Below are positions 1 through 64,000 of a stretch of 64,000 nucleotides of DNA, one piece after another. Location of the stretch: contig NZ_JAGSOV010000023.1 of NCBI RefSeq assembly GCF_023898865.1, positions 124,001 through 188,000 of the forward strand. The letters run 5' to 3'. A program made the position numbers and the translations under genes. A model generated the notes under the pieces. It saw nothing but the letters and a program-made list of their open reading frames with translations. It had not been told where the DNA came from and searched no databases. How positions within the stretch are numbered: the stretch's first letter is position 1; each line of letters begins with the position of its first letter. Origin of the DNA: Pseudonocardia humida (GTDB lineage: Bacteria > Actinomycetota > Actinomycetes > Mycobacteriales > Pseudonocardiaceae).

Positions 1-194
1 AGCCGACCACCGCGAACGCGCTCATGGCCGCGCTGCTCGTGCACGACCTGAGCACGACCCCCGTCACCCACCCGCACCCGTGGCGCGACGAGGCCGACGG
101 CGCCGTGCATGGTGGACTGTGGCGCACCCCGTACGCCCCGCGCAGCTCGCTGGGCCTGGCGGCCGTCCTCGGCTACACGACAGCGCGCATGTGA
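1..194 (+). CDS. C-terminal fragment of an unrecognised protein (5' end outside window)
   Basis: An open frame enters from the left edge (codons start at base 3) and stops at TGA 192-194. It gives about 63 residues ending GLAAVLGYTTARM. The composition (hydrophobic helix near ALMAALLVHDL, then a Trp/Pro-rich stretch) looks like the tail of a globular enzyme, and the stop lies 34 bp before the next gene's start. I do not recognise the family and assign no function. Coding is inferred from the frame being open to the edge and from its position just before ald on the same strand. Confidence 0.5.
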   Translation, partial: PTTANALMAALLVHDLSTTPVTHPHPWRDEADGAVHGGLWRTPYAPRSSLGLAAVLGYTTARM

Positions 195-228
195 GGCCCC
201 GGCTCCCCGAACCGGAAGGAGACACGCC

Positions 229-1359
229 GTGAGCGGACTCGTCGTCGGAGTTCCCAGCGAGATCAAGGACAACGAGAACCGGGTGGCGCTCACCCCCGAC
301 GGCGTCGTCGAGCTGGTACACGCCGACCACCGGGTGGTCGTGCAGTCCGGTGCAGGCACCGGGTCGCGGTTCAGCGACGGGGAGTTCGCCGCCGCGGGCG
401 CGGACGTGGTGGGGAGCGCGGACGAGGTGTTCGCCGCCGCGGACCTCATCGTCAAGGTCAAGGAGCCGGTGCCTGCGGAGTACCACCGCTTCCGCGAGGG
501 CCAGCAGCTGTTCACCTACCTGCACCTGGCCGCGGACCGCGGGCTCACCGAGTTCCTGCTGGAACGGCGGATCGACGCCATCGCCTACGAGACCGTGCAG
601 ACCGCCGACGGCAAGCTCCCGCTGCTGACCCCGATGAGCGAGGTCGCCGGCCGGATGGCCGTGCAGGCCGCCGCGCACCACCTGGAGAGCCCGGCCGGCG
701 GCGCGGGCATCCTGCTCGGCGGGGTCCCCGGCACCCCCGCGGCGAAGGTCCTGATCATCGGCGGCGGGGTGTCCGGCACCGAAGCGGCCAAGATCGCGCT
801 GGGGATGCGGGCCATCGTCCGGGTCCTGGACACCAACCCCAGCCGGCTGGCCTACCTGTCCGACATCTTCGGCGGGCGCCTGGACCTGGTCACCCCCAAC
901 CGGGCCCGCACCGCGGCCTACGTCGCCGAGGCCGACGTCGTGATCGGCGCGGTCCTGGTGCCCGGGGCCAAGGCGCCCAAGCTGGTCAGCCGGGAGATGG
1001 TGGCGGCGATGCGGGCGGGCAGCGTGGTCGTCGACATCGCCATCGACCAGGGCGGGTGCTTCGAGACCAGCCGCCCGACCACCCACTCCGACCCCGTCTA
1101 CGTCGAGGAGGGGGTCATCCACTACTGCGTGGCCAACATCCCGGGGGCGGTCGCGCGCACCTCGACGCTGGCCCTCACCGCGGCCACGCTCCCCTACCTC
1201 GTCCGCGTCGCGCGCCACGGCGTCCGCGGCGCCGCCGAGGCCGAGACCGCCCTGCGCCTGGGCCTGAGCACGTTCGGCGGGAAGCTGGTCACGCAGCCGG
1301 TCGCCGAGGCCCACGACCTGCCCTTCACCGACCCCGCCGACCTGCTCGCCACGCGGTGA
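229..1359 (+). CDS. ald: alanine dehydrogenase
   Basis: The gene encodes 376 residues, close to the usual 371 for this family. The enzyme reversibly converts L-alanine, NAD+ and water to pyruvate, ammonium and NADH. The N-terminal alanine dehydrogenase/transhydrogenase domain carries VGVPSEIKDNENRVALTP, with R18, K78 and H99 (in YLHLA) at the expected catalytic and substrate positions. The NAD-binding Rossmann loop GGGVSG is at 178-183 and the catalytic Asp is D273 in DIAIDQGG. The GTG start at 229 is chosen because GGAAGGA lies 8 bp upstream and the family begins at this point; an in-frame ATG at 109 would add 40 non-homologous residues. It is convergent with the WD40 gene, 19 bp away. Confidence 0.95.
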   Translation: MSGLVVGVPSEIKDNENRVALTPDGVVELVHADHRVVVQSGAGTGSRFSDGEFAAAGADVVGSADEVFAAADLIVKVKEPVPAEYHRFREGQQLFTYLHLAADRGLTEFLLERRIDAIAYETVQTADGKLPLLTPMSEVAGRMAVQAAAHHLESPAGGAGILLGGVPGTPAAKVLIIGGGVSGTEAAKIALGMRAIVRVLDTNPSRLAYLSDIFGGRLDLVTPNRARTAAYVAEADVVIGAVLVPGAKAPKLVSREMVAAMRAGSVVVDIAIDQGGCFETSRPTTHSDPVYVEEGVIHYCVANIPGAVARTSTLALTAATLPYLVRVARHGVRGAAEAETALRLGLSTFGGKLVTQPVAEAHDLPFTDPADLLATR

Positions 1360-1378
1360 GGCGGGAGCCGCCGCCGGC

Positions 1379-3535
1379 TCAGCGCGGGCAGACCGGCTGC
1401 TGCGGGCGGTCGGGCAGGTACCGCGCCCACTCGGCGGGGTCGAGGTCGCGGCCGACGATCCCGCACAGGCGCTCGCGCAGCGCGGCCGCGTCCAGGTCCC
1501 ACCGCAGGACCTCGCCGCCGTAGGTGGTCGCGACGAGACCGGTCCCGTTCGCGCGGAACCCGACCCCGGTGATGAGGGCACCGCTGAGGACGGCCCGCTG
1601 GGCCAGCGTCCCGGTGTCGGACAGCACGACGAGCCCGGCCGTGTCACCGGAGGCCAGGGTGCGCCCGTCGGGGCTGAACGCCACCGCGGTGACCCGCTCG
1701 CGGTGCCCGGGCAGGACCGCGAGCCCGTCCTCGCCGTCGTCGCGCAGCGTCCACAGCACGACCCGCCCGTCCATGCCCGCCTGGGCGAGCCGGGTGCCGT
1801 CCGGGCTGAACGCGAGGCCGGTCGTGCCCAGCCGGCTGGAGCCGTCCAGGGTCCGGATGCGGGTCCGGGCGGCGACGTCCCACAGCCCCACCCCGTCGAC
1901 CGACGCCGCGGCGAGGGTGCGCCCGTCGGGGCTGAACGCGATGGCCATGCCCCCGGGCAGCGCCTGGTCCTGCAGGGTGCCGACGCGGGTCGCGGAGGCG
2001 GTGTCCCACAGCTCGACGCGGCCGTCGAACAGCCCGACGGCGAGCACCGCCCCGTCCGGGGAGAACGCGGCGGCCACGGCGCCCGCGTCCGCCCGCAGGG
2101 CCGCCTGCTGCTGGGGGTTGCCCGCGCCGAGCCGCCACAGCAGCGTCGTGCCCGAGCCGTGCACGACCGCGAGCGCGGACCCGTCGCGGGCGAACGCCAC
2201 CCCGTTGGCCTGGCCGTCGCCGGTCAGGACCTGGTCGGGCTGCGCGACCCCGGCACCCGGGCGCACATCGCGCAGCACCGTGGTGCCGGCGGCGTCGGCG
2301 GCGGCGACCACGTCGCCGCTCGGGTGCACCGCCATCGCCAGCAGCTCACCGAGGACCGCGCCGACCGGCGCGGCGCCGGTGCGGCCGGCGTCCCAGACCG
2401 CGACGGCGCCGTCGTGCGCGCCGGACGCCACGGTGCGCAGGTCCTGGCTGATGGCCACGGCGGTGACGTCGGCCAGCGGGCCGACGTACTCCTGCTGCTC
2501 GCCGGTGACCAGGTCCACGGTGAGGAGCGCGCCGTCGCTGGTGGCCGCCAGCAGCACCTGCTGGTCGAGGAACCGCAGGTGCTCGATCGCCGTGCCGTAC
2601 CCCGGGATCGTGGCCAGGACCACGCCGTCGACGACCTGGCGCACCTCGACGGTGCCCGCCTCGGCGCCGCTGTAGGCCGCCACCGTCCCGTCCGGGCTGA
2701 ACGCGAGGGCCGCGCTGCCGGACGCGAACCCGTCCCAGACGTCGACCACAGCCGCGGTGGCCGAGTCCCACAGGGTCACCGAGCCGTCCGCGGCCCCGGC
2801 CAGCAGGAGGCGCCCGTCGGGGCTGAACGCGACGGTGGAGACCATGCCGCCGATCCCGGGGAGCAGGTGGCGCTGGCGCCCGGCGGCGGCCTCCCAGACC
2901 AGCACCTCGCCGCCGAGGCCGCCCTGGGCGACCAGGCTGCCGTCCGGGCTCACCGCCAGGCTGCGCGGGCTGTGCCCGGAGGCGAGCCCGGAGCGCCTGC
3001 TGCGGGTCGCCACGTCCCAGACGGCGATCTCCGACGCGCCCGCGGCGTAGAGCGTGCCGCCGTCGGGGCTGAACGCGATGTCGCCGGTCGCCGCCCCGGC
3101 CAGCTCCCCGACCGGGGCGCGCCCGGGCATCGCCCACAACCGGACGACGCCGTCGACGCCCGCGGTCGCCAGCAGGTCGCCCGCCGGGGCGAAGGCGATG
3201 TCCCGCACCCGGTCGTCGTGGGCGTCGAGGTAGCCCAGGACCTGGTGCTGGTGCTCGGCCGCCCGGACCAGCGCGTCGTGCCCCTCGTCGGTCTCGGCCA
3301 CCCCGGCCCCGGCCAGGGCCAGCAGCACCGCCCGCTGCGGGTCGACGGCGAACACGTCGTCCGCCCGGGTCGCCAGCAGCCGGGCCTCGGCGGCGTCGCG
3401 CTGCCGGGCGGCCTCGGCCGCGTCGCCCACCGAGACCACCACCGCGATCACCACGACGGCCACCAGCAGGACCAGCCCCGACCGGACGGCGTCGACCCAC
3501 TGCGGCCTGCCGCGTGCGGCGTCCTCGGTCGTCAC
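1379..3535 (-). CDS. membrane-anchored WD40 protein, about 14 repeats (two propellers)
   Basis: The protein has 718 residues. Residues 19-36 form a hydrophobic segment (LVLLVAVVVIAVVVSV) preceded by a charged N-terminus. A short helical stretch (RQRDAAEARLLATRADDVF) follows, and then WD40 repeats fill most of the chain. I count about 14 repeats with FSPDG / LW or VWD signatures, enough for two seven-bladed propellers. The C-terminal tail LCGIVGRDLDPAEWARYLP is the ending commonly seen on WD40 proteins fused to STAND NTPase or kinase domains, yet no NTPase, caspase or kinase domain is present. It is probably an interaction or sensor scaffold at the membrane; partners are unknown. At the DNA level the repeats give recurring CGTCGGGGCTGAACGC blocks. 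Confidence 0.85.
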   Translation of the reverse strand: MTTEDAARGRPQWVDAVRSGLVLLVAVVVIAVVVSVGDAAEAARQRDAAEARLLATRADDVFAVDPQRAVLLALAGAGVAETDEGHDALVRAAEHQHQVLGYLDAHDDRVRDIAFAPAGDLLATAGVDGVVRLWAMPGRAPVGELAGAATGDIAFSPDGGTLYAAGASEIAVWDVATRSRRSGLASGHSPRSLAVSPDGSLVAQGGLGGEVLVWEAAAGRQRHLLPGIGGMVSTVAFSPDGRLLLAGAADGSVTLWDSATAAVVDVWDGFASGSAALAFSPDGTVAAYSGAEAGTVEVRQVVDGVVLATIPGYGTAIEHLRFLDQQVLLAATSDGALLTVDLVTGEQQEYVGPLADVTAVAISQDLRTVASGAHDGAVAVWDAGRTGAAPVGAVLGELLAMAVHPSGDVVAAADAAGTTVLRDVRPGAGVAQPDQVLTGDGQANGVAFARDGSALAVVHGSGTTLLWRLGAGNPQQQAALRADAGAVAAAFSPDGAVLAVGLFDGRVELWDTASATRVGTLQDQALPGGMAIAFSPDGRTLAAASVDGVGLWDVAARTRIRTLDGSSRLGTTGLAFSPDGTRLAQAGMDGRVVLWTLRDDGEDGLAVLPGHRERVTAVAFSPDGRTLASGDTAGLVVLSDTGTLAQRAVLSGALITGVGFRANGTGLVATTYGGEVLRWDLDAAALRERLCGIVGRDLDPAEWARYLPDRPQQPVCPR

Positions 3536-3666
3536 GATCGGTGCTCCCCCCGAAACCCCGCGTCGCCGACCGGGTGAGTCGCGACGATGCCGGTCACCCT
3601 ACGGAGTCGGGTGCTCGGGAGCCGGTGCCGGTGCCCGTCGGTGGCCGGACGCGCTTCCCGGCGCGG

Positions 3667-4776
3667 TCATCCGGCCGCCGGGCCCTCCCAGAGCAGCGCG
3701 TCGTCCGCGTCGAAGGCCCTGACCGTCAGCGCCCGGGGATCCGCCGGGGCGCCGGGCGGGGCCTGACCGGCGAACGTCCCGCCCGCCACGACGACCTGCC
3801 ACAGCGGCCCGTCGCGGGCGGCGACCTCCATCCGCACGACCTCCGCCCGGACCGGGCCCCCGACGAGGTCGGGTCCCAGGTCGGGCAGCGGGCCCAGCCA
3901 GTTGAAGGGGCGCGCGTCCCCGTCGGCGACCCCCGGCCCCCACGGCCGGAAGGGGGTGACCTCGCCGGGGGCGACCGAGCACCCCCCGACCCCCGAACCG
4001 CCCGCCGCGACCAGCAGCGACGCCGGCTGGTCGCCGCGGCGGTACGCCACGACCTGCGCCGTCTCCCAGCCGCCCGACGCCGGGTCGGCGCCCGCCTCGG
4101 CCAGGCAGCGGCGCAGCAGGTCGGCCGCCCCCGCGGAGCGGTCGGGGGGCACGGAGCGCCGGTCGACGACCCGCACGGCGGGCGGAGCGAGCCGCGCGGG
4201 CGCCCCGACCGCGCGGACCCCGCCTGCGTCGCCGATCGCCACGGCGAGCTGGCCGGGATCGGTGATCGGGCCACTGCCCACCCGGACGAAGTAGCGGTCG
4301 CCCGCCCATGCCTTCGGGCGCTCGCCCGCCGCGGTCACCTCGACCCGCTCCCCCGCCTGCGCGACCGCGGCGAGCACCCCGCCCGGCGTGCTCAGCACCA
4401 GCAACGCGCGGTCGACCGGGACCGCCGCGCGCGGGTCGGAGACCTCGACGACCGACGGGCCGGTCGCGCAGACGAAGGGCACCTCGCCGTCGAGCAGCGT
4501 CACCAGCACGCCGTCGTCGCGGTGCCCGGCGAGCGGGCGCCAGTCGCCCCGCTCCGGGTAGTGGGCCGCCAGCCCGGCCGCCCCGAGCGCGCCGACGCAC
4601 CGGTCCAGGCTCTGGGCCTGGCGGTCCAGCACCTGCGGGGCGGGCCGGAACGGGGCGGGCGGGCCCGGCCCGCTCCCGCTGCCCCACCCGGCCGGGAGCA
4701 CCACGGCGGCCACGGTCGCCGCCGCGGCCACGGCGGCGGCCCACGGAGCCAGCGACCGCTTGCGCTCCGCGTCCAC
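3667..4776 (-). CDS. hypothetical membrane-anchored protein
   Basis: The 369-residue protein is not recognised. The GTG start is set by GAGGAGGG about 8 nt upstream. The N-terminus is basic (MDAERKRS) and followed by one Ala/Val-rich transmembrane segment at about 11-30 (PWAAAVAAAATVAAVVLPAG). The rest is a Pro/Gly-rich extracytoplasmic domain with four scattered cysteines (near DRCVGAL, VCATG, LRRCLAE and GCSVAPG) that could pair as disulfides outside the cell. It is transcribed in the same direction as the WD40 gene, 131 bp upstream of it, and both are single-pass anchored proteins, so a shared role is possible but unproven. It is divergent from the acyl-CoA dehydrogenase. Confidence 0.7.
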   Translation of the reverse strand: MDAERKRSLAPWAAAVAAAATVAAVVLPAGWGSGSGPGPPAPFRPAPQVLDRQAQSLDRCVGALGAAGLAAHYPERGDWRPLAGHRDDGVLVTLLDGEVPFVCATGPSVVEVSDPRAAVPVDRALLVLSTPGGVLAAVAQAGERVEVTAAGERPKAWAGDRYFVRVGSGPITDPGQLAVAIGDAGGVRAVGAPARLAPPAVRVVDRRSVPPDRSAGAADLLRRCLAEAGADPASGGWETAQVVAYRRGDQPASLLVAAGGSGVGGCSVAPGEVTPFRPWGPGVADGDARPFNWLGPLPDLGPDLVGGPVRAEVVRMEVAARDGPLWQVVVAGGTFAGQAPPGAPADPRALTVRAFDADDALLWEGPAAG

Positions 4777-4950
4777 GCCGCTGCCCTCCTCGACGGGCCG
4801 ACCGCCACCGCCACCCGGGTCCAGTGTCGGGCGTCGGGCCCGTGCGCGGTAGGACTCGCCCGGGGAGGAAGGCGCACCGGGGCGGGTCACCGTGCAGCGC
4901 GGCCGTCGCCGTGGTCTGCTCCGCGCACCACCTGTCGACCGGAGGCAGCA

Positions 4951-6237
4951 GTGACCGATCCGACCGCAGCCGTCGCCCCACCCACCGGTGAGAACCCGCG
5001 CGCCGAGCACGTCGAGGCCGAGGTGAGCCCGGTGTCGGGCGACGACCTCGCCCGCGCCCGCGGCACCGACTTCTTCCACGTCGAGGAGCACCTCGACGCC
5101 CGCGAGCTGGCGGTGCTGCACCGGGTCCGCGCGTTCAGCGACGAGGTCGTCGCCCCGGTGGCCAACGACTACTGGGAGAACGCGGAGTTCCCGGCGCCGC
5201 TGCTGCCCGCCTACGCCGAGCTCGGGGTGGCCGGCGGGGCGCTGAAGGGCAACGGCTGCCCCGGCCTGTCCCCGCTGGCCGAGGGCATGGTCACCGCGGA
5301 GTTCGCCCGCGGCGACGGCAGCGTCTCGACCTTCCACGGCGTGCACTCCGGGCTGGCCATGACCACCATCGGCATGCTGGGCTCCCCCGAGCAGCAGCAG
5401 CGCTGGCTGCCCGACATGGCCGCGGTGCGCCGGATCGGGGCGTTCGCGCTCACCGAGCCCGAGCACGGCTCCGACGTCGTCCGCCTCGACACCCGCGCCC
5501 ACCGCGAGCCCGACGGCTCGTGGACGCTGCACGGGCGCAAGCGCTGGATCGGCAACGGCACCGTGGCCGACGTCGTCGTGGTGTGGGCCCGCGACGACGA
5601 CGGACGGGTCGGGGCGTTCGTCGTGGACCAGCCCGACGGCGCGGGCGACCCGGTGCCCGGCTACGCGGCCCGCCGGATCGTCGGCAAGACGGCGAACCGG
5701 GCGGTGTGGCAGGCGCAGATCGAGCTCGACGGCGTGCGCGTCGACGGCGACTGCCGCCTCGAGCTGGCCCGCAGCTTCGCCGACACCAACCGGGTGCTGG
5801 CCAAGTCGCGCCAGACCGTGGCCTGGGAGGCGCTCGGGCACGCCGTCGCCGCCTACGACGCCGCGGTCACCTACGCCCTGCGGCGCGAGCAGTTCGGCCG
5901 CTCGCTGGCCGGGTTCCAGCTCGTCCAGGACAAGCTCTCGCACATGCTCGCCGACATCACCGGCATGCAGACGATGTGCGTGCGGATGTCGCAGCTGCAG
6001 GCCGAGGGCCGGGCCGCGCTGGAGCACGCGGCGCTGACCAAGCTGGCCACCGCGTCGGCGGCCCGGCGGGTGTGCGCGATGGCCCGCGACATCCTCGGCG
6101 GCAACGGCATCCTGCTCGACCACCACGTCGCCCGCCACCACGCCGACATCGAGGCCGTCTACACCTACGAGGGCACCGACTCGGTCCAGTCGCTCATCGT
6201 CGGGCGGACCATCACCGGTATCAGCGCGTTCACGTGA
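4951..6237 (+). CDS. acyl-CoA dehydrogenase, glutaryl-CoA dehydrogenase-like
   Basis: The 428-residue flavoenzyme oxidises an acyl-CoA at the alpha-beta bond and passes electrons to ETF. The GTG start at 4951 has GGAGG 5 bp upstream. The three-part fold is clear: a helical N-domain, a middle beta-domain (FALTEPEHGSDV, GRKRWIGNG) and a C-terminal helical domain with RREQFGRSLAGFQLVQDKL. The probable catalytic base is E407 in YTYEGTDS, followed by LIVGRTITGISAF, which resembles glutaryl-CoA dehydrogenase (TYEGT...GRAITG) more than short-chain enzymes. It has no pathway neighbours, so decarboxylating glutaryl-CoA activity is a likely but unproven assignment. Confidence 0.88.
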   Translation: MTDPTAAVAPPTGENPRAEHVEAEVSPVSGDDLARARGTDFFHVEEHLDARELAVLHRVRAFSDEVVAPVANDYWENAEFPAPLLPAYAELGVAGGALKGNGCPGLSPLAEGMVTAEFARGDGSVSTFHGVHSGLAMTTIGMLGSPEQQQRWLPDMAAVRRIGAFALTEPEHGSDVVRLDTRAHREPDGSWTLHGRKRWIGNGTVADVVVVWARDDDGRVGAFVVDQPDGAGDPVPGYAARRIVGKTANRAVWQAQIELDGVRVDGDCRLELARSFADTNRVLAKSRQTVAWEALGHAVAAYDAAVTYALRREQFGRSLAGFQLVQDKLSHMLADITGMQTMCVRMSQLQAEGRAALEHAALTKLATASAARRVCAMARDILGGNGILLDHHVARHHADIEAVYTYEGTDSVQSLIVGRTITGISAFT

Positions 6238-6531
6238 TCGGCGCGCCACCGCCGGGCGGGAGGCGCTAAGCTCGGTGCAGGGGTCGGCCCAGCTCGTCCG
6301 GCGAAGGTCGGCCCCGTGCGGTGGGTGCCGCGGTTGTCGACTGGTTCCCCGTGCCTTCCCGGGCCCGGGCCGTCCGGCCCCGCGGCGTCGTCCCCCCGCA
6401 GACCAGTGGCGGCGGGGTCGCGCGCTGGAGGAGCCGATCCGGCCCTCCCCGCGGCGCCCGACCGCCGAGCGCAGCACGGTGTGCGGTGCGCCTGCCACGG
6501 CAGCGCACCGGGCACTCAGGAGGAGGAGTTA

Positions 6532-8682
6532 GTGGCTCGACGAGGCCAGCCCCAGACGAGGGCTCGCCGTAGCGGCCCGACCGACCGTCGGCGCGGCCGC
6601 GACCGCGCCCGCGAGCGCGACCGCGGCCCCGAGGACGTCATCTCGGTGGCCGCCCGCGCGGTGCGGGAGGTCGAGGCGGCGCTCCGCAACGGCAGGGCGA
6701 CGTCGACGACGCGGGCGAAGTTCCAGGTCGTCGCGCTGCTGCTGCGCGACGAACGTGCCCGGATCCGGGCCGAGGAGGGCAGCACCGAGGCCCACCGCAA
6801 CGAGCAGCTCAAGCGCCTCGACGGCATCGCGACGATCCTGGCCAAGACCGCGGTCCGCGACGCCGACCTCATGGCGCTGCTGGCCGAGGACGCCGTCGTC
6901 TCCCCCGAGGCGAAGGCGCTCAAGCGGGAGATGCTGCGCGACGCCGGCCTCGAGACGGCCCCCGAGGAGGCTCCGCCGGTCGAGCGCCCGACCGCGGCCG
7001 CCGAGAACGGCGTGGTCCCGCAGTCGGTGATCTCCCGGAAGCTGGCCAACCCCTTCCTCGCCCCCGACTTCTCCGCCGTCCGGCAGAGCGCGCCGCCCCG
7101 TTCGACGCGGCTGGCGACGTGGGAGCTGATCGGCCCGCTGCTGAGCTCGTTCGAGCGGGCGGGCACCGGCGCCTCGACGTCCATGGCCCTGCCCCCGCCG
7201 TCCGCCCGCAGCGCGCCCGGCGGCCGGGAGCTGATGCCGCACCAGGCCGAGCTCATCGCCGCGGCCGCGGCCGGGCACCGCACCTTCCTGCTCGCCGACG
7301 AGCCGGGGCTGGGCAAGACCGCCCAGGCGCTGCTCGCCGCCGGGGCGGCGAACGCCTACCCGCTGCTCGTCGTCGTCCCGAACGTCGTGAAGACGAACTG
7401 GGCCCGCGAGGCCGCGATCTGGACGCCGAACCGCGCCGCCACCGTCATCCACGGCAACGGCGACTCGATCGACGGCTTCGCCGACATCGTCGTCGTCAAC
7501 TACGAGGTGCTCGACCGCCACGTCGGGTGGCTGGGCGACTTCGGGTTCCGCGGCATGGTCGTCGACGAGGCGCACTTCATCAAGAACAAGAGCTCCCAGC
7601 GCTCCCAGCACGTCCTGGAGCTCTCCGAGCGCATCCGGTCCTTCACCGCGCGCCCGCTGCTGATGGCCCTGACCGGCACCCCGCTGATCAACGACATCGA
7701 GGACTTCCGGGCCATCTGGCAGTTCCTGGGCTGGATCGACGAGACCAAGCCGCTCGCCGAGCTGATGCACGCCCTGGACGAGACCGGCCTGACCCCCGCC
7801 GACCCGGGGTTCTACGCCGCGGCCCGGCAGTGCGTCGTCGACCAGGGCATCGTGCGCAGGCGCAAGGTCGACGTGGCCGCCGACATCCCCGCCCGGCGCA
7901 TCGCCGACCTCCCCGTCGAGCTGGACGGCGCGACCGGGCGCTCGATCCGGGCGGCCGAGCGCGACCTCGCCCGCCGGCTGGTGTCGCGCTACCAGGACGC
8001 GCTCGCCGCCCGCAGCTCCGGGCCCGTCGGCGACGGCATCGACCACGAGCTCGTGGCGCGCGTCGTGCGGCGCGAGCTGAAGGAGGCGGCCACCTCGACC
8101 ACGTCCGGCGAGAACGTCTTCGGCATGATGCGCCGCATCGGCCGGGCCAAGGCCGGTCTGGCCGCCGACTACGCCGCGCAGCTCGCGCGGAGCGCGGGCA
8201 AGGTGGTCTTCTTCGCCAAGCACGTCGACGTGATGGACGCCGCCGAGGAGACGTTCGCGAAGCAGGGCGTCCGCTTCTCCTCGATCCGCGGCGACCAGAC
8301 GTCCACGGCGCGGCAGAAGAACATCGACGCCTTCGTCGAGGACCCCGACGTCGCCGTCGCGGTGTGCTCGCTCACCGCGGCGGGCGTGGGCCTCAACCTC
8401 CAGGTCGCCTCCAACATCGTGCTCGCGGAGCTGTCCTGGACCGCGGCCGAGCAGACCCAGGCCATCGACCGCAGCCACCGCATCGGCCAGACCGAGCCCG
8501 TCACCGCGTGGCGCATCATCGCCGCGCAGACGATCGACGCCCGGATCGCCGAGCTGATCGACAGCAAGGCCGGCCTGGCCGCGCAGGCGCTCGACGGCTC
8601 CGAGGAGGAGGTCGGGTCCTCGACCGACGTGCAGCACGACGCGCTGGTCGCGCTGCTGACCGAGGCGCTGTCGGCGGGGTGA
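6532..8682 (+). CDS. SNF2-family DEAD/DEAH-box helicase
   Basis: The protein has 716 residues; the GTG start is preceded by AGGAGGAGG, which decides the start against a long upstream extension. The N-terminus is very basic (ARRGQPQTRARRSG), probably contacting nucleic acid, followed by a helical region to about residue 150. The SNF2 core has Walker A DEPGLGKT (K262) and a DEAH box (345-348). Motif III is LTGTPL and motifs V/VI are represented by TAAGVGLNLQ and QAIDRSHRIGQ. The last is diagnostic of SNF2-like translocases. It is widespread in actinobacteria as a stand-alone gene; the substrate (duplex DNA or stalled polymerase) is not evident here. A 294-bp leader separates it from the preceding gene. 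Confidence 0.92.
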   Translation: MARRGQPQTRARRSGPTDRRRGRDRARERDRGPEDVISVAARAVREVEAALRNGRATSTTRAKFQVVALLLRDERARIRAEEGSTEAHRNEQLKRLDGIATILAKTAVRDADLMALLAEDAVVSPEAKALKREMLRDAGLETAPEEAPPVERPTAAAENGVVPQSVISRKLANPFLAPDFSAVRQSAPPRSTRLATWELIGPLLSSFERAGTGASTSMALPPPSARSAPGGRELMPHQAELIAAAAAGHRTFLLADEPGLGKTAQALLAAGAANAYPLLVVVPNVVKTNWAREAAIWTPNRAATVIHGNGDSIDGFADIVVVNYEVLDRHVGWLGDFGFRGMVVDEAHFIKNKSSQRSQHVLELSERIRSFTARPLLMALTGTPLINDIEDFRAIWQFLGWIDETKPLAELMHALDETGLTPADPGFYAAARQCVVDQGIVRRRKVDVAADIPARRIADLPVELDGATGRSIRAAERDLARRLVSRYQDALAARSSGPVGDGIDHELVARVVRRELKEAATSTTSGENVFGMMRRIGRAKAGLAADYAAQLARSAGKVVFFAKHVDVMDAAEETFAKQGVRFSSIRGDQTSTARQKNIDAFVEDPDVAVAVCSLTAAGVGLNLQVASNIVLAELSWTAAEQTQAIDRSHRIGQTEPVTAWRIIAAQTIDARIAELIDSKAGLAAQALDGSEEEVGSSTDVQHDALVALLTEALSAG

Positions 8683-8690
8683 CCGCCGCG

Positions 8691-9899
8691 TCACCCGTCG
8701 AAGGTGTGGTCTAGCGCGGCGCGGATGTCGGCGGCGAGGTCGGCGGCGTCCTCCAATCCGACGGAGAGGCGGAGGTGGCCGTAGCGGCGGAACCCGGGCG
8801 GGTAGGCGGCGACCCGGGGGCCGTCGGTGCCGACGTGGACGATGAGCGACTCGTCGTGGCCGAGCGAGACCGCTGAGGTGATGAGGCGCAGCCCGGCGAC
8901 GAACCGGTTCTGGGCGGCGGGGTCGCCGTCCACGGCGAAGGAGATCACCGCGCCGAACCCGCGGCCGCCGAACTGCCGGGCGGCCAGGTCGTGCTGGGGG
9001 TGCGAGGGCAGGGCGGGGTGCGCGACGAAGGCGATCCTCCGGTCGCGGTCGAGCAGCTCGGCCAGCTCCCGCGCCGTGGCCAGGTGCTGGCGCAGCCGCA
9101 GCGGCAGGGTGATCGAGCCGCGCAGGATCAGCCAGGCGTTGAACGGCGAGATGACCCCGCCGACGTCGACCATCGCCTCCGACCTGATCCGCCCGATGAG
9201 CTCCCGGCTGCCGACGACCGCGCCGCCCATCGCGTCGCCGTGCCCGTTGATGTACTTCGTCAGCGAGTGCACGACCAGGTCCGCCCCGTCGGCCAGCGGC
9301 CGGTACAGCGGGGGCGGGGTGAAGGTGGAGTCCACCGACAGCAGCGCCCCGCCCGCGTGCGCGACGCGCGCGAGCGCCGCGATGTCGGCGACCTTCGTGG
9401 TGGGGTTCGCGATCGTCTCGACGTGCACCAGCCGGGTGTTCTCCCGCACCGCCGCGGCCACCGCGGCGGGGTCGGCGGCGTCGACGAAGCTCACCTCGAC
9501 GCCGTACTTCTTCGGCAGCAGCTCGGCGAACAGCCGCCAGGTGGCCTCGTAGGTGACGTCGGACACGACCACGTGGTCGCCGGTGCCGACGAAGGTGAAG
9601 AACACCGCGTGCAGCGCGGCCACCCCGCTGGCCAGCGCCACCGCGTCCGCGCCGCCGTCGAGCGCGGCGAGCTTCTCCTGCAGGGCGAGCTGGGTCGCGC
9701 CGGAGTTGCGGGTGTAGAGCGGGACGTCCGTGCCCGACCAGCTCATCGTCGACGGGTCCTCGGGCAGGGCGTAGGAGTTGGCCATCACCAGCGGCGTGCG
9801 GATCGCGCCGCTGCCCTCGTCGACGCGGTTCCCGGCGTGCACGGCCTGCGAGGCGAACGCGAGCGACGACGGGCGGTGCTTGTCAGGGCGGGCGGCCAT
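8691..9899 (-). CDS. PLP-dependent trans-sulfuration enzyme (cystathionine gamma-synthase / methionine gamma-lyase family)
   Basis: The 402-residue enzyme belongs to the Cys/Met metabolism PLP family. The PLP-binding lysine is K215 in VVHSLTKYINGHGD and the pyridine-nitrogen Asp is D190 in LLSVDSTF. Other family marks are YTRNSGATQLALQEKLAAL, ASGVAALHAVF and the C-terminal RLSVGLED. Which reaction it performs (cystathionine gamma-synthase or lyase, O-acetylhomoserine sulfhydrylase, methionine gamma-lyase) cannot be read from the motifs. The start is ATG at 9897-9899. It is convergent with the helicase (8 bp apart) and divergent from selO. Confidence 0.9.
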   Translation of the reverse strand: MAARPDKHRPSSLAFASQAVHAGNRVDEGSGAIRTPLVMANSYALPEDPSTMSWSGTDVPLYTRNSGATQLALQEKLAALDGGADAVALASGVAALHAVFFTFVGTGDHVVVSDVTYEATWRLFAELLPKKYGVEVSFVDAADPAAVAAAVRENTRLVHVETIANPTTKVADIAALARVAHAGGALLSVDSTFTPPPLYRPLADGADLVVHSLTKYINGHGDAMGGAVVGSRELIGRIRSEAMVDVGGVISPFNAWLILRGSITLPLRLRQHLATARELAELLDRDRRIAFVAHPALPSHPQHDLAARQFGGRGFGAVISFAVDGDPAAQNRFVAGLRLITSAVSLGHDESLIVHVGTDGPRVAAYPPGFRRYGHLRLSVGLEDAADLAADIRAALDHTFDG

Positions 9900-9982
9900 A
9901 CCGCCACGCTAGGACACCGGCGCTGGCCGGTCGCCGGGCTCGACACCCAGCCGGGGTCCGGTTCAGTCCGTAACCTGGGGAC

Positions 9983-11440
9983 ATGACCGTCGCGCAGACG
10001 CTGTTCGAGTTCGACGACTCCTACGCGCGGGACGTGCCGGGCCTGTCGGTCCCGTGGTCGGCCGCACCGGTGCCGGAGCCCCGGCTGGTGGTGCTCAACG
10101 AGGAGCTGGCCGTGGAGCTGGGCGCCGACCCCGCGGCGCTGCGCGCGCCCGCCGGGGTGTCGCTGCTGGTCGGGCACGGCCTCCCGGACGGGGTCACGCC
10201 GACGGCGCAGGCCTACGCCGGGCACCAGTTCGGCGGCTACGTGCCGCGCCTGGGCGACGGTCGCGCGCTGCTGCTGGGCGAGGTGCTCGACACCGCCGGC
10301 CGGCGCCGCGACCTGCACCTGAAGGGGTCCGGGCGCACCCCGTTCGCCCGCGGTGGCGACGGCAAGGCCGCGCTGGGCCCCATGCTGCGCGAATACCTGA
10401 TGGGCGAGGCCAACCACCACCTCGGGATCCCGACGACCCGGGCGCTCTCGGTCGTCGCCACCGGCGAGCAGGTGCCCCGGGAGTGGGGGCCGCTGCCCGG
10501 CGCGGTGCTCTGCCGCGTCGCCGCCAGCCACCTGCGCGTCGGCACCTTCCAGTACGCCGCCGCCTCGGGCGACCTCGACGTCCTGCGCGCGCTCGCCGAC
10601 CACGCCATCGCCCGCCACCACCCCGCGGCCGCCGCGGCGCCCGACCGCTACCTGCAGCTCTACCGCGGCGTCGTCGACACCCAGGCCGAGCTCGTCGCCC
10701 GCTGGATGCTGGTCGGCTTCGTGCACGGCGTGATGAACACCGACAACACCACGATCTCCGGCGAGACCATCGACTACGGCCCCTGCGCGTTCCTCGACGC
10801 CTTCGACCCGGCCACCGCATTCAGCTCCATCGACCACGCCGGCCGCTACGCCTACGGCAACCAGCCCGGCATCGCCCAGTGGAACCTGGCCCGGCTCGGG
10901 GAGGCGCTGCTGCCCCTGATCGACGAGGAGGCCGGCGACGGGGCCGACGCCGCGGTGGAGGCCGCGACGGCGGTCCTGACCGGGTTCGCCGAGTCCTACC
11001 ACCGGCACTGGGCGCAGGGCAGCGCCGCGAAGCTCGGGCTGACCGCGCCGAACCCGGAGCTGGTCGACGACCTGCTGGAGCTGATGCGCGCCCAGCGCGT
11101 CGACTTCACCGCGTTCTTCCGGGCCCTCTCGGCCGGCACCGCGCGGTCGCTGTTCACCGAGCCCGAGCCCTTCGACGCGTGGGCCGCGCGCCGGGAGGCC
11201 CTGCTGCCGGCCGACCGGGCCGCGGTGGCCGCGGCGATGGACCGGGTCAACCCCGTGTACATCCCGCGCAACCACCTCGTCGAGGAGGCGCTCACCGAGG
11301 CCACCGCGGGCGACCCGACCTCGTTCCACCGCCTGCTCGACGCGGTCTCGCGCCCGTACGAGGAGCGGCCCGGCCTGCAGCGCTACGCCGAGCCCGCCCC
11401 CGCGGGCTGCCCCCCGCACGTCACCTACTGCGGCACCTGA
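9983..11440 (+). CDS. selO: SelO family protein adenylyltransferase (YdiU/UPF0061)
   Basis: The 485-residue pseudokinase-fold enzyme belongs to the family known to transfer AMP to Ser/Thr/Tyr of target proteins, linked in other bacteria to oxidative stress. Visible family motifs are [41 protein letters not shown], the R-rich REYLMGEA, and the catalytic segment [22 protein letters not shown] with the metal and base Asn/Asp residues. The C-terminus is VTYCGT: the conserved tail position that is Sec or Cys in many SelO proteins is Cys (TGC) here, so no selenocysteine is needed. ATG at 9983 is the natural start. TAACCT lies 10 bp upstream, compatible with a short or absent 5' leader. Confidence 0.94.
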
Positions 11441-11466
11441 CGCCGACGCGGCGACGACGGCAGCGG

Positions 11467-11964
11467 ATGAGGCCGATGCGTCCCTGGTTGGTCCTGGCCG
11501 GCGGCGCCGCCGTGTACGCGGCGGCCACCGCGTGGGGGGCCGCGCGCTGGCCCGAGGACGCCGTCCCGCTGCACTTCGACGCGAGCGGCGCCGTGGACCG
11601 CGTCGGCTCCCGCACCGAGGCCGTGACCTCGCTGACCGTCCTCGGCGCGGTGATGCTCGTGCTCGGCGCCGGGTTGGTACTGCTCGCCCTCCGCGGGCCG
11701 CTGACCGCGTTCAACTTCCCGAACCGGTCGCACTGGCTCACCGCCGAGCGCCTCCCCCGGCTGCGCCGGATGCTCGCCACCGACGTCGCCGTCGTCATCG
11801 GGGCCACGCTGGTGTTCCTCGCGCTGCTCCCGCTGTGGACCACACTCGCGGTCGAGTCGGGCGCCGCGCCGTCACCGCTGCTGTTCTGGGGCCCCACCGC
11901 GGGCTTCCTGCTCGCCGTCCTCGCCTGGGGCGTGCGATCGGCCCGGCGCTACCGCGCGGGGTAG
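11467..11964 (+). CDS. DUF1648-like integral membrane protein
   Basis: The 165-residue membrane protein has four predicted transmembrane helices: about 8-24 (LVLAGGAAVYAAATAWG), 53-73, 98-119 and 136-155. Between the first two is VPLHFDASGAVDRVGSRTEAV, which matches the DUF1648 signature seen in SdpI-like and related membrane proteins. Function is unknown. Two in-frame ATGs (11467 and 11476) are possible starts and neither has a strong Shine-Dalgarno. It lies 26 bp after selO on the same strand and may be co-transcribed. Its 3' end overlaps the tail of the opposing paiB reading frame. Confidence 0.75.
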   Translation: MRPMRPWLVLAGGAAVYAAATAWGAARWPEDAVPLHFDASGAVDRVGSRTEAVTSLTVLGAVMLVLGAGLVLLALRGPLTAFNFPNRSHWLTAERLPRLRRMLATDVAVVIGATLVFLALLPLWTTLAVESGAAPSPLLFWGPTAGFLLAVLAWGVRSARRYRAG

Positions 11965-12582
11965 TGGGGCAGGGCGCGGCAGGCCGTTCGCCGCCGCGAT
12001 CGCCGCCACGAGCGCGGGATGGTCGGCGCGCAGCCGCTCCATCGCCGCGGTGAGGTCCGTCGAGCGCTCCCCCTCGCCCAGCATCGCCCGCATCTCGGCG
12101 GTGGCCACCGGCATCTCGAACCCGACGATCCGTCCCACGCGCCGCCGGATGCCGTCGCCGCCGAGCTCCCGGTGGCCACCGGCCGGGACGTCCGCGCTCG
12201 GCGTGCTCGACGAGCGCCTGGACGCAGCGCAGCGTGTGCGCGTCGTCGGGGGACAGCGTCGGCGTCCCGTGCAGGTGGACCGCGAGGTAGCACCAGGTCG
12301 GCGCCATGTCGCGGACGGCGTACCAGGACGACGACAGGTAGGCCTGCTGGCCGGAGAACACCGCGACGGACGGCGCCCCGGCCGCGAGGGCCGCCACCTG
12401 CGGGTTGGCTCGCGCGAGGTACCCGACGACCATGGCCCGCCCGCCCGCGCCGACATCACCAGCGGCAGGTGCGACACGTGGATGGTGCCCGCGTGCGGCG
12501 TGACCAGCGTGGCCAGCGGATGGTCCGCGACGAGGGCCGCCGCCGCCGCGGCGATGTCGTGCGGATCGAGCACCTCGTGCAC
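11872..12582 (-). pseudogene. paiB-like FMN-binding negative transcriptional regulator, frame-disrupted
   Basis: Homology to the PaiB family runs through two frames. The N-terminus (HEVLDPHDIAAAAAALV..DHPLATLVTPHAGTIHVSHLPLV) and the C-terminus (LGGDGIRRRVGRIVGFEMPVA) share one frame. The middle (VVGYLARANPQVAAL, VAVFSGQQAYLSSSWY, WCYLAVHLHGTPTL) is in another. A one-base loss near 12440-12455 (in CCCGCCCGCCCGCGCC) and a one-base gain near 12190-12200 would restore one protein of about 210 residues. As written it is not translatable. Either two sequencing indels or a decaying gene explains this. A GTG start at 12580-12582 fits the family; the end is uncertain (11872 in this frame, 11949 in another). 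Active members bind FMN and act in stress gene control. Confidence 0.75.
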
Positions 12583-12834
12583 CCAGGACCCCGTCCCTCG
12601 GACGACCACGGCACCAGGACCCTACGGCGCACGACCCCACCGATCACCCGGTTGAGCCCTGAGCTGAGCGCCACCCGTTCGGATGAAGTCGATCACCGCC
12701 GTATCCCCCACCCCACCGGAGGCTCGTCATCGGCAGCCGTCCCGATCGGCACGGCACAGCCAGGACGAGCTCGCACACGCGGCGCGGACGGTTGCAATGC
12801 CGTCACGGCGACTCGGGAACCGGTCATCTGTCTG

Positions 12835-12846
12835 GGACGATCGTCC
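12835..12846. promoter_or_regulatory. candidate TetR operator
   Basis: GGACGATCGTCC is a perfect 12-bp palindrome 21 bp upstream of the tetR start and just before its AGGAGG. The position suggests autoregulation of the tetR-MFS-aldolase-GH1 operon. The assignment is inferred from symmetry and position only. Confidence 0.45.
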
Positions 12847-12867
12847 AACCTCACGGAGGAGGATGCC

Positions 12868-13494
12868 GTGCCCCGCATACCCGCCACACAGCGCCGGGCG
12901 GCGCTCGCGCGCGCCGCACTCGCCGTCGCCTCCCGCGACGGGCTCGCGGCCGCCTCGACCAGGGCGATCGTCGCCGAGGCCGGGATGCCGCTGGCCAGCT
13001 TCCACTACGCCGTCGCCTCCCGCGACGAGCTGCTGGGCGACGTCGTCGCGCTGGTCGTCGCCGAGGAGCGTGCGGCGGCGCTGGCCGCGCTGGTCTCGCA
13101 CGCCCGCGACCCCCGCGAGGCGATCCGGCTGGCCCTGCTGGGCTACCTCGACCAGGTCCGCGCCGACCCGGGGCGCGAGCAGGCGATGTTCGAGCTGACC
13201 CAGCACGCGCTGCGCACCGAGGGGCTCGACGGCCTGCCCCGCGAGCAGTACGCGCGCTACCGCGAGACGGCGCTCGACGTGCTGGTCGCGGGGGCGCGCC
13301 GGCTGGGGTTCGACTGGCGGGTGCCGCCCGCCGACCTGGCCCGGCTGCTGGTGATGGTCACCGACGGGCTCACGCTCGCCTGGCTGGCCGACCGCGACGA
13401 CGCCGCGGCCGAGCGCGCGGTCGACCTCGCCGCCGACGCGCTCGCCGGCTTCGTCGTCGCCCGCGCCGGGGCGGAGGGCCGCGATGACGGTTGA
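12868..13494 (+). CDS. TetR/AcrR family transcriptional regulator
   Basis: The 208-residue regulator has an N-terminal TetR helix-turn-helix at about residues 8-55: RAALARAALAVASRDGLAAA, then STRAIVAEAGMPLASFHYAV as the recognition part. A C-terminal ligand-binding domain follows (LTQHALRTEGL...ARRLGFDW). The GTG start has GGAGGAGG about 8 bp upstream. It leads an operon: the MFS gene starts inside its last codons (11-bp overlap), so it probably represses its own operon through the palindrome just upstream. The ligand is unknown; a glycoside or amino acid derivative would suit the downstream genes. Confidence 0.88.
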   Translation: MPRIPATQRRAALARAALAVASRDGLAAASTRAIVAEAGMPLASFHYAVASRDELLGDVVALVVAEERAAALAALVSHARDPREAIRLALLGYLDQVRADPGREQAMFELTQHALRTEGLDGLPREQYARYRETALDVLVAGARRLGFDWRVPPADLARLLVMVTDGLTLAWLADRDDAAAERAVDLAADALAGFVVARAGAEGRDDG

Positions 13495-14749
13495 GCCGAG
13501 CACCGCACCGGCGCCCCTCACCGAGCCCGCGCGCCGGGTGACCCCGGGCTGGATCGCGACCTTCGCCACCGCGTGGCTCGGCATCTGGATGGCGCAGCTC
13601 ACCCCGGTGCAGCTGCTGCTCCCGCTGCAGGTCGAGGCGGCGCTGCCGGACACGGACTGGGTCGGCAGCGTCGTCGCGTTCGGCGTCATCTCCGGCATCG
13701 CGGGCCTGTGCGCGCTCGTCGCCTACCCGCTGGCGGGCGCGGCGTCCGACCGCACCGTCTCGCGCTACGGCCGCCGCCGGCCCTGGATCCTCGGTGGCGC
13801 GCTCGTGTTCGCCGCGGGCCTGGTGCTGCTCGGGTTCCAGACCTCGCTGGTGGGCATCGGCGTGTGGTGGTGCGTGGCGCTCGTCGGCTTCTGCGTCACC
13901 ACGGCCGCGCTCACCGCGACGATCTCCGACCAGGTCCCCGTGGAGCAGCGCGGGCTGGTGTCGGGGTGGCTGTCGGCGCCGCAGGCGATCGGCACGATCC
14001 TGGGACTGGTCCTCGTGACCACCGTCTTCCTCGGCACCGCGGCGGGCTACATCGCGGTCGCGGTGCTGCTCGTCGTGCTGGTGGTGCCCTTCCTCGCGGT
14101 CGCCCCCGACGCGGTGCTCCCCCGCGCCGAGCGCCCGCCGCTCACCCTGCGGGCGCTCGTCGCGGGCTTCTGGATCAGCCCGCGGCGCCACCCGGACTTC
14201 GGCTGGACGCTGCTCGGGCGCATCCTGGTCAACCTGGGCAACGCCCTGGGGACCACGCAGCTGCTGTACTTCCTCATGTTCGGGCTGGAGCGCGCGGACG
14301 CCGAGGGCGACCTGATCCTGCTCACGCTCCTGTACATGGTGTTCGTGATCATCGCCTCGATCGGGCTCGGCGCGCTCTCCGACCGGCTGGGCAGGCGCAA
14401 GGCGTTCGTGGTCGTCGCCTCGCTGCTGCAGGCCACGGCCGCGCTGCTGCTCGCTCTGGTCCCGGACTTCACCGCGGCCATGATCGGGGCGGGGCTGCTC
14501 GGGCTGGGGTACGGCAGCTTCCTCTCGGTCGACCAGGCGCTGGCCACCCAGGTGCTGCCCGACGCGGCCAGCCGCGGCAAGGACCTCGGCATCATGAACA
14601 TCGCCACCGCCGTCCCGCAGGCGCTCGGCCCGCTGCTGGGCGCCTGGATCGTGGCGGCGCTGGCCGGGTTCACCGGCCTGTTCGTGCTGTCGGCGGTCAT
14701 CGCGGTCCTCGGCGCGCTCGCCGTCCTGCCCGTGCGGGCGGTGCGGTGA
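13484..14749 (+). CDS. MFS transporter
   Basis: The 421-residue protein has about 12 transmembrane helices. The loop 2-3 motif SDRTVSRYGRRRPWI and the equivalent SDRLGRRKAF in the second half are the typical MFS signatures. The cytoplasmic centre is short (PRAERPPLTLRALVAGFW). It overlaps tetR by 11 bp, and its stop is coupled to the next gene by GTGA. The company of a GH1 glycosidase and a PLP amino acid enzyme suggests import of a glycoside or export of a toxic product; the substrate cannot be read from sequence. Confidence 0.88.
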   Translation: MTVEPSTAPAPLTEPARRVTPGWIATFATAWLGIWMAQLTPVQLLLPLQVEAALPDTDWVGSVVAFGVISGIAGLCALVAYPLAGAASDRTVSRYGRRRPWILGGALVFAAGLVLLGFQTSLVGIGVWWCVALVGFCVTTAALTATISDQVPVEQRGLVSGWLSAPQAIGTILGLVLVTTVFLGTAAGYIAVAVLLVVLVVPFLAVAPDAVLPRAERPPLTLRALVAGFWISPRRHPDFGWTLLGRILVNLGNALGTTQLLYFLMFGLERADAEGDLILLTLLYMVFVIIASIGLGALSDRLGRRKAFVVVASLLQATAALLLALVPDFTAAMIGAGLLGLGYGSFLSVDQALATQVLPDAASRGKDLGIMNIATAVPQALGPLLGAWIVAALAGFTGLFVLSAVIAVLGALAVLPVRAVR

Positions 14750-15986
14750 AGCTCGTCCGGCCGTCCGGGGCGCCGTGGCGCGACGCCGCGACCTGGTGGC
14801 CCACCCTCAGCGCGGCGACCGCGGCCCTGGACACCCCGTTCGGCGTCCTCGCCGCCGAGGCGCTCGCGGCCAACGCCTTCGACCTGCTCGACCGCGCGCG
14901 GGGCACCCCGATCCGGGTGGCCAGCAAGTCGGTGCGGGTGCGCTCGGTGCTCGACGCCGTGCTCGAGCTGCCCGGCTACCGGGGGATCCTGGCCTGGCCT
15001 ACACGCTGCCCGAGGCCCTCTGGCTGGCCGCGCCGGACGGGACGCACGGCGGGCACACCGACGTCGTCGTCGGCTACCCGAGCGTCGACCGGGCGGCGAT
15101 CGCGCGGCTCGCCCGCGACGAGCTGCTGGCCGCGCGGGTGACGCTGATGGTCGACGACCCCGCACAACTCGACCTGGTCGACGCGGTCGTGCCGACGACC
15201 GGCCGCGCCGCACCCGTGCGGGTGTGCCTCGAGCTCGACGCCTCCTACCGGCACCGGATGCTCGGCCACGTCGGCGTCCGCCGTTCGCCGCTGCACGACG
15301 TCGGGCAGGCCCGCGCCGTCGCCGCCGCGATCGCGCGCCGGCCCGGCTTCCGGCTGGTCGGCGTCATGGCCTACGAGGCGCAGATCGCCGGCGTGGTCAA
15401 CCGCGGCCCCCGCCGCGCCGCCGTCCGGGCCATGCAGCGCGCGTCGGCCGCCGAGCTGGCGCACCGGCGCGCCGCCGCGGTGGCCGCGGTCCGCGAGGTC
15501 GCGCCGCTGGAGTTCGTCAACGGCGGGGGCACCGGCTCGATCGAGTCGACCCGGGCCGACGCCTCGGTCACCGAGATCGCCGCGGGCTCGGGGCTGTTCG
15601 GACCCCACCTGTTCGACGGGTACGTCCGGTTCACCCCGGCACCCGCGGCCGCCTTCGCGCTGAGCGTGGTCCGGCGCCCCGACGCCGGCACCGCGACGCT
15701 GCTCGGCGGCGGCTGGGTCGCCTCCGGACCGCCCGGCGCGGACCGACTCCCCCAGCCCGTGTGGCCCGAAGGGCTTCGGATGCTGGGCCGGGAGGCGGCG
15801 GGCGAGGTGCAGACCCCGGTCACCGGGGCCGCGGCGCGCACCCTGGCGGTGGGCGACCGGGTGTGGTTGCGCCACACCAAGGCCGGCGAGCTGAGCGAGC
15901 ACCTCGACGCCTTCGCGGTGGTGGCCGACGGCGAGCTGGTCGACGAGGTGCCGACCTACCGGGGCGAGGGCGAGGCCTTCCTGTGA
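14746..15986 (+). pseudogene. PLP-dependent amino acid deaminase/aldolase (alanine racemase/D-threonine aldolase-like), frameshifted
   Basis: The fold-type III PLP enzyme reads in one frame from GTG 14746 to about 14995 and in another to 15986. The PLP lysine lies in PIRVASKSVRVRSVLDAV. After the break come YTLPEALWLA, ELDASYRHRMLGHVGVRRSP, EFVNGGGTGSIEST and the C-terminal metal-binding D-serine-dehydratase-like domain ending PTYRGEGEAFL. At the junction the DNA reads CTGGCCTGGCCTACACG. Removing one TGGCC unit gives LAYTLPEA, the expected sequence, so a 5-bp tandem duplication is a good explanation, although a single lost base also works. GTGA couplings link it to the MFS gene and to GH1. 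Confidence 0.78.
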
Positions 15987-17424
15987 ACGGGCCGCCGCAC
16001 TCCCCCGCCGCGCTCGCCGCGAGCCTGCCCGCCGGGTTCGTCATCGGCGCGGCGACCTCGGCGTTCCAGATCGAGGGCGCCCCCGAGGCCGACGGCCGCG
16101 GGCGCTCGGTCTGGGACGACTTCGCCGCGCGCCCCGGCACCGTCGTCGACGGCTCGAACGCCCGGGTGGCCACCGACTCCTACCGCCGGTGGGCCGACGA
16201 CGTCGCGCTGCTGCGCGACCTCGGCGTCGACGGCTACCGGTTCTCGCTGTCGTGGCCGCGCCTGCAGCCCGGCGGCCGCGGGCCCGCCAACGCCCGCGCC
16301 GTCGCCCACTACGACCGCGTGATCGACGCGCTGCTGGCCGAGGGCATCCGGCCGATGGTCACGCTGTTCCACTGGGACACCCCGGCCGAGCTCGAGGCGG
16401 CCGGCGGCTGGCTGCGCCGGGACACCGCGTTGCGCTTCGCCGACTACGCGGCGCTCGCCGGGGCCGCCTTCGGCGACCGCGTCGACTCCTGGGTCACGGT
16501 CAACGAGCCCGCCACCGTCGTCCTGCAGGGCTACGCCCTCGACGTGCACGCGCCCGGGCGGGCGGCCATGGCCCGCGCCGTGCCCGCGGCGTACCACCTG
16601 CTGCTGGGCCACGGCCTGGCCGTCCGCGCGCTGCGCGCGGCCCGGGTGCGCGGCCGGATCGGCATCACGAACGTGCACTCGCCGGTCTCCGCGGCCACCC
16701 CGGCCCGGCGCGACCGGGCTTACGCCGCGCTGTTCGACGTGCTGCACAACCGGCTCTTCGCCGATCCCGTGCTGCTCGGCCGCGCACCGGCGTACCGCTC
16801 GGCGCCGGCGTGCTGGGGCTGGCCGTGCGGGCGCTGTCCCGGCCGCGCCGGGCCGACCTCGCCGTCATGGCCGAGCCGCTGGACTTCTACGGGCTCAACT
16901 ACTACTTCCCCACCCGCATCGCGGCGGGCACCCCGCCCGCGGGCGCGACCAACCCCGACGGCGAGTCGGCCGCCATGGACGAGTTGCCCTTCCACCTGGC
17001 GCCGTGGCCGCAGTACCGGCGGACCGGGTTCGGCTGGCCGGTCGCGCCCGACCAGCTCGGCGTGCTGCTGCGCCAGATGGGCGAGCGCTACGGCGCGGCG
17101 CTGCCGCCGGTGGTCGTCACCGAGGGCGGGGCCAGCTTCCCCGACGCGCCGGCCACCGGCGAGCGCGGTGCGCCGGGTGAGGTCGACGACCGGGAGCGCA
17201 TCGACTACCTCGCCGAGCACATCGCGGCCGCCGCCGAGGGCGCACCCGGCGTGCGGGTGCTGGGCTACTACGTCTGGTCGCTGCTGGACAACTGGGAGTG
17301 GGCCGCCGGGTTCACCCAGCGCTTCGGCCTCGTGCACGTCGACTTCGACACCGGCACCCGCACGCCGAAGCGGTCGTTCGGGTGGCTGCGCGAGGTGCTC
17401 GCCGCCCGCCGCCCACCGCCCTGA
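15983..17424 (+). pseudogene. glycoside hydrolase family 1 (beta-glucosidase-like), frameshifted
   Basis: GH1 enzymes cleave beta-glucosides with retention. The N-terminal part shows FVIGAATSAFQIEGA, the acid/base motif WVTVNEPATVVLQGYA and LLLGHGLAVRALR. The C-terminal part (another frame) shows AEPLDFYGLNYYFP, the nucleophile motif VVVTEGGASFPD, VLGYYVWSLLDNWEWAAGFTQ and RFGLVHVDFDT. The frame changes at about 16780-16800 (GCGTACCGCTCGGCGCC), equivalent to one missing base; with it the protein would be about 480 residues, a normal GH1 length. There is no signal peptide, so it is cytoplasmic and would act on imported glycosides. The GTG start overlaps the upstream stop (GTGA). Confidence 0.85.
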
Positions 17425-17434
17425 CCCCGGCGCG

Positions 17435-17467
17435 CGTGGCCCCCGACCGGTCCGGTCGGGGGCCACG
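17435..17467. terminator. bidirectional terminator hairpin
   Basis: A perfect 15-bp stem (CGTGGCCCCCGACCG / CGGTCGGGGGCCACG) closes a 3-nt loop between the convergent GH1 gene and the monooxygenase gene. It has no U-tract, as is usual in high-GC actinobacteria. Confidence 0.8.
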
Positions 17468-17472
17468 GCCGG

Positions 17473-19125
17473 TCAGACCCCGGCGGTCTCGTTCTCGCGC
17501 ATCTCGAAGCCCTCGTAGCCGGCCGCGGCGACCTCGCCGAGCTTCTGGCGGTAGGCGCCGTGCCCGGCCATGTAGAACATCACGGCGTTCTTCTTGCCCG
17601 GGATGTTCGCCCCGAAGATCCACGAGTCGGCCTGCGGGAACAGCGTCGCGTTCGCGATCTCCTCGCAGGTGGTGGTCCACCCGGCCTCCGCCTCCGCGGT
17701 GGGCTCGACCGTGCGCACCCCGGTCCGCTCGGCCTCCCCGATCAGCCCGGAGATCCACTCGACCTGCGCCTCGATGCTCGGCGGCAGGTTGGTGAACGGG
17801 CCGTTCGGCCCCAGGATCATGAACATGTTCGGGAAGCCGGACTTCGACACGCCCAGGTAGCTGGTGGGGCCCTCGGTCCAGTGCTCGTCGATGTGGCGGC
17901 CGCCGCGACCGCGCAGGTCCATGCTCCGGTAGTTGCCGTCGACGGCGTCGAACCCGGTCGCCAGGACCAGCACGTCGAGCTCGTGCTCGACGCCGTCGGC
18001 GGTGCGCACACCGGCCGGGGTGATCCTCTGGATCGGGTTCTCCTTGATCGAGACCAGCTCGACGTCGTCCCGGTTGTAGGTCTCGTAGTAGCCCTCGTTG
18101 CACAGCGGGCGCTTGGCGTAGAGGTCGGTCGGGGTGAGCTTGCGGGCGGTCTCCGGGTCCTCGACGATCTCGGCGATCTTCGAGCGGATGAACGCCGCCG
18201 CGGCCGCGTTCGCCTCCGGGTCGGTGGCGATGTCGCAGAAGGTGCCGAACATGAACCGGAAGCCGTTGCCCTTGTCCCAGTTCTCCTGGAACACCCGGCG
18301 GCGCTCGTCCTCGGAGACGCTCATCGCGTGCACGTCGCTCTCCTGGAACCCGAACGCGACGACCGAGCCGCGGACCTGCTCCCAGATCGCGTCGAAGTCG
18401 GCCTTGGTCCGCTCGACCTCGGCCTTGTCCACCGGGCGGTTGCCGGACGGCACGCTGTACTGCGGCGAGCGCTGGAAGACCGTCAGGTGCCCCGCCATCC
18501 GCGCGGCGGCCACGATGAACTGGCAGCCGGTGGAGCCGGTGCCGATCACCCCGACCCGCTTTCCGGTGATGTCCAGGTCCTGCGGCCAGGCGTTGGTGTG
18601 CACCAGGTCGCCCGCGAAGTCGTCCAGCCCGGGGATGTCGGGGACGTTGCTCTTGGCCAGCAGCCCGAGCGCGTTGACCAGGTACCGGCTGGTGAGCGTC
18701 TCACCGGTGCTGGTGGTGACCCGCCACAGGTCGGTGTCCTCGTCGAAGGCGGCCCCGGTCACCTCGGTGTTCAGCGCGATGTCGCGGCCCAGGTCGAAGC
18801 GCTCGACGACGTGCTCCAGGTAGGCGAGCACGTCGGGCTGGTCCAGGTAGCGGGTGCTCCAGTCCCACTCCTGCAGCAGGTCCTGGTCGAAGGAGTAGCG
18901 GTAGACGAAGCCCTCGGTGTCGGACTTCGCGCCGGGGTACCGGTTGAAGTACCAGGTGCCGCCGACCCCGCCGCCCTTCTCGAACGCCCGCACCGTCAGG
19001 CCGAGCTCGTTGCGCAGCTTGTGCAGCATGTAGATGCCGCCGAACCCGGCGCCGACGATGATGGCGTCGACGTCGGCGGTGCGGGTGCGCGCCGCGTCGG
19101 GTGATCCGCTCGCGAGCTCGCTCAT
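17473..19125 (-). CDS. Baeyer-Villiger flavin monooxygenase
   Basis: The 550-residue class B flavoprotein inserts oxygen next to a ketone using NADPH and O2. The FAD Rossmann motif is GAGFGG (25-30), the NADPH motif is GTGSTG (195-200), and the BVMO fingerprint FxGxxxHxxxW is present as FAGDLVHTNAW (170-180). Length and motifs match the cyclohexanone/phenylacetone monooxygenase type. ATG at 19125 has AGGAGGACC upstream. The gene lies 52 bp downstream of an esterase on the same strand. The pair is the classical ketone-to-ester-to-alcohol-plus-acid sequence known from acetone and cyclic-ketone degraders. The actual ketone is unknown. Confidence 0.93.
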   Translation of the reverse strand: MSELASGSPDAARTRTADVDAIIVGAGFGGIYMLHKLRNELGLTVRAFEKGGGVGGTWYFNRYPGAKSDTEGFVYRYSFDQDLLQEWDWSTRYLDQPDVLAYLEHVVERFDLGRDIALNTEVTGAAFDEDTDLWRVTTSTGETLTSRYLVNALGLLAKSNVPDIPGLDDFAGDLVHTNAWPQDLDITGKRVGVIGTGSTGCQFIVAAARMAGHLTVFQRSPQYSVPSGNRPVDKAEVERTKADFDAIWEQVRGSVVAFGFQESDVHAMSVSEDERRRVFQENWDKGNGFRFMFGTFCDIATDPEANAAAAAFIRSKIAEIVEDPETARKLTPTDLYAKRPLCNEGYYETYNRDDVELVSIKENPIQRITPAGVRTADGVEHELDVLVLATGFDAVDGNYRSMDLRGRGGRHIDEHWTEGPTSYLGVSKSGFPNMFMILGPNGPFTNLPPSIEAQVEWISGLIGEAERTGVRTVEPTAEAEAGWTTTCEEIANATLFPQADSWIFGANIPGKKNAVMFYMAGHGAYRQKLGEVAAAGYEGFEMRENETAGV

Positions 19126-19177
19126 GGGTCCTCCTGCGATGTCCGGGACGGGTTGGGGGGTGGGGTCGACCGGCCGG

Positions 19178-20107
19178 TCAGCCGCGGTACCACTTCGCGA
19201 TCTCGGCGATCTCCACGTCGGCCTCCGGCGCGGTGCCGGCCAGGCACGGGAAGACGTGCTGCATGCCCTCGGCGATCGACAGCGTGACGTCGACGCCGGC
19301 CGCCGCGGCCTTCTCGGCGACCCGGGTGGCGTTGTCGACCAGCGTCTCCGCGGAGCCCGCGTTGACGTAGAGCCGCGGGAAGCCGGTGAAGTCGGCGTAG
19401 AGCGGGTTGGCCAGCGGTGTCCTCGGGTCGATCTCGCCACCGGCGAGGACGCCGGCGATCATGCCTTCCAGCAGGGCCTCGGTGACCAGGGCGTCGGTCG
19501 CGGCGTTGGTCTTGAGCGACTCGCCCGCGTTCTCCATGTCCAGCCACGGCGAGAACGCGATCACCCCGCCGGGCAGCGGCCTGCCCTGCTCGCGCAGCGC
19601 CAGCGGGATGGCGATGGCCAGGTTGCCGCCCGCCGAGTCGCCCGCCGTGGTGATGTCGGCGGGCGCGATCCCCCGCTCGGTGAGCGCGACGAACGCCGAG
19701 ACGCCGTCCTCGACCTGCGCCGGGTGCGGGTGCTCGGGGGCGCGGCGGTAGTCGAGCACGAACGCGGTGACGCCCAGCGCCTTGGCCACGTGCGCGGCCA
19801 GCTTGCGGTGGCTCGACGCCGAGCCGACGGCGAACCCCCCGCCGTGGGTGTAGAGCAGCACCTTCGAGGTGTCCGCGCCGATCGGCAGCGCCCAGATCCC
19901 GGGGACGCCGCCGACGGTCTCCTCGCGGTAGGTCACGTCCTCCGGCTCGCGGGCGGCCTGGTGCCACTCGTCGAAGATGCTGCGGAACAGCCGCGTGGTC
20001 AGCTCGGGTGTGGTCGCGATGATGTCGGACCAGTCGGCGTAGAGCGCGCGCAGCGCGTCCGACTCGGCCGAGGTGCCCGCTGGACGGGTCGATGGCGCCG
20101 TCGTCAT
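19178..20107 (-). CDS. alpha/beta hydrolase, HSL-type esterase
   Basis: The 309-residue esterase is of the hormone-sensitive-lipase class. The oxyanion motif is HGGG (88-91), the nucleophile elbow is GDSAGG with S158, and the catalytic His is in MQHVF near the C-terminus. No signal peptide is seen. It is the first gene of the two-gene esterase-BVMO operon and probably cleaves the ester made by the monooxygenase. It is divergent from the AcoR-like regulator, with a 202-bp shared control region that contains repeated GTTCC/GGAAC elements. Confidence 0.92.
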   Translation of the reverse strand: MTTAPSTRPAGTSAESDALRALYADWSDIIATTPELTTRLFRSIFDEWHQAAREPEDVTYREETVGGVPGIWALPIGADTSKVLLYTHGGGFAVGSASSHRKLAAHVAKALGVTAFVLDYRRAPEHPHPAQVEDGVSAFVALTERGIAPADITTAGDSAGGNLAIAIPLALREQGRPLPGGVIAFSPWLDMENAGESLKTNAATDALVTEALLEGMIAGVLAGGEIDPRTPLANPLYADFTGFPRLYVNAGSAETLVDNATRVAEKAAAAGVDVTLSIAEGMQHVFPCLAGTAPEADVEIAEIAKWYRG

Positions 20108-20309
20108 CCGGTTCCTCCTCGAACGTTCCCGCTGTGTGCGGATCAACTTGCGGATCACTGTGGCGAGCGATCCGCCCCCGCGGCTGTTCCGATTTGGAAC
20201 GGCGGGCACTGGCGGCCGGGTGGCCCCATCAGGCACATTGGGCGGGCGCCTGCGGCGCTGCCGGCGAACCCGCGGGTCGGCGCCGCCCGCGACGGACCAC
20301 GGGGCAACG
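20108..20309. promoter_or_regulatory. divergent control region with GTTCC/GGAAC repeats
   Basis: The 202-bp region between the esterase and the regulator holds GAACGTTC (20121-20128), a further GTTCC at 20111-20115 and a spaced inverted repeat GTTCC-GATTT-GGAAC (20186-20200). A direct repeat GCGGATCA occurs twice around 20139-20157. This is locally AT-richer than the surroundings. These are plausible binding sites for the adjacent Fis-type regulator; this is inferred from symmetry and position. Confidence 0.5.
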
Positions 20310-22079
20310 ATGCGTCGAGACCAGATCCGGCACCTGCCGACGATGACGTCGGCCCAGCGCGAGCGCACCCGCCGCAGCCGGGAGGCGCTCGTCGACGGCG
20401 GCCTGCTGGCCGAGCCGCCGGGGCGCAGCGGCGTCCCGCGCCACATCGAGCGGAGCTGGCGGCGGTGCGTGGGCGATGAGGTCCCCGTCGACCCCGAGCT
20501 CATCGCCTACCGCGATCCGGACGACGTCCTGCCGGTGCTGCGCCGCGCCGCGGGGCCGGTGCTCGACCGGCTCGCCGACAGCTTCGCCGAGGTGCCGGTG
20601 GCCATGGTGCTGTCCGACGCGACCGGGCGCATCGTGATGCGGTACGTCGCCGTCCGCAGCCAGCGCGACGTCATGGACCGGGCCAGCGCCGCGGAGGGGT
20701 TCGACTACTCCGAGCCCTCGATCGGCACGAACGGCATCGGCACCGTGCTCGTCGAGCGCGGACCGGTGCTGGTCCGTGGCCCGGAGCACTACAACTCCCG
20801 GCTGGAGGGCCTGACCTGCGCGGGCACCCCGGTCTTCGAGCCGCACACCGGGCGGATGGTCGGCACGTTCTCGCTGGCCTGCTCGCTGCGCGACGTCCAC
20901 CCGCTGATGACGGTGATGGCCGGCGACATCGGTCGCCAGATCGAGGCGCGGATCCTGGAGGAGGCCGGGGCCCGCCACCGCCACCTGGTGCAGGCCTACC
21001 TCCTCGCCGACCGGGGCGGCGGCGCCGTGCTCGTCGTCGACGAGCGCACCGTGCTCGCCAACCGGCCGGGGCTCGTCCACACCGGCCCGGAGCTGCACCC
21101 GCTGCTGTGGCGGTTCCTGCAGGAGCACGGGCCGGGCCGGGCGCGGCGGATGCGGGTGCCGCTGCCGGACGGCCCGCACGACGCCCTGGTCGAGCCGGTC
21201 CTCGACGCCGGTGCCACGGCCTACTGCGTGCGGCTGCTGCCCCAGCGGCCGGGTCCGCGGCCGGAGGGTCCCCCGGCGCTGGACGCCGGCCCCGTCGCGC
21301 CGGTCCCGACCCGCGAACCGCTGCACTTCCACCCCGACGTCGCCCGCCTCCTGGAGGCGGCCGTGCGCCACCGCGAGCTCGTCGCGGTGACCGGGCCCGG
21401 CGGCGCCGGGAAGCTCCGCACGGCGCTGCGCACCCTGCGCAGGCGGGACGCCGACGACCCGCTGGTCGTCGAGCCGCACCTGGACCCCGACTGGTTCGCC
21501 GCCGCGCGCGCCGCCGTGGCCGAGGGCCGCGGGCTGGTGATCCGCCGGGTCCACGAGACCCCGGCGCCGTCGGTCGCGCAGGTGCAGGCACTGGCCGCGG
21601 CGGGCAGCCCGCTCGCCCTCACCGCCGACCTCGCCGCCGCCGACGACGCCGTGCTCGCGATGGTGCGCCAGGTCGCCACCACCGTCGGGCTGCCCGCGCT
21701 GGCGCAGCACCGCGAGCAGCTGCCCGGCCTGGTGCGGGCGGTGCTGGCCGAGCTGCCCGCCCCCGAGTCGGCGACCCGGTTCGCGCCCGCGGTGTGGGAG
21801 CGGTTCAGCACCTGGCACTGGCCCGGCAACCTGGCCGAGCTGCGCACCACCGTCGTCGCGCTGGCCCGCCGGGCGGCGGGCGGCACCGTGCGGGTCGACG
21901 ACCTGCCCGACGAGCTGCGCACCTCCCGGCGCTCACCGGGACTGCTGGAGTCCGCCGAGCGGGCGGCGGTGGCCGAGGCGCTGCGCGCCGCGGGCGGCAA
22001 CCGCAGCCGGGCGGCGCAGGCCCTCGGCATCGGGCGCAACACCCTCTACCGCAAGATGCGGGAGTTCGGGATCAGCTGA
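20310..22079 (+). CDS. GAF - degenerate AAA+ - Fis-type HTH regulator (AcoR/MimR-like)
   Basis: The 589-residue regulator resembles activators of acetoin, ketone and propane/phenol operons. A GAF-type sensor spans about 60-200 (EPSIGTNGIGTVLVERGPV, CAGTPVF). The central part aligns in order with a sigma-54 AAA+ domain but looks reduced: the P-loop is GPGGAGK and I find no GAFTGA loop for sigma-54 contact. The tail WHWPGNLAELRTTV is the usual R-finger/sensor II region, followed by a Fis HTH (GGNRSRAAQALGIGRNTLYRKM). Actinomycetes largely lack sigma-54, so it probably acts as a conventional activator of the divergent esterase-BVMO operon. The start could also be ATG 20343. Confidence 0.85.
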   Translation: MRRDQIRHLPTMTSAQRERTRRSREALVDGGLLAEPPGRSGVPRHIERSWRRCVGDEVPVDPELIAYRDPDDVLPVLRRAAGPVLDRLADSFAEVPVAMVLSDATGRIVMRYVAVRSQRDVMDRASAAEGFDYSEPSIGTNGIGTVLVERGPVLVRGPEHYNSRLEGLTCAGTPVFEPHTGRMVGTFSLACSLRDVHPLMTVMAGDIGRQIEARILEEAGARHRHLVQAYLLADRGGGAVLVVDERTVLANRPGLVHTGPELHPLLWRFLQEHGPGRARRMRVPLPDGPHDALVEPVLDAGATAYCVRLLPQRPGPRPEGPPALDAGPVAPVPTREPLHFHPDVARLLEAAVRHRELVAVTGPGGAGKLRTALRTLRRRDADDPLVVEPHLDPDWFAAARAAVAEGRGLVIRRVHETPAPSVAQVQALAAAGSPLALTADLAAADDAVLAMVRQVATTVGLPALAQHREQLPGLVRAVLAELPAPESATRFAPAVWERFSTWHWPGNLAELRTTVVALARRAAGGTVRVDDLPDELRTSRRSPGLLESAERAAVAEALRAAGGNRSRAAQALGIGRNTLYRKMREFGIS

Positions 22080-22165
22080 CCCAGGCGCCCCCTACCGGAC
22101 GGCGACCCGCGATGAACCGTCGAGGACGGCTGGAGACCCCGGCCGGCGAGGAGGAACCGCCCCAC

Positions 22166-22855
22166 ATGCCGCCCCTGCGCATCGACGCCGTCGTGTTCGA
22201 CGTCCTGGGCACCCTGGTCGACGAGCCCGCCGGCATCCGGGCCGCGGTCCGCGCCGCGGCCCCGCACCGCGACGAGGGCTCGGTATCGGAGCTGCTCGCC
22301 CTGTGGCAGGCCCACGTCGAGCGCGAGCAGCAGCGCATCGTCCGCGGTGAGCGCCCGTTCGCGCCCAGCGAGGTCATCGACGGCGAAGCCGCCGAGCTCG
22401 TCGCGGGCCGCGCCGGGATCGCCGACCCCGACGCGGTGGCGGCCCTGGCCGCCGCGGGACAGCGCCTCTCGCCCTGGCCCGACTCCCGGACCGGCCTGGC
22501 CCGGCTGGCCGAGCGATTCCCCCTCATCGGGCTGTCCAACGCCGACCGCTCGGCCCTGCTCCGGCTCAACGCGCACGCCGGGCTGCGGTGGCACCAGGCC
22601 CTGTCCGCCGAGTCCGCCCGGACCTACAAGCCCGCCCCCGCGGTCTACGAGCTCGCCGTGCGCGTCGCCGCCCGTCCGCCCGAGCGCCTGCTCATGGTCG
22701 CCGCCCACGCCTGGGACCTGCGCGGTGCGCAGGCCGTCGGCCTGCGCACCGCCTACGTCGCCCGCCCGGTGGGCGACCCACCGGCTCCGGGCGACCGGTT
22801 CGACCTGCGCGCCCGGGACCTCGACGACCTCGCCGACCAGCTCGACCGGACCTGA
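22166..22855 (+). CDS. HAD-superfamily hydrolase, haloacid dehalogenase type II-like
   Basis: The 229-residue hydrolase has HAD motif I VVFDVLGTLVD (nucleophile Asp in FDV), motif II LSNAD, the lysine motif in ARTYKPAPAVYELA, and the MVAAHAWDLRGAQAVGLRTAYV segment typical of type II haloacid dehalogenases. Motif IV has HAWD rather than the phosphatase DD. ATG 22166 is preferred over the in-frame ATG 22112 because conservation begins at RIDAVVFDV; AGGAGG lies 11 bp upstream, which is rather distant. Whether it dehalogenates or hydrolyses a phosphate ester is open. It follows the regulator on the same strand and ends in a strong terminator. Confidence 0.85.
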   Translation: MPPLRIDAVVFDVLGTLVDEPAGIRAAVRAAAPHRDEGSVSELLALWQAHVEREQQRIVRGERPFAPSEVIDGEAAELVAGRAGIADPDAVAALAAAGQRLSPWPDSRTGLARLAERFPLIGLSNADRSALLRLNAHAGLRWHQALSAESARTYKPAPAVYELAVRVAARPPERLLMVAAHAWDLRGAQAVGLRTAYVARPVGDPPAPGDRFDLRARDLDDLADQLDRT

Positions 22856-22888
22856 CGAGGACGCCCGGCGGGGCCGGGCGTCCTCGTC
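22854..22888. terminator. bidirectional terminator hairpin
   Basis: A perfect 16-bp stem (GACGAGGACGCCCGGC and its complement) with a GGG loop overlaps the stop of the HAD gene and lies 8 bp from the end of the convergent DyP gene. Confidence 0.88.
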
Positions 22889-22895
22889 GGGTCGA

Positions 22896-24134
22896 TCAGC
22901 CCTCCAGCAACCGCCCGCCGACGTACTCACCGGGCGCGCAGCCCGGTGGCACGGCGAAGGCCGCCGAGCCGGTGTGGGTGACCCACAGGTTCAGCACATC
23001 GGACTCGGCCAGCCGGGCCTGCACCGGGACGAACGCGGTGGCCGCGTCGGCCTGGTAGGCCGCGAAGAGCAGCCCCGCCTCCGGGGCGCCGTCGGCGGTC
23101 GGTCCGTCGTCGTAGCTGAACCCCCGGCGCAGCATCCGCTCCGCCGGGCCCCGCGCCTTCGCCCGCAGCGCGTGCGCCGCGGGCGGCACCGCGGCGAACC
23201 CGTCGCCGTCCACGGCCGTCGGGTCGACCTCGTCGAACTCGGTGCCGCCGGTGACCGGAGCGCCGCTGCCCACGCTGCGGCCCACCGACAGCTCCCTGGC
23301 CTCGCGGCCGAGGTCGTCCCAGACGTCGAGGTCCATCCGGATCCGGCGCAGCACGAGCATGCTGCCGTCGACGAACCAGTCGGGCCCGTCGCGCACCCAG
23401 ACCGCGTCGTCGAGCGCGCCGCCGACCTCCGGGTTCTTCGACCCGTCGCGCTGGCCGAACAGGTTGCGCGGCGTGGTGCCGGCCGGCTCGGAACCCCGCG
23501 CCGGACCGAAGCCGCGCTGGGTCCAGCGCACCGTCGCGACGCCGCGGGCGTCCCGCACGAGCCTGCGCACCGCGTAGGAGAGCGGCAGCCGGTCGTCCGA
23601 GCAGACCTGCAGCAGCAGGTCGCCCCCGCTCCAGCGGGGGTCGATGCGGTCGGTGGCGAACGCGGGCAGCGCGCGCACGACCGCCGGGCACTGCTCGGGG
23701 CGGCCGATCGCGTCGAACAGGCCGGGTCCGAAGCCGAAGGTCACCGTCAGCCGCGACGGCAGCGCCACCAGCTCCGGGTCGTCGGCCCCGAGCGGCGACC
23801 GACCGGCGGTGAGCCGCGCGGCGTCATCGCTGAGCAGGCGCAGCAGCCGAGCGACGTCGTCGGCCCCCGAACCCGGGCGCAGGTCGAGCGCCACGAACGC
23901 GGCGTGCGCCTGCACCGGCGCGGTGGTGATGCCGCTCTGGTGCCGCCCGTGGAAGGGGACCGCGTCGGCGCCGACGGGCCCCTGCGGGGCCGCCGCGACC
24001 GGGGCGGGCGGCGGCTCGGCCGACGCCGTGGCGCCGAGCGCTCCGACCGCTCCCCCGCCCAGCGCCGCCGCGCCGCCGAGCAGCAGCCCCCGCCGACCCA
24101 GCACCCGCCGGGACGCGGCGGGACCGGCGGGCAT
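22896..24134 (-). CDS. Tat-exported DyP-type haem peroxidase
   Basis: The 412-residue protein has a twin-arginine leader (SRRVLGRRGLLLGGAAALGG, then ASA cleavage near residue 40), so it is exported folded with haem. The GXXDG motif FGQRDGSKNP carries the distal Asp. The region PAAHALRAKARGPAERMLRRG holds the proximal haem His, and MDLDVWDDL is also typical. It is EfeB/DtpA-like. Its start overlaps the stop of the PCu(A)C chaperone gene (TGATG), so the two are translationally coupled. In Streptomyces a DyP peroxidase (DtpA) and a copper chaperone (ECuC) are likewise neighbours; I infer a similar copper- and peroxide-linked extracytoplasmic role. Confidence 0.92.
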   Translation of the reverse strand: MPAGPAASRRVLGRRGLLLGGAAALGGGAVGALGATASAEPPPAPVAAAPQGPVGADAVPFHGRHQSGITTAPVQAHAAFVALDLRPGSGADDVARLLRLLSDDAARLTAGRSPLGADDPELVALPSRLTVTFGFGPGLFDAIGRPEQCPAVVRALPAFATDRIDPRWSGGDLLLQVCSDDRLPLSYAVRRLVRDARGVATVRWTQRGFGPARGSEPAGTTPRNLFGQRDGSKNPEVGGALDDAVWVRDGPDWFVDGSMLVLRRIRMDLDVWDDLGREARELSVGRSVGSGAPVTGGTEFDEVDPTAVDGDGFAAVPPAAHALRAKARGPAERMLRRGFSYDDGPTADGAPEAGLLFAAYQADAATAFVPVQARLAESDVLNLWVTHTGSAAFAVPPGCAPGEYVGGRLLEG

Positions 24135-24739
24135 CAGCCGCCCTGCCCGGTCGGTGCACCGCCCGGGCCGGACATGCCCGGCGCCGCCTCGCCGTGCTCG
24201 TAGTTCTCCTCCCCGGCGGTGGTCTCCTTGGCCAGCGCCGAGAACCCGGCGGTGGAGCCGTCGCCGAGGGTCAGGGTGACCTCGACGCGGTCGCCGGGCC
24301 GGATCGGGGCGGCCAGATCCATGATCATGATGTGGTCGCCGCCCGGGGCCAGCCGGTGCGGGGCGCCCGGGTCGACGACGAAGCCGCTCTCCTTCGGCTG
24401 CATCGCCATGGTGCCGTCGGCCTTGCCCAGCACCTCGTGCAGCTCGGCGCGCGGCGAGGCGCTGGTCGCCGCGGACACCACGGTGACCGGGGCGCTGCCG
24501 GTCGCGGTGACGGTGCCGAACACGGCGGTCATGCCGCCCTCGGCGGCCTTCACCCACGGGTCGGAGACGACCACGGCCGTCTGCGGCGCCGGGGCCGCGG
24601 CCGCGGCGGGTTCGATCGTCGGTGCGGCGGGGCCGGTCGTGGGTGCGGCGCCGCAGCCGGCGAGCGCGAGCGCGCCCAGGGCCGCGACGAGCAGCGCGCC
24701 GCGTGCGCGGACGGACGCGGCAGGAACAGAGGGGGACAT
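24134..24739 (-). CDS. copper chaperone PCu(A)C lipoprotein
   Basis: The 201-residue lipoprotein has the signal sequence LLVAALGALALAGC, with the lipobox Cys near residue 29. The domain shows the PCu(A)C copper site: H in AELHEVLG, a Met in TMAMQP, and HIMIM near DHIMIMDLAAP, i.e. the H-x(n)-M-x(n)-H-x-M pattern. It has a C-terminal extension rich in His/Gly/Met (EHGEAAPGMSGPGG). Such proteins deliver Cu(I) outside the membrane, for example to the CuA centre of cytochrome oxidase. The ATG at 24739 lies in GGGGGACATG. It is coupled to the DyP peroxidase gene downstream. Confidence 0.93.
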   Translation of the reverse strand: MSPSVPAASVRARGALLVAALGALALAGCGAAPTTGPAAPTIEPAAAAAPAPQTAVVVSDPWVKAAEGGMTAVFGTVTATGSAPVTVVSAATSASPRAELHEVLGKADGTMAMQPKESGFVVDPGAPHRLAPGGDHIMIMDLAAPIRPGDRVEVTLTLGDGSTAGFSALAKETTAGEENYEHGEAAPGMSGPGGAPTGQGG

Positions 24740-24846
24740 GTCAGATCCTCGGGTGTCAGGTGGGACCCGGTCGGACCGCCCGTCGAGCGGGGGTCGGTCG
24801 GGATGTCGGGGCGTGCGGCAGCGCCCCACCCACCACCGTGGATCGG

Positions 24847-25410
24847 TCAGGCGCGCACCGCGGCGGGCGCCCGCGGCGGGCCGCGCCGACCCACGTCGTG
24901 CAGGCCGACCACCCAGCGCCCCAGCGCCGCGGTCACCGGAGCGACCAGCAGCACCCGCACGCTCGCCCGCGGCCGGAACGGCGCGACCACCGCGATCGGC
25001 ACCAGCAGGCCGACGGCCCATTCGGCCATCCGGTCGCCGTGGCTGAGCAGGAACCCCAGCACCACCGCCGCGAGCGCGTGCGCGGCCAGCATCGTCGGCG
25101 CGTTCGCGCCGCCGAACTGCCCGCCGTGCGCCATGTGCCCGTGGCCCGCGTGCGGGGAGTCGGCGGCGAACGCGAAGTGCAGCAGCGCCTGGGCGACGAC
25201 GAGCCCGGCCGCGGTGCCCGCAGTGCCCCGGCGCCTGCGGGCCATGGCCGTCGCCGACGCCTCGACGAGCGCGACCAGCCCGACCACCAGCGGCAGCGCC
25301 GGCAGCGCCCCGCCCGCGGTGACGTGCGCCCCCACCGCCAGCCCGACCGCGGAGACGGCGAACGCGGCCGACCGCAGCCGCCGGACGGCTCCCGGGGTCG
25401 GCGCGCTCAC
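24847..25410 (-). CDS. integral membrane protein with His-rich loop
   Basis: The 187-residue protein has about five transmembrane segments and one exposed loop HAGHGHMAHGGQ (about residues 87-98) that could bind Cu or another soft metal. I do not recognise a named family; similar small membrane proteins accompany PCu(A)C and CopC-like genes in actinobacteria. It sits 107 bp upstream of the PCu(A)C gene on the same strand and 10 bp after the RsbP-like gene, so it may belong to either transcript. A role in metal handling is inferred from the loop and neighbours. Confidence 0.7.
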   Translation of the reverse strand: MSAPTPGAVRRLRSAAFAVSAVGLAVGAHVTAGGALPALPLVVGLVALVEASATAMARRRRGTAGTAAGLVVAQALLHFAFAADSPHAGHGHMAHGGQFGGANAPTMLAAHALAAVVLGFLLSHGDRMAEWAVGLLVPIAVVAPFRPRASVRVLLVAPVTAALGRWVVGLHDVGRRGPPRAPAAVRA

Positions 25411-25420
25411 GCCCGGCAGC

Positions 25421-26689
25421 CTAGGGGGCTGCCTGGCGCCCGATGGCGAGCAGGGCCGCGTCGTCGTCGAGGCCGTCGCCGAAGCCCTCGATCAGCGCGG
25501 CGATCGCCGCGACGATCGCGCCCGGCGCGGCCGGGGCGAGCGCGCGGGTGAACCGCAGGAGGTCGTCCTCGTCGTGGCGGGTGCCCCGGTCGTCGACCCG
25601 GGCCTCGATCAGCCCGTCGGTGTAGAGCAGCAGCGTGTCGCCGCGGGCGAGCCGGAGCTCGGCCCGCGTGAAGCGGGGCTCGGGGACGGCGCCGACGAGC
25701 TGGCCGCCCTCCAGGTCCACGACGTCGACGGCGCCCTCGGCCCGCAGCACCAGCGGCGGCGGGTGCCCGCCCGCGGCCAGCGCCACCGCGAGCTGGTCGC
25801 CTGCCATCCGCAGGACGCCGTAGACGACGGTGCAGAACTTCGGGTTCCCCTGCTCGTGCTCCTGGGCCAGCACCGCGTCGAGGTTGGTCAGGACGCTGAC
25901 CGGATCCGGGTCGTGCGCGGCCGCGGACCGCAGCGTGTAGCGCGTCAGCGAGGTGAGCGCCGCCGCGGTCGCGCCCTTGCCGCAGACGTCGCCCAGGAAG
26001 AAGCCCCACTGGCCGCCGGGCAGCCGGAACAGGTCGTAGAAGTCGCCGCCGACCTCGTCGACCGAGGCCGGGTGGTAGTAGGCGGCGGTCACGACGCCGG
26101 GCACCTCGGGCAGCCGCGGCGGCAGCAGCGTCCGCTGCAGGACGGTGGCCAGCCGCTGGATGCGCTCGCGCTCGCCGTCGGCGTCGCGGCGCGCCTGCAG
26201 CAGCTCGGTCTCGTAGCTGCGGCGGTCGCGGGCCTCGAAGACCGCGATCCGGACCCGCGCCGAGCCGGTGCCCTCCGTCCGGGACGCGACGGCGGACACC
26301 AGGACCGGCAGCCGGGCGCCGTCGGCCGTGCGCAGCTCCAGCGCGAACCCGCCGACCGAGCCCTGCATCGTCAGCAGGGGCGCGATGTGCGTCTCGTAGT
26401 GGATGCGCCCGCCCACCGTGAGCAGGTCGCTGAACCGTCCCCGCCCGACGAGGTCGTCGCGGGTCCGCCCGACCCAGCCGAGCAGCGTCGAGTTGACCCG
26501 CAGGATGGTGCCGTCGGGCAGCGTGGACAGCAGGCCGCACGGCGCCGCGTCGTACAGCTCGGCCGACCCCGCGGCCTCGTCGAGGACGGCCGCGGCCACC
26601 TCCGCGCCGCGCTGGCCGTCCACGGCCCGGGACGACGTCGGACCGGGCCGGGTCACGGTCCGATCAGCCCGGCGCTCACCGCTGGGCAC
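25421..26689 (-). CDS. PAS - PP2C (SpoIIE) phosphatase, RsbP-like
   Basis: The 422-residue signalling phosphatase has a PAS domain at about 45-150 (YDAAPCGLLSTLPDGTILRVNSTL without a visible cofactor motif), a coiled linker (RRSYETELLQARRDADGERERIQRL), and then a PP2C-type SpoIIE domain. Metal motifs are EVGGDFYDLF, FFLGDVCGKGATAA, LLLYTDGLIEAR and DDAALLAIG. It dephosphorylates an anti-anti-sigma factor in the family model. The GTG start at 26689 overlaps the end of the RsbQ-like gene by 14 bp, so the two are coupled. No anti-sigma or antagonist gene is adjacent. Confidence 0.88.
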   Translation of the reverse strand: MPSGERRADRTVTRPGPTSSRAVDGQRGAEVAAAVLDEAAGSAELYDAAPCGLLSTLPDGTILRVNSTLLGWVGRTRDDLVGRGRFSDLLTVGGRIHYETHIAPLLTMQGSVGGFALELRTADGARLPVLVSAVASRTEGTGSARVRIAVFEARDRRSYETELLQARRDADGERERIQRLATVLQRTLLPPRLPEVPGVVTAAYYHPASVDEVGGDFYDLFRLPGGQWGFFLGDVCGKGATAAALTSLTRYTLRSAAAHDPDPVSVLTNLDAVLAQEHEQGNPKFCTVVYGVLRMAGDQLAVALAAGGHPPPLVLRAEGAVDVVDLEGGQLVGAVPEPRFTRAELRLARGDTLLLYTDGLIEARVDDRGTRHDEDDLLRFTRALAPAAPGAIVAAIAALIEGFGDGLDDDAALLAIGRQAAP

Positions 26690-27479
26690 CCACGAAGGAC
26701 AGGATGGCCGCCGCGGTCTGGTCCGGGGCGCTGAGCTGTGGGCAGTGCCCGGTGGCGTCCAGCGTGACCAGCCGGCTCCCGGCGATGTGCTCGTGGACGT
26801 AGGCGCCGACCTCGGGCGGGGCGATGGCGTCCTGGGCGCACTGCAGGATCAGCGCCGGCACCGCCACCCCGGGCAGGTCGGCGCGGCTGTCGGACAGGAA
26901 CGTCGCCCGGGCGAACACCTGGGCGATGCGCGGGTCCATCCGGCAGAAGCTGTTGGTCAGCTCCCGGCCCAGCTCGGGGCGGTCCGGGTTGCCCATGATG
27001 ACCGGGGCCATCGCCGCGGACCAGCCGAGGTAGTTGCTGTCCAACGACTCCAGCAGCTCGTCGATGTCGGCCCGGCTGAAGCCGCCGCGGTAGTCGCCGT
27101 CGTCGATGTAGCGCGGCGACGGCGTCACCAGCACCAGGCCGGCGACCCGGTCGGGCTCCAGCTCCGCGGCCAGCACCCCGATCATGGCGCTCACCGAGTG
27201 CCCCACGACGACCACGTCGCGCAGGTCCAGCTCCCGGCAGATCGCGGCCACGTCCTCGGCGTACCCGTCGAGCCGGGAATAACGCTCCTCGCTCCACCCG
27301 AACGCCTGCGCGCCCCCCGCCCCCGGGAAGTCGAACAGCACCACCCGGCACGTCCGCGACAGGATCGGCTCGACCAGGCGCCACATGTGCTGGTCGCAGC
27401 CGAACCCGTGGGCGAGCAGGAGCACCGGACCGTCCTCGGGTCCGCGCACGGTCACGCGGTACTTGGTCGCCACGTCCAC
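26676..27479 (-). CDS. RsbQ-like alpha/beta hydrolase (energy-stress sensor partner)
   Basis: The 267-residue protein is almost the same length as Bacillus RsbQ (269). It has the RsbQ-type pattern AHGFGCDQHMW, VVVGHSVSAMIG (S95), ILQCAQDAIAPPEVG (D217) and TGHCPQLSAPD (H245), which forms the catalytic triad. In the known system RsbQ activates the PAS phosphatase RsbP under energy stress. The next gene is exactly such a PAS-PP2C protein and overlaps by 14 bp, which supports the assignment strongly. The GTG at 27479 is preferred over GTG 27524 because GGCAGG sits 8 nt upstream and the family begins here. The small-molecule ligand is unknown. Confidence 0.88.
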   Translation of the reverse strand: MDVATKYRVTVRGPEDGPVLLLAHGFGCDQHMWRLVEPILSRTCRVVLFDFPGAGGAQAFGWSEERYSRLDGYAEDVAAICRELDLRDVVVVGHSVSAMIGVLAAELEPDRVAGLVLVTPSPRYIDDGDYRGGFSRADIDELLESLDSNYLGWSAAMAPVIMGNPDRPELGRELTNSFCRMDPRIAQVFARATFLSDSRADLPGVAVPALILQCAQDAIAPPEVGAYVHEHIAGSRLVTLDATGHCPQLSAPDQTAAAILSFVGAQR

Positions 27480-27630
27480 GGCCGCATCCTGCCACCGCGG
27501 CCCCCGGGGTCGAACGTCCAGCACCCCGTTCCGGCGACGGCGCCACCCGCCGCGGAGATCACGAACCGCACCAAGGGTTGTCCATCACCCGGTTGCGCGT
27601 TGGGGCCCGGCCCCGGAGCCGGTGACCTCG

Positions 27631-30600
27631 TCAGGCGCCGCTGTGCAGGTGCGCGGCCCAGCTGGACGGCCGCGCCGGGTGGCGGTCGCGGTGGGCCCGG
27701 GTCGCCCGGTGCAGGGCATGGGCGGTGGCCGGGGCGCCCTCGGCGGCCAGGGCCCGGTAGACGCTCGTGGTGATGCGGGCGGCCGGGCGGTCGACGATGG
27801 GCCAGAGGGTGGCGACGACGTGGCGGTAGCCGGCCAGCTGGAGGGCGGCGGCGAGCTGGATCGCCTCGTCGGCCAGCCGGGGGCTGGTGCGGGCGGTGGC
27901 GCAGGCCGAGAGGTAGGCCAGCTCGGCGTCGTCGAGGCGCAGCCGGGCCAGGTCGAGCACGGTCAGCGGCCGGGTCCGGTGGTCGGTCAGCAGCAGGCGG
28001 CCGGCCGAGGGGTCGGCGAGGTCGGTGGTGGCGTGGCAGGCGAAGTGCACCCAGCGGGCGGCGGGCAGGGCCCGCGTCACGCCCTCGTGGGTGGCCTCCG
28101 GTCCGGTCAGCGTCCGCGTCCGGCCGGGGAACAGCGTCCCGAGCGCGCGGGCCTCGGCCGCCGCGCCGGGCAGCGCCGCCGCGCCCGGCTCGTCCGGCAC
28201 GGCCACCACGAGCAGGCGGTCGGGCGGGATCGACCCGCCGCGGGCCGGGTCGGGAGGCAGCGGCCGGCGGGCGTGGATCAGCGCCCGCACGGTCGGGGTG
28301 TAGGAGGACACCACCCTGTCCAGCACGGTCTTCGATGCGCGGCGGGTGTGGTGGCCCGCGGCGTGCAGCGGGAGGAACGCCAGCTGCCCGGACGGGCACC
28401 ACCACAACCGCGGCCAGCGCTCGCCGGGGGCGGGCGCCCGGGTGAGCCCCAGGCTCCGCAGCACCGGACCGGTGATCGCCACCCACAGCCAGCTCAGGAC
28501 GCGGACCAGGCGCGCATCGGCCCGTTCCCGCCGCCGGGCGTCGGCGTCGGGGTCGTGCACGACCGCGAGCGCCCTCAGGAACGCGATCGTCGCCCGGAGC
28601 ACGGCCTCGGGCGTCGCCGCGGGCAGCGGCACCACCCGGATCCCGTCGGGGGTCAGCAGGAGCGCGTCGGACCGGATGCCGGTGATCGTGACCAGCACGA
28701 TCGGCCCGGCCGCCGCGGCGGCGCGCAGCTCGGCGGCCGGCAGCGGCAGCAGGAACCGCTCGAAGCCCGGCCGGGCGCGGATCCGGACGAGCAGCCGGTC
28801 GAACTCGCCGGCCAGCGCGCGCCGCCGGTCGATCTCCCGGCCCGTCGCGGCCGCTCCCCCGTCCGGCCCGACGACGACGGCCGTTGGCTCGTCGGCCGAC
28901 ACCGGGCGGCCCGGGTCGGAAGCGGTGTCCAGGGCGTCGCGCAGCCGCACGAACTCCGCGGCCAGGCCGGGATGCCGCTCGGCCAGCCCGGTCAGGTCGG
29001 TGCGGGTGTCGAGGGCCTGGCCGAGCAGCACCCCGCGGCCCTGCTCCCACAGCTCGACCGCCCGCTCCGGGTCGCCCGCCTGCAGGCAGCACGCCGCCGC
29101 CCGGGCGCCCAGCCCGGCCGTCCCGCCGAGCCAGTACTCCTGGTCCGACCGTCCCAGGCTGCGCGGGGCCAGCCGGGCCAGCAGCCCGATGGCGGCGGCG
29201 AACCCGTCCGCGGCGACCGCCCAGTCCCCCTGCTCCGCGGCGAACTCGCCCCCGGCCCGGGCGGCCTCGACGCGCACGCTCACGGGCGCGCTCTCCACCG
29301 TCGCCGCCGTCCGGAACGCGTCGAGGGCCCGGTCGCGGTCGGTCGGGCGCCGTCCGTCGCCGCGGAACCGCACTACCAGCCCGAGCCCCAACTGGTAGAG
29401 GACCGTCGCGCGGTCGGGGTGGTCGGCGGCCAGGTCCGCCGCCGCCGAGGCACCGATCTCGATGGACTCGTCCAGGTCGGCGGGCGCGCCGGCGTGCACG
29501 AACCGGGTGCGCAGCGCGAGCGCGAAGTTCCCCCGGTGCAGGGCGCGCCTGGGGTGCTCGGGCGGCGTGGCGCCCACCGCGGCCCGGCCGCGCTCGACCG
29601 CCTCGTCCAGGTCCTCCCGGGCGCCGGTGAGCGCGTGCCGGTGCAGCAGCGGACTGAGGAGGTTGGAGAGGCAGACGGACCGGGCGGCGTGCCCGACGGG
29701 CAGGGCGTCCACGGCGGCGCGCGCGTGCTCGACGGCCTCGTCCAGGTCGGCGGGCACGCGCGTGCGCTCGTAGCGGCGGCGCAGCACGAACGCGAGGTTG
29801 GACAGCGGCAGGGCGCGGTCGGGGTGCCCGTCGGGGCTCGCGCGCAGGGCGTCGCGCTGCAGGTCGACCGCCCGGTCGAGGTCCGCGGTCCCGCCGGTGT
29901 GCTCGAAGCGGCGCAGCAGGCCGTTCGCGAGGTTGCCCAGCACGGCCCGCCGGTCGGGGTGCCCGTCGGGCGTGGCGTCCAGCGCGGCCCGCCCGCACGC
30001 GATCGACTCCTCCAGGTCCGCCGGGGCCCCGCCGCGGTCGAACCGGGTCAGGAGCGTCATCGCGAGGTTGGACAGGGATCGGGCACTCTCGGCCGTCCCG
30101 CTCGGGGCGGCGGCGAGGGCGGCCCGTCCGTGCTCGATCGCCGCGTCCAGGTCCGCCGGGTCGCCGCTGCTCTCGAACCGCTTGTGCAGCGCGAGCCCGA
30201 GGTGGGACCGGAAGTCCGGCCGGACGGGGTGGCCGGCCGGCGTGGTCGCCACCGCCTCCCGCCCCAGCTCGACCGCGTCGTCGAGGTCGGTGGGACCGGC
30301 GCCGCGCTCGGCGCGGATGCGCAGGGCGACGGCGAGGTTGGACAGGGCCTGGGGGCGGTCGGGGTGGTGGGTCGCGGTCGTGGCCAGCAGGTCCCGCAGC
30401 AGCCCGATCGCCCGGTCGAGGTCGTCGGCCCGCCCCGTGTGCTCGGACCGGATCAGCAGGGCCTGCGCGAGCGCTCCCACCCGCAGGTGCGGATCCGGAC
30501 CCCCGGGTCCGGCGTCCGCCGTCCCCGCCTCGGCGAGCTGCACGGCCGCGTCCAGGTCCGCGGGCGCCCTGGTCGCCTCGTAACGGGCCAGCACGATCGT

Positions 30601-32574
30601 GCTGAGCGCGGACGAGTACCGGGCGCGGTCGGGATGATCGGCGGGGAGCGCGTCGAGGCCGGCGCGCCCGGCGTCGACGGCCGCGTCCAGATCGGCCGGT
30701 CGGGCCGCGCGGCTGAACCGGGACTGCAGGACCGAGGCCGTCGCGAACAGGTAGTGGGGCCGGCCCGGGTGCCCGGCCGGGGTGGCGGCGAGCGCGGTGC
30801 CCAGCAGGTGCAGCGCCTCGTCCGCGTCCGCGGCCGACCCGGTCCACTCGTGGCGCAGCCTCAGCGCGTTGCTGAGCCCGCACACCCGCTCGACCCGCTC
30901 CGGGTGGTCGTGCGGTGTGCCGCGGAGCGCGGCCCGGGTGACCGCCACCGCGTCGTCGAGGTCGGCGGGCTCGCCGGTGACCCCGAACCGGGACAGCAGC
31001 ACGTCCGCGAGGTCGGACACGTGGGTCGCGCGGTGGGGGTCGTCCTCCGGGGTCGCGTCCAGCACCTCCCGCTGCAGCACCAGCGCCCGGTCCAGGTCGT
31101 CGACGGCTCCGGTCAGCTCGTGGCGCAGCCGCAGCGACCGGACCAGACCGGCGGCGCCGCGGGTCCGGATCGGCCGGCCCGGCGCGGTGGCCGCCACCGC
31201 CGCCTCCCCGACCGCGACCGCCGCGTCCAGGTCGGCGGGCGTGCCGTCGCCGGCCGCGCGCGTGCGGAGTGCGTCACCCAGGTTGACCAGGTACCGGGGG
31301 CGGTCGGGATGCCCCTCGGGGGTGGCGTCCACCGCGGCCCGCAGCAGCTCGACGGCGCGGCGCAGGTCCTCGGCGTCCCCGCTGCTCCCGTACCGCGCGT
31401 GCAGCGCCAGCCCGAGGTTGCCGACGAACATCAGCCGGTCCGCCACGCCGACGTCGGCGGCCACCGCCGCCTCCCCCGCCCGGACCGCCCCCTCCAGGTC
31501 CGCCGCCGCCCCGGACCTCTCGTAGCGGGTCCGCAGCGTCGCGCCCAGGTTGGACAGGTACCCCGCCCGGAGCGGGTCCCCCTCCGGCGTCGCCTCGACG
31601 CCGGACCGCAGCAACTCGATCGCCCGGTCCAGGTCGTCGGCCCGGTCCGACCGCAGCTGCAGCGTCAGCCCGAGGTTGACCGCGTGGACCACCCGGTTCG
31701 GGTGCTCGGCCCCCGCGTCGGCCACGGCCGCTTCCCCCACGCGCACCGCCTCGTCCAGGTCGGCCCGCACCCCGAAGCGCGCGTACCGGCTCCGCAGGGC
31801 GAACCCGAGGTTGGACAGGGAGTTCGGGCGCTCCGGGTGGTCGGGGGCGAGCGCGTCCGCGGCGGCGCGCAGCAGCTCGACGGCCCGGTGCAGGTCGGCC
31901 TCCCGGCCGGTGGACTCGTAGCGGCGCATGAGCGCGAGCCCGAGGTTGGCGACGCACATCGTCCGGAGCGGGTGGTCGGGGCCCGCGTCGGCCACGCCGC
32001 GCTCCCCCACCTCCACCGCCGCGTCCAGGTCGGCCGGACGGCCCGTCCACTCGTACCGGGTCCGCAGCGCGGTGCCCAGGTTCACCAGCGATCGGACCCG
32101 CTCGGGGTGGTCGGCGGCGGTGACGTCCAGGGCGGTCCACCAGCCCCCGATCGCGCTGTCGAGCAGGTGGGGGTCGGCGACCGCCGACGCGCGCCGGAAC
32201 AGGTGCAGGGCCCGAGCGCCCAGGGCGGCCGGGAGGTCGCTCGCGGCCGGTGGGTGGTCGTCGAGGAAGGCGCCGACCACGGCCGGCACGGCGTCGGGCC
32301 GCACCCGGTGCACCGGAGCGAGCAACTCGACCGCGGCGACGATCTCCGGGCGACCCGCGCCCGACCCGAGCGCGAGGAAGCGGCAGAAGTGCAGCAGCCC
32401 CGCCACGTGCAGCGCCTCCAGCAGCGTCCCGGGGTCGGCGACCGGGTCGGGCACCGCGACCAGCACCGCGACGGCGTCGTCGACGGCCTCATCGGGCAGG
32501 ACGACGTCGCCGTCCCCGGACAGCTCGAACCGCTCCAGCCGCGCGCGCACCGCCTCGAGCGGGGACCGGTTCAT
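27631..32574 (-). CDS. giant TPR-repeat CHAT-domain (caspase-like) protease
   Basis: The protein has 1,647 residues. An N-terminal helical region (1-150) is followed by about 20 repeats of roughly 48 residues (pattern PADLDxAVxxGRAAVxATPxxHPDR then LSNLGxALRxRYExxG), i.e. TPR-like. A linker and a C-terminal CHAT domain follow (about 1340-1647). The caspase dyad is intact: His1514 in WVHFACHATTD and Cys1558 in YLSACATA. VVATLWPIVDRPAA and the SSWAAHLHSGA ending are typical of CHAT proteins. ATG 32574 has GAGGAAGG 6 bp upstream. It is divergent (144 bp) from a small protein and a CATRA-like membrane protein, the layout of a CHAT-protease conflict system. The trigger and substrate are unknown. 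Confidence 0.92.
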   Translation of the reverse strand: MNRSPLEAVRARLERFELSGDGDVVLPDEAVDDAVAVLVAVPDPVADPGTLLEALHVAGLLHFCRFLALGSGAGRPEIVAAVELLAPVHRVRPDAVPAVVGAFLDDHPPAASDLPAALGARALHLFRRASAVADPHLLDSAIGGWWTALDVTAADHPERVRSLVNLGTALRTRYEWTGRPADLDAAVEVGERGVADAGPDHPLRTMCVANLGLALMRRYESTGREADLHRAVELLRAAADALAPDHPERPNSLSNLGFALRSRYARFGVRADLDEAVRVGEAAVADAGAEHPNRVVHAVNLGLTLQLRSDRADDLDRAIELLRSGVEATPEGDPLRAGYLSNLGATLRTRYERSGAAADLEGAVRAGEAAVAADVGVADRLMFVGNLGLALHARYGSSGDAEDLRRAVELLRAAVDATPEGHPDRPRYLVNLGDALRTRAAGDGTPADLDAAVAVGEAAVAATAPGRPIRTRGAAGLVRSLRLRHELTGAVDDLDRALVLQREVLDATPEDDPHRATHVSDLADVLLSRFGVTGEPADLDDAVAVTRAALRGTPHDHPERVERVCGLSNALRLRHEWTGSAADADEALHLLGTALAATPAGHPGRPHYLFATASVLQSRFSRAARPADLDAAVDAGRAGLDALPADHPDRARYSSALSTIVLARYEATRAPADLDAAVQLAEAGTADAGPGGPDPHLRVGALAQALLIRSEHTGRADDLDRAIGLLRDLLATTATHHPDRPQALSNLAVALRIRAERGAGPTDLDDAVELGREAVATTPAGHPVRPDFRSHLGLALHKRFESSGDPADLDAAIEHGRAALAAAPSGTAESARSLSNLAMTLLTRFDRGGAPADLEESIACGRAALDATPDGHPDRRAVLGNLANGLLRRFEHTGGTADLDRAVDLQRDALRASPDGHPDRALPLSNLAFVLRRRYERTRVPADLDEAVEHARAAVDALPVGHAARSVCLSNLLSPLLHRHALTGAREDLDEAVERGRAAVGATPPEHPRRALHRGNFALALRTRFVHAGAPADLDESIEIGASAAADLAADHPDRATVLYQLGLGLVVRFRGDGRRPTDRDRALDAFRTAATVESAPVSVRVEAARAGGEFAAEQGDWAVAADGFAAAIGLLARLAPRSLGRSDQEYWLGGTAGLGARAAACCLQAGDPERAVELWEQGRGVLLGQALDTRTDLTGLAERHPGLAAEFVRLRDALDTASDPGRPVSADEPTAVVVGPDGGAAATGREIDRRRALAGEFDRLLVRIRARPGFERFLLPLPAAELRAAAAAGPIVLVTITGIRSDALLLTPDGIRVVPLPAATPEAVLRATIAFLRALAVVHDPDADARRRERADARLVRVLSWLWVAITGPVLRSLGLTRAPAPGERWPRLWWCPSGQLAFLPLHAAGHHTRRASKTVLDRVVSSYTPTVRALIHARRPLPPDPARGGSIPPDRLLVVAVPDEPGAAALPGAAAEARALGTLFPGRTRTLTGPEATHEGVTRALPAARWVHFACHATTDLADPSAGRLLLTDHRTRPLTVLDLARLRLDDAELAYLSACATARTSPRLADEAIQLAAALQLAGYRHVVATLWPIVDRPAARITTSVYRALAAEGAPATAHALHRATRAHRDRHPARPSSWAAHLHSGA
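29350..32110 (-). repeat. about 20 in-frame TPR-coding repeats (~144 bp period)
   Basis: The middle of the CHAT gene is a tandem array of diverged units of about 144 bp, each encoding a two-helix repeat. Conserved blocks such as CGTCCAGGTCGGCGGG recur once per unit. The regular length implies expansion by recombination. Confidence 0.85.
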
Positions 32575-32718
32575 CGACGCCTTCCTCGGCGGCGGTCGTG
32601 GCCGCTCACCGCACCGTGATACTGGCCGATCCGGGCCCCGCCCGTCGCGGGGCCGTCGGTGGTGATCGGCCACCGGCGCGCGGGCCTGCTGGTCCCGGGC
32701 CGCGCGTAGAGTTCCGCC

Positions 32719-33030
32719 GTGCTCGACGACGACCGGCGGGACGCGCTCGACGTGCTCGCCGACTCCCTGCACTGGCACCTGTCGGCGGGCCGGTGGATCG
32801 AGGTCGAGCAGCTGGTGCGGACGATGGCGCGGGCCCTCGCCGACGGCGACGAGCGGTCCTTCCGGCGCGCCACGGCCGACCTGGAGCTGCTCGGACCGGT
32901 GCGGGCGGCCAGCGCCGAGTCCCCGCCGCGGGAACCGGCGGGCGAGCGGGTCCGGGAGCGGATCAACGAGCTGATCACGTCGCTGGTCGGGCCGCGCCCG
33001 GAGCACCCACCCGCCGACGACCGCGGATGA
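32719..33030 (+). CDS. small CATRA-system-associated-like protein
   Basis: The 103-residue protein is acidic and helical (DDDRRDALDVLADSLHWHLS, EVEQLVRTMARALADGDERSF) with a conserved-looking C-terminal helix ERVRERINELITSLVG. It has no signal or membrane segment. The GTG start at 32719 is the first in frame. Its stop overlaps the start of the next gene (ATGA). Its size, helical character and position fit the small associated component of CATRA-type (caspase and TPR repeat associated) systems; this is from family memory and context rather than motif. It could be an adaptor that bridges the TPR-CHAT protease and the membrane partner. Confidence 0.7.
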   Translation: MLDDDRRDALDVLADSLHWHLSAGRWIEVEQLVRTMARALADGDERSFRRATADLELLGPVRAASAESPPREPAGERVRERINELITSLVGPRPEHPPADDRG

Positions 33031-34562
33031 CCGTGGAGCTGCGGGGCAGCGCGCTGGTCGTGCACCTGTTCGTGGCCGCGAGGGGAGCGGACCCGCGCGC
33101 GGACCGCGCCTACCTGCACGAGGTGTGGCAGCGCCTGCGCGACCGGTGCGCACTCGGCGAGCCGGTCGCGGGGCTCCCGACGACGCCGTCGCTCGACGGC
33201 CCGGCCGGGCTCCTGGCCGGGCTGCGCCGAGCGGGCGCGACGGTGCCGCACGTCGAGGAGGCGCTGCTGCGCCGGGAGCACGACGCGTACTGCCTGTCGG
33301 TGATGCGCGAACCGGCCGGCGCCACCTGGGCCGGGCTGGAGGCGGAGTGGGCCGCGGTGACCGGCGGGCTGACCACGCCGCCGGGCTTCCTCGGCTCCGC
33401 GCACGTCTTCCTGGCCCGCCTCCCCCGGACCGGGCCCTTCTCCCCGGTCGTGCGCCGGGGCCGGCCCGATCCCGCACCGCTGACCCCGGTGGTCCGCCCC
33501 CGGCTCCCGGACCCACCCGCTCCGTCGGGCAGCGCGGCTGCGGTGGTGCGGTGGACCCCCGGCGTGACCGTGTCGCACGGTTTCGCCGTCTGGGAGGCGT
33601 CCGGCGCCACCGACGAACGAGCGTCCCGCCGCCTCGTCGTCGTGGCGCCGCACGACGCCGACGAGCGGCTCAGCGGCTGGACCTGGGTCGTCGGAGCGGG
33701 CCGCGACCTGCCGGAGCTGGGCCGCTACCTGCTGCACGCGGCCCGCCTCCGCACGCAGCTGCGCGTGTGGTCCGACGAGCACGCCGCGCTCCGCGACGCG
33801 CGACGCGCCGCCGACACCGCGGTCGACGAGCTGCTCGACCTGCTCGCGACCCGCCCGGGCCGCCCGACCTCGGCCCAGCTGCTCGACGCCGCGCGGCGGA
33901 TCACCGCGCTGCAGGCCGGCGAGCCGGGCCTGGTGCGCACCCACACTTCGCTGGTCGAGATGCGCCGCACGGTGCAGATCGCCGGGGCCAACCTCGCCGC
34001 GCTGAGCGACCCCGGCGCCGGTGGCCCCTTCGCCGACGACCGCGACCTCGGCACCTGGTTCGCCCAGCAGCTCGACGACGACGCCGCCTACGTCGGCGCG
34101 GCGCGCGAGCGCGCGGGCCAGGTGGCGGCGCTGACCGACCAGCTGCTGCAGCGCCGGGCCCAGGACGAGCGCGAGCGGTTCAACCTGGCCTTCACCGGCG
34201 CCATCGGCGCCGTCCTGATGGTGCTGGCCGCGAGCCAGTCCTTCGGCTACCAGCCCCCGCTGCCGCCACTCGTGCAACCGGCCGTGGTGGCGCTGCTGGG
34301 TGCGGTCGCGCTGCTCAGCACCCTGCTGATGCTCTGGATCATCGCCCGGCGCCGGTGGTGGGCCAGAGCGCTGCTCTGGGGCGGCTGGGGACTGGTCGGC
34401 GCGACGACCACGTGGGTGATCACCTCCGCGACCGCGGCCGAGGCGGCCACCGAGACCGCGACGCGGTGGGGGTCGGCGGCGGGGTTCGCCGCCGCCTGCG
34501 CCCTCGCCGCGCTGTGGTCGACGATCGCGGCCCGCCGCGCGCGGAGCGCGGCGCAGCCGTGA
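33027..34562 (+). CDS. CATRA-like, C-terminally membrane-anchored conflict-system protein
   Basis: The 511-residue protein starts with a beta-alpha domain (TVELRGSALVVHLFVAARG, MREPAGATWAGLEAEWAAV) and continues with a Pro-rich stretch and a second domain (TPGVTVSHGFAVWEASG, SGWTWVVGAGRDLPELGRYLLHAARLRTQL). A long helical region (about 255-385) leads to three or four hydrophobic helices (AFTGAIGAVLMVLAAS, VVALLGAVALLSTLLMLWII, WGGWGLVGATTTWVI, AAACALAALWSTIAA). Soluble sensor plus C-terminal membrane anchor is the arrangement reported for CATRA proteins paired with TPR-CHAT proteases. It is ATGA-coupled to the small gene before it. It probably relays a signal to, or is cleaved by, the divergent CHAT protein; that is inference. 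Confidence 0.78.
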   Translation: MTVELRGSALVVHLFVAARGADPRADRAYLHEVWQRLRDRCALGEPVAGLPTTPSLDGPAGLLAGLRRAGATVPHVEEALLRREHDAYCLSVMREPAGATWAGLEAEWAAVTGGLTTPPGFLGSAHVFLARLPRTGPFSPVVRRGRPDPAPLTPVVRPRLPDPPAPSGSAAAVVRWTPGVTVSHGFAVWEASGATDERASRRLVVVAPHDADERLSGWTWVVGAGRDLPELGRYLLHAARLRTQLRVWSDEHAALRDARRAADTAVDELLDLLATRPGRPTSAQLLDAARRITALQAGEPGLVRTHTSLVEMRRTVQIAGANLAALSDPGAGGPFADDRDLGTWFAQQLDDDAAYVGAARERAGQVAALTDQLLQRRAQDERERFNLAFTGAIGAVLMVLAASQSFGYQPPLPPLVQPAVVALLGAVALLSTLLMLWIIARRRWWARALLWGGWGLVGATTTWVITSATAAEAATETATRWGSAAGFAAACALAALWSTIAARRARSAAQP

Positions 34563-34614
34563 TGCGGGGGGTGCGGCGGGAATCGCCGGCCCGTGGGACG
34601 TCGAGATCCGCCTG

Positions 34615-34914
34615 GTGCACGCCGCGCAGGTCGGCACCACCGCGCCGGTGCGCCTGCTCCCCCGCGGTGCGGCGTTCACCGCCGTCGTGGTGGTGGAGAT
34701 CGGCGGGAACGTCATGGAGGTCGTGGACGTTTCCGAGCTCTTCGTCTTCGTGCGCAATCGCAGCCGGTCCCGCACCCTCCTGCACGCCAGGGAATCGCGG
34801 TCCATGGATCCGCGGCGCGCATCGTCGACCGAAACCGTCACGATCCCGTTCGACGGCGGGTGGGTCGCGCACGAGGGCGATGTGCTCGACGTGTGCGCCA
34901 CCCCTCAAAGGTGA
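34615..34914 (+). CDS. small beta-rich protein, third gene of the CHAT/CATRA locus (start uncertain)
   Basis: From GTG 34615 this gives 99 residues. Coding character extends further upstream in the same frame (GPWDVEIRLV before the GTG) but without a start codon. One base missing from the G-run at 34566-34571 would join this frame to an ATG at 34562 that overlaps the CATRA stop (TGATG), giving MRGGAAGIAGPWDVEIRLV and about 117 residues. The chain is mostly beta (FTAVVVVEIGGNVMEVVDVSELFVFV) and lacks membrane segments. No family is recognised. Third-codon GC appears lower than in neighbours, consistent with a mobile conflict locus. Confidence 0.6.
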   Translation: MHAAQVGTTAPVRLLPRGAAFTAVVVVEIGGNVMEVVDVSELFVFVRNRSRSRTLLHARESRSMDPRRASSTETVTIPFDGGWVAHEGDVLDVCATPQR

Positions 34915-34953
34915 CCGCAGGGGTCGATTCCGGCTACGGCCCCGCTGAGGGAC

Positions 34954-34979
34954 CGCCGATCATCGTCACCTGATCGGCG
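34954..34979. terminator. terminator hairpin after the CATRA operon
   Basis: A 9-bp perfect stem CGCCGATCA / TGATCGGCG with an 8-nt loop begins 40 bp after the stop of the third CATRA-locus gene. Confidence 0.6.
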
Positions 34980-35170
34980 CCGGAGCGGGCCGACCCAGCG
35001 CGCAGCCCTCCACGCTCCTGGTGGGGTGAACTCCCGCACGTCCCCGGGACCGCACGGACACCTGCCGTTAACCTCATGGGCAAGATCGCTGTGCCCCGGA
35101 TGGTGCCTTCCGTCGCGCACCCAGCCCCGATCCGGCTGACGACACAGCACGTTCGCCCGGAAGGTGAGAC
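34980..35170. other. intergenic region upstream of the Pls-type synthetase
   Basis: Together with the terminator this forms a gap of more than 250 bp. I see no conserved gene in it. Short AT-richer points (GTTAACCT at about 35068) could be promoter elements, but no convincing -35/-10 pair was found. Confidence 0.4.
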
Positions 35171-35239
35171 ATGCGCTCGCGCGCTGAACGCTGCCGTCGT
35201 CCTACCCCGACCGCACCGACCACGGCGGGTGCCCGGTGA
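35171..35239 (+). CDS. 22-residue upstream leader ORF, coupled to the synthetase
   Basis: ATG 35171 has GGAAGGTGAG immediately upstream, a better ribosome site than the one before the large gene. The peptide begins MRSRAERCRRP and is Arg- and Thr-rich with one Cys. Its TGA (35237-35239) overlaps the GTG start of the synthetase (GTGA), so ribosomes ending the leader can restart on the large gene. It has no homologue known to me. It is either a translational-coupling or attenuation leader or a chance ORF; the good ribosome site and exact overlap favour the former. Confidence 0.5.
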   Translation: MRSRAERCRRPTPTAPTTAGAR

Positions 35240-38200
35240 CGCTCGCGCTCACCCGCACCCCCGCGCTCTACCCCGTCGCGCCCGCGCCGCCGCGCCGCAC
35301 GCTGCTCGACGTGCTCGCGCGGACCGCCGCGGAGCACCCCGGCGAGGCCGCGATCGACGCCGGCGGCGTGGTGCTCACCTACCGCGGGCTGGCCGAGGAG
35401 GTCGACGCCCTCCGGCTGCGCCTCGTCGGGGCCGGTGTCGGGGTCGGCGACCGGGTCGGCGTGCGGATCTCCTCCGGGACCGCCGAGCTGTACGTCGCGA
35501 TCCTCGCCGTGCTGTCCGCGGGCGCCGCGTACGTGCCCGTCGACGCCGACGACCCCGAGGATCGGGCCGCGCTCGTGCTCGGCGAGGCCGGGGTGTGCGC
35601 GGTGCTCGGCGACGGCGGGTCCCTGGCGGTGGTCGGGACGCCGATCGGCGCACCGGGTGTGCCCGGCCCCGGCGACGACGCCTGGATCATCTTCACCTCC
35701 GGCTCGACCGGCACCCCCAAGGGCGTCGCGGTCAGCCACGGCTCGGCGGCGGCCTTCGTCGACGCCGAGGCCCGGCTGTTCCTCGCCGACGAGCCGATCG
35801 GGCCCGGCGACCGCGTGCTGGCCGGGCTGTCGGTCGCGTTCGACGCCTCCTGCGAGGAGATGTGGCTCGCCTGGCGGCACGGCGCCTGCCTGGTCCCGGC
35901 ACCCCGGGCGCTGGTGCGCACCGGGGTCGACCTCGGGCCGTGGCTGCAGGCGCAGCGGATCACCGTCGTCTCCACCGTCCCGACGCTGGCCGCGCTGTGG
36001 CCGGCCGAGGCGCTGGAGGACGTGCGCCTGCTGATCTTCGGTGGGGAGGCCTGCCCGCCCGAGCTGGCCGCCCGCGTCGCCGTCGAGGGCCGCGAGGTGT
36101 GGAACACCTACGGCCCGACCGAGGCCACCGTGGTCGCCTGCGCCGCGCAGCTCACCGGCGAGGGCCCGGTGCGGATCGGGCTGCCGCTGGACGGCTGGGC
36201 GCTGGCCGTCGTCGACGGCGCGGGCGAGCCGGTCGCGATGGGCGAGAGCGGCGAGCTGGTGATCGGCGGGATCGGGCTGGCCCGCTACCTCGACACGGCA
36301 AGGACGCCGCCAAGTTCGCCCCGCTGCCCTCGCTGGGCTGGGAGCGCGCCTACCGCAGCGGCGACGTCGTCCGCGCCGACGAGGCCGGGCTGCTGTTCCT
36401 CGGGCGCGCCGACGAGCAGGTCAAGCTGGGCGGGCGGCGGATCGAGCTGGGCGAGGTCGACGCCGCGCTGCTCGCGCTGCCCGGCGTCCGCGGAGCGGCC
36501 GCGGCCGTGCGCCGCACCCGGGCGGGCAACCAGGTGCTCGTGGGGTACGTGGTCCCCGATGCGGCGGGCGGCGAGCTGGACACCGACGCCGCGGCCCTCG
36601 CCCTGCGCGAGCGGCTGCCCGCCGCGCTGGTGCCGCTGCTGGCGGCGGTCGACGACCTCCCGACGCGCACCTCCGGCAAGGTCGACCGCGACGCGCTGCC
36701 CTGGCCCCTGCCCGCGACCGGCGGTGTCGACCCGGTGGCGGCGGGGCTGCTGACCCCCACCGAGGGCTGGCTGGCCGAGGGCTGGGCGGAGATCCTCGGC
36801 GTGCCGGTGACCGACCCCGAGGCCGACTTCTTCACCCACGGCGGCGGCAGCCTCACCGCAGCGCAGCTGGTGGCGCGGATCAGGACCCGGCACCCGCAGG
36901 TGTCGGTCAACGACCTCTACCGGCACCCGAAGCTCGGGGCGCTCGCGGCCCGGCTGGACGCGCTGGAGGCGACCACGACGACGCGGCGCCACATCGCCCC
37001 GACCCCGCCGCGCGCGGCGCTCGGGCAGGCGCTGCTCATGGCGCCGCTGCTGGGGCTGGTCGGCCTGCGCTGGGCGAGCGTCGCCGCCGCGATCTCGACC
37101 GTCGCCGCCGTCGCGCTGCCCTGGGCGCCGACCGTGCCCTGGTGGTGGCTCGCGGTGGCCTGGCTGGTGCTGTTCAGCCCGGCCGGGCGGATCGGGATCG
37201 CCGCGGGTGGCGCCCGGCTGCTGCTGCGCGGCGTGCGCGCGGGCTCCTACCCGCGCGGCGGCTCGGTGCACGTGCGGCTGTGGGCGGCCACCCGGCTGGC
37301 CGAGATGTCCGGCGCGACCGGCGTCGGCGCCGCGTCCTGGACCACCCGCTACGCCCGCGCGCTCGGCGCGAAGATCGGCAAGGACGTCGACCTGCACTCC
37401 GCCCCTCCGGTGACGGGCCTGCTCAAGGTGGGCCGCGGCGCGGCCGTGGCCCCGGAGGTCGACCTGGCGGGCTACTGGGTCGACGGCGACGTCGTGCACA
37501 TCGGCGGGATCCGGATCGGCGCCGGGGCCACCGTCGGCTCGCGCAGCACGCTGCTGCCCGGCGCGCGCGTCGGCAAGGGCGCCGTGATCGCCGCCGGCTC
37601 GACGGTGCACGGTGCCGTCCCGGCCGGCCAGCGCTGGGCGGGCTCACCCGCCGCGCGCACCGGCCGCGGCGGCGTGCGGTGGCCCGCGACCCGCCCGGCG
37701 CACTCCCGGTCATGGGCGCTCGCCTACGGCGTCACCTCGACGCTGCTCGGGCTGCTGCCCGCGGTGGCGGCGCTGCCGGCGCTGGTGGTACTGGCGCTCG
37801 GGGTCGCCGGGGCCGCGTCCACCACCGAGGCGCTGGTCGGGGCACTGGTCGTGGTCGCCCCCGCGACGCTGGCCCACCTGGTGGCGTACGCGGCTCTCGT
37901 CGTGGCCGTGGTGCGGCTGCTCGGCATCGGCATGGTGGAGGGCTTCCACCCGGTGCACAGCCGGGCCGGCTGGCGGGTCTGGACCACCGAGCGGCTGATG
38001 GGCATGGCCCGCACCGGCCTGTTCCCGCTGTACTCCAGCCTGTTCACGGCGGCGTGGCTGCGGCTGCTGGGCGCGAGGGTCGGCCGCGACGTCGAGGCCT
38101 CGACGGTGATCGCGCTGCCGAAGATGACCACGGTCGCGGACGGCGCGTTCCTGGCCGACGACACCATGGTCGGCACCTACGAGCTGTCCGGCGGCTGGCT

Positions 38201-39089
38201 GCACGTGGCGCCCTCGCGGGTGGGCAAGCAGGCGTTCCTGGGCAACTCCGGGATGACCGCGCCGGGGCGCTCGGTGCCCAACCGCGGGCTCGTCGGCGTG
38301 CTCTCGGCCGCCCCGCGCAAGGCGAAGAAGGGCTCGTCGTGGCTCGGCCTGCCGCCGATGCCGCTGCGCCGGGCCGTCGAGCGGGGCGACACCAGCCGCA
38401 CGTTCCACCCGCCGCGCCGGCTCAAGCTGGCCCGCGGGCTGATCGAGCTGTGCCGGGTGGTGCCGGTGATGTGCTCGGCGGCGCTCGGCGTGCTCGTGCT
38501 GGCCACCCTGGTGGCGCTGCACTCCGCGGCCGGCCTCGCGGTGGCCGCGCTCCTGGCCGGCCCGCTGCTGCTGGCCGCGGGCATCCTGGCCGCTGGCCTG
38601 ACCTCGGCGGCGAAGTGGCTGCTCGTGGGCCGGTTCCGGCCGGTGGAGCACCCGCTGTGGAGCTCGTTCGTGTGGCGCACCGAGCTGGCCGACACGTTCG
38701 TCGAGGTGCTGGCGGTGCCCTGGCTGATCGGCCCGGCCAGCGGCACCCCGGTGCTGACGGCGTGGCTGGAGACGGTGGGCGCGAGCATCGGGCGCGGCGT
38801 GTGGCTGGAGACCTACTGGCTGCCCGAGTCCGACCTCGTGCACCTCGGCGACGGCGCCACGGTGAACCGGGGCTGCGTCGTGCAGACCCACCTGTTCCAT
38901 GATCGGATCATGAGCATGGACGGGGTGCGCATCGACGAGGGCGCCACGCTGGGCCCGAACGGGATCATCCTGCCGGGGGCGAGCATCGGCGCGGGGACGA
39001 CGGTCGGGCCGGGTTCGCTGGTCACCCGCGGCGACACCGTCCCGCCGGCGACCCGCTGGCGGGGCAACCCGATCACGACGTGGCGCTAG
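35236..39089 (+). pseudogene. Pls/PosA-family non-ribosomal peptide synthetase (A-T-membrane-terminal domains), frameshifted
   Basis: The single-module synthetase would be about 1,284 residues. An adenylation domain (IIFTSGSTGTPKGVAVSH, NTYGPTEATV, YRSGDVV, TRTSGKVDR) and a carrier domain with phosphopantetheine Ser in THGGGSLTAAQL come first. Several transmembrane helices and tandem terminal domains with left-handed beta-helix hexapeptides (IGAGATVGSRSTLLPGARVG, GASIGAGTTVGPGSLV) follow. This is the poly-lysine-synthetase-like architecture that makes amino acid homopolymers. The frame breaks at about 36295: GACACGGCAAGGAC lacks one base to read D-T-G-K-D-A-A-K-F. The gene is otherwise intact on both sides. 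The product (poly-lysine, poly-diaminobutyrate or other) is not readable with confidence. Confidence 0.85.
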
Positions 39090-40426
39090 GGCGCACGCCA
39101 CCCGCAGGCGCGGCCCGGTCGGAGGACCCGTACCTGCCCGCGCACGGCAACGGCGGGTACCGGGTCGAGCACTACGAGCTGGACCTGGACTACAAGGTGG
39201 CGGCCAACCGGCTCACCGGACGGGCGGTGCTCACCGCCGTCGCCGACGCACCGCTGAGCCGGTTCAGCCTCGACCTCTCGTCGTTCCGCGTGCCGCGGGT
39301 CCTCGTGAACGGCACTGCGGCGAAGTTCACGCGAACGCGGTCGACGCGGGGCGGGGCGAAGCTGCACGTCACCCCGGCGCGACCGGTCGAGGGCCGGTTC
39401 ACCGTCGAGGTGCGCTACACCGGCAACCCCGCGCCGATCCCCAGCCGCTGGGGCGACGTCGGCTGGGACGAGCTCACCGACGGCGCGCTCGTGGCCAGCC
39501 AGCCGATCGGCGCGCCGTCCTGGTTCCCGTGCAACGACCACCCGTCGGACAAGGCGACCTACCGCATCGCCGTGACCACCGCGGCGCCCTACACGGTCGC
39601 CGCGACCGGCGTGCTCTCCTCGCGTCGCCGCTCGGCCGGCACGCGGACCTGGGTGTACGAGCGGCAGGAGCCCACCGCGCCGTACCTGGTCAGCGTGCAG
39701 ATCGGGCGTTACGACGAGGTCGTGCTCGCCCCCGGCCCGGTGCCGCAGGTGGCGTTCGTGCCGGCCCGGCTGCGCCGCGCCGCCGCCCGCGACCTCGCCC
39801 GGCACCCCGCGATCATGACCGCGCTGGAGGGCCTCTTCGGGCGCTACCCGTTCGCGAACTACCAGCTCGTCGTGACCGACGACGACCTGGAGGACCCGAT
39901 CGAGGCCCAGGGCATGTCGATCTTCGGGGCGAACCACGTCGACGGGCGTCGCACCCACGAGCGGCTCGTCGTGCACGAGCTGGCCCACCAGTGGTTCGGC
40001 AACAGCCTCACGATCGCCGACTGGAGCCACATCTGGCTCAACGAGGGCTTCGCGACCTACGCCGAGTGGCTGTGGTCCGAGTCCTCCGGCGAGCGCACCG
40101 CGACCGCCCACGCCCGGGAGTGGCACGCGCGGGTGGCGGCGAAGCCCGCCGACCTCGTCCTCGCCGACCCCGGCCCGGCGCGGATGTTCGACGAGCGGGT
40201 CTACAAGCGCGGCGCGCTCGTGCTGCACGCGCTGCGCGGCCGGATCGGCGACGAGCGCTTCTTCGCGCTGCTGCGCGACTGGACGACCCGCCACCGGCAC
40301 GCGACGGTGACCACCGCGGGGTTCGTCGAGCTGGCCGGGTGGCACGCCGGCGTGGACCTCTCGGCGTTCTTCACCGCGTGGCTGCACCGACCCGCGCTGC
40401 CCGCGCTCGGCGCGCGGGGCCGCTGA
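39080..40426 (+). CDS. M1 family zinc aminopeptidase
   Basis: The 448-residue gluzincin has the zinc motif HELAHQWFGN with the third ligand in WLNEGFATYAEWLW (E 18 residues after HExxH). The substrate loop appears as DPIEAQGMSIFG, replacing the usual GAMEN-type sequence. The C-terminal helical domain is short, so this is a compact M1 enzyme. No signal peptide is seen, implying cytoplasmic action. GTG 39080 overlaps the synthetase stop by 10 bp, so the two are coupled. A role in trimming or resisting the synthetase's peptide product, or in precursor supply, is plausible but inferred only from this coupling. Confidence 0.88.
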   Translation: MALGRTPPAGAARSEDPYLPAHGNGGYRVEHYELDLDYKVAANRLTGRAVLTAVADAPLSRFSLDLSSFRVPRVLVNGTAAKFTRTRSTRGGAKLHVTPARPVEGRFTVEVRYTGNPAPIPSRWGDVGWDELTDGALVASQPIGAPSWFPCNDHPSDKATYRIAVTTAAPYTVAATGVLSSRRRSAGTRTWVYERQEPTAPYLVSVQIGRYDEVVLAPGPVPQVAFVPARLRRAAARDLARHPAIMTALEGLFGRYPFANYQLVVTDDDLEDPIEAQGMSIFGANHVDGRRTHERLVVHELAHQWFGNSLTIADWSHIWLNEGFATYAEWLWSESSGERTATAHAREWHARVAAKPADLVLADPGPARMFDERVYKRGALVLHALRGRIGDERFFALLRDWTTRHRHATVTTAGFVELAGWHAGVDLSAFFTAWLHRPALPALGARGR

Positions 40427-40522
40427 GCCGAACGGCGTCCTCCGCTGCGGCGCGGGGCGGTATCCGCCCACCGGCTCCGGCGCGGTCACCCCGTGGCGCG
40501 GGCGGCCGGTTACGGCGGGCGA

Positions 40523-40846
40523 TCATCGGCCGGACCCGCCGGGCGGCAGCAGGGGGCGCATGAAGGTCCGGTCGTAGCGCAGGACGCAGCCGCTCTCGTC
40601 GCGGATGCGGTCGGCCTCGACGAACTCCGGGTCGGACCCGAACCGCGACCGGTACACCTCGTACTCGGCCAGGCCCGGGAAGCTGAACAGCGCCATGGCC
40701 GCGTCGCTTGCGCCCTCGGCGGGCAGGAAGTAGCCGTGGTGCACGCCGCCGTGGCGCTGCACGAGGTCCATCCACGCGGCGGCGAAGCGCTCGAAGTCGC
40801 CGATCTTCGCCGGGTCGATGACGTAGTGCACGACGCAGGTGATCAC
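40523..40846 (-). CDS. NIPSNAP-family small protein
   Basis: The 107-residue ferredoxin-like alpha/beta protein is of the NIPSNAP/dimeric alpha-beta barrel type: VVHYVIDPAKIGDFERFAAAWMDLVQRHGG, HHGYFLPAEG, ALFSFPGLAEYEVYRSRFGSDPEF and a final RTFMRPL. The GTG at 40846 is where conservation starts; an in-frame ATG at 40903 would place the palindromic operator inside the gene and is rejected. It is divergent from the merR gene, and both promoters abut the same palindrome, so co-regulation is likely. Enzymatic role unknown. Confidence 0.82.
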   Translation of the reverse strand: MITCVVHYVIDPAKIGDFERFAAAWMDLVQRHGGVHHGYFLPAEGASDAAMALFSFPGLAEYEVYRSRFGSDPEFVEADRIRDESGCVLRYDRTFMRPLLPPGGSGR

Positions 40847-40891
40847 GGCGGCCAGTATCGCGTGCTGGCCCGTCGATCCGGTCCCGCTATT

Positions 40892-40915
40892 TGACACTGT
40901 CATATGACAGTGTCA
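40892..40915. promoter_or_regulatory. 24-bp nested palindromic operator (divergent merR / NIPSNAP promoter)
   Basis: Two copies of the 11-bp palindrome TGACAnTGTCA are separated by TA, so the whole 24 bp is itself a perfect palindrome. A TTGACA box (40891-40896) overlaps its left edge. On the opposite strand ATGACA is followed 17 bp later by CAAATA. It lies 10 bp before the merR start and 45 bp from the NIPSNAP start. It is the obvious binding site for the MerR protein encoded beside it. Confidence 0.8.
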
Positions 40916-40925
40916 TGGTTGGGTC

Positions 40926-41522
40926 GTGACGGAATCCGGGTGGACGATCGACGAGTTGGCGGCGCGCGTCGCCGCCGCGCTCGGCGACGGGTACCCGGGA
41001 GCCCCCAACGGCCGGGTCCGCGACCTCCCCAACGCCAGGGCGATCCGGTGGTACGCGACGAAGGGGCTGGTCGACCGGCCGGCGGCGATGCGCGGTCGGA
41101 CGGCCCTCTACGGCCCCCGCCACCTGCTGCAGCTCGTCGCGGTGAAGCGGCGGCAGGCGCAGGGCCGCAGCCTCGTGCAGATCCAGGCGGAGCTGGCCGG
41201 CGCCGACGAGGCCGCGCTGCGCGCGATCGCCGGCTCGCCGGACGCGCTCCCGCCCCCGCCCCCGCCCGCGCCCGTCGCCGCCCCGGCCCGGCCGGCCCGG
41301 TTCTGGACCGAGCGACCGGCGCCGGCCGCCCCTCCCCCGGCCACCCCTCCGGCGGCAGGCCCGCCCGCACCCGCGCTGCTCACCGGCGTTCCGCTGGAAG
41401 GCGGCGCGGTGCTGCTGCTGCCCGCCGCGCCGGACCACGACGACCTGGACGCCATCGCGGTGGCCGCCGGGCCGCTGCTCGACCTGCTGTCCGCCCGAGG
41501 CCTGCTGAGGAGCGCACCATGA
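40926..41522 (+). CDS. MerR-family transcriptional regulator with Pro-rich linker
   Basis: The 198-residue regulator has an N-terminal winged MerR HTH (WTIDELAARVAAAL, LPNARAIRWYATKGLVDRP) and the following YGPRHLLQLVAVKRRQAQGRSLVQIQAEL, the usual MerR helix with the QGxSLxxI motif. A long Pro/Ala linker (about 107-150) leads to a short C-terminal domain (LLTGVPLEGGAVLLLP...LLDLLSARGLL). There are no metal-binding cysteines, so the inducer is not an obvious metal. The GTG start lies 10 bp after the palindromic operator. It is ATGA-coupled to the VIT-VWA gene, a pairing I recall in other actinomycetes. Confidence 0.87.
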   Translation: MTESGWTIDELAARVAAALGDGYPGAPNGRVRDLPNARAIRWYATKGLVDRPAAMRGRTALYGPRHLLQLVAVKRRQAQGRSLVQIQAELAGADEAALRAIAGSPDALPPPPPPAPVAAPARPARFWTERPAPAAPPPATPPAAGPPAPALLTGVPLEGGAVLLLPAAPDHDDLDAIAVAAGPLLDLLSARGLLRSAP

Positions 41523-43885
41523 CCGCCACCAGCCCGACGACCGACCCCGCGATCGCCCCCGACCGGGGGCCCGACCACAGCGGCGGGCTCGGCGCGCTGC
41601 GCACCGATCGCGGCAACCTGCCGCTGGACCGCCTCCACGTGCGCGCCGACATCACCGGGCTGGTCAGCCGGGTCGAGCTGACCCAGGACTTCGTGAACGT
41701 CCACGACGCGGCGCTCGAGGCGACCTACGTCTTCCCGCTGCCGGACCGGGCGGCCGTCACCGGCATGCGCATGGTCGCGGCCGACCGCGTGGTGGAGGCG
41801 AAGCTGGCCGAGCGCGGCGCCGCGCGGGAGGAGTACGACCGGGCGATCGCGGCCGGGCGGCGCGCCTCGATCGCCGAGCAGGAGCGCCCGGACGTGTTCA
41901 CCATGCGGGTCGGCAACATCGTGGCGGGCGAGCGGGTGAGCGTGACGCTCACGCTGGCGGGCCCACTGCCCCAGGAGGACGGGGCGGCGACGTTCCGGTT
42001 CCCGCTGGTGGTCGCGCCCCGCTACGTCCCGGGCGCGCCGCTGCCCGGGCCCGCCGTCGGCGACGGGCACGCCCCCGACACGGACGCGGTGCCCGACGCC
42101 TCCCGGATCTCCCCGCCGGTGCTGCTGGCGGGCTTCCCGAACCCGCTGCGGCTCAGCATCGACGTCGGCATCGACCCCGCCGGCCTGCCGCTGGCCGCGG
42201 TCCGCTCCAGCCTGCACACCGTCGTCGAGGAGGACGGCAGGCTCCGCGTGCGCCCCGGCGAGCGCGCCGACCGCGACTTCGTGCTCCGCCTGGCCTACGG
42301 CGACCCGGACGGCGCGCCGGCCGCGTCGCTCGTCACGGTCCCCGACGCGGAGGGCGACGAGGGCACGTTCCAGCTGACGGTGCTGCCACCGGCCGTGACC
42401 GACCGCCCCCGGCCCCGCGACGTCGTCCTGCTGCTGGACCGCTCGGGCAGCATGCAGGGCTGGAAGATGGTCGCCGCGCGGCGGGCCGCGGCGCGCATCG
42501 TCGACACCCTCGGTGCCGCCGACCGGTTCGCGGTGCTGGCGTTCGACCACGTCGTCGAGGGCGTCGACACCCTGCCCGCCGGCCTCGTCGCGGCCACCGA
42601 CCGGCACCGCTTCCGGGCCGTCGAGCACCTGGCGGGGGTGCGGGCGCGCGGGGGCACGGAGCTGCTGGAGCCGCTGCAGCGCGGGCTGGGGCTGCTGGCC
42701 GCCGACGAGCCCGGGCGCGACCGGGTGCTGGTGCTGGTCACCGACGGCCAGGTCGGCAACGAGGACCAGATCCTGCGCGAGGCCGCCGCCGGCCTGACCG
42801 ACGTCCGGGTGCACACCGTCGGCGTGGACCGGGCGGTCAACGCCGGGTTCCTGGGCCGGCTCGCCGCGGCCGGTGCCGGACGCTGCGAGCTGGTGGAGAG
42901 CGAGGACCGGCTGGACGAGGCGATGGCCACCATCCACCGGCGAATCGGCGCGCCGCTCGTCACCGGGCTGGCGGCCGCCGCGGAGGGACTGGACGTCGTG
43001 GCGGGTTCGCTGGTGCCCGGGCGCCTGCCGGACCTGTTCCCCGGGGTGCCGTACGTGGTGGCGGGGCGCTACCGCGGCACCCCCACGGGCGGTATCACGC
43101 TGAGCGGGACCACCCGCGACGACCGCGCGTGGTCCGCGGCCGCCCGGGCGCGGCCCGGTGGCACCGCCGCGCTCACCGCGATCTGGGCCCGGGCGCGCCT
43201 GCGCGACCTGGAGGACCGCTACGCCTCGTCGACGACGGACGACCCGGCGACCCTGGAGCGCACGATCGTCGAGACGTCACTGCGTTTCGGCGTGCTGTGC
43301 CGCTTCACCGCGCACCTCGCCGTGGACAGCCGGGTCGTCGCCGAGGGCGGGCCGGACCACCGCATCGTCCAACCGGTCGAGCCGGTCTCGGGGTGGGAGC
43401 CGCCCGCAGGTCCCCTGGCCGTGGGGCGGTTGACCCCGCTCAGCCCGGCGGCCGGTGCCCCGGCGTTCGTGCGGCAGAGCGCGTCCGAGGGCTCCGTCCG
43501 CGCCGCGCGGGGCGCGACGCCGCTCGCGGCCCCGTCGCCCGTCCCGCCCGCGCCACCGGCGGCGGGGCCCGCCGCCGCGGGGGCGGTCGACGGGCCGGCC
43601 GCGCTGGCCGCACGCGAGGCGCGGCGGTTGCGCGACCTCGCCGGACGACCCGCGCACGAGCGGCGCGAGGCCCTCGACGACCTCGGCAGCCGGCTGGCCG
43701 CCCTCGCCGACGACGGTCCCCTGCGCGACCTCGCCGAAGCCCTGCGCCCCGAGGCGGTCCGCGGCCGCCCGCTCGACGAGCTGTTGGCGGACGTCCTGCG
43801 GGTCCTGGACGCGGTCGCGGCCGGCTCGGCGGCGGGATCCGCGCCGCGGCGGGACCGACGGAGGAGCTTCTGGCGCCGTACCTAG
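41519..43885 (+). CDS. VIT - VWA domain protein
   Basis: The 788-residue protein begins with a VIT domain (LPLDRLHVRADITGLVSRVELTQDF, ATYVFPLPDRAAVTGMRM, REEYDRAI, FTMRVGNIVAGERVSVTL). A von Willebrand A domain follows with a complete MIDAS (DRSGS at 307-311, later TDGQVGNED). The C-terminal third is Pro/Ala-rich with a basic tail RRDRRRSFWRRT. No signal peptide or membrane helix is evident, so it is probably cytoplasmic or peripheral. VIT-VWA proteins are thought to mediate metal-dependent protein contacts; the target is unknown. It is coupled to merR (ATGA) and probably controlled by it. Confidence 0.9.
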   Translation: MTATSPTTDPAIAPDRGPDHSGGLGALRTDRGNLPLDRLHVRADITGLVSRVELTQDFVNVHDAALEATYVFPLPDRAAVTGMRMVAADRVVEAKLAERGAAREEYDRAIAAGRRASIAEQERPDVFTMRVGNIVAGERVSVTLTLAGPLPQEDGAATFRFPLVVAPRYVPGAPLPGPAVGDGHAPDTDAVPDASRISPPVLLAGFPNPLRLSIDVGIDPAGLPLAAVRSSLHTVVEEDGRLRVRPGERADRDFVLRLAYGDPDGAPAASLVTVPDAEGDEGTFQLTVLPPAVTDRPRPRDVVLLLDRSGSMQGWKMVAARRAAARIVDTLGAADRFAVLAFDHVVEGVDTLPAGLVAATDRHRFRAVEHLAGVRARGGTELLEPLQRGLGLLAADEPGRDRVLVLVTDGQVGNEDQILREAAAGLTDVRVHTVGVDRAVNAGFLGRLAAAGAGRCELVESEDRLDEAMATIHRRIGAPLVTGLAAAAEGLDVVAGSLVPGRLPDLFPGVPYVVAGRYRGTPTGGITLSGTTRDDRAWSAAARARPGGTAALTAIWARARLRDLEDRYASSTTDDPATLERTIVETSLRFGVLCRFTAHLAVDSRVVAEGGPDHRIVQPVEPVSGWEPPAGPLAVGRLTPLSPAAGAPAFVRQSASEGSVRAARGATPLAAPSPVPPAPPAAGPAAAGAVDGPAALAAREARRLRDLAGRPAHERREALDDLGSRLAALADDGPLRDLAEALRPEAVRGRPLDELLADVLRVLDAVAAGSAAGSAPRRDRRRSFWRRT

Positions 43886-43900
43886 CCCGACCCCCCGATT

Positions 43901-43918
43901 CATGCAAGAATGCGCATG
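43901..43918. promoter_or_regulatory. inverted repeat upstream of cation efflux gene
   Basis: CATGC-8 bp-GCATG lies 30 bp before the CDF start in a locally AT-richer stretch (GATTCATGCAAGAATGCGCATGTG). It could be the operator of an ArsR- or MerR-type metal sensor. The evidence is symmetry and position only. Confidence 0.35.
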
Positions 43919-43947
43919 TGTTGATGGGATCGCCGGGAGGACCTCGG

Positions 43948-44850
43948 ATGGGCCACGGGCACGGGCACCCCGGCGGCGACGACCGGACGCGGCTGGCCGT
44001 CGCGCTGGGCATCACACTGCTGGCCGCCGTGCTCGGCGCGGCGGGTGCCGCGCTGACCGGCTCGCTGGCGCTGCTGGCCGACCTCGCTCACCTGCTGACC
44101 GACGCCGGTGCCCTGGTCGCGGCGCTCGTGGCGTCGGTGCTGGCGGCGCGGCCGCGGACCGAGCGGCGCACCTTCGGGTTGGGCCGGGTCGAGGTGCTGG
44201 TCGCGGGCCTGAACGCCGTCGCGCTGGTCGCGGTGGTGGCGTGGGTCGTCGTCGAGGCCGTGGGGCGGCTGTCCGAGCCCGCCGCCGTGCCGGGTCTGCC
44301 GCTGCTGGTGATCGGCCTGCTCGGCCTGGCGGGCAACATCGCGGCCCTGCTGGTGCTGGCCGGCGGCGACCGGCGCAACATGAACCTGCGCGGCGCGGCC
44401 CTGCACGTCGCGGGCGACGCCCTCGGCTCGGTCGGCGTGCTGGGCGCCGCGGTGGTGCTGCTGACCACCGGCTGGCCCCACGCCGACGCGGTCGCGTCGC
44501 TGTTGATCGTCGCGCTGGTCCTGCCCCGCGCCGTCGGGCTGCTCCGCGAGGTCGGCCACGTGCTGCTCGAAGGCGCCCCGCGCGACGTCGACGTCTCCGA
44601 CGTGCGGCGGGCGCTGCTCGCGGTCCCGGACGTGGTGGACGTGCACGACCTGCACGTCTGGACCATCAACGACCGCAGCCCGGCCGCCTCGGCGCACCTC
44701 GTCGTGGCCGGGCCGCCCGCAGCGGGCTGCGGGGACGCGTCGGTGCTCGACCGGGCCGCGGCGATCCTGCGCGGGCGCTTCGCCCTGGCGCACAGCACGC
44801 TGCAGGTCGAGCACCGCGACCACGCCGCCCACGAGGACAGCTGCCGGTAG
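43948..44850 (+). CDS. cation diffusion facilitator (CzcD/ZitB-like) transporter
   Basis: The 300-residue protein has six transmembrane helices and the paired metal-site motifs of CDF efflux proteins: DLAHLLTDAG in helix II and HVAGDALGS in helix V. These H-x3-D sites are typical of Zn/Cd/Co exporters. The N-terminus is His-rich (MGHGHGHPGGDD), and the cytoplasmic C-domain has VVDVHDLHVWTIND. ATG 43948 is chosen for the GGAGGA 7 bp upstream; earlier ATG/GTG codons lack a ribosome site. It follows the VIT-VWA gene by 62 bp and has its own candidate operator. Confidence 0.9.
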   Translation: MGHGHGHPGGDDRTRLAVALGITLLAAVLGAAGAALTGSLALLADLAHLLTDAGALVAALVASVLAARPRTERRTFGLGRVEVLVAGLNAVALVAVVAWVVVEAVGRLSEPAAVPGLPLLVIGLLGLAGNIAALLVLAGGDRRNMNLRGAALHVAGDALGSVGVLGAAVVLLTTGWPHADAVASLLIVALVLPRAVGLLREVGHVLLEGAPRDVDVSDVRRALLAVPDVVDVHDLHVWTINDRSPAASAHLVVAGPPAAGCGDASVLDRAAAILRGRFALAHSTLQVEHRDHAAHEDSCR

Positions 44851-44869
44851 CGGCGGGCGCCGCTGCCGG
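44844..44869. terminator. terminator hairpin between convergent genes
   Basis: A 10-bp stem (CCGGTAGCGG / CCGCTGCCGG, one G-U pair) with a 6-nt loop spans the CDF stop codon, 11 bp from the end of the convergent VOC gene. Confidence 0.6.
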
Positions 44870-44879
44870 TCGGGCACCG

Positions 44880-45293
44880 TCAGGAGGCGCCGCCGGCGAT
44901 GTTCACCATCCAGTCGATCCCGAACCGGTCGGTGCACATGCCGAAGGAGTCGCCCCACGGCGCCTTCTCCAGCGGCACGGTCACCGTTCCGCCCGCGGTG
45001 AGGCCGTCCCAGTAGCCGCGCAGCTCGGCCTCGTCGTCGCCGCTCAGCGAGATCGTCCCGTTGGGGCCGATCGGCATCGAGGCCGGCACGTCGGCGGCCA
45101 TCAGCGTCATCCCGCCCCGGGTGCGCAGCTGGGAGTGCATCACCTTGTCCTGCTCGGACTCGTCCTGGCCCATGCCGCCCATCTCGGCGAACGTGCTCAG
45201 GGTCAGCTCGCCGCCGAACACCGAGGTGTAGAACTCCATCACCTCGCGGGTGCCCTCGCGGAAGTTGAGGTACGGGTTCAGCGTGGTGGCCAT
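44880..45293 (-). CDS. VOC-family protein, PhnB-like
   Basis: The 137-residue glyoxalase-fold protein is typical of the PhnB/3-demethylubiquinone-like group: LNPYLNFREGTREVMEFYTSVFGGEL, VMHSQLRTRGGMTLMAADVP, GYWDGLTAGGTVTVPLEKAPWGDSFGMCTDRFGIDWMVNI. ATG 45293 has GGAGGGAT upstream. The family has very diverse or no known activities, so no reaction is assigned. It is convergent with the CDF gene and divergent from the epoxide hydrolase across 223 bp. Confidence 0.9.
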   Translation of the reverse strand: MATTLNPYLNFREGTREVMEFYTSVFGGELTLSTFAEMGGMGQDESEQDKVMHSQLRTRGGMTLMAADVPASMPIGPNGTISLSGDDEAELRGYWDGLTAGGTVTVPLEKAPWGDSFGMCTDRFGIDWMVNIAGGAS

Positions 45294-45471
45294 GGCGATC
45301 CCTCCGGTGGGGCGGCGGCGGCGCGGCGCGTCGACGGCCGAGATGCTAGCGGTGACCGCATCGACTGCTGCGCCGACCGACGTATCGCACTACGCCCTTC
45401 GGCGCCTTCTCCGCCCGGGTCGGCACCCGGGTGGCGGACCCGGGCATCCGGGAAGCAGGATGTCGGCGACG

Positions 45472-45491
45472 GGCTGAACGGCCGTTCAGCC
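45472..45491. promoter_or_regulatory. 20-bp perfect palindrome, TetR-type operator
   Basis: GGCTGAACGG and CCGTTCAGCC form a gap-free 20-bp palindrome 25 bp upstream of the epoxide hydrolase start. The core TGAACGGCCGTTCA is the kind of site bound by TetR-family dimers. No regulator gene is adjacent, so a distant regulator is implied. Confidence 0.65.
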
Positions 45492-45516
45492 GGGGCGGGC
45501 CGACGAGGGGGACGCG

Positions 45517-46458
45517 ATGGAGCGGACGGTCACCACGGCCGACGGGATCACGCTGCGGGTGGCCGAGGAGGGCTCGGGCCCGCTCGTGGTGCTCGTGCAC
45601 GGCTTCCCCGAGCTCGGCTACTCCTGGCGCCACCAGCTGCCCGCCCTCGCCGCCGCCGGCTACCGGGCCGTCGCGCCCGACATGCGCGGCTACGGCGGGT
45701 CATCGCGGCCCGAGCGCGTCGAGGACTACGACATCCTGCACCTGACCGGCGACGTCGTCGGACTGCTCGACGCGCTCGGCGAGGAGCGCGCGGTTGTCGT
45801 CGGGCACGACTGGGGCGCGTCGGTGGCCTGGAACCTGGCCCTGCTGCACCCGGAGCGGGTGGCCGCGGTCTGCGGGATGAGCGTGCCGTTCACCCCGCGC
45901 GCGCGACGGCCGCCCAGCTCCGCATGGGCCGAGCGGTTCGCCGACCGGTTCTTCTACATCCGCCACTTCCAGCGGCCCGGCGTCGTCGACGCCGAGCTGG
46001 CCGCCGACCCCGCTCGCACGATGCGCGGCATGCTCTGCGGACTGCGCGCGGGCGACGGGACCGAGCTGATCGGCCCGGACGACGGGCGCGGCGTCGTCGA
46101 CCGGCTGCCGCAGCCGGAGACGCTGCCGGCCTGGCTCTCCCAGGCCGAGCTCGACCACTACGTCGCCGAGTTCGCCCGGACCGGCTTCACCGGCGGCGTC
46201 AACTGGTACCGCAACATCGACCGCAACTGGGAGCTGACCCCGCAGCTCGCCGGGGCCCGGGTCCGGGTGCCGAGCCTGTTCGTGGCCGGCTCCGCCGACC
46301 CGGTCCTGTGGATGACCCCGCCGGACCGGCAGGCCGCGCACCTCGACGACCTGCGCGGCCAGGTGATCGTCGACGGCGCGGGGCACTGGGTCCAGCAGGA
46401 GCACCCGGACGAGGTGAACGCGGCGCTGCTGGAGTTCCTGCGCGGGGTGGCCCACTGA
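45517..46458 (+). CDS. epoxide hydrolase-like alpha/beta hydrolase
   Basis: The 313-residue enzyme matches soluble epoxide hydrolases. The oxyanion motif is HGFPELGYSWRHQ, the nucleophile Asp is in VVVGHDWGASVAWNLA, the ring-opening Tyr is in the FTGGVNWYRNIDRNWE segment, and the charge-relay residues are SADPV and GAGHWVQQEHPDEVN. Such enzymes add water to an epoxide through an ester intermediate. GAGGGG precedes ATG 45517. It stands alone behind a strong palindrome, so it is probably induced by a specific compound; the substrate is unknown. Confidence 0.9.
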   Translation: MERTVTTADGITLRVAEEGSGPLVVLVHGFPELGYSWRHQLPALAAAGYRAVAPDMRGYGGSSRPERVEDYDILHLTGDVVGLLDALGEERAVVVGHDWGASVAWNLALLHPERVAAVCGMSVPFTPRARRPPSSAWAERFADRFFYIRHFQRPGVVDAELAADPARTMRGMLCGLRAGDGTELIGPDDGRGVVDRLPQPETLPAWLSQAELDHYVAEFARTGFTGGVNWYRNIDRNWELTPQLAGARVRVPSLFVAGSADPVLWMTPPDRQAAHLDDLRGQVIVDGAGHWVQQEHPDEVNAALLEFLRGVAH

Positions 46459-46493
46459 GCCCACCCCGGATCGGACCGGCCGCGCACGGTGGC

Positions 46494-46517
46494 CCGACCC
46501 GCGTGGCGGCGGGTCGG
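46494..46517. terminator. terminator hairpin between epoxide hydrolase and pxpC
   Basis: A 9-bp perfect stem (CCGACCCGC / GCGGGTCGG) with a 6-nt loop lies in the 74-bp convergent gap. An outer GGCCCGAC / GTCGGGCC pair can fold around it. Confidence 0.65.
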
Positions 46518-46532
46518 CGCCACGTCGGGCCC

Positions 46533-47525
46533 TCAGCCGTCCAGGGCGGCGTGCAGGCGGGCCAGCCGGTCCTTCCGCTCGGCCCGCAGCCCCAGCGCCG
46601 TGTCCAGGTCGACCTCGACGAACCTCGTCCGCGTGCGCGGCGCCGACTGGGCGACGACGTCGAGGTCGCCCGACAGCACCGTCGCGACCATCATGTAGCC
46701 GCCGCCGGACACCGCGTCGCGGTGCAGCACGATCGGCTCCACCCCGCCCGGCACCTGGATCGAGCCGATCGGGTAGGGCGAGTCGACGATGTTCGACGGA
46801 TCCTGCCCGGCCCCGAACGGCGGCTCGCGGTCCACGGTCTCCAGCTGCCCACCGGTGTAGCGGAACCCGATCCGGTCGGCGACGGGGGTCAGCGTCCACT
46901 CCGTGTCGAGGAACGTCGCCCGGCCGCGGTCGGTGAGGCGGTGGTCGTAGAGCCCCATGACGACCCGGACCTCGACCTCCTTCGCCAGCACCGGCCGCAG
47001 CTCGGGCGGCACCACCAGCCCGGCCCGCGCGGAGCCGCTCCCACGGTCCGCCCCGACCGGCAGGACGTCGCCCTCGGCGAGCGGGCGGCCCTCGACCCCG
47101 CCGAGCGCGCCGAGCGCGTAGGTGGACCGGCTGCCCAGCTTGACCGGGGTGTCCAGCCCGCCGGACACCGCGAGGTAGGCCCGCGCCCCGGCCTTGAGGT
47201 AGTCGAAGGACAGCACGTCGCCCTCGGCGACGTCGAACGACTCCCACACCGGCCGCTCGTCGCCGTTCACCTTCGGGGCGATCGCCGCCCCGGCCACCGC
47301 CACCGTCGCCGGGCCGGTGAAGGCCAGCTCGGGTCCCATGTAGACGATCTCCAGCACGGCCGCGTCGGGTGGGTTCGCGACGAGCGCGTTCGCGCAGGCC
47401 AGCGAGTACTGGTCGAGCGCGCCCGACGGCGGGATCCCCAGGTGGTAGTAGCCGGAGCGGCCGCCGTCCTGCACGGTGGTGGACAGCCCGGGCTTGCGGA
47501 CCTCGATCGTGGTGGCGCCGGTCAT
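46533..47525 (-). CDS. pxpC: 5-oxoprolinase subunit C / biotin-dependent carboxyltransferase subunit (KipA-like)
   Basis: The 330-residue protein carries the allophanate-hydrolase-subunit-2 (CT_A_B) domain: EVRKPGLSTTVQDGGRSGYYHLGIPPSGALDQYSL, ANPPDAAVLEIVYMGPEL, and the conserved RIGFRYTGGQL and SPYPIGSIQVPGG segments. PxpB and PxpC form the catalytic core that with PxpA opens 5-oxoproline using ATP; the same domains form the carboxyltransferase in urea carboxylase. It is last in the operon and ATGA-coupled to pxpB. Because biotin carboxylase and carrier genes are also present, a biotin-dependent lactam carboxylase/hydrolase is a real alternative. Confidence 0.9.
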   Translation of the reverse strand: MTGATTIEVRKPGLSTTVQDGGRSGYYHLGIPPSGALDQYSLACANALVANPPDAAVLEIVYMGPELAFTGPATVAVAGAAIAPKVNGDERPVWESFDVAEGDVLSFDYLKAGARAYLAVSGGLDTPVKLGSRSTYALGALGGVEGRPLAEGDVLPVGADRGSGSARAGLVVPPELRPVLAKEVEVRVVMGLYDHRLTDRGRATFLDTEWTLTPVADRIGFRYTGGQLETVDREPPFGAGQDPSNIVDSPYPIGSIQVPGGVEPIVLHRDAVSGGGYMMVATVLSGDLDVVAQSAPRTRTRFVEVDLDTALGLRAERKDRLARLHAALDG

Positions 47526-48394
47526 GCGAGGACCTCCAGCAGGCGCTTGTTGTAGCCGTCGGGGTCGTCGAGGAAGGGCTGCAGGTCGAACCCGACCGGG
47601 CGGTTGGTGATCCGGAACTCCCCCGCTTCGGCCGCGGCCTGCAGGTCGTCGTACTCGTCGCGCTCGATCGGGCGGAAGGTGACGATGTCGCCGGGGCGCA
47701 TGAACACCATGTGCTCGGTGAAGTCCGGCTTGGTCTGGGTCGGGTCGTAGATGGGCGCCGGGGTGATCCCGAACATCTGGTAGCCGCCCGCGCCGCGGAC
47801 CGAGTAGATGCAGGAGAAGCAGCCGCCGTAGCCGACGGTCTGCTTCGGGGTGTCGGTGCGCGGGCGCAGGTACTTCGGGACGAGGATCTGCCGGTCCCGG
47901 GGCACCATCTGGTACTTGAACGGAAGCCCGGCGACGAACCCGACCATCGAGGTGAACCACGGCGAGCCGGAGTGCACGGCGATGAACTCCTCGACCGAGC
48001 CGTAGCCGTTGATCCGGGCCGCGTACTCGATGTCGGTGGCCCCGGGGTCCTGGTGGCGGTCGCGGAAGCGCATCTGGGTCTCGGTGGTCCACGGGTCGCG
48101 GTAGAGCACCGGGATCTCCACGACCCGGCAGTCCAGGGTGACGCCGAGCGCGTCGCCGACCCGCTCCTCCAGCCGCTTGAGGTGGGCCAGGAAGCCGTGC
48201 GGCTCCAGCACGTCCGGGTCGTAGCGGACCTGGTAGGACGCGTTGGCCGGGCAGATCTCCAGCACCCCGTCCGGGCGCTCGGCCTGCAGCAGCTTCGTGA
48301 TCGCCATGGCCTTGAAGTTGGCCTGCAGGCTCATCTCCTCGGCCAGCTCGACGAACACGAACTCGTCGCCGCCCCAGCTGTAGCGCGCGCTCAT
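47522..48394 (-). CDS. pxpB: 5-oxoprolinase subunit B (KipI-like), extended
   Basis: The 290-residue protein has the allophanate-hydrolase-subunit-1 (CT_C_D) domain: GDEFVFVELAEEMSLQANFKAMAI, CRVVEIPVLYRDPW, SVEEFIAVHSGSPWFTSMVGFVAGLPF and GGYQMFGITPAPIYDPTQ. It is longer than the roughly 220 residues of ordinary KipI, with an added C-terminal part (FTEHMVFMRPGDIVTFRPIERDEYDDL). The CFSCIYSV segment is unusual. It overlaps accC by 4 bp and pxpC by 4 bp, so the three subunits are made together. The length suggests a subfamily specialised for a different lactam. Confidence 0.88.
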   Translation of the reverse strand: MSARYSWGGDEFVFVELAEEMSLQANFKAMAITKLLQAERPDGVLEICPANASYQVRYDPDVLEPHGFLAHLKRLEERVGDALGVTLDCRVVEIPVLYRDPWTTETQMRFRDRHQDPGATDIEYAARINGYGSVEEFIAVHSGSPWFTSMVGFVAGLPFKYQMVPRDRQILVPKYLRPRTDTPKQTVGYGGCFSCIYSVRGAGGYQMFGITPAPIYDPTQTKPDFTEHMVFMRPGDIVTFRPIERDEYDDLQAAAEAGEFRITNRPVGFDLQPFLDDPDGYNKRLLEVLA

Positions 48395-49746
48395 GCGTTC
48401 TCCTTCCGTTCGGCCAGCCAGGATTCGAGTGTCCCGGTGTGGAAGTCGGCCGCCGCGACCCACGGCTCGTCCACCAGCTCGCGCAGCAGCCCGGCGGTGG
48501 TCGGGATGCCGTCGACGGCGAACTCGTCGAGCGCGCGGCGGGACCGGGCCAGCGCCTCGTCGCGGTCGGCGCCCCACACGACGACCTTCGCCAGCAGCGA
48601 GTCGTAGTAGGGCGGGACGGTGGCGTCCGGTTCCAGCCAGGTGTCGCAGCGGACCCACGGCCCGGACGGCAGGGTGACCCGCCCGACGCCGCCGGGCTGG
48701 GGCATGAAGTCCTGGCCCGGGTCCTCCGCGCAGACCCGGTACTCGATGGCGTGCCCGCGGCGCGCCACGTCGGGCTGGGCGAACCGCAGCGGCTCCCCCG
48801 CCGCGATCCGCAGCTGCTCGGCGACCAGGTCGATCCCGGTGATCAGCTCGGTGGTCGGGTGCTCCACCTGGATGCGGGTGTTCATCTCGATGAAGAAGAA
48901 CTCCTGGGTCTCGTCGTCGACCAGGAACTCCACGGTGCCGGCCGAGGTGTAGCCGACCTCGCGGCACAGGGCGACCGCGGCCCGCGTCATCCCCTCCCGC
49001 ACGGCCTCGGTGATCCCCGGGGAGACCGCCTCCTCCACGACCTTCTGCCTGCGGCGCTGCAGCGAGCACTCGCGCTCGAACAGGTGCACCGCGGCCGAGC
49101 CGTCGCCCAGGACCTGCACCTCGACGTGGCGGGCGCGCTCGACGAACCGCTCCAGGTACATCGTCCCGTCGCCGAACGCCTTGCGCGCCTCGGTGGAGGC
49201 CTGCCCGAACGCCCCGCGCAGCGCGTCCTCGTCGTGCACCACCCGGATGCCGCGCCCGCCGCCGCCCGCGGCGGCCTTCAGCATCACGGGGTACCCGATC
49301 GACCGGGCCGCCTCGGCCGCGGCGTCGGCGTCGGGCACCCCACCGGGCGTGCCCGGGACGGTCGGCACCCCGGCGGCGCGGGCCACCTCGCGGGCGGCGA
49401 CCTTGTCGCCCATCCGCTCGATGGTCGACGCCGTCGGCCCGACGAAGATCAGCCCGGCATCGGCGACGGCGGCGGCGAACGACGCCCGCTCGGACAGGAA
49501 CCCGTAGCCGGGGTGCACGGCGTCGGCGCCGGTCCGCTCGGCCGCGTCCAGGATCGCCTCGGCGACCAGGTAGGACTTCGACGCCGGCGACGGCCCGATC
49601 CCGACCGCCGTGTCGGCCAGCCGGGTGTGCAGCGCATCGGCGTCGGCCTGCGAGTGCACCGCGACCGTGCCGATGCCCAGGTCGCGGGCGGCCCGGATGA
49701 TCCGGACGGCGATCTCGCCGCGGTTGGCGACGAGCAGCCGTCTCAC
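48391..49746 (-). CDS. accC: biotin carboxylase (AccC-type)
   Basis: The 451-residue ATP-grasp enzyme is of normal length: the N-domain RRLLVANRGEIAVRIIRAARDLGI, the ATP-binding AAAGGGGRGIRVV, KVVEEAVSPG, EFFFIEMNTRIQVEHPTTELITGIDL with the catalytic E and N, and a C-terminal domain to ERKENA. It carboxylates biotin with ATP and bicarbonate. The GTG start (MRRLLVANRGE) is unambiguous. It lies 10 bp after a lone biotin carrier gene and overlaps pxpB. In this setting it most likely feeds carboxybiotin to PxpB/PxpC rather than to fatty acid synthesis. Confidence 0.93.
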   Translation of the reverse strand: MRRLLVANRGEIAVRIIRAARDLGIGTVAVHSQADADALHTRLADTAVGIGPSPASKSYLVAEAILDAAERTGADAVHPGYGFLSERASFAAAVADAGLIFVGPTASTIERMGDKVAAREVARAAGVPTVPGTPGGVPDADAAAEAARSIGYPVMLKAAAGGGGRGIRVVHDEDALRGAFGQASTEARKAFGDGTMYLERFVERARHVEVQVLGDGSAAVHLFERECSLQRRRQKVVEEAVSPGITEAVREGMTRAAVALCREVGYTSAGTVEFLVDDETQEFFFIEMNTRIQVEHPTTELITGIDLVAEQLRIAAGEPLRFAQPDVARRGHAIEYRVCAEDPGQDFMPQPGGVGRVTLPSGPWVRCDTWLEPDATVPPYYDSLLAKVVVWGADRDEALARSRRALDEFAVDGIPTTAGLLRELVDEPWVAAADFHTGTLESWLAERKENA

Positions 49747-49756
49747 AGCACCACGC

Positions 49757-50002
49757 TCACGGTGTCTCCACCACCGCCACCGGCTGGCCGGCGTCCACCT
49801 CGTCCTCGTTGTCCACCAGGAACTCCACGATCGTGCCGGTCGCGCCTGCGGTGATGTGGTGGAAGGACTTCATGACCTCGACCAGCCCGATCGGCGAGTC
49901 GTCCGAGACGGGGCCGCCGTCCTCGGCGAACGGCGGACTGTCGGGGTCGGGGCGGCGGTAGAACACTCCGGGGATCGGGGAGACGACCTCGTGTCGGGGC
50001 AC
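49757..50002 (-). CDS. accB: minimal biotin carboxyl carrier protein
   Basis: The 81-residue protein is essentially a biotinyl domain alone: the biotin lysine is in GLVEVMKSFHHI (EVMK instead of the classical EAMK/EAMKM), followed by GTIVEFLVDNEDEVDAGQPVAVVE. The usual N-terminal Pro/Ala-rich part of AccB is absent; instead it starts MPRHEVVSPIPGVFYRRPDPDSPPF, resembling carriers from urea-carboxylase/KipAI-type clusters. GTG start. It lies directly before the biotin carboxylase. This specialised carrier supports a dedicated carboxylase. Confidence 0.88.
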   Translation of the reverse strand: MPRHEVVSPIPGVFYRRPDPDSPPFAEDGGPVSDDSPIGLVEVMKSFHHITAGATGTIVEFLVDNEDEVDAGQPVAVVETP

Positions 50003-50059
50003 CCTCTGGCTCCTTCTCGGCTGTCGGTGCTGGCGGGGCGGTCGGTGCTGGCGGTGCGG

Positions 50060-50785
50060 TCAGGTGTCGAGGTGGGGCTTGAGCGCGTCGTGCACGGCCT
50101 TGGCCAGCTCGACGGCGTTCGGGGTGTCGGAGTGCACGCAGACCGCGTCGGCCCGCACCGGGAGGTCCTTGCCGTTCTCCGAGGTCGCGAGGCCCTCGGT
50201 GACCGCCCGCAGCGCCCGCTCAGCCGACCGCCGCGGGTCGAACGCCTGGTGCTCGCGGGTGATGATCAGCGAACCGTCGTCGCGGTAGTCGAGGTCGGCG
50301 TAGTACTCGCTGATGAAGCCCGGCCCCCGGTCGCCCCACACCTGCTCGTGCACGGTGCCGGCCATGCCCATCAGGGGCGCGCCGAACACGTCGGCGGCGT
50401 CGGAGATCGCCTCGGCGACCTCGGGATCGCGCGCGGACATGCCGTAGAGCGAGCCGTGCACCTTGACGTGGTTGAGCTCCATGCCCTCGGCCCGCAGGAA
50501 CCCGGACAGGGCGCCGATCTGGTAGACGACCGCGGCGGTCAGCTCCTCGCGGTCCAGCTTCATCTCGCGCCTGCCGAAGCCCTCCCGGTCGGGCAGCGAC
50601 GGGTGCGCCCCGACCTTCACCCCGTGCCGCTTGGCCAGCTTCACGGTCCGGGTCATCACCCGGGGGTCGGACGCGTGGAACCCGCAGGCCACGTTGGCCA
50701 CGGTCACCCAGGGCATCAGCCCCTCGTCGTCGCCGCAGTGGTAGATCGAGTACGACTCGCCCATGTCGCAGTTGATGGCCACCAT
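50060..50785 (-). CDS. pxpA: LamB/YcsF protein, 5-oxoprolinase subunit A
   Basis: The 241-residue TIM-barrel-like protein has the family signature INCDMGESYSIYHCGDDEGLMPWVTVANVACGFHASDP, VGAHPSLPDREGFGRREM, HVKVHGSLYGMS and the C-terminal VCVHSDTPNAVELAKAV. PxpA acts with PxpB/C to hydrolyse 5-oxoproline; homologues are encoded in lactam utilisation clusters (lamB). ATG 50785 is preceded by GGAAGGAGAC. It lies between the molybdenum hydroxylase gene (36 bp) and the biotin carrier gene (57 bp) on one strand. Confidence 0.93.
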   Translation of the reverse strand: MVAINCDMGESYSIYHCGDDEGLMPWVTVANVACGFHASDPRVMTRTVKLAKRHGVKVGAHPSLPDREGFGRREMKLDREELTAAVVYQIGALSGFLRAEGMELNHVKVHGSLYGMSARDPEVAEAISDAADVFGAPLMGMAGTVHEQVWGDRGPGFISEYYADLDYRDDGSLIITREHQAFDPRRSAERALRAVTEGLATSENGKDLPVRADAVCVHSDTPNAVELAKAVHDALKPHLDT

Positions 50786-50821
50786 CGGGTGTCTCCTTCC
50801 CCTGTGCTCGACTCCCGGCGA

Positions 50822-53191
50822 TCAACCAGCCTGCTCGGTCGCGGCCTTGATCGCCCGCCAGACGGCCTGCGGCGTCGCGGGCATGTCCACGTGGGTCACG
50901 CCGAGGTGGGACACCGCGTCGATGACGGCGTTCACCACGGCGGGCGAGGACCCGATCGCGCCGGACTCGCCGATGCCCTTGACCCCCATCGGGTTCGTCG
51001 GTGACGGCGTGACCTGCTGCTCCAGCTCGAAGTTCGGCAGGTCGACCGCCGTCGGGATGGTGTAGGTCGCGAGGTTCGCCGCGGTCGGCTGGCCCTCGGC
51101 GTCGAACGTGGCGTGCTCGAAGAGCGCCTGGCCGATGCCCTGCGCGATGCCGCCGTGCAGCTGGCCCTCGACGATCATCGGGTTCACCACCACCCCGCAG
51201 TCGTCGACGGCGACGTAGCGGCGGATCCGGGTGAACCCGGTCTCGACGTCGACCTCGGTCACGCAGACGTGCGTGCCGAACGGCCAGGTGAAGTTGGGCG
51301 GGTCGAACGCGGAGTCGGCGGTGAGGTTCGGCTCCATCCCTTCGGGCAGGTCCGCCGCCAGCGACGCCGCCCCGGCCACCGCCTGGATCGTCACCGTCGG
51401 CCCGGACGTGCCCGCCACCGAGAACTCGCCGCCCTCGAACCGCAGGTCCCCCCGGTCGGCCTCCAGCAGGTGCGCGGCGATCTCCGTCGCCTTGTCCAGC
51501 ACCTTCCCCGCAGCCAGGTGCACGGCGGTGCCGCCGACGGCGAGGCTGCGCGAGCCGTAGGTGTCGCGGCCGAACGGCGCGATGAGGGTGTCGCCGTGCA
51601 GGACCTCGACGTCGTCGGGGTGCACGCCGAGCTTGTCGGCGACGATCTGCGACCACGCCGTCTCGTGGCCCTGCCCGTGCGGTGAGGTGCCGGTGACGAC
51701 CTCGACCTTGCCCGAGGTCGTCATCCGCACCGTGGCCTGCTCCCAGCCGCCGGACTGCAGCCGCACGCCCGCGGCGACCTTCGACGGCGACAGCCCGCCG
51801 GACTCGGTGAAGTTGCCGATCCCGATGCCGATCTGGACCTTCTCGCCCGCCTCCCGGCGCCGCCGCTGCTCGGCGCGCAGCCCGTCGTAGTCGACGAGCT
51901 CCATGGCCCTGCGCATGCAGGTCTCGTAGTCGCCGGAGTCGTACTGCACGCCGGAGGGCACCGTGCGCGGCTCCAGGAACTTCGGGTGCAGGTTGCGCAG
52001 CCGCAGCTCGGCCGGGTCCATCCCCAGCTCGCGGGCCAGGTCGTCCATGATCCGCTCGTGGCCGTACGCCGCCTCGGACCGGCCCGCGCCGCGGTAGGCG
52101 TCGGTCGGGGTGAGGTTGGTGAACGCGCCCCGGCAGGTGAAGGAGTAGCTGCCGAAGTCGTAGAGCCCGCAGAAGGTGAACGCGCCGAACACCGCGATGC
52201 CCGGCGTGAGCAGCTGCAGGTAGGCGCCCATGTCGGCGAGCAGCTCCACCTTCATGCCGAGGATCCGGCCGTCCCTGGTGGCGGCGACGGAGATGTCCTG
52301 GACCTGGCCGCGACCGTGCGTGGTCGCCTGGTGGTGCTCCGAGCGCGTCTCGGTCCACTTGATCGGCCTACCGGTGCGCCGGGCCAGCACGAGCGCGAGG
52401 AACTCCTCGGCGTAGACGTTGAGCTTGGCGCCGAACCCGCCGCCGACGTCCGGGGCGACCACCCGGATCTTGGTGTCGGCGATGCCGGTGCAGGCGGCCA
52501 GGATGTCGCGCACGAAGTGCGGCACCTGCGTGGCGGTGTACATGGTGAACCCGCCGCCGACCGGGTCCGGCACGCAGACCACCGCGCGCGGCTCCATCGG
52601 CGAGGCGATCACCCGCTGCTGCAGGTAGGTGCCCTTCACCACCACGTCGGCCTGCGCGAACGCGGCGTCGACGTCGCCGGTGGCCAGCGGCCAGGTGTAG
52701 CAGTGGTTGGTGCCCAGCTCCTCGTGCACGAGCGGGGCGCCCTCGACGAGCGCGTCGGCGACGTCGACGACCGCGGGCAGCGCCTCGTAGTCCACCTCGA
52801 CCAGGTCGGCGGCGTCGCGGGCGGCGGCCTCGCTGGTCGCGAGCACCGCGACGACCCCGTCGCCGACGTGGTTGACCTCGGTCGTGGCCAGCGGGCGGTG
52901 GTCGGGGATCCTGATGTCCTCGGTGACCGGCCAGCCGCACGGGATGCCGGCCAGGAACTCGCCGTCGACGTCCGCGGCCGTCAGCACCGCGGTGACGCCC
53001 GGGTGCGCCTTCGCCGCGGTGGTGTCGATGCCGGTGATCCGGGCGTGCGGCAGCGGGCTGCGCACCAGCGCCAGGTGCAGCGTGCCGGCGGGGGTGATGT
53101 CCCCCGTCCACGTCCCGCGCCCGGTCAGCAGCGCGCGGTCCTCCTTGCGCGGCAGGCTGGTCCCCACGTACTTCGGCGCGGTGGTGGTCAC
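50822..53191 (-). CDS. xanthine dehydrogenase-family molybdenum hydroxylase, large subunit
   Basis: The 789-residue molybdopterin subunit has the N-terminal aldehyde-oxidase hammerhead (GRGTWTGDITPAGTLHLALVRSPLPHARI), the Mo-binding VVAPDVGGGFGAKLNVYAEE, and the active-site glutamate in GVKGIGESGAIG. The loop that is AYxCSFR in true CO dehydrogenase is AYRGAGR here, so it is a form II CoxL-like enzyme, not a CODH. It probably hydroxylates an aldehyde or N-heterocycle. No FAD or 2Fe-2S subunit gene is adjacent, unusual for this family; these must come from elsewhere. It heads the pxp/acc operon and is divergent from pucR. Confidence 0.92.
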   Translation of the reverse strand: MTTTAPKYVGTSLPRKEDRALLTGRGTWTGDITPAGTLHLALVRSPLPHARITGIDTTAAKAHPGVTAVLTAADVDGEFLAGIPCGWPVTEDIRIPDHRPLATTEVNHVGDGVVAVLATSEAAARDAADLVEVDYEALPAVVDVADALVEGAPLVHEELGTNHCYTWPLATGDVDAAFAQADVVVKGTYLQQRVIASPMEPRAVVCVPDPVGGGFTMYTATQVPHFVRDILAACTGIADTKIRVVAPDVGGGFGAKLNVYAEEFLALVLARRTGRPIKWTETRSEHHQATTHGRGQVQDISVAATRDGRILGMKVELLADMGAYLQLLTPGIAVFGAFTFCGLYDFGSYSFTCRGAFTNLTPTDAYRGAGRSEAAYGHERIMDDLARELGMDPAELRLRNLHPKFLEPRTVPSGVQYDSGDYETCMRRAMELVDYDGLRAEQRRRREAGEKVQIGIGIGNFTESGGLSPSKVAAGVRLQSGGWEQATVRMTTSGKVEVVTGTSPHGQGHETAWSQIVADKLGVHPDDVEVLHGDTLIAPFGRDTYGSRSLAVGGTAVHLAAGKVLDKATEIAAHLLEADRGDLRFEGGEFSVAGTSGPTVTIQAVAGAASLAADLPEGMEPNLTADSAFDPPNFTWPFGTHVCVTEVDVETGFTRIRRYVAVDDCGVVVNPMIVEGQLHGGIAQGIGQALFEHATFDAEGQPTAANLATYTIPTAVDLPNFELEQQVTPSPTNPMGVKGIGESGAIGSSPAVVNAVIDAVSHLGVTHVDMPATPQAVWRAIKAATEQAG

Positions 53192-53320
53192 GCCGTCTCC
53201 CCTCGGCCGCGGAACAGGTGCCCGCCAGCGTGATCCAACTCACCCGCGGGGCGCTAGTGTCCGATATGGCAGGTTGGCCGATCCGGACCCGCCACTCTGT
53301 CACTTCGCCAGGAGGTGTCC

Positions 53321-54862
53321 GTGCCGCTCACGCTCCGGGACCTGTGCGAGGACCGCGGCCTCGGACTGCGGATCGCGGGTCCGCCCGCGGACCTGGACCG
53401 CCCGATCGGGTGGGTGCACGCCAGCGAGCTCGACGACCCCACCCCGTACCTCGACGGCGGCGAGCTGCTGCTGACCGTCGGCCTCGGTCCGCACGCCGGC
53501 ACCGGCCCGCGCGACTACGTCGCCCGGCTGGCCGCGCACGGGCTCAGCGGGCTCGGGTTCGGCACCGGCCTGGGCTACGACGAGATCCCCGCCGCCGTCG
53601 TCGACGCCTGCGCGCGGGCGGGCCTGCCGCTGCTGGAGGTCCCGGAGCGGACCCCGTTCCTCGCCCTGACCAAAGCGGTGGCCGCCGCGCACGCCGCCGA
53701 CCGCTACGCCGAGGTCGTGCGCACCGACGAGGCCCGCCGCGCGCTCACCGCCGCCGCGCTCAGCACCGGGGTCTCCGCCGCCGGCCCGGCCGGCGTGACC
53801 CGGCGCGGTGCGGGCGGGACGGCGAACGTGCTGGCCGCGCTGGCCGAGCGGCTCGACGCCTGGGTCCTGGTCTGCGACGGGGACGGCCGCGTCCGGCACG
53901 CCGTGCCCCGCTCCGCGGCCCGGCGCGCGAGCGGCCTCGGCGAGGAGATCGCGAAGGTGCGCGACCACGCGGGGCGCTCCTGCGTCTCGATGTCCGACGG
54001 CGCCCGGCAGGTGGTGCTGCAGCCGGTGCGGCTGCTCGGGCCGGCGGTGCTGGTCGTCGGGCGCAACCGGCCCTTCACCCCGGTCGACCAGCGCATCGTG
54101 GAGATCGCCGTGTCGGTGCTGACCCTCTCCCACACCCGCTCCGCCGCCGTCGGCCGCGCGGAGCGCAGGCTGCGCACCGCGGTGCTGCGGGCGCTGCTCA
54201 CCCTCCCCGGCGGCGGGGCGGAGCAGGTCCTCGCCGACACCTGGGATCCCCTGCCCGAGGGCCCGGTGGTCGTGGTGGCGTTCGGCGGGCGGCTGTCCGG
54301 CCCGCTGCCCCCGGCACTGCTCGACGCGCTCGACCGCGCCGCGCCCGGCTTCCACGCCGAGCTCGACGACCGGGTCGTCGCCGTGGTGCCCGGGGAGACC
54401 GACGACGCCGTCGCCGCCGCGCTCGCCCCCGCGGCCCGCCACCCCGACGTCCGCGCCGGCGTCTCCGACCCCGCCCCGCCGGGCGAGCTGGACCGCGCGC
54501 TGCGCGAGGCGACCCGGGCGCTGGACGCCGCGGACCGCCGCGACCGCCCCGTCGTCCGGTTCGCCGACCTCGCCGCCGGCGGCCTCGCCGACCTGGTCCC
54601 CCCGGCCGACGCCGCCGCCTTCGCCGCCTCGGTGCTCGCCCCGCTGCTGCGCCACGACGCCGAGCGCCGCGGCGACCTGGTCGGCTCGCTGCGCGAGTGG
54701 CTCGCCCACCACGGCCAGTGGGACCCGGCCGCGGCCCGGCTCGGGGTGCACCGGCACACGCTGCGGGCCCGGATGGCGAAGGCCGCCGCGCTGCTGGAGC
54801 GCGACCTGGACTCCCCCGGGGTGCGCGCGGAGCTGTGGTTCGCGCTGCACCTACCCGGCTGA
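53321..54862 (+). CDS. PucR-family transcriptional regulator
   Basis: The 513-residue regulator has an N-terminal PucR ligand domain (PLTLRDLCEDRGLGLRIAG, DLDRPIGWVHASELDDPTPYLDGGELLLTVG) and a central GGDEF-like/CdaR-type region. A C-terminal PucR HTH follows (LRHDAERRGDLVGSLREWLAHHGQWDPAAARLGVHRHTLRARMAKAAALL). GTG 53321 is preferred over GTG 53315 because AGGAGG lies at 53310-53315, 5 bp before it. The family controls purine, allantoin, amino acid and lactam catabolism. Divergent position (129 bp) makes it the likely activator of the adjacent molybdenum hydroxylase-pxp-acc operon. Confidence 0.92.
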   Translation: MPLTLRDLCEDRGLGLRIAGPPADLDRPIGWVHASELDDPTPYLDGGELLLTVGLGPHAGTGPRDYVARLAAHGLSGLGFGTGLGYDEIPAAVVDACARAGLPLLEVPERTPFLALTKAVAAAHAADRYAEVVRTDEARRALTAAALSTGVSAAGPAGVTRRGAGGTANVLAALAERLDAWVLVCDGDGRVRHAVPRSAARRASGLGEEIAKVRDHAGRSCVSMSDGARQVVLQPVRLLGPAVLVVGRNRPFTPVDQRIVEIAVSVLTLSHTRSAAVGRAERRLRTAVLRALLTLPGGGAEQVLADTWDPLPEGPVVVVAFGGRLSGPLPPALLDALDRAAPGFHAELDDRVVAVVPGETDDAVAAALAPAARHPDVRAGVSDPAPPGELDRALREATRALDAADRRDRPVVRFADLAAGGLADLVPPADAAAFAASVLAPLLRHDAERRGDLVGSLREWLAHHGQWDPAAARLGVHRHTLRARMAKAAALLERDLDSPGVRAELWFALHLPG

Positions 54863-54891
54863 CCCGCCGGCGGTGCGGCTCACACCATCGC

Positions 54892-54908
54892 ACCGGCGAG
54901 TCGCCGGT
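54892..54908. other. 17-bp palindrome between pucR and aph ends
   Basis: ACCGGCGA-G-TCGCCGGT is symmetric about one base in the 124-bp convergent gap. The single-base centre is too tight for a good terminator loop, though wider folds with the flanking GGTGCG...CGCACC are possible. It may mark the transcript ends. Confidence 0.35.
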
Positions 54909-54986
54909 CCGCGGCCTGCGCGACTCGCTCGATGGGTCGCTCCCCTACGGGACGCATGGCCGTGCACCTCCACACCGGGACCGGCC

Positions 54987-55778
54987 TCAGAAGAACTCGT
55001 CGAGCAGCCGGTAGAAGGCCAACCGGGCCGGATCGGGGGCAGGCCCGCCGTAGCGGTGCAGGAAGCGCTCGACGGCACCGGGCCAGTTCGTGCCGGCGAG
55101 TTCCCCGGTCAAGAGCGCGAGGTCGGCGCAGCGGTCGGCGCGGCCGAGCCGGCCCAGGTCGATCAGCCCGGTGACCGTCGCGGTGGCGGGGTCGAGCAGC
55201 ACGTTGTCGAAGGTCAGGTCGCCGTGGCACACGACGAGGTCCTCGTCGTCCGGCCGGGTGGCCTCCAGCTCGGCGAGCAACTCCTCGGCGGTCCAGCCGG
55301 CGCGCTCGTCGTCGAGGTCGTCCAGATCGAGCAGCCCGGCCCGGGCCGCGTGCCGCGCGGCGGACGCGGTGACGGACAGGCTCCGGTCGAACGGGCAGGC
55401 CTCGACGGGCAGGGCGTGCAGGGTCCGGGTGAGGTCGGCCAAGGCGTCGACCACCGCCGGGACCTGCTCGGCGGACCAGGCGTGCGCGGCCGGGAGCCCC
55501 GCGACCGCCGTGGTGATCAACCAGTGCTCCGCCCCGGTCGTGCCGGCGTCGACGACCTCCGGCACCGGGATGCCCCGCCCGGCGAGCCAGCGCGTCCGCT
55601 CGACCTCGGCGCGCACGTCGAACCCGCTGTCGAGGTGGGGGGAGGCGCCGGCGACCTTCACGAACAGCTCGGACGGCCCGTGCAGCCGCCAGACCAAGGC
55701 TCCGGACAGGCCGTCGGTGACCGACGACCAGGTGTGGTCGGGGAAGCGCTGCAGCAGGGCGTCGGGTGGCGCGGCCAT
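54987..55778 (-). CDS. aminoglycoside 3'-phosphotransferase (APH(3')-like)
   Basis: The 263-residue protein has the length of classical APH(3') enzymes (264). Kinase features are the ATP lysine K41 (LFVKVAG), the catalytic loop CHGDLTFDNVLLD with D187 and N192, and the metal Asp D207 in GLIDLGRLGRADRCADLAL. The C-terminus LAFYRLLDEFF is the hallmark ending of APH(3')-type kanamycin/neomycin kinases, whose C-terminal residues line the drug site. Such enzymes inactivate aminoglycosides by 3'-phosphorylation. No mobile element or antibiotic cluster is adjacent, so it appears to be a chromosomal intrinsic gene; its actual activity is unproven. Confidence 0.88.
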   Translation of the reverse strand: MAAPPDALLQRFPDHTWSSVTDGLSGALVWRLHGPSELFVKVAGASPHLDSGFDVRAEVERTRWLAGRGIPVPEVVDAGTTGAEHWLITTAVAGLPAAHAWSAEQVPAVVDALADLTRTLHALPVEACPFDRSLSVTASAARHAARAGLLDLDDLDDERAGWTAEELLAELEATRPDDEDLVVCHGDLTFDNVLLDPATATVTGLIDLGRLGRADRCADLALLTGELAGTNWPGAVERFLHRYGGPAPDPARLAFYRLLDEFF

Positions 55779-55911
55779 GCGCCCAGCCTGCCCGGTGGTG
55801 ATCGTCGCTCGCGCCCCCGGCGCGCACTCGTCGGGCTCGACCAACCCACCCGCCCGGAGTTGTCGGTGACGACGAACACAGCCGGGCCCGTCGTTCATAG
55901 CCTGCTCGCCC

Positions 55912-57300
55912 ATGAGCACCCTCGACGAGGTCCGGTCCTGGTTCGACGAGCGGCTCGGGCAGCTGCTGCGCAAGTACGACGTGCCGGGAGCGGCGTGGGC
56001 GGTGCTGTCCGGTGGTCGGGTCGTCGACGGGGCCGCCGGGCTGCTCAGCCGGGCCACCGGCGTGGAGGCGACGGCGGACTCGGTCTTCCAGATCGGGTCG
56101 GTCACCAAGCTGTGGACGGCCACGCTGGTCATGCAGCTGGTCGACGAGGGCGTCGTCGGGCTCGACGACCCGGTCCGGGCGCACCTGCCCGAGTTCCGGA
56201 TAGCCGACGAGGACGCCGCCGCCCAGATCACGGTGCGCCAGCTGCTCACCCACACCGCCGGGTTCGAGGGCGACATCTTCACCGACACCGGCACCGGTGA
56301 CGACTGCCTGGAGAAGTTCGTCGCGGTCCTGCACGGGGTGCCGCAGCTGTTCGCGCCCGGCGAGCAGTTCTCCTACAGCAACGCCGGCTACTGCGTGCTG
56401 GGCAGGCTCGTCGAGGTGCTGCGGGGCCGGCCCTACGACGCGTGCCTGCGCGAGCACGTCCTCTCCCCGCTGGGGCTGACCCACGCGGCGACCGGGGCCG
56501 CCGAGGCGATCATGTTCCGGGCCGCGGTGGGGCACGTCGAGCCGGAGCCCGGCGCCGCGGTCGTGCCGGCTCCGGTGTGGGCGATGGCGCGGTCCAACGC
56601 CCCGGCGGGCTCGATGCTCGCGATGCGCCCGCGCGACCTGGTCGCCTTCGCCCGCATGCACCTCGACGACGGCCGGGCGGCCGACGGCACCGCCGTGCTG
56701 GCGCCGGGGACGGCCGCGCGGATGCACGCCGGCGAGGTCGCCCTGCCCGACCTCGGCCTGATGGGGACGTCGTGGGGGCTGGGCTTCGAGCGGTTCGACA
56801 CCCCGACGGGCGTGCTCGTCGGCCACGACGGCAACACCATCGGCCAGGCGGCCTTCCTGCGGGTGGTGCCCGCGGCGGGGGTCGCCGTCGCGCTGCTCAC
56901 CAACGGCGGTGACGCCGTCTCGCTCTACCGGGACGCGGTCGGCCACGTCCTCGCCGCGCTCGCCGACGTCGACCTGCCCGCGCTGCCCGCGCCGCCCCGG
57001 CAGCCGCGCCGGATCGACGCCGAGCGGTTCCTCGGCACCTACTCCGCCGAGGTCTTCGACCTCACCGTCAGCCAGGACCCCGACGGGCGGATCTGGCTCG
57101 ACCAGGTGCCCAAGGGCGCCTTCGTGGAGATGGGCGGGCGCGCCGAGCGCACCGAGCTCGTCGCCTACCGAGACGACATGCTGATCCCCCTCCAGGCCGA
57201 CCGCGGCATGCACATGCCGCACGCGTTCGTCGGCGACGACGGCACCGGTCACGCGCTCTACCTGCACGTCGGCCGCGCCGTCCGCCGCGCGGGCGCCTGA
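55912..57300 (+). CDS. serine hydrolase, class C beta-lactamase/D-aminopeptidase fold
   Basis: The 462-residue protein has the penicillin-recognising fold: SxxK as SVTK (in FQIGSVTKLWTATLV), the YxN motif as YSN (QFSYSNAGYCVLG), and HDG (VGHDGNTIGQ) in place of KTG. A C-terminal domain of about 100 residues (ERFLGTYSAEVFDLTV...) resembles the extra beta domain of D-aminopeptidases and esterases of this group. No signal peptide is seen, so it is likely cytoplasmic. ATG 55912 lacks a clear ribosome site, and TCATAG upstream suggests a short leader. It leads a peptide-transport operon, arguing for a peptide or D-amino acid ester substrate. Confidence 0.87.
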   Translation: MSTLDEVRSWFDERLGQLLRKYDVPGAAWAVLSGGRVVDGAAGLLSRATGVEATADSVFQIGSVTKLWTATLVMQLVDEGVVGLDDPVRAHLPEFRIADEDAAAQITVRQLLTHTAGFEGDIFTDTGTGDDCLEKFVAVLHGVPQLFAPGEQFSYSNAGYCVLGRLVEVLRGRPYDACLREHVLSPLGLTHAATGAAEAIMFRAAVGHVEPEPGAAVVPAPVWAMARSNAPAGSMLAMRPRDLVAFARMHLDDGRAADGTAVLAPGTAARMHAGEVALPDLGLMGTSWGLGFERFDTPTGVLVGHDGNTIGQAAFLRVVPAAGVAVALLTNGGDAVSLYRDAVGHVLAALADVDLPALPAPPRQPRRIDAERFLGTYSAEVFDLTVSQDPDGRIWLDQVPKGAFVEMGGRAERTELVAYRDDMLIPLQADRGMHMPHAFVGDDGTGHALYLHVGRAVRRAGA

Positions 57301-57342
57301 ACTGCCCCCGGACAAGCCCCCACGCACGGGAACGGAACCGCC

Positions 57343-58944
57343 ATGAAGCCAGTGGTCCTCGCCACCGCGGGCCGGTTCGGCCTCAGCGCCTGCCTGGTCG
57401 TCGCCCTCGCCGCGTGCGGCGGAGGGGGTTCGGCCCCGGGCGCCGCCGGGGTCGTCGAGGGCGGCACCTTCACCCTCGGGATGTCCTCGGACCCGGGCAG
57501 CCTCGACCCGCAGCTGGGCGCGGGCACCTCGCTGTTCACCGTGACCCAGTTCGCCTACGACCCGCTGGTGAGCGTGGACGGCGACACCGGGGAGATCCGC
57601 TCGGCGCTGGCGACGAGCTGGGAAGCCGACGCCACGACGGTGCGCCTCACCCTGGCCGAGGGCATCACCTGCTCCGACGGCACGCCGCTCACCGCCTCCG
57701 CCGTGGCCGACAACCTGGCCTTCGTGGGCGACCCGGCGAACCAGAGCCCGTTCCTCGGGACCTTCTACCCGGTGGGCGCCACCGCGCAGGCCGACGACGC
57801 CACGCGCACCGTGACGATCACGCTGGCCGCACCGGCGCCGTTCGTCCTCAACGGGCTGGCGAACCTGCCGATCGTCTGCCCGAGCGGCATGGCGGACCGC
57901 GCCGGCCTGCGCACGGCCACGGCGGGCACCGGGCCCTTCGCGTTGACCGAGGCGGCCCCCGGCGACCGCTACACCTACGCGAAGCGCCCCGACTACACCT
58001 GGGGGCCCGGCGGCGCGACGACCGCGACCCCGGGGCTGCCCGACACCGTCGTGGTCAAGGTGGTGGAGAACGAGACGACCGCGGCCAACCTGCTGCTCTC
58101 CGGCGGCCTGAACGCCACCCAGGTGGCCGGGCCGGACTCCGAGCGGCTGGCGGGGTCCGGGCTGTTCGTCGCCGAGACCCCGGCCATCGTCGGCGAGCAG
58201 TGGTACAACCACGCCGGCGGTCGGGTGACCGACGACCCCGCCGTCCGCATGGCGCTCACCCGCGCGCTCGACCTGGCCGAGCTGCAGAAGGTGATCACGG
58301 CCGGGCGCGGCTCCCCCGCCACCACGCTGGCCACGAACGAGCCGGTCGCCTGCCCGGGCGACTCGGTCTCCCGCGCGCTGCCCTCCACCGACCCGGCCGC
58401 CGCGGGCGCCCTGCTCGACCAGGCGGGCTGGACGGTCGGCGCCGACGGCGTGCGCAGCAAGGACGGCAGGCCGCTGGCCCTGACCTTCCTCTACCAGAAC
58501 AACCTGGGCAGCAGCGGCGACGCGGCCGCCGAGCTCGCGGTGCAGCAGTGGAAGGCGATCGGCGTCGCGGCCACCGCGCAGAGCCAGAACGAGACGACGC
58601 TGACCGGCACGATCTTCGGCGCCGGCGACTGGGACGTCGCCTGGGTCTCGCTCAACGTCAGCAGCCCCGACCAGCTGGTGCCGTTCCTGTCCGGCCCGCC
58701 CGCCCCGGACGGCACCAACTTCGCCGCGATCTCCGATCCCGAGTACGACGCGGCGGTGGCCGCGGCGTCCGCCCTGACCGGCGCGGAAGGGTGCAGCGCC
58801 TGGCTCGACGCCGAGGCCGGGCTCATCGCCGAGGCCGACATCGTGCCGTTCGCCGCGACCTCGGCGCGGACCTTCGGCAAGGGCGCGGAGTTCGCGACGC
58901 CGGGGCAGCTGGTCCCGACGAGCATCCGGATGACGGCGGAGTAG
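57343..58944 (+). CDS. ABC transporter substrate-binding lipoprotein (family 5, peptide type)
   Basis: The 533-residue lipoprotein has a signal ending LVVALAAC (lipid-modified Cys near residue 25) and the SBP_bac_5 fold: GGTFTLGMSSDPGSLDPQLG, FAYDPLVSVDGDTGEIRSALATSWE, ITCSDGTPLTASAVADNLAFV, FVLNGLANLPIVCP, DDPAVRMALTRALDLAELQKVI. It captures the ligand outside the membrane for the downstream permeases. ATG 57343 follows GGAACGGA. It is 42 bp after the serine hydrolase and 8 bp before the first permease. Confidence 0.93.
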   Translation: MKPVVLATAGRFGLSACLVVALAACGGGGSAPGAAGVVEGGTFTLGMSSDPGSLDPQLGAGTSLFTVTQFAYDPLVSVDGDTGEIRSALATSWEADATTVRLTLAEGITCSDGTPLTASAVADNLAFVGDPANQSPFLGTFYPVGATAQADDATRTVTITLAAPAPFVLNGLANLPIVCPSGMADRAGLRTATAGTGPFALTEAAPGDRYTYAKRPDYTWGPGGATTATPGLPDTVVVKVVENETTAANLLLSGGLNATQVAGPDSERLAGSGLFVAETPAIVGEQWYNHAGGRVTDDPAVRMALTRALDLAELQKVITAGRGSPATTLATNEPVACPGDSVSRALPSTDPAAAGALLDQAGWTVGADGVRSKDGRPLALTFLYQNNLGSSGDAAAELAVQQWKAIGVAATAQSQNETTLTGTIFGAGDWDVAWVSLNVSSPDQLVPFLSGPPAPDGTNFAAISDPEYDAAVAAASALTGAEGCSAWLDAEAGLIAEADIVPFAATSARTFGKGAEFATPGQLVPTSIRMTAE

Positions 58945-58952
58945 GGCCGGCC

Positions 58953-59951
58953 GTGACGGTGAGCGTGAGCGCCCCGCCTCCGCCGGAGGTCCGGCGCGGG
59001 GAGGGCAACCCCTGGCTCCGGTTCGGCGCCCGGCGCCTCGCCCGGCTGCTGGTCTCCCTGCTGGTGCTGGTGACCGCGTCCTTCGCGATGATCCACCTCA
59101 TCCCGGGCGACCCGGTGCGAGGGGCGCTGGGCCCCACCGCGCCCGCCGAGCTCGTCGCGGCCCGCCGGCAGGCCCTCGGGCTCGACGACCCCCTGCTCAC
59201 CCAGTACGCGCGGTACCTGCAGGGGCTTCTCACCGGCGACCTCGGCACCTCGCTGTCCTCGCAGCTGCCGGTCTCCGACGTCGTCGCCCAGCGGCTGCCC
59301 GCCACGCTCCAGCTGGCCGTGCTGGCGTTCCTGGCGGCCGTGCTCGTGGCGATCCCGCTGGGGGTGGCCATGGGGGTGCTGACCCGGCGCGGGCACGGGC
59401 GGCGCACCGAGCTCGCGTTCACCACCGGCAGCATCGTCGTGGCGACCGTCCCGGACTTCCTGATCGGGGTCGGGCTGGTCTCGGTGTTCGGGGTGGGCCT
59501 CGGGTGGCTCCCCGGCGCGGGCAACGACACCGCCGCGGCGTACGTGCTGCCGGTGATCGCGCTGGCGGTCGGGCCCGCGGCGATCCTGGCGCGCATCGTG
59601 CGGGTCGAGATGGTCCGCGTGCTGGAGGCCGACTTCGTGCGCACGGCGCGGGCCAAGCGCCTCCCGGCCCGCACGATCCACCTCGGCCACGCGCTGCCCA
59701 ACGCCGTCACCGCGGCGCTGACGCTGGGCGGCCTGCTGCTGGGCGCGATGGTCGCCGGCACCGTGCTGGTCGAGAACGTCTTCGCCTGGCCCGGGCTGGG
59801 CAGCACGATCGTGCAGTCCATCCTCACCAAGGACTACCCGGTGGTGCAGGCGATCGTGCTCGTCTACGGCCTGGGCGTGCTGCTGGTCAACACCGCGGTC
59901 GACATCGCGATCGCCCTGCTCGACCCGCGCTCGACGATCCGGGAGGACTGA
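58953..59951 (+). CDS. peptide ABC transporter permease, DppB/OppB type
   Basis: The 332-residue permease has six transmembrane helices. Signatures are FAMIHLIPGDPVR, ALGLDDPLLTQYARYLQGLLTGDLGTSL, and the EAA loop EADFVRTARAKRLPARTIHLGHALPNAV, then ENVFAWPGLGSTIVQSI. The GTG start 8 bp after the binding-protein stop is supported by family alignment (RLARLLVSLLVLVTAS). It pairs with the permease half of the next gene. Confidence 0.94.
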   Translation: MTVSVSAPPPPEVRRGEGNPWLRFGARRLARLLVSLLVLVTASFAMIHLIPGDPVRGALGPTAPAELVAARRQALGLDDPLLTQYARYLQGLLTGDLGTSLSSQLPVSDVVAQRLPATLQLAVLAFLAAVLVAIPLGVAMGVLTRRGHGRRTELAFTTGSIVVATVPDFLIGVGLVSVFGVGLGWLPGAGNDTAAAYVLPVIALAVGPAAILARIVRVEMVRVLEADFVRTARAKRLPARTIHLGHALPNAVTAALTLGGLLLGAMVAGTVLVENVFAWPGLGSTIVQSILTKDYPVVQAIVLVYGLGVLLVNTAVDIAIALLDPRSTIRED

Positions 59952-59954
59952 CCC

Positions 59955-61895
59955 GTGCCGCACCGCTGGTCGCGGGTCGCCCGCTCCCCGCTGGGCCTCG
60001 TCGCCACCGCCCTCCTGGTCGCCGTGGCGGCGCTGGCCGCGCTCGGACCGGTGCTCTGGGGCGATGCCGCCGAGGCCGTCGACACCGGGAACATCCTGGC
60101 CGGGCCGTCGGCCGCGCACTGGGCGGGCACCGACAACCTGGGCCGCGACATCCTCGCGCGCGTGCTCGTCGCCTCGCGGCTCTCGGTCGTGCTCGCGCTG
60201 CTGGCCGTGGCGATCGCGGTGGTCGTCGGGCTCCTGCTCGGGACCGCGCCCTTCCTGCTCGGCAGGCGCGCGGGGCGGCTGGTGTCGGCCGCGGTCAACA
60301 CCGCCGTGGCCTTCCCCGGCCTGCTGCTGGCGCTGTTCTTCGCGGTGGTGTTCGGCGTCGGGGAGACCGGCGCGGTGCTGGCCATCGGGCTGGCCGGCGC
60401 CCCGGCGTTCGCCCGCCTGGTGCACACGCTGGTCAGCGGCGTCGCCGCGCGGGACTTCGTGGCCGCCGCGCGGGTGGCCGGGGTCGGCCGCGCCCGGATC
60501 CTGGTCCGCCACGTGCTGCCGAACATCGCCGAGCCGCTGGTCGTGAACGCCACCATCGGCGCGGGCAGCGCGCTGCTGTCCTTCGCCGGCCTGTCGTTCC
60601 TGGGCCTCGGCGTCCAGTCGCCCTCCTTCGACTGGGGCAGGCTGCTCTACGACGGCGCCGCCGCCCTCTACCTGAACCCCGCCGCGGCACTCGCCCCGGG
60701 CGCGGCCGTGCTGCTCGCCGGCCTGGCGTTCAACCTGGTCGGCGAGTCGGTCGCGAAGGGGCTGGGCATCGAGGGGCTGGGCGTCGCGGCGGCCGGCCGC
60801 TGGGTGGTGCCGGGCGGCGCGGCCGCGCCGGCGACCGCGCCCGATCCCGCTCCGGCCGAGGTCGGGGAACCCGCGGACGACGTCGTGCTCGGCGTCCGCG
60901 ACCTCGCGGTGAGCTTCCCCGGGCCGTCCGGTCCGGTGCGCCCGGTGCGGGGGGTGAGCTTCGACGTCCGCCGCGGCGAGGCGGTCGGCATCGTCGGCGA
61001 GTCGGGCTGCGGCAAGTCGCTGACCGCGCTGGCCGTCACCCGCCTCGTCGACGACGACGCCCGGGTCGAGGCCACCCGGCTGCACCTGCTCGGCACCGAC
61101 CTGCGCGCGGCGCAGACCACGGCCGACCGCCGGATGCTCGGCACCGCGCTGGCCGTGGTGTTCCAGGACCCGATGACCTCGCTGAACCCGGCCCACCGGA
61201 TCGGCGCCCAGCTGGCCGAGGTCGCCACCCACCACCAGGGCATGACCCGCGGCCGGGCCGCGGCCCGCGCGGTGGACCGGCTCGACGCGGTCCGCATCCC
61301 GGACCCGGGCGAGCGCGCCCGGCAGTACCCGCACGAGTTCTCCGGCGGCATGCGCCAGCGCGCGATGATCGGCATGGGGTTGATGGGCACCCCGGCGCTG
61401 ATCGTGGCCGACGAGCCGACCACCGCGCTCGACGTCACCGTGCAGCGCCAGGTCCTCGACCTGCTCTCGGACGTGCGGGCGAGCGACGCGGTCGCGCTGC
61501 TGCTGATCAGCCACGACGTGGCGGTGGTCGGCGAGGTCTGCGACCGGGTGCTGGTGATGTACGCCGGGCGGATCGTCGAGGACCTGCCGGCCGCCGAGCT
61601 GGCCGGCGCCCGCCACCCCTACACCCGAGCGCTGGTCGATGCGGTACCCGACATGGACACCGACCTGGACGAGCCGCTCGCCACGATCCCGGGCCGCCCG
61701 GTCGACCCGGCCGACGTGCCCGCCGGCTGCGCGTACGCGGCGCGGTGCCCGCTGGCCGACGCCCGCTGCCGGGGCGAGGACCCGCCGCTGCGGGCCGACC
61801 CGCACGCCCCCGGGCGCCGGGTGGCCTGCTGGCACGCGGGCGAACCGCTCCCGCCCTCCCGGGTCGTCCGGGCCGACCTGGTGCAGTCGCCGTGA
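59955..61895 (+). CDS. fused peptide ABC permease (DppC) and ATP-binding protein (DppD)
   Basis: The 646-residue fusion has a DppC-type permease in its first half (HWAGTDNLGRDILARVLVASRLSV, EAA loop ARDFVAAARVAGVGRARILVRHVLPNIAEP, LSFLGLGVQSPSFDWG). A Pro/Ala linker at about 280-305 leads to an ATPase: Walker A GESGCGKS, Q-loop VFQDPMTSLNP, signature FSGGMRQR, Walker B LIVADEPTTALD and H-loop ISHDVAVV. The C-terminal CRYAARCP-type cysteine motif of oligopeptide ATPases appears as GCAYAARCPLADARC, a possible FeS site. The fusion is known in actinobacteria. GTG start, 3 bp after dppB. Confidence 0.93.
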   Translation: MPHRWSRVARSPLGLVATALLVAVAALAALGPVLWGDAAEAVDTGNILAGPSAAHWAGTDNLGRDILARVLVASRLSVVLALLAVAIAVVVGLLLGTAPFLLGRRAGRLVSAAVNTAVAFPGLLLALFFAVVFGVGETGAVLAIGLAGAPAFARLVHTLVSGVAARDFVAAARVAGVGRARILVRHVLPNIAEPLVVNATIGAGSALLSFAGLSFLGLGVQSPSFDWGRLLYDGAAALYLNPAAALAPGAAVLLAGLAFNLVGESVAKGLGIEGLGVAAAGRWVVPGGAAAPATAPDPAPAEVGEPADDVVLGVRDLAVSFPGPSGPVRPVRGVSFDVRRGEAVGIVGESGCGKSLTALAVTRLVDDDARVEATRLHLLGTDLRAAQTTADRRMLGTALAVVFQDPMTSLNPAHRIGAQLAEVATHHQGMTRGRAAARAVDRLDAVRIPDPGERARQYPHEFSGGMRQRAMIGMGLMGTPALIVADEPTTALDVTVQRQVLDLLSDVRASDAVALLLISHDVAVVGEVCDRVLVMYAGRIVEDLPAAELAGARHPYTRALVDAVPDMDTDLDEPLATIPGRPVDPADVPAGCAYAARCPLADARCRGEDPPLRADPHAPGRRVACWHAGEPLPPSRVVRADLVQSP

Positions 61896-62638
61896 CCGAG
61901 CTGCGCTTCGAGGACGTGACGGTCCGCTACGGCCGCACCACCGCCGTGGACGGGGTGAGCCTGCGGGTCCCGGCCGGCAAGATCGTCGGGCTGGTCGGCG
62001 AGTCGGGATCGGGCAAGTCCACGCTGGCCAGGGCGGCCGTCGGGCTGGCCCCGGTCAGCGGCGGGCGGATCACCCTGGGCGGCGAGCCGGTCCCGCTGCG
62101 CGGGCGGCACCGCCCGCTGCAGATGGTCTTCCAGGACCCCTACTCCTCGCTCGACCCGCGCCGGACGGTCGGGGACAGCGTGGCCGAGGCGATGCCCCGC
62201 GGGAGCTCGCGCGCCGAGCGGCGGGCCGAGGTCGAGCGGCTGCTCGAGCTGGTGCACCTCGACCCGGCCCGCGCCGCGGCCCTGCCGTCGCGGCTGTCGG
62301 GCGGCCAGCGCCAGCGCGTCGCGCTGGCCCGCGCGCTGGCCGCCCGCCCCCGCGCCGTCATCGCCGACGAGATCACCTCGGCGCTGGACGTCTCGGTGCA
62401 GGGGGCCGTGCTCAACCTGGTCCGCGAGCTGCGCCGCGAGCTGGGCCTGTCGATCCTGTTCATCTCGCACAACCTGGCGGTCGTCCGCTACGTCGCCTCG
62501 CACGTCGCGGTCCTGCGCGGCGGGCGGGTCGTCGAGCAGGGACCGACCGCCCACGTGCTCACCGAACCCCGCCACGACTACACGCGCGAGCTGCTCGCCG
62601 CCGTTCCCGGCGGCACCGCGCGGAGGAGCAGGCCATGA
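61892..62638 (+). CDS. peptide ABC transporter ATP-binding protein, DppF type
   Basis: The 248-residue ATPase has Walker A GESGSGKST, Q-loop MVFQDPYSSLDPRRTV, signature LSGGQRQRVALARALA, Walker B AVIADEITSALDVSVQ and H-loop FISHNLAVVRYVA. It lacks the C-terminal oligopeptide cysteine extension found in the fused partner. The GTG start overlaps the previous stop (GTGA), and its own stop overlaps the next start (ATGA). It completes the transporter: one binding protein, two permease domains and two ATPases. Confidence 0.94.
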   Translation: MTELRFEDVTVRYGRTTAVDGVSLRVPAGKIVGLVGESGSGKSTLARAAVGLAPVSGGRITLGGEPVPLRGRHRPLQMVFQDPYSSLDPRRTVGDSVAEAMPRGSSRAERRAEVERLLELVHLDPARAAALPSRLSGGQRQRVALARALAARPRAVIADEITSALDVSVQGAVLNLVRELRRELGLSILFISHNLAVVRYVASHVAVLRGGRVVEQGPTAHVLTEPRHDYTRELLAAVPGGTARRSRP

Positions 62639-64000
62639 GCCGCCCGATGCAGATCGAGGACCTGACCGAGCTGGCCGTCCCGTCCGGGCCGGCCGTATCG
62701 CCGGACGGGACGCGGGTCGCCTACGTGCTGCGGACCCTCGACGCCGCCCGCGACCGCACCGTCGAGCAGCTGTGGCTGGTCGCGGTGGACGGTGGCGCAC
62801 CGCGCCGGCTCACCGCCGGACCCGAGGACACCGCCCCGGCCTGGTCCCCGGACGGCAGCATGCTCGCGTTCCTGCGCGGCGGGCAGGTGGCGCTGCTCGA
62901 CGCGGGCGGCGGCGAGCCGGAGCGGCTGACCGACCTGCCGCTGGGCGCGGGCGCGCCGCGGTGGAGCCCGGACGGTCGCCGGCTGGCGTTCGCCGCGCCC
63001 GTCGACCCGGGCGGGGGCGCGGCCGGCCCGATGGTCACCGACGGGCTCGACTACCAGGTCGACGGCGCCGGGATGCGCGGCGCGGTCCGCCACCAGGTGC
63101 ACGTGCTCGACGTCGCGAGCCGCGCGGTCCGGGTGCTCACCGACGGGGCGCACGACGCAGGCGCGCCCGCCTGGTCGCCCGACGGCACGACCCTCGCCTT
63201 CACCCGCCCGGCCGGCGCCGACAGCGACCTGCACCACCGCACCCCGGTGCACCTCCTGGCGGTCGACGAGCCGCACGCCCGACCGCGCGCCGTCGCGCTC
63301 ACCGGAGGCGTGGCCGCCACCGTGGGATGGGCGCCGGGCGGCTCGGCGCTGCTGGTCACGGGCTGGGCGGGCGACCCGGTCGGCCACGCCCGGCTGTTCC
63401 GCGTCGGGGTCGGTGGGGACGGCGGCAGTGGCGACGCCCTCGACCTGTCGGGCTCCCTCGACCGCAACGTCATGCCCGGCGACGTCGGCTACCCGGGCGG
63501 GCTGCCGCACGAGGCCGGTGGGCGCGTGTGGTTCTGCCTGCGCGAGCGGGGTTGCACCCACCTCCGGTCGGTCGCGACCGACGGCGGCGACGCCCGCGCC
63601 GTCCTGGGCGGCCCGGGGCTGGTGGTCTCGGACCTGTCGGTCGCGGCCGGCCGGGCCGCCGTCGTGCTCACCACGGCGGAGTCGTTCGGCGAGGTCGCGC
63701 TCGTCGACCCGGCGACGGGCGAGTCCACCGTGCTGACCGGGCATGGCGCTGACCTGGCCGACCGCGTGGTGCATCCCCGCGCGGAGCGCTGGTTCACGAT
63801 CTCCGACGGCACCCGGGTGCAGGCCTGGCTGATGCACGACCCCGCGCGGACCGGTCCGCGCCCGGTCCTGCTCGACATCCACGGCGGGCCGCACAACGCC
63901 TGGAACGCCGCCGCCGACGAGGTCCACCTCTACCACCAGGAGCTGGTCGCCCGGGGGTGGGCGGTGCTGCTGGTCAACCCGCGGGGCAGCGACGGCTACG
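62635..64000 (+). CDS. S9-family prolyl oligopeptidase-like peptidase (3' end outside window)
   Basis: The first 455 residues are present. The N-terminal part is a beta-propeller of TolB/DPP-like repeats (AVSPDGTRVAYVLR, APAWSPDGSMLAFLRG, APRWSPDGRRLAFAAP, APAWSPDGTTLAFTRP). The alpha/beta hydrolase domain begins with RPVLLDIHGGPHNAW and VLLVNPRGSDGY; the catalytic Ser, Asp and His lie beyond the edge. Acylaminoacyl-peptidase/DPP activity on short peptides is expected. ATG 62635 overlaps the ATPase stop (ATGA) and has GGAGGAGCA upstream, so uptake and intracellular hydrolysis of the same peptide are translationally linked. Confidence 0.92.
   Translation, partial: MSRPMQIEDLTELAVPSGPAVSPDGTRVAYVLRTLDAARDRTVEQLWLVAVDGGAPRRLTAGPEDTAPAWSPDGSMLAFLRGGQVALLDAGGGEPERLTDLPLGAGAPRWSPDGRRLAFAAPVDPGGGAAGPMVTDGLDYQVDGAGMRGAVRHQVHVLDVASRAVRVLTDGAHDAGAPAWSPDGTTLAFTRPAGADSDLHHRTPVHLLAVDEPHARPRAVALTGGVAATVGWAPGGSALLVTGWAGDPVGHARLFRVGVGGDGGSGDALDLSGSLDRNVMPGDVGYPGGLPHEAGGRVWFCLRERGCTHLRSVATDGGDARAVLGGPGLVVSDLSVAAGRAAVVLTTAESFGEVALVDPATGESTVLTGHGADLADRVVHPRAERWFTISDGTRVQAWLMHDPARTGPRPVLLDIHGGPHNAWNAAADEVHLYHQELVARGWAVLLVNPRGSDGY

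Follow-up and report, generated by a model that had tools for sequence, protein, structure and literature searches.

The PxpABC 5-oxoprolinase is made up of a LamB/YcsF family protein and homologues of KipI and KipA, and it shares with the locus described here the presence of these three homologues in one operon and a proposed ATP-dependent opening of a lactam. Ordinary PxpBC of Escherichia coli and Bacillus subtilis is not known to need dedicated biotin enzymes, and therefore PxpB and PxpC need not be carboxyltransferases. The initial annotation holds that ordinary 5-oxoprolinase needs only PxpABC. PDB entry 9YX5, going by its title, has the PxpC and PxpB homologues MSMEG_0435-MSMEG_0436 bound to the mycobacterial long-chain acyl-CoA carboxylase complex, a biotin carboxylase complex. 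In urea carboxylase and urea amidolyase (3VA7 and 5I8I), a biotin carboxylase (BC) and a carrier (BCCP) occur with a carboxyltransferase of A-B and C-D subdomains, and N-carboxylation would activate the amide toward hydrolysis. Caprolactamase CapAB and the hydantoinases also open lactams with ATP, although these belong to an unrelated family without a biotin carrier; the available portion of one report gives bicarbonate as a requirement of CapAB (PMC8453981), a point in favor of the reading preferred below.

The 64,000-nucleotide stretch of the Pseudonocardia humida genome analyzed here (the window) encodes PxpA, PxpB, and PxpC homologues together with a BC, a carrier, and a CoxL-like protein. 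The genes below were identified by NCBIfam and Pfam matches.

50822..53191, minus strand: CoxL-like (form II) molybdenum hydroxylase large subunit, orphan
50060..50785, minus strand: PxpA (LamB/YcsF family; LamB_YcsF), proposed lactam amidohydrolase subunit
49757..50002, minus strand: biotin carboxyl carrier protein, 81 amino acids (aa), candidate biotinyl Lys45 in EVMK
48391..49746, minus strand: biotin carboxylase (AccC-like), 451 aa, catalytic residues intact
47522..48394, minus strand: extended PxpB (CT_C_D; carboxyltransferase subdomains C and D), 290 aa, urea-carboxylase-like
46533..47525, minus strand: PxpC (CT_A_B; carboxyltransferase subdomains A and B), 330 aa
53230..53262, no strand assigned: conserved box GGACACTA..//..GATCAC in the divergent promoter region, candidate regulator site
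53315..54862, plus strand: PucR-family regulator, divergent from the operon

All of the operon genes named in the initial annotation are thus found where it placed them, in a single run of six tightly spaced genes with the PucR gene diverging from it, and its descriptions of the carrier as minimal (EVMK at residues 42 to 45) and of PxpB as extended are borne out. The six genes are likely to be cotranscribed, because the gaps down the operon are 36, 57, 10, −4, and −4 bases. Unlike the PxpABC 5-oxoprolinase, the locus has a longer PxpB of the urea carboxylase type and its own BC and carrier, and the same genome has an ordinary pxpABC elsewhere, on contig C94. Hydantoinase_A and Hydantoinase_B domains, which mark the HyuAB-CapAB hydantoinases/oxoprolinases, were absent from the operon proteins.

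Judged from its sequence, extended PxpB is more like the carboxyltransferase of urea carboxylase than like ordinary PxpB. It aligns with the urea carboxylases 3va7 and 5i8i over profile positions 3 to 275, ahead of the KipI-type chains, and urea carboxylase is likewise closest to PxpC among solved structures. The AlphaFold model of extended PxpB has a mean pLDDT of 65.9, with much of residues 106 to 207 below 50. Its matches to 2phc (Z = 13.2 over 81 residues), 5i8i (Z = 13.0, rmsd of 3.8, 202 residues), and other KipI-type chains (Z = 9.7 to 11.0) are therefore only supporting. The biotinyl Lys is present in every one of 91 carriers, and seven BC residues do not vary among 91 BCs, the window's included in both cases, after exclusion of sequences with <85% coverage or with stops; the roles of these residues are assumed to be those of their E. 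coli counterparts. The operon thus combines urea-carboxylase-type A-B and C-D subdomains with a BC and a carrier that have the residues of a biotin-dependent carboxylase.

A split urea carboxylase, or a relative acting on guanidine, ureides, or hydantoin by N-carboxylation with PxpA replacing allophanate hydrolase, would account for this closeness of the carboxyltransferase halves and for the hydantoinase-type HyuA/HyuB homologues that adjoin 7 of the 103 loci compared below. We regard such a function as rather improbable, since no allophanate hydrolase partner was found within the operon, where PxpA occupies its place, since likely one-chain urea carboxylases (frames of >1,200 aa, 28 to 32% identity) occur elsewhere in related genomes, and since the GABA-pathway neighbors described below suit a lactam better. 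Here the functions lie on separate chains, and the substrate is probably not urea. Plain urea carboxylase was rejected as a class, given the missing allophanate hydrolase and a best-scoring chain (the BC) that reaches 537 bits against 1303.85 for the one-chain model TIGR02712; it was kept as a model of mechanism.

The five genes for PxpA, carrier, carboxylase, extended PxpB, and PxpC form a cassette that is kept across phyla. Extended PxpB has at least 574 confirmed relatives, and the best 80 of these were retrieved; 116 extended-PxpB loci were reduced to 103 by removal at 97% PxpB identity. A carrier homologue was found at 94 of the 103 non-redundant loci but at none of the 41 ordinary PxpB loci, and a BC homologue at 98 and 4 of them, respectively (Fisher P = 1.5e-27 for the carrier and 2.2e-24 for BC, both overstated because the locus rows are related). 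The 41 control loci are all from Actinomycetota, whereas the 103 are not, and a restricted actinobacterial comparison comprises 25 extended and 41 ordinary loci. At one ordinary locus (L221), the BC homologue directly adjoins. Twelve extended loci are without BC or BCCP: L171 and L139 have real gaps, retaining PxpABC without a BC in place (and, in L171, without a BCCP), L064 looks like a deletion, and nine reach contig or stretch ends (L080, L081, L086, L089, L100, L121, L146, L168, and L175). Genes homologous to those for biotin synthesis or uptake, some of them weak matches (29 to 40% identity), adjoin 23 of the 103 loci versus 0 of the 41, and the cassette of Rhizobium CIAT894 has bioBFDA, a carbonic anhydrase gene, and a succinate-semialdehyde dehydrogenase (SSADH) gene as neighbors. 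Neighbor markers were counted as tblastn homologues covering >40% of the query, and for this reason some of the Bio, GABA transaminase, and SSADH rows are weak.

The models that BC and the carrier match bear the name acetyl-CoA carboxylase, as would be expected if the two proteins served general acyl-CoA carboxylation as spare acetyl-CoA carboxylase parts or merely regulated PxpBC. The Pseudomonas aeruginosa operon PA0493-PA0496 combines AccB-like and AccC-like genes with two more genes; the available text of the paper describing it reads PA0493/PA0494 in this way, calls their precise function unknown, and, unlike the situation here, reports no CoxL (PMC6249292). However, the operon proteins of the window include no acyl-CoA carboxyltransferase and BC and BCCP accompany PxpB and PxpC at nearly all of the loci, which makes such a role very improbable. 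Five Pseudomonas loci (L165, L171, L172, L177, and L178) belong to the extended-PxpB family. The two further genes of PA0493-PA0496 are presumably KipI/KipA-like.

The five-gene ring-opening part is widespread, but what it does has apparently not been worked out: the passages and listings of open-licence PMC literature contained no account of it, most subscription papers being outside that scope, and section 8 of a 2011 evolution paper remarks on pairs of urea-carboxyltransferase-like genes but gives no functional data for them (PMC3199775). The database records examined annotate the parts of the cassette as “acetyl-CoA carboxylase,” “allophanate hydrolase subunit 1,” and “5-oxoprolinase.” The cassette might be a 5-oxoproline (pyroglutamate) hydrolase with its own biotin supply, CoxL being an unrelated passenger. 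PxpA does pass the subfamily model NF003814 (270.5 versus 226 bits), database records call cassette members “5-oxoprolinase subunit PxpA,” and growth of Corynebacterium glutamicum on 5-oxoproline requires pxpTABC according to the available part of one study (PMC13274462). We nevertheless consider a 5-oxoproline hydrolase unlikely. PxpB (77.2 bits) and PxpC (182.4 bits) fall far under the equivalog cut-offs of TIGR00370 (145.55) and NF045499 (500), 13 of the 14 Pseudonocardia genomes with a close extended PxpB, including that of the window, also match ordinary PxpB, and PxpC adjoins PxpB at all 41 of the ordinary loci fetched; moreover, as shown below, a CoxL clade is tied to two cassette lineages. 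Biotin itself may not divide the cassette from ordinary PxpABC, because 9YX5, as titled, has ordinary PxpB/PxpC homologues on a biotin carboxylase complex, although with a short PxpB (a 210-aa chain) and a partner shared in trans rather than a dedicated BC and BCCP.

The CoxL of the window has the molybdenum-binding domains, Q222, the catalytic-type Glu (E742, in GIGESG), and AYRGAGR, which we take to be the form II motif; the form II label of the initial annotation therefore fits. Over almost its full length it is related in sequence to quinoline 2-oxidoreductase (1T3Q) and 6-hydroxypseudooxynicotine dehydrogenase (7DQX), form II hydroxylases with which it shares the motif, the molybdenum domains, Q222, and E742, and also to CO dehydrogenase (8UEM). 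In contrast to these systems, it is linked to a lactam cassette, with no CoxS or CoxM gene beside it; no CoxS domain was found on its 257-kb contig (C107) and no CoxS beside 26 cassette-linked CoxL genes in the stretches examined, some of them short. CO dehydrogenase (form I) was rejected, with 694.5 versus 991.15 bits for TIGR02416 and AYRGAGR in place of what we assume to be the form I motif. A CoxL with no S and M genes close by could be non-functional or have another role.

All 23 cassette-linked CoxL proteins compared keep E742, Q222, and the motif residues R367-G368-A369. One CoxL clade without adjoining CoxS/CoxM is found on two separate cassette lineages, in Pseudonocardia and Rubrobacteraceae, which argues for a working link. 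The clade has support values of 91/98, short of the 95 that the tool sets as its mark, and the PxpB tree, in which starred branches split the two CoxL-bearing groups, carries a warning of long branches meeting (L073/L074 with the rest). Among the matches listed, CoxL at ≥65% identity has cassette genes on the same contig in all 21 genomes other than the window's, whereas 2 of the 10 matches inspected at 60 to 64% occur with the cassette and 8 with CoxS. At least four of the 28 CoxL rows are distant (L112, L113, L125, and L183; 28 to 40%), and L112 and L113 bear the orphan label yet fall outside the clade. The hydroxylase is an optional front end: a CoxL homologue is missing from the stretch examined at 75 of the 103 loci, some stretches stopping at contig ends, and 9 of the 75 carry a toluene-monooxygenase-like enzyme instead.

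Nine of 14 Rubrobacteraceae genomes have a GABA transaminase within ~10 kb of the cassette, a hint that the ring of a gamma-lactam is opened there to yield GABA; neither GABA transaminase nor SSADH is a neighbor at the window's locus. Across the 103 loci, GABA transaminase homologues occur at 12 and SSADH homologues at 9, some of them weak, and SSADH enrichment was not significant (P = 0.34; P = 0.14 in the actinobacterial subset). The NCBIfam cut-off was exceeded by GABA transaminase at all three loci tested (L077, L079, and L164) and by SSADH at L079 and L164 but not L062. None of the Pseudonocardia aminotransferases tested was above NCBIfam cut-offs, and the class III aminotransferases of L068, L072, and L073 passed none. 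The idea that the class III aminotransferases near the cassette are of one kind was rejected, as they differ, and the GABA argument consequently rests on L077, L079, and L164 with their close relatives. In the versions of the cassette from Rubrobacteraceae and Roseibium, GABA or a close relative of it is the most likely product.

On balance, we lean toward the operon encoding a two-stage catabolic route for an N-heterocycle. First, the CoxL-like subunit would draw its iron-sulfur and flavin partners from other parts of the genome and hydroxylate the carbon next to a ring nitrogen to give a lactam. Then, as the anatomy of the proteins suggests, BC would spend ATP to load the small carrier with CO2, and extended PxpB and PxpC, as a split urea-carboxylase-type carboxyltransferase, would pass it to the lactam amide, most likely at N. 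PxpA would hydrolyze the activated ring amide and the carbamate would shed CO2 for recycling, the net reaction being lactam + ATP + water → omega-amino acid + ADP + Pi. The initial scheme of hydroxylation to a lactam, carboxylation, and ring opening thus remains plausible and is better backed than before, with each chemical step inferred. The proposal that a dedicated biotin enzyme works on a lactam, perhaps one made by the hydroxylase, draws support from cassette conservation relative to the controls, biotin-supply neighbors, the urea-carboxylase-like carboxyltransferase, invariant catalytic residues, and the CoxL clade on two cassette lineages, whereas the hydroxylase part is weakened by being optional and by the absence of its usual partner genes.

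More tentative, and on the doubtful side, is a broader proposal: a widespread class of biotin-dependent lactamases with CO2 as a recycled catalyst, joined in Pseudonocardia and Rubrobacteraceae by a dedicated orphan molybdenum subunit that borrows redox subunits, the two together forming a full oxidative route from an N-heterocycle or cyclic imine by way of a gamma-lactam to GABA and succinate. If the biotin-driven reading is correct, it would give a function to the extended-PxpB cassette family, extend the acceptors of biotin-dependent carboxylases to lactams, and provide cells with a mechanism for opening unreactive cyclic amides. It is also relevant to the question, raised by the title of 9YX5, of whether ordinary PxpBC draws on biotin in trans, and the orphan CoxL offers a clear way to test whether molybdenum hydroxylases share subunits.

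PucR is also divergent from CoxL at seven other CoxL-type Pseudonocardia loci. Alignment of eight Pseudonocardia CoxL-PucR intergenic regions, the window's among them, yielded the conserved box listed above, a candidate site for the regulator.

The initial annotation had described an operon of six named genes with a PucR regulator divergent from it, and gene positions and family matches bear this out. The window's genome is 8.29 Mb, and the operon reads as follows:

minus strand, six genes in order: CoxL-like hydroxylase, PxpA, biotin carrier (BCCP), biotin carboxylase (BC), extended PxpB, PxpC

The intergenic gaps along the operon are 36, 57, 10, −4, and −4 bases, and 123 bases separate it from the PucR gene. 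In eight Pseudonocardia loci where the CoxL and PucR genes diverge in this way, including that of the window, the intergenic region retains a GGACACTA...GATCAC box. Downstream of the PucR gene is a peptide/nickel-type ABC importer (binding protein, permease, and fused permease-ATPase; 57343-61895, plus strand) that could carry the operon's substrate; its binding protein and fused permease-ATPase did not cluster with any gene of the other loci compared. A gene for a serine beta-lactamase-fold protein (55912-57300) lies between the two.

Sequence features of the cassette indicate that it likely uses biotin. All 91 carriers have the biotinyl lysine, and the 91 BCs passing the length filter conserve, without exception, seven positions known from the Escherichia coli enzyme. 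Extended PxpB matched urea carboxylase 3va7 (1.8e-23, positions 3-275) ahead of every KipI-type chain and scored 114 bits with the urea carboxylase model versus 77 bits with the PxpB model; urea carboxylase was the best solved match for PxpC, too. Linkage was compared between 103 nonredundant extended-PxpB loci and 41 ordinary PxpB loci, with Fisher P values that all overstate because the rows are related; SSADH enrichment was not significant in either the full or the restricted comparison.

Genes at PxpB loci: extended (of 103); ordinary (of 41); nonredundant Pseudonocardia and Rubrobacteraceae subset (of 25)
BCCP: 94; 0; 22
BC: 98; 4; 23
Any biotin synthesis/uptake homologue: 23; 0; 7
GABA transaminase: 12; 0; 7
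SSADH: 9; 2; 4
CoxL: 28; 1; 16

One of the four ordinary loci with BC (L221) has it adjacent. Homologues of BioY, BioB, BioA, BioF, or BioD sit next to the cassette in several phyla, and on a Rhizobium plasmid the cassette and a transporter are followed by SSADH, carbonic anhydrase, and bioB-F-D-A. Biotin dependence may be wider than the extended-PxpB cassette, since PDB entry 9YX5 is, by its title, the Mycobacterium smegmatis long-chain acyl-CoA carboxylase complex binding MSMEG_0435-MSMEG_0436, and PxpC and PxpB find matches in its chains V and W, respectively.

If the cassette works like urea carboxylase plus allophanate hydrolase, ATP and bicarbonate would charge the biotin carrier, PxpB/PxpC would carboxylate the lactam, and PxpA would hydrolyze the carboxylated lactam, after which CO2 would be released. 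Caprolactamase, an unrelated enzyme, is reported to be bicarbonate dependent (PMC8453981), so CO2-assisted lactam opening is not far-fetched. Transaminases at two Rubrobacteraceae loci (L077 and L079) and one Roseibium locus (L164) passed TIGR00700 for 4-aminobutyrate (561 to 575 versus 506.65 bits), and dehydrogenases at L079 and L164 passed TIGR01780 for succinate semialdehyde (658 and 715 versus 646 bits). Each of the 14 cassette-bearing Rubrobacteraceae genomes encodes a homologue of the GABA transaminase (at least 63% identity), which lies about 10 kb or less from cassette genes in 9 of them. Ring opening of 2-pyrrolidone yields GABA, and a gamma-lactam is therefore our best guess for the substrate. 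None of the three Pseudonocardia transaminases tested passed any cutoff and no transaminase lies beside the cassette in the window, so this guess is not carried over to the window's operon.

The front end varies. A toluene-4-monooxygenase-like diiron oxygenase takes the place of CoxL at nine nonredundant loci (Amycolatopsis, Streptomyces, Saccharopolyspora, and two Pseudonocardia), with families checked on L062, where a tautomerase accompanies it. One genome, G014, carries both versions, with nearly identical PxpB and 83% identity across 4.2 kb of cassette DNA, and in Diaphorobacter an ABC importer and all three CoxM-S-L genes accompany the cassette. This agrees with a shared lactam-opening core that receives its substrate from interchangeable oxidizing modules, or from importers directly.

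The window's genome has the second Mo-binding domain at nine places and the CoxS domain Fer2_2 at seven; the window's contig and C27 have the former without the latter. C27 encodes a second orphan CoxL-like protein (11345-13588), 48% identical to the window's, with no CoxS found within the 20 kb inspected. Among the matches listed, CoxL of at least 65% identity shares its contig with cassette genes in all 21 genomes besides the window's; CoxS adjoins all 11 cassette-free CoxL genes inspected at 53 to 64% identity, a count that covers part of the 60 to 64% matches. The 26 cassette-linked CoxL proteins form one group (support, 91/98; midpoint root) in which starred branches nest Pseudonocardia within Rubrobacteraceae, but in the PxpB tree starred branches part the cassettes of these taxa, with CoxL-free lineages between, and Rubrobacteraceae gene order differs from that of Pseudonocardia. 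Thus, the same CoxL clade sits on two cassette lineages. A 52,117-base plasmid of Rubrobacter indicoceani also carries, about 7.5 kb away, a second hydroxylase with a complete S/L/M set, a possible source of partner subunits on that plasmid.

A 17-row extended-PxpB alignment, searched against one genome per species, found at least 574 confirmed relatives (best 80 retained) in Pseudonocardia, Amycolatopsis, Streptomyces, Burkholderia, Paraburkholderia, Achromobacter, Pseudomonas, Halomonas, Azospirillum, Rhizobiales, and others, including a Chloroflexota and a deltaproteobacterial MAG; plasmid records gave 89 matches, haloarchaeal genera included. PA0493-PA0496 of Pseudomonas aeruginosa is probably the same cassette. 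A 2018 paper describes this operon and gives its precise function as unknown (PMC6249292). A literature search, mostly outside subscription journals, found no paper on the cassette's function.

PxpA-BCCP-BC-PxpB-PxpC is the usual order outside Rubrobacteraceae, with exceptions at L073, L074, L139, L151, and L171. L171 (9174-11799) and L139 (8878-11840) keep PxpA, extended PxpB, and PxpC while lacking in place BC and BCCP or BC, respectively, and are natural tests of supply of the biotin parts in trans. In Solirubrobacter (L151:1268-11784), HyuA/HyuB hydantoinase genes sit between BCCP and BC. At L064 (7320-11412), from a Pseudonocardia relative, a partial BC comes directly after the PucR gene, with PxpB and PxpC next; CoxL, PxpA, and BCCP were not found at the locus. 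A membrane protein at 33 loci (L122:12016-13437 and 32 others), directly behind PxpC in mapped loci of Burkholderia and Halomonas relatives (L127 and L141), is a candidate lactam transporter; its score against the cytosine/purine/allantoin permease family is subthreshold (22.4 versus 23.5 bits). The window also encodes a 1,961-amino-acid TPR-CHAT protein (27631-33516, minus strand; CHAT, 166.5 bits), a WD40-repeat protein (1379-3535, minus strand), and a homologue of the SelO protein adenylyltransferase (9983-11440, plus strand).
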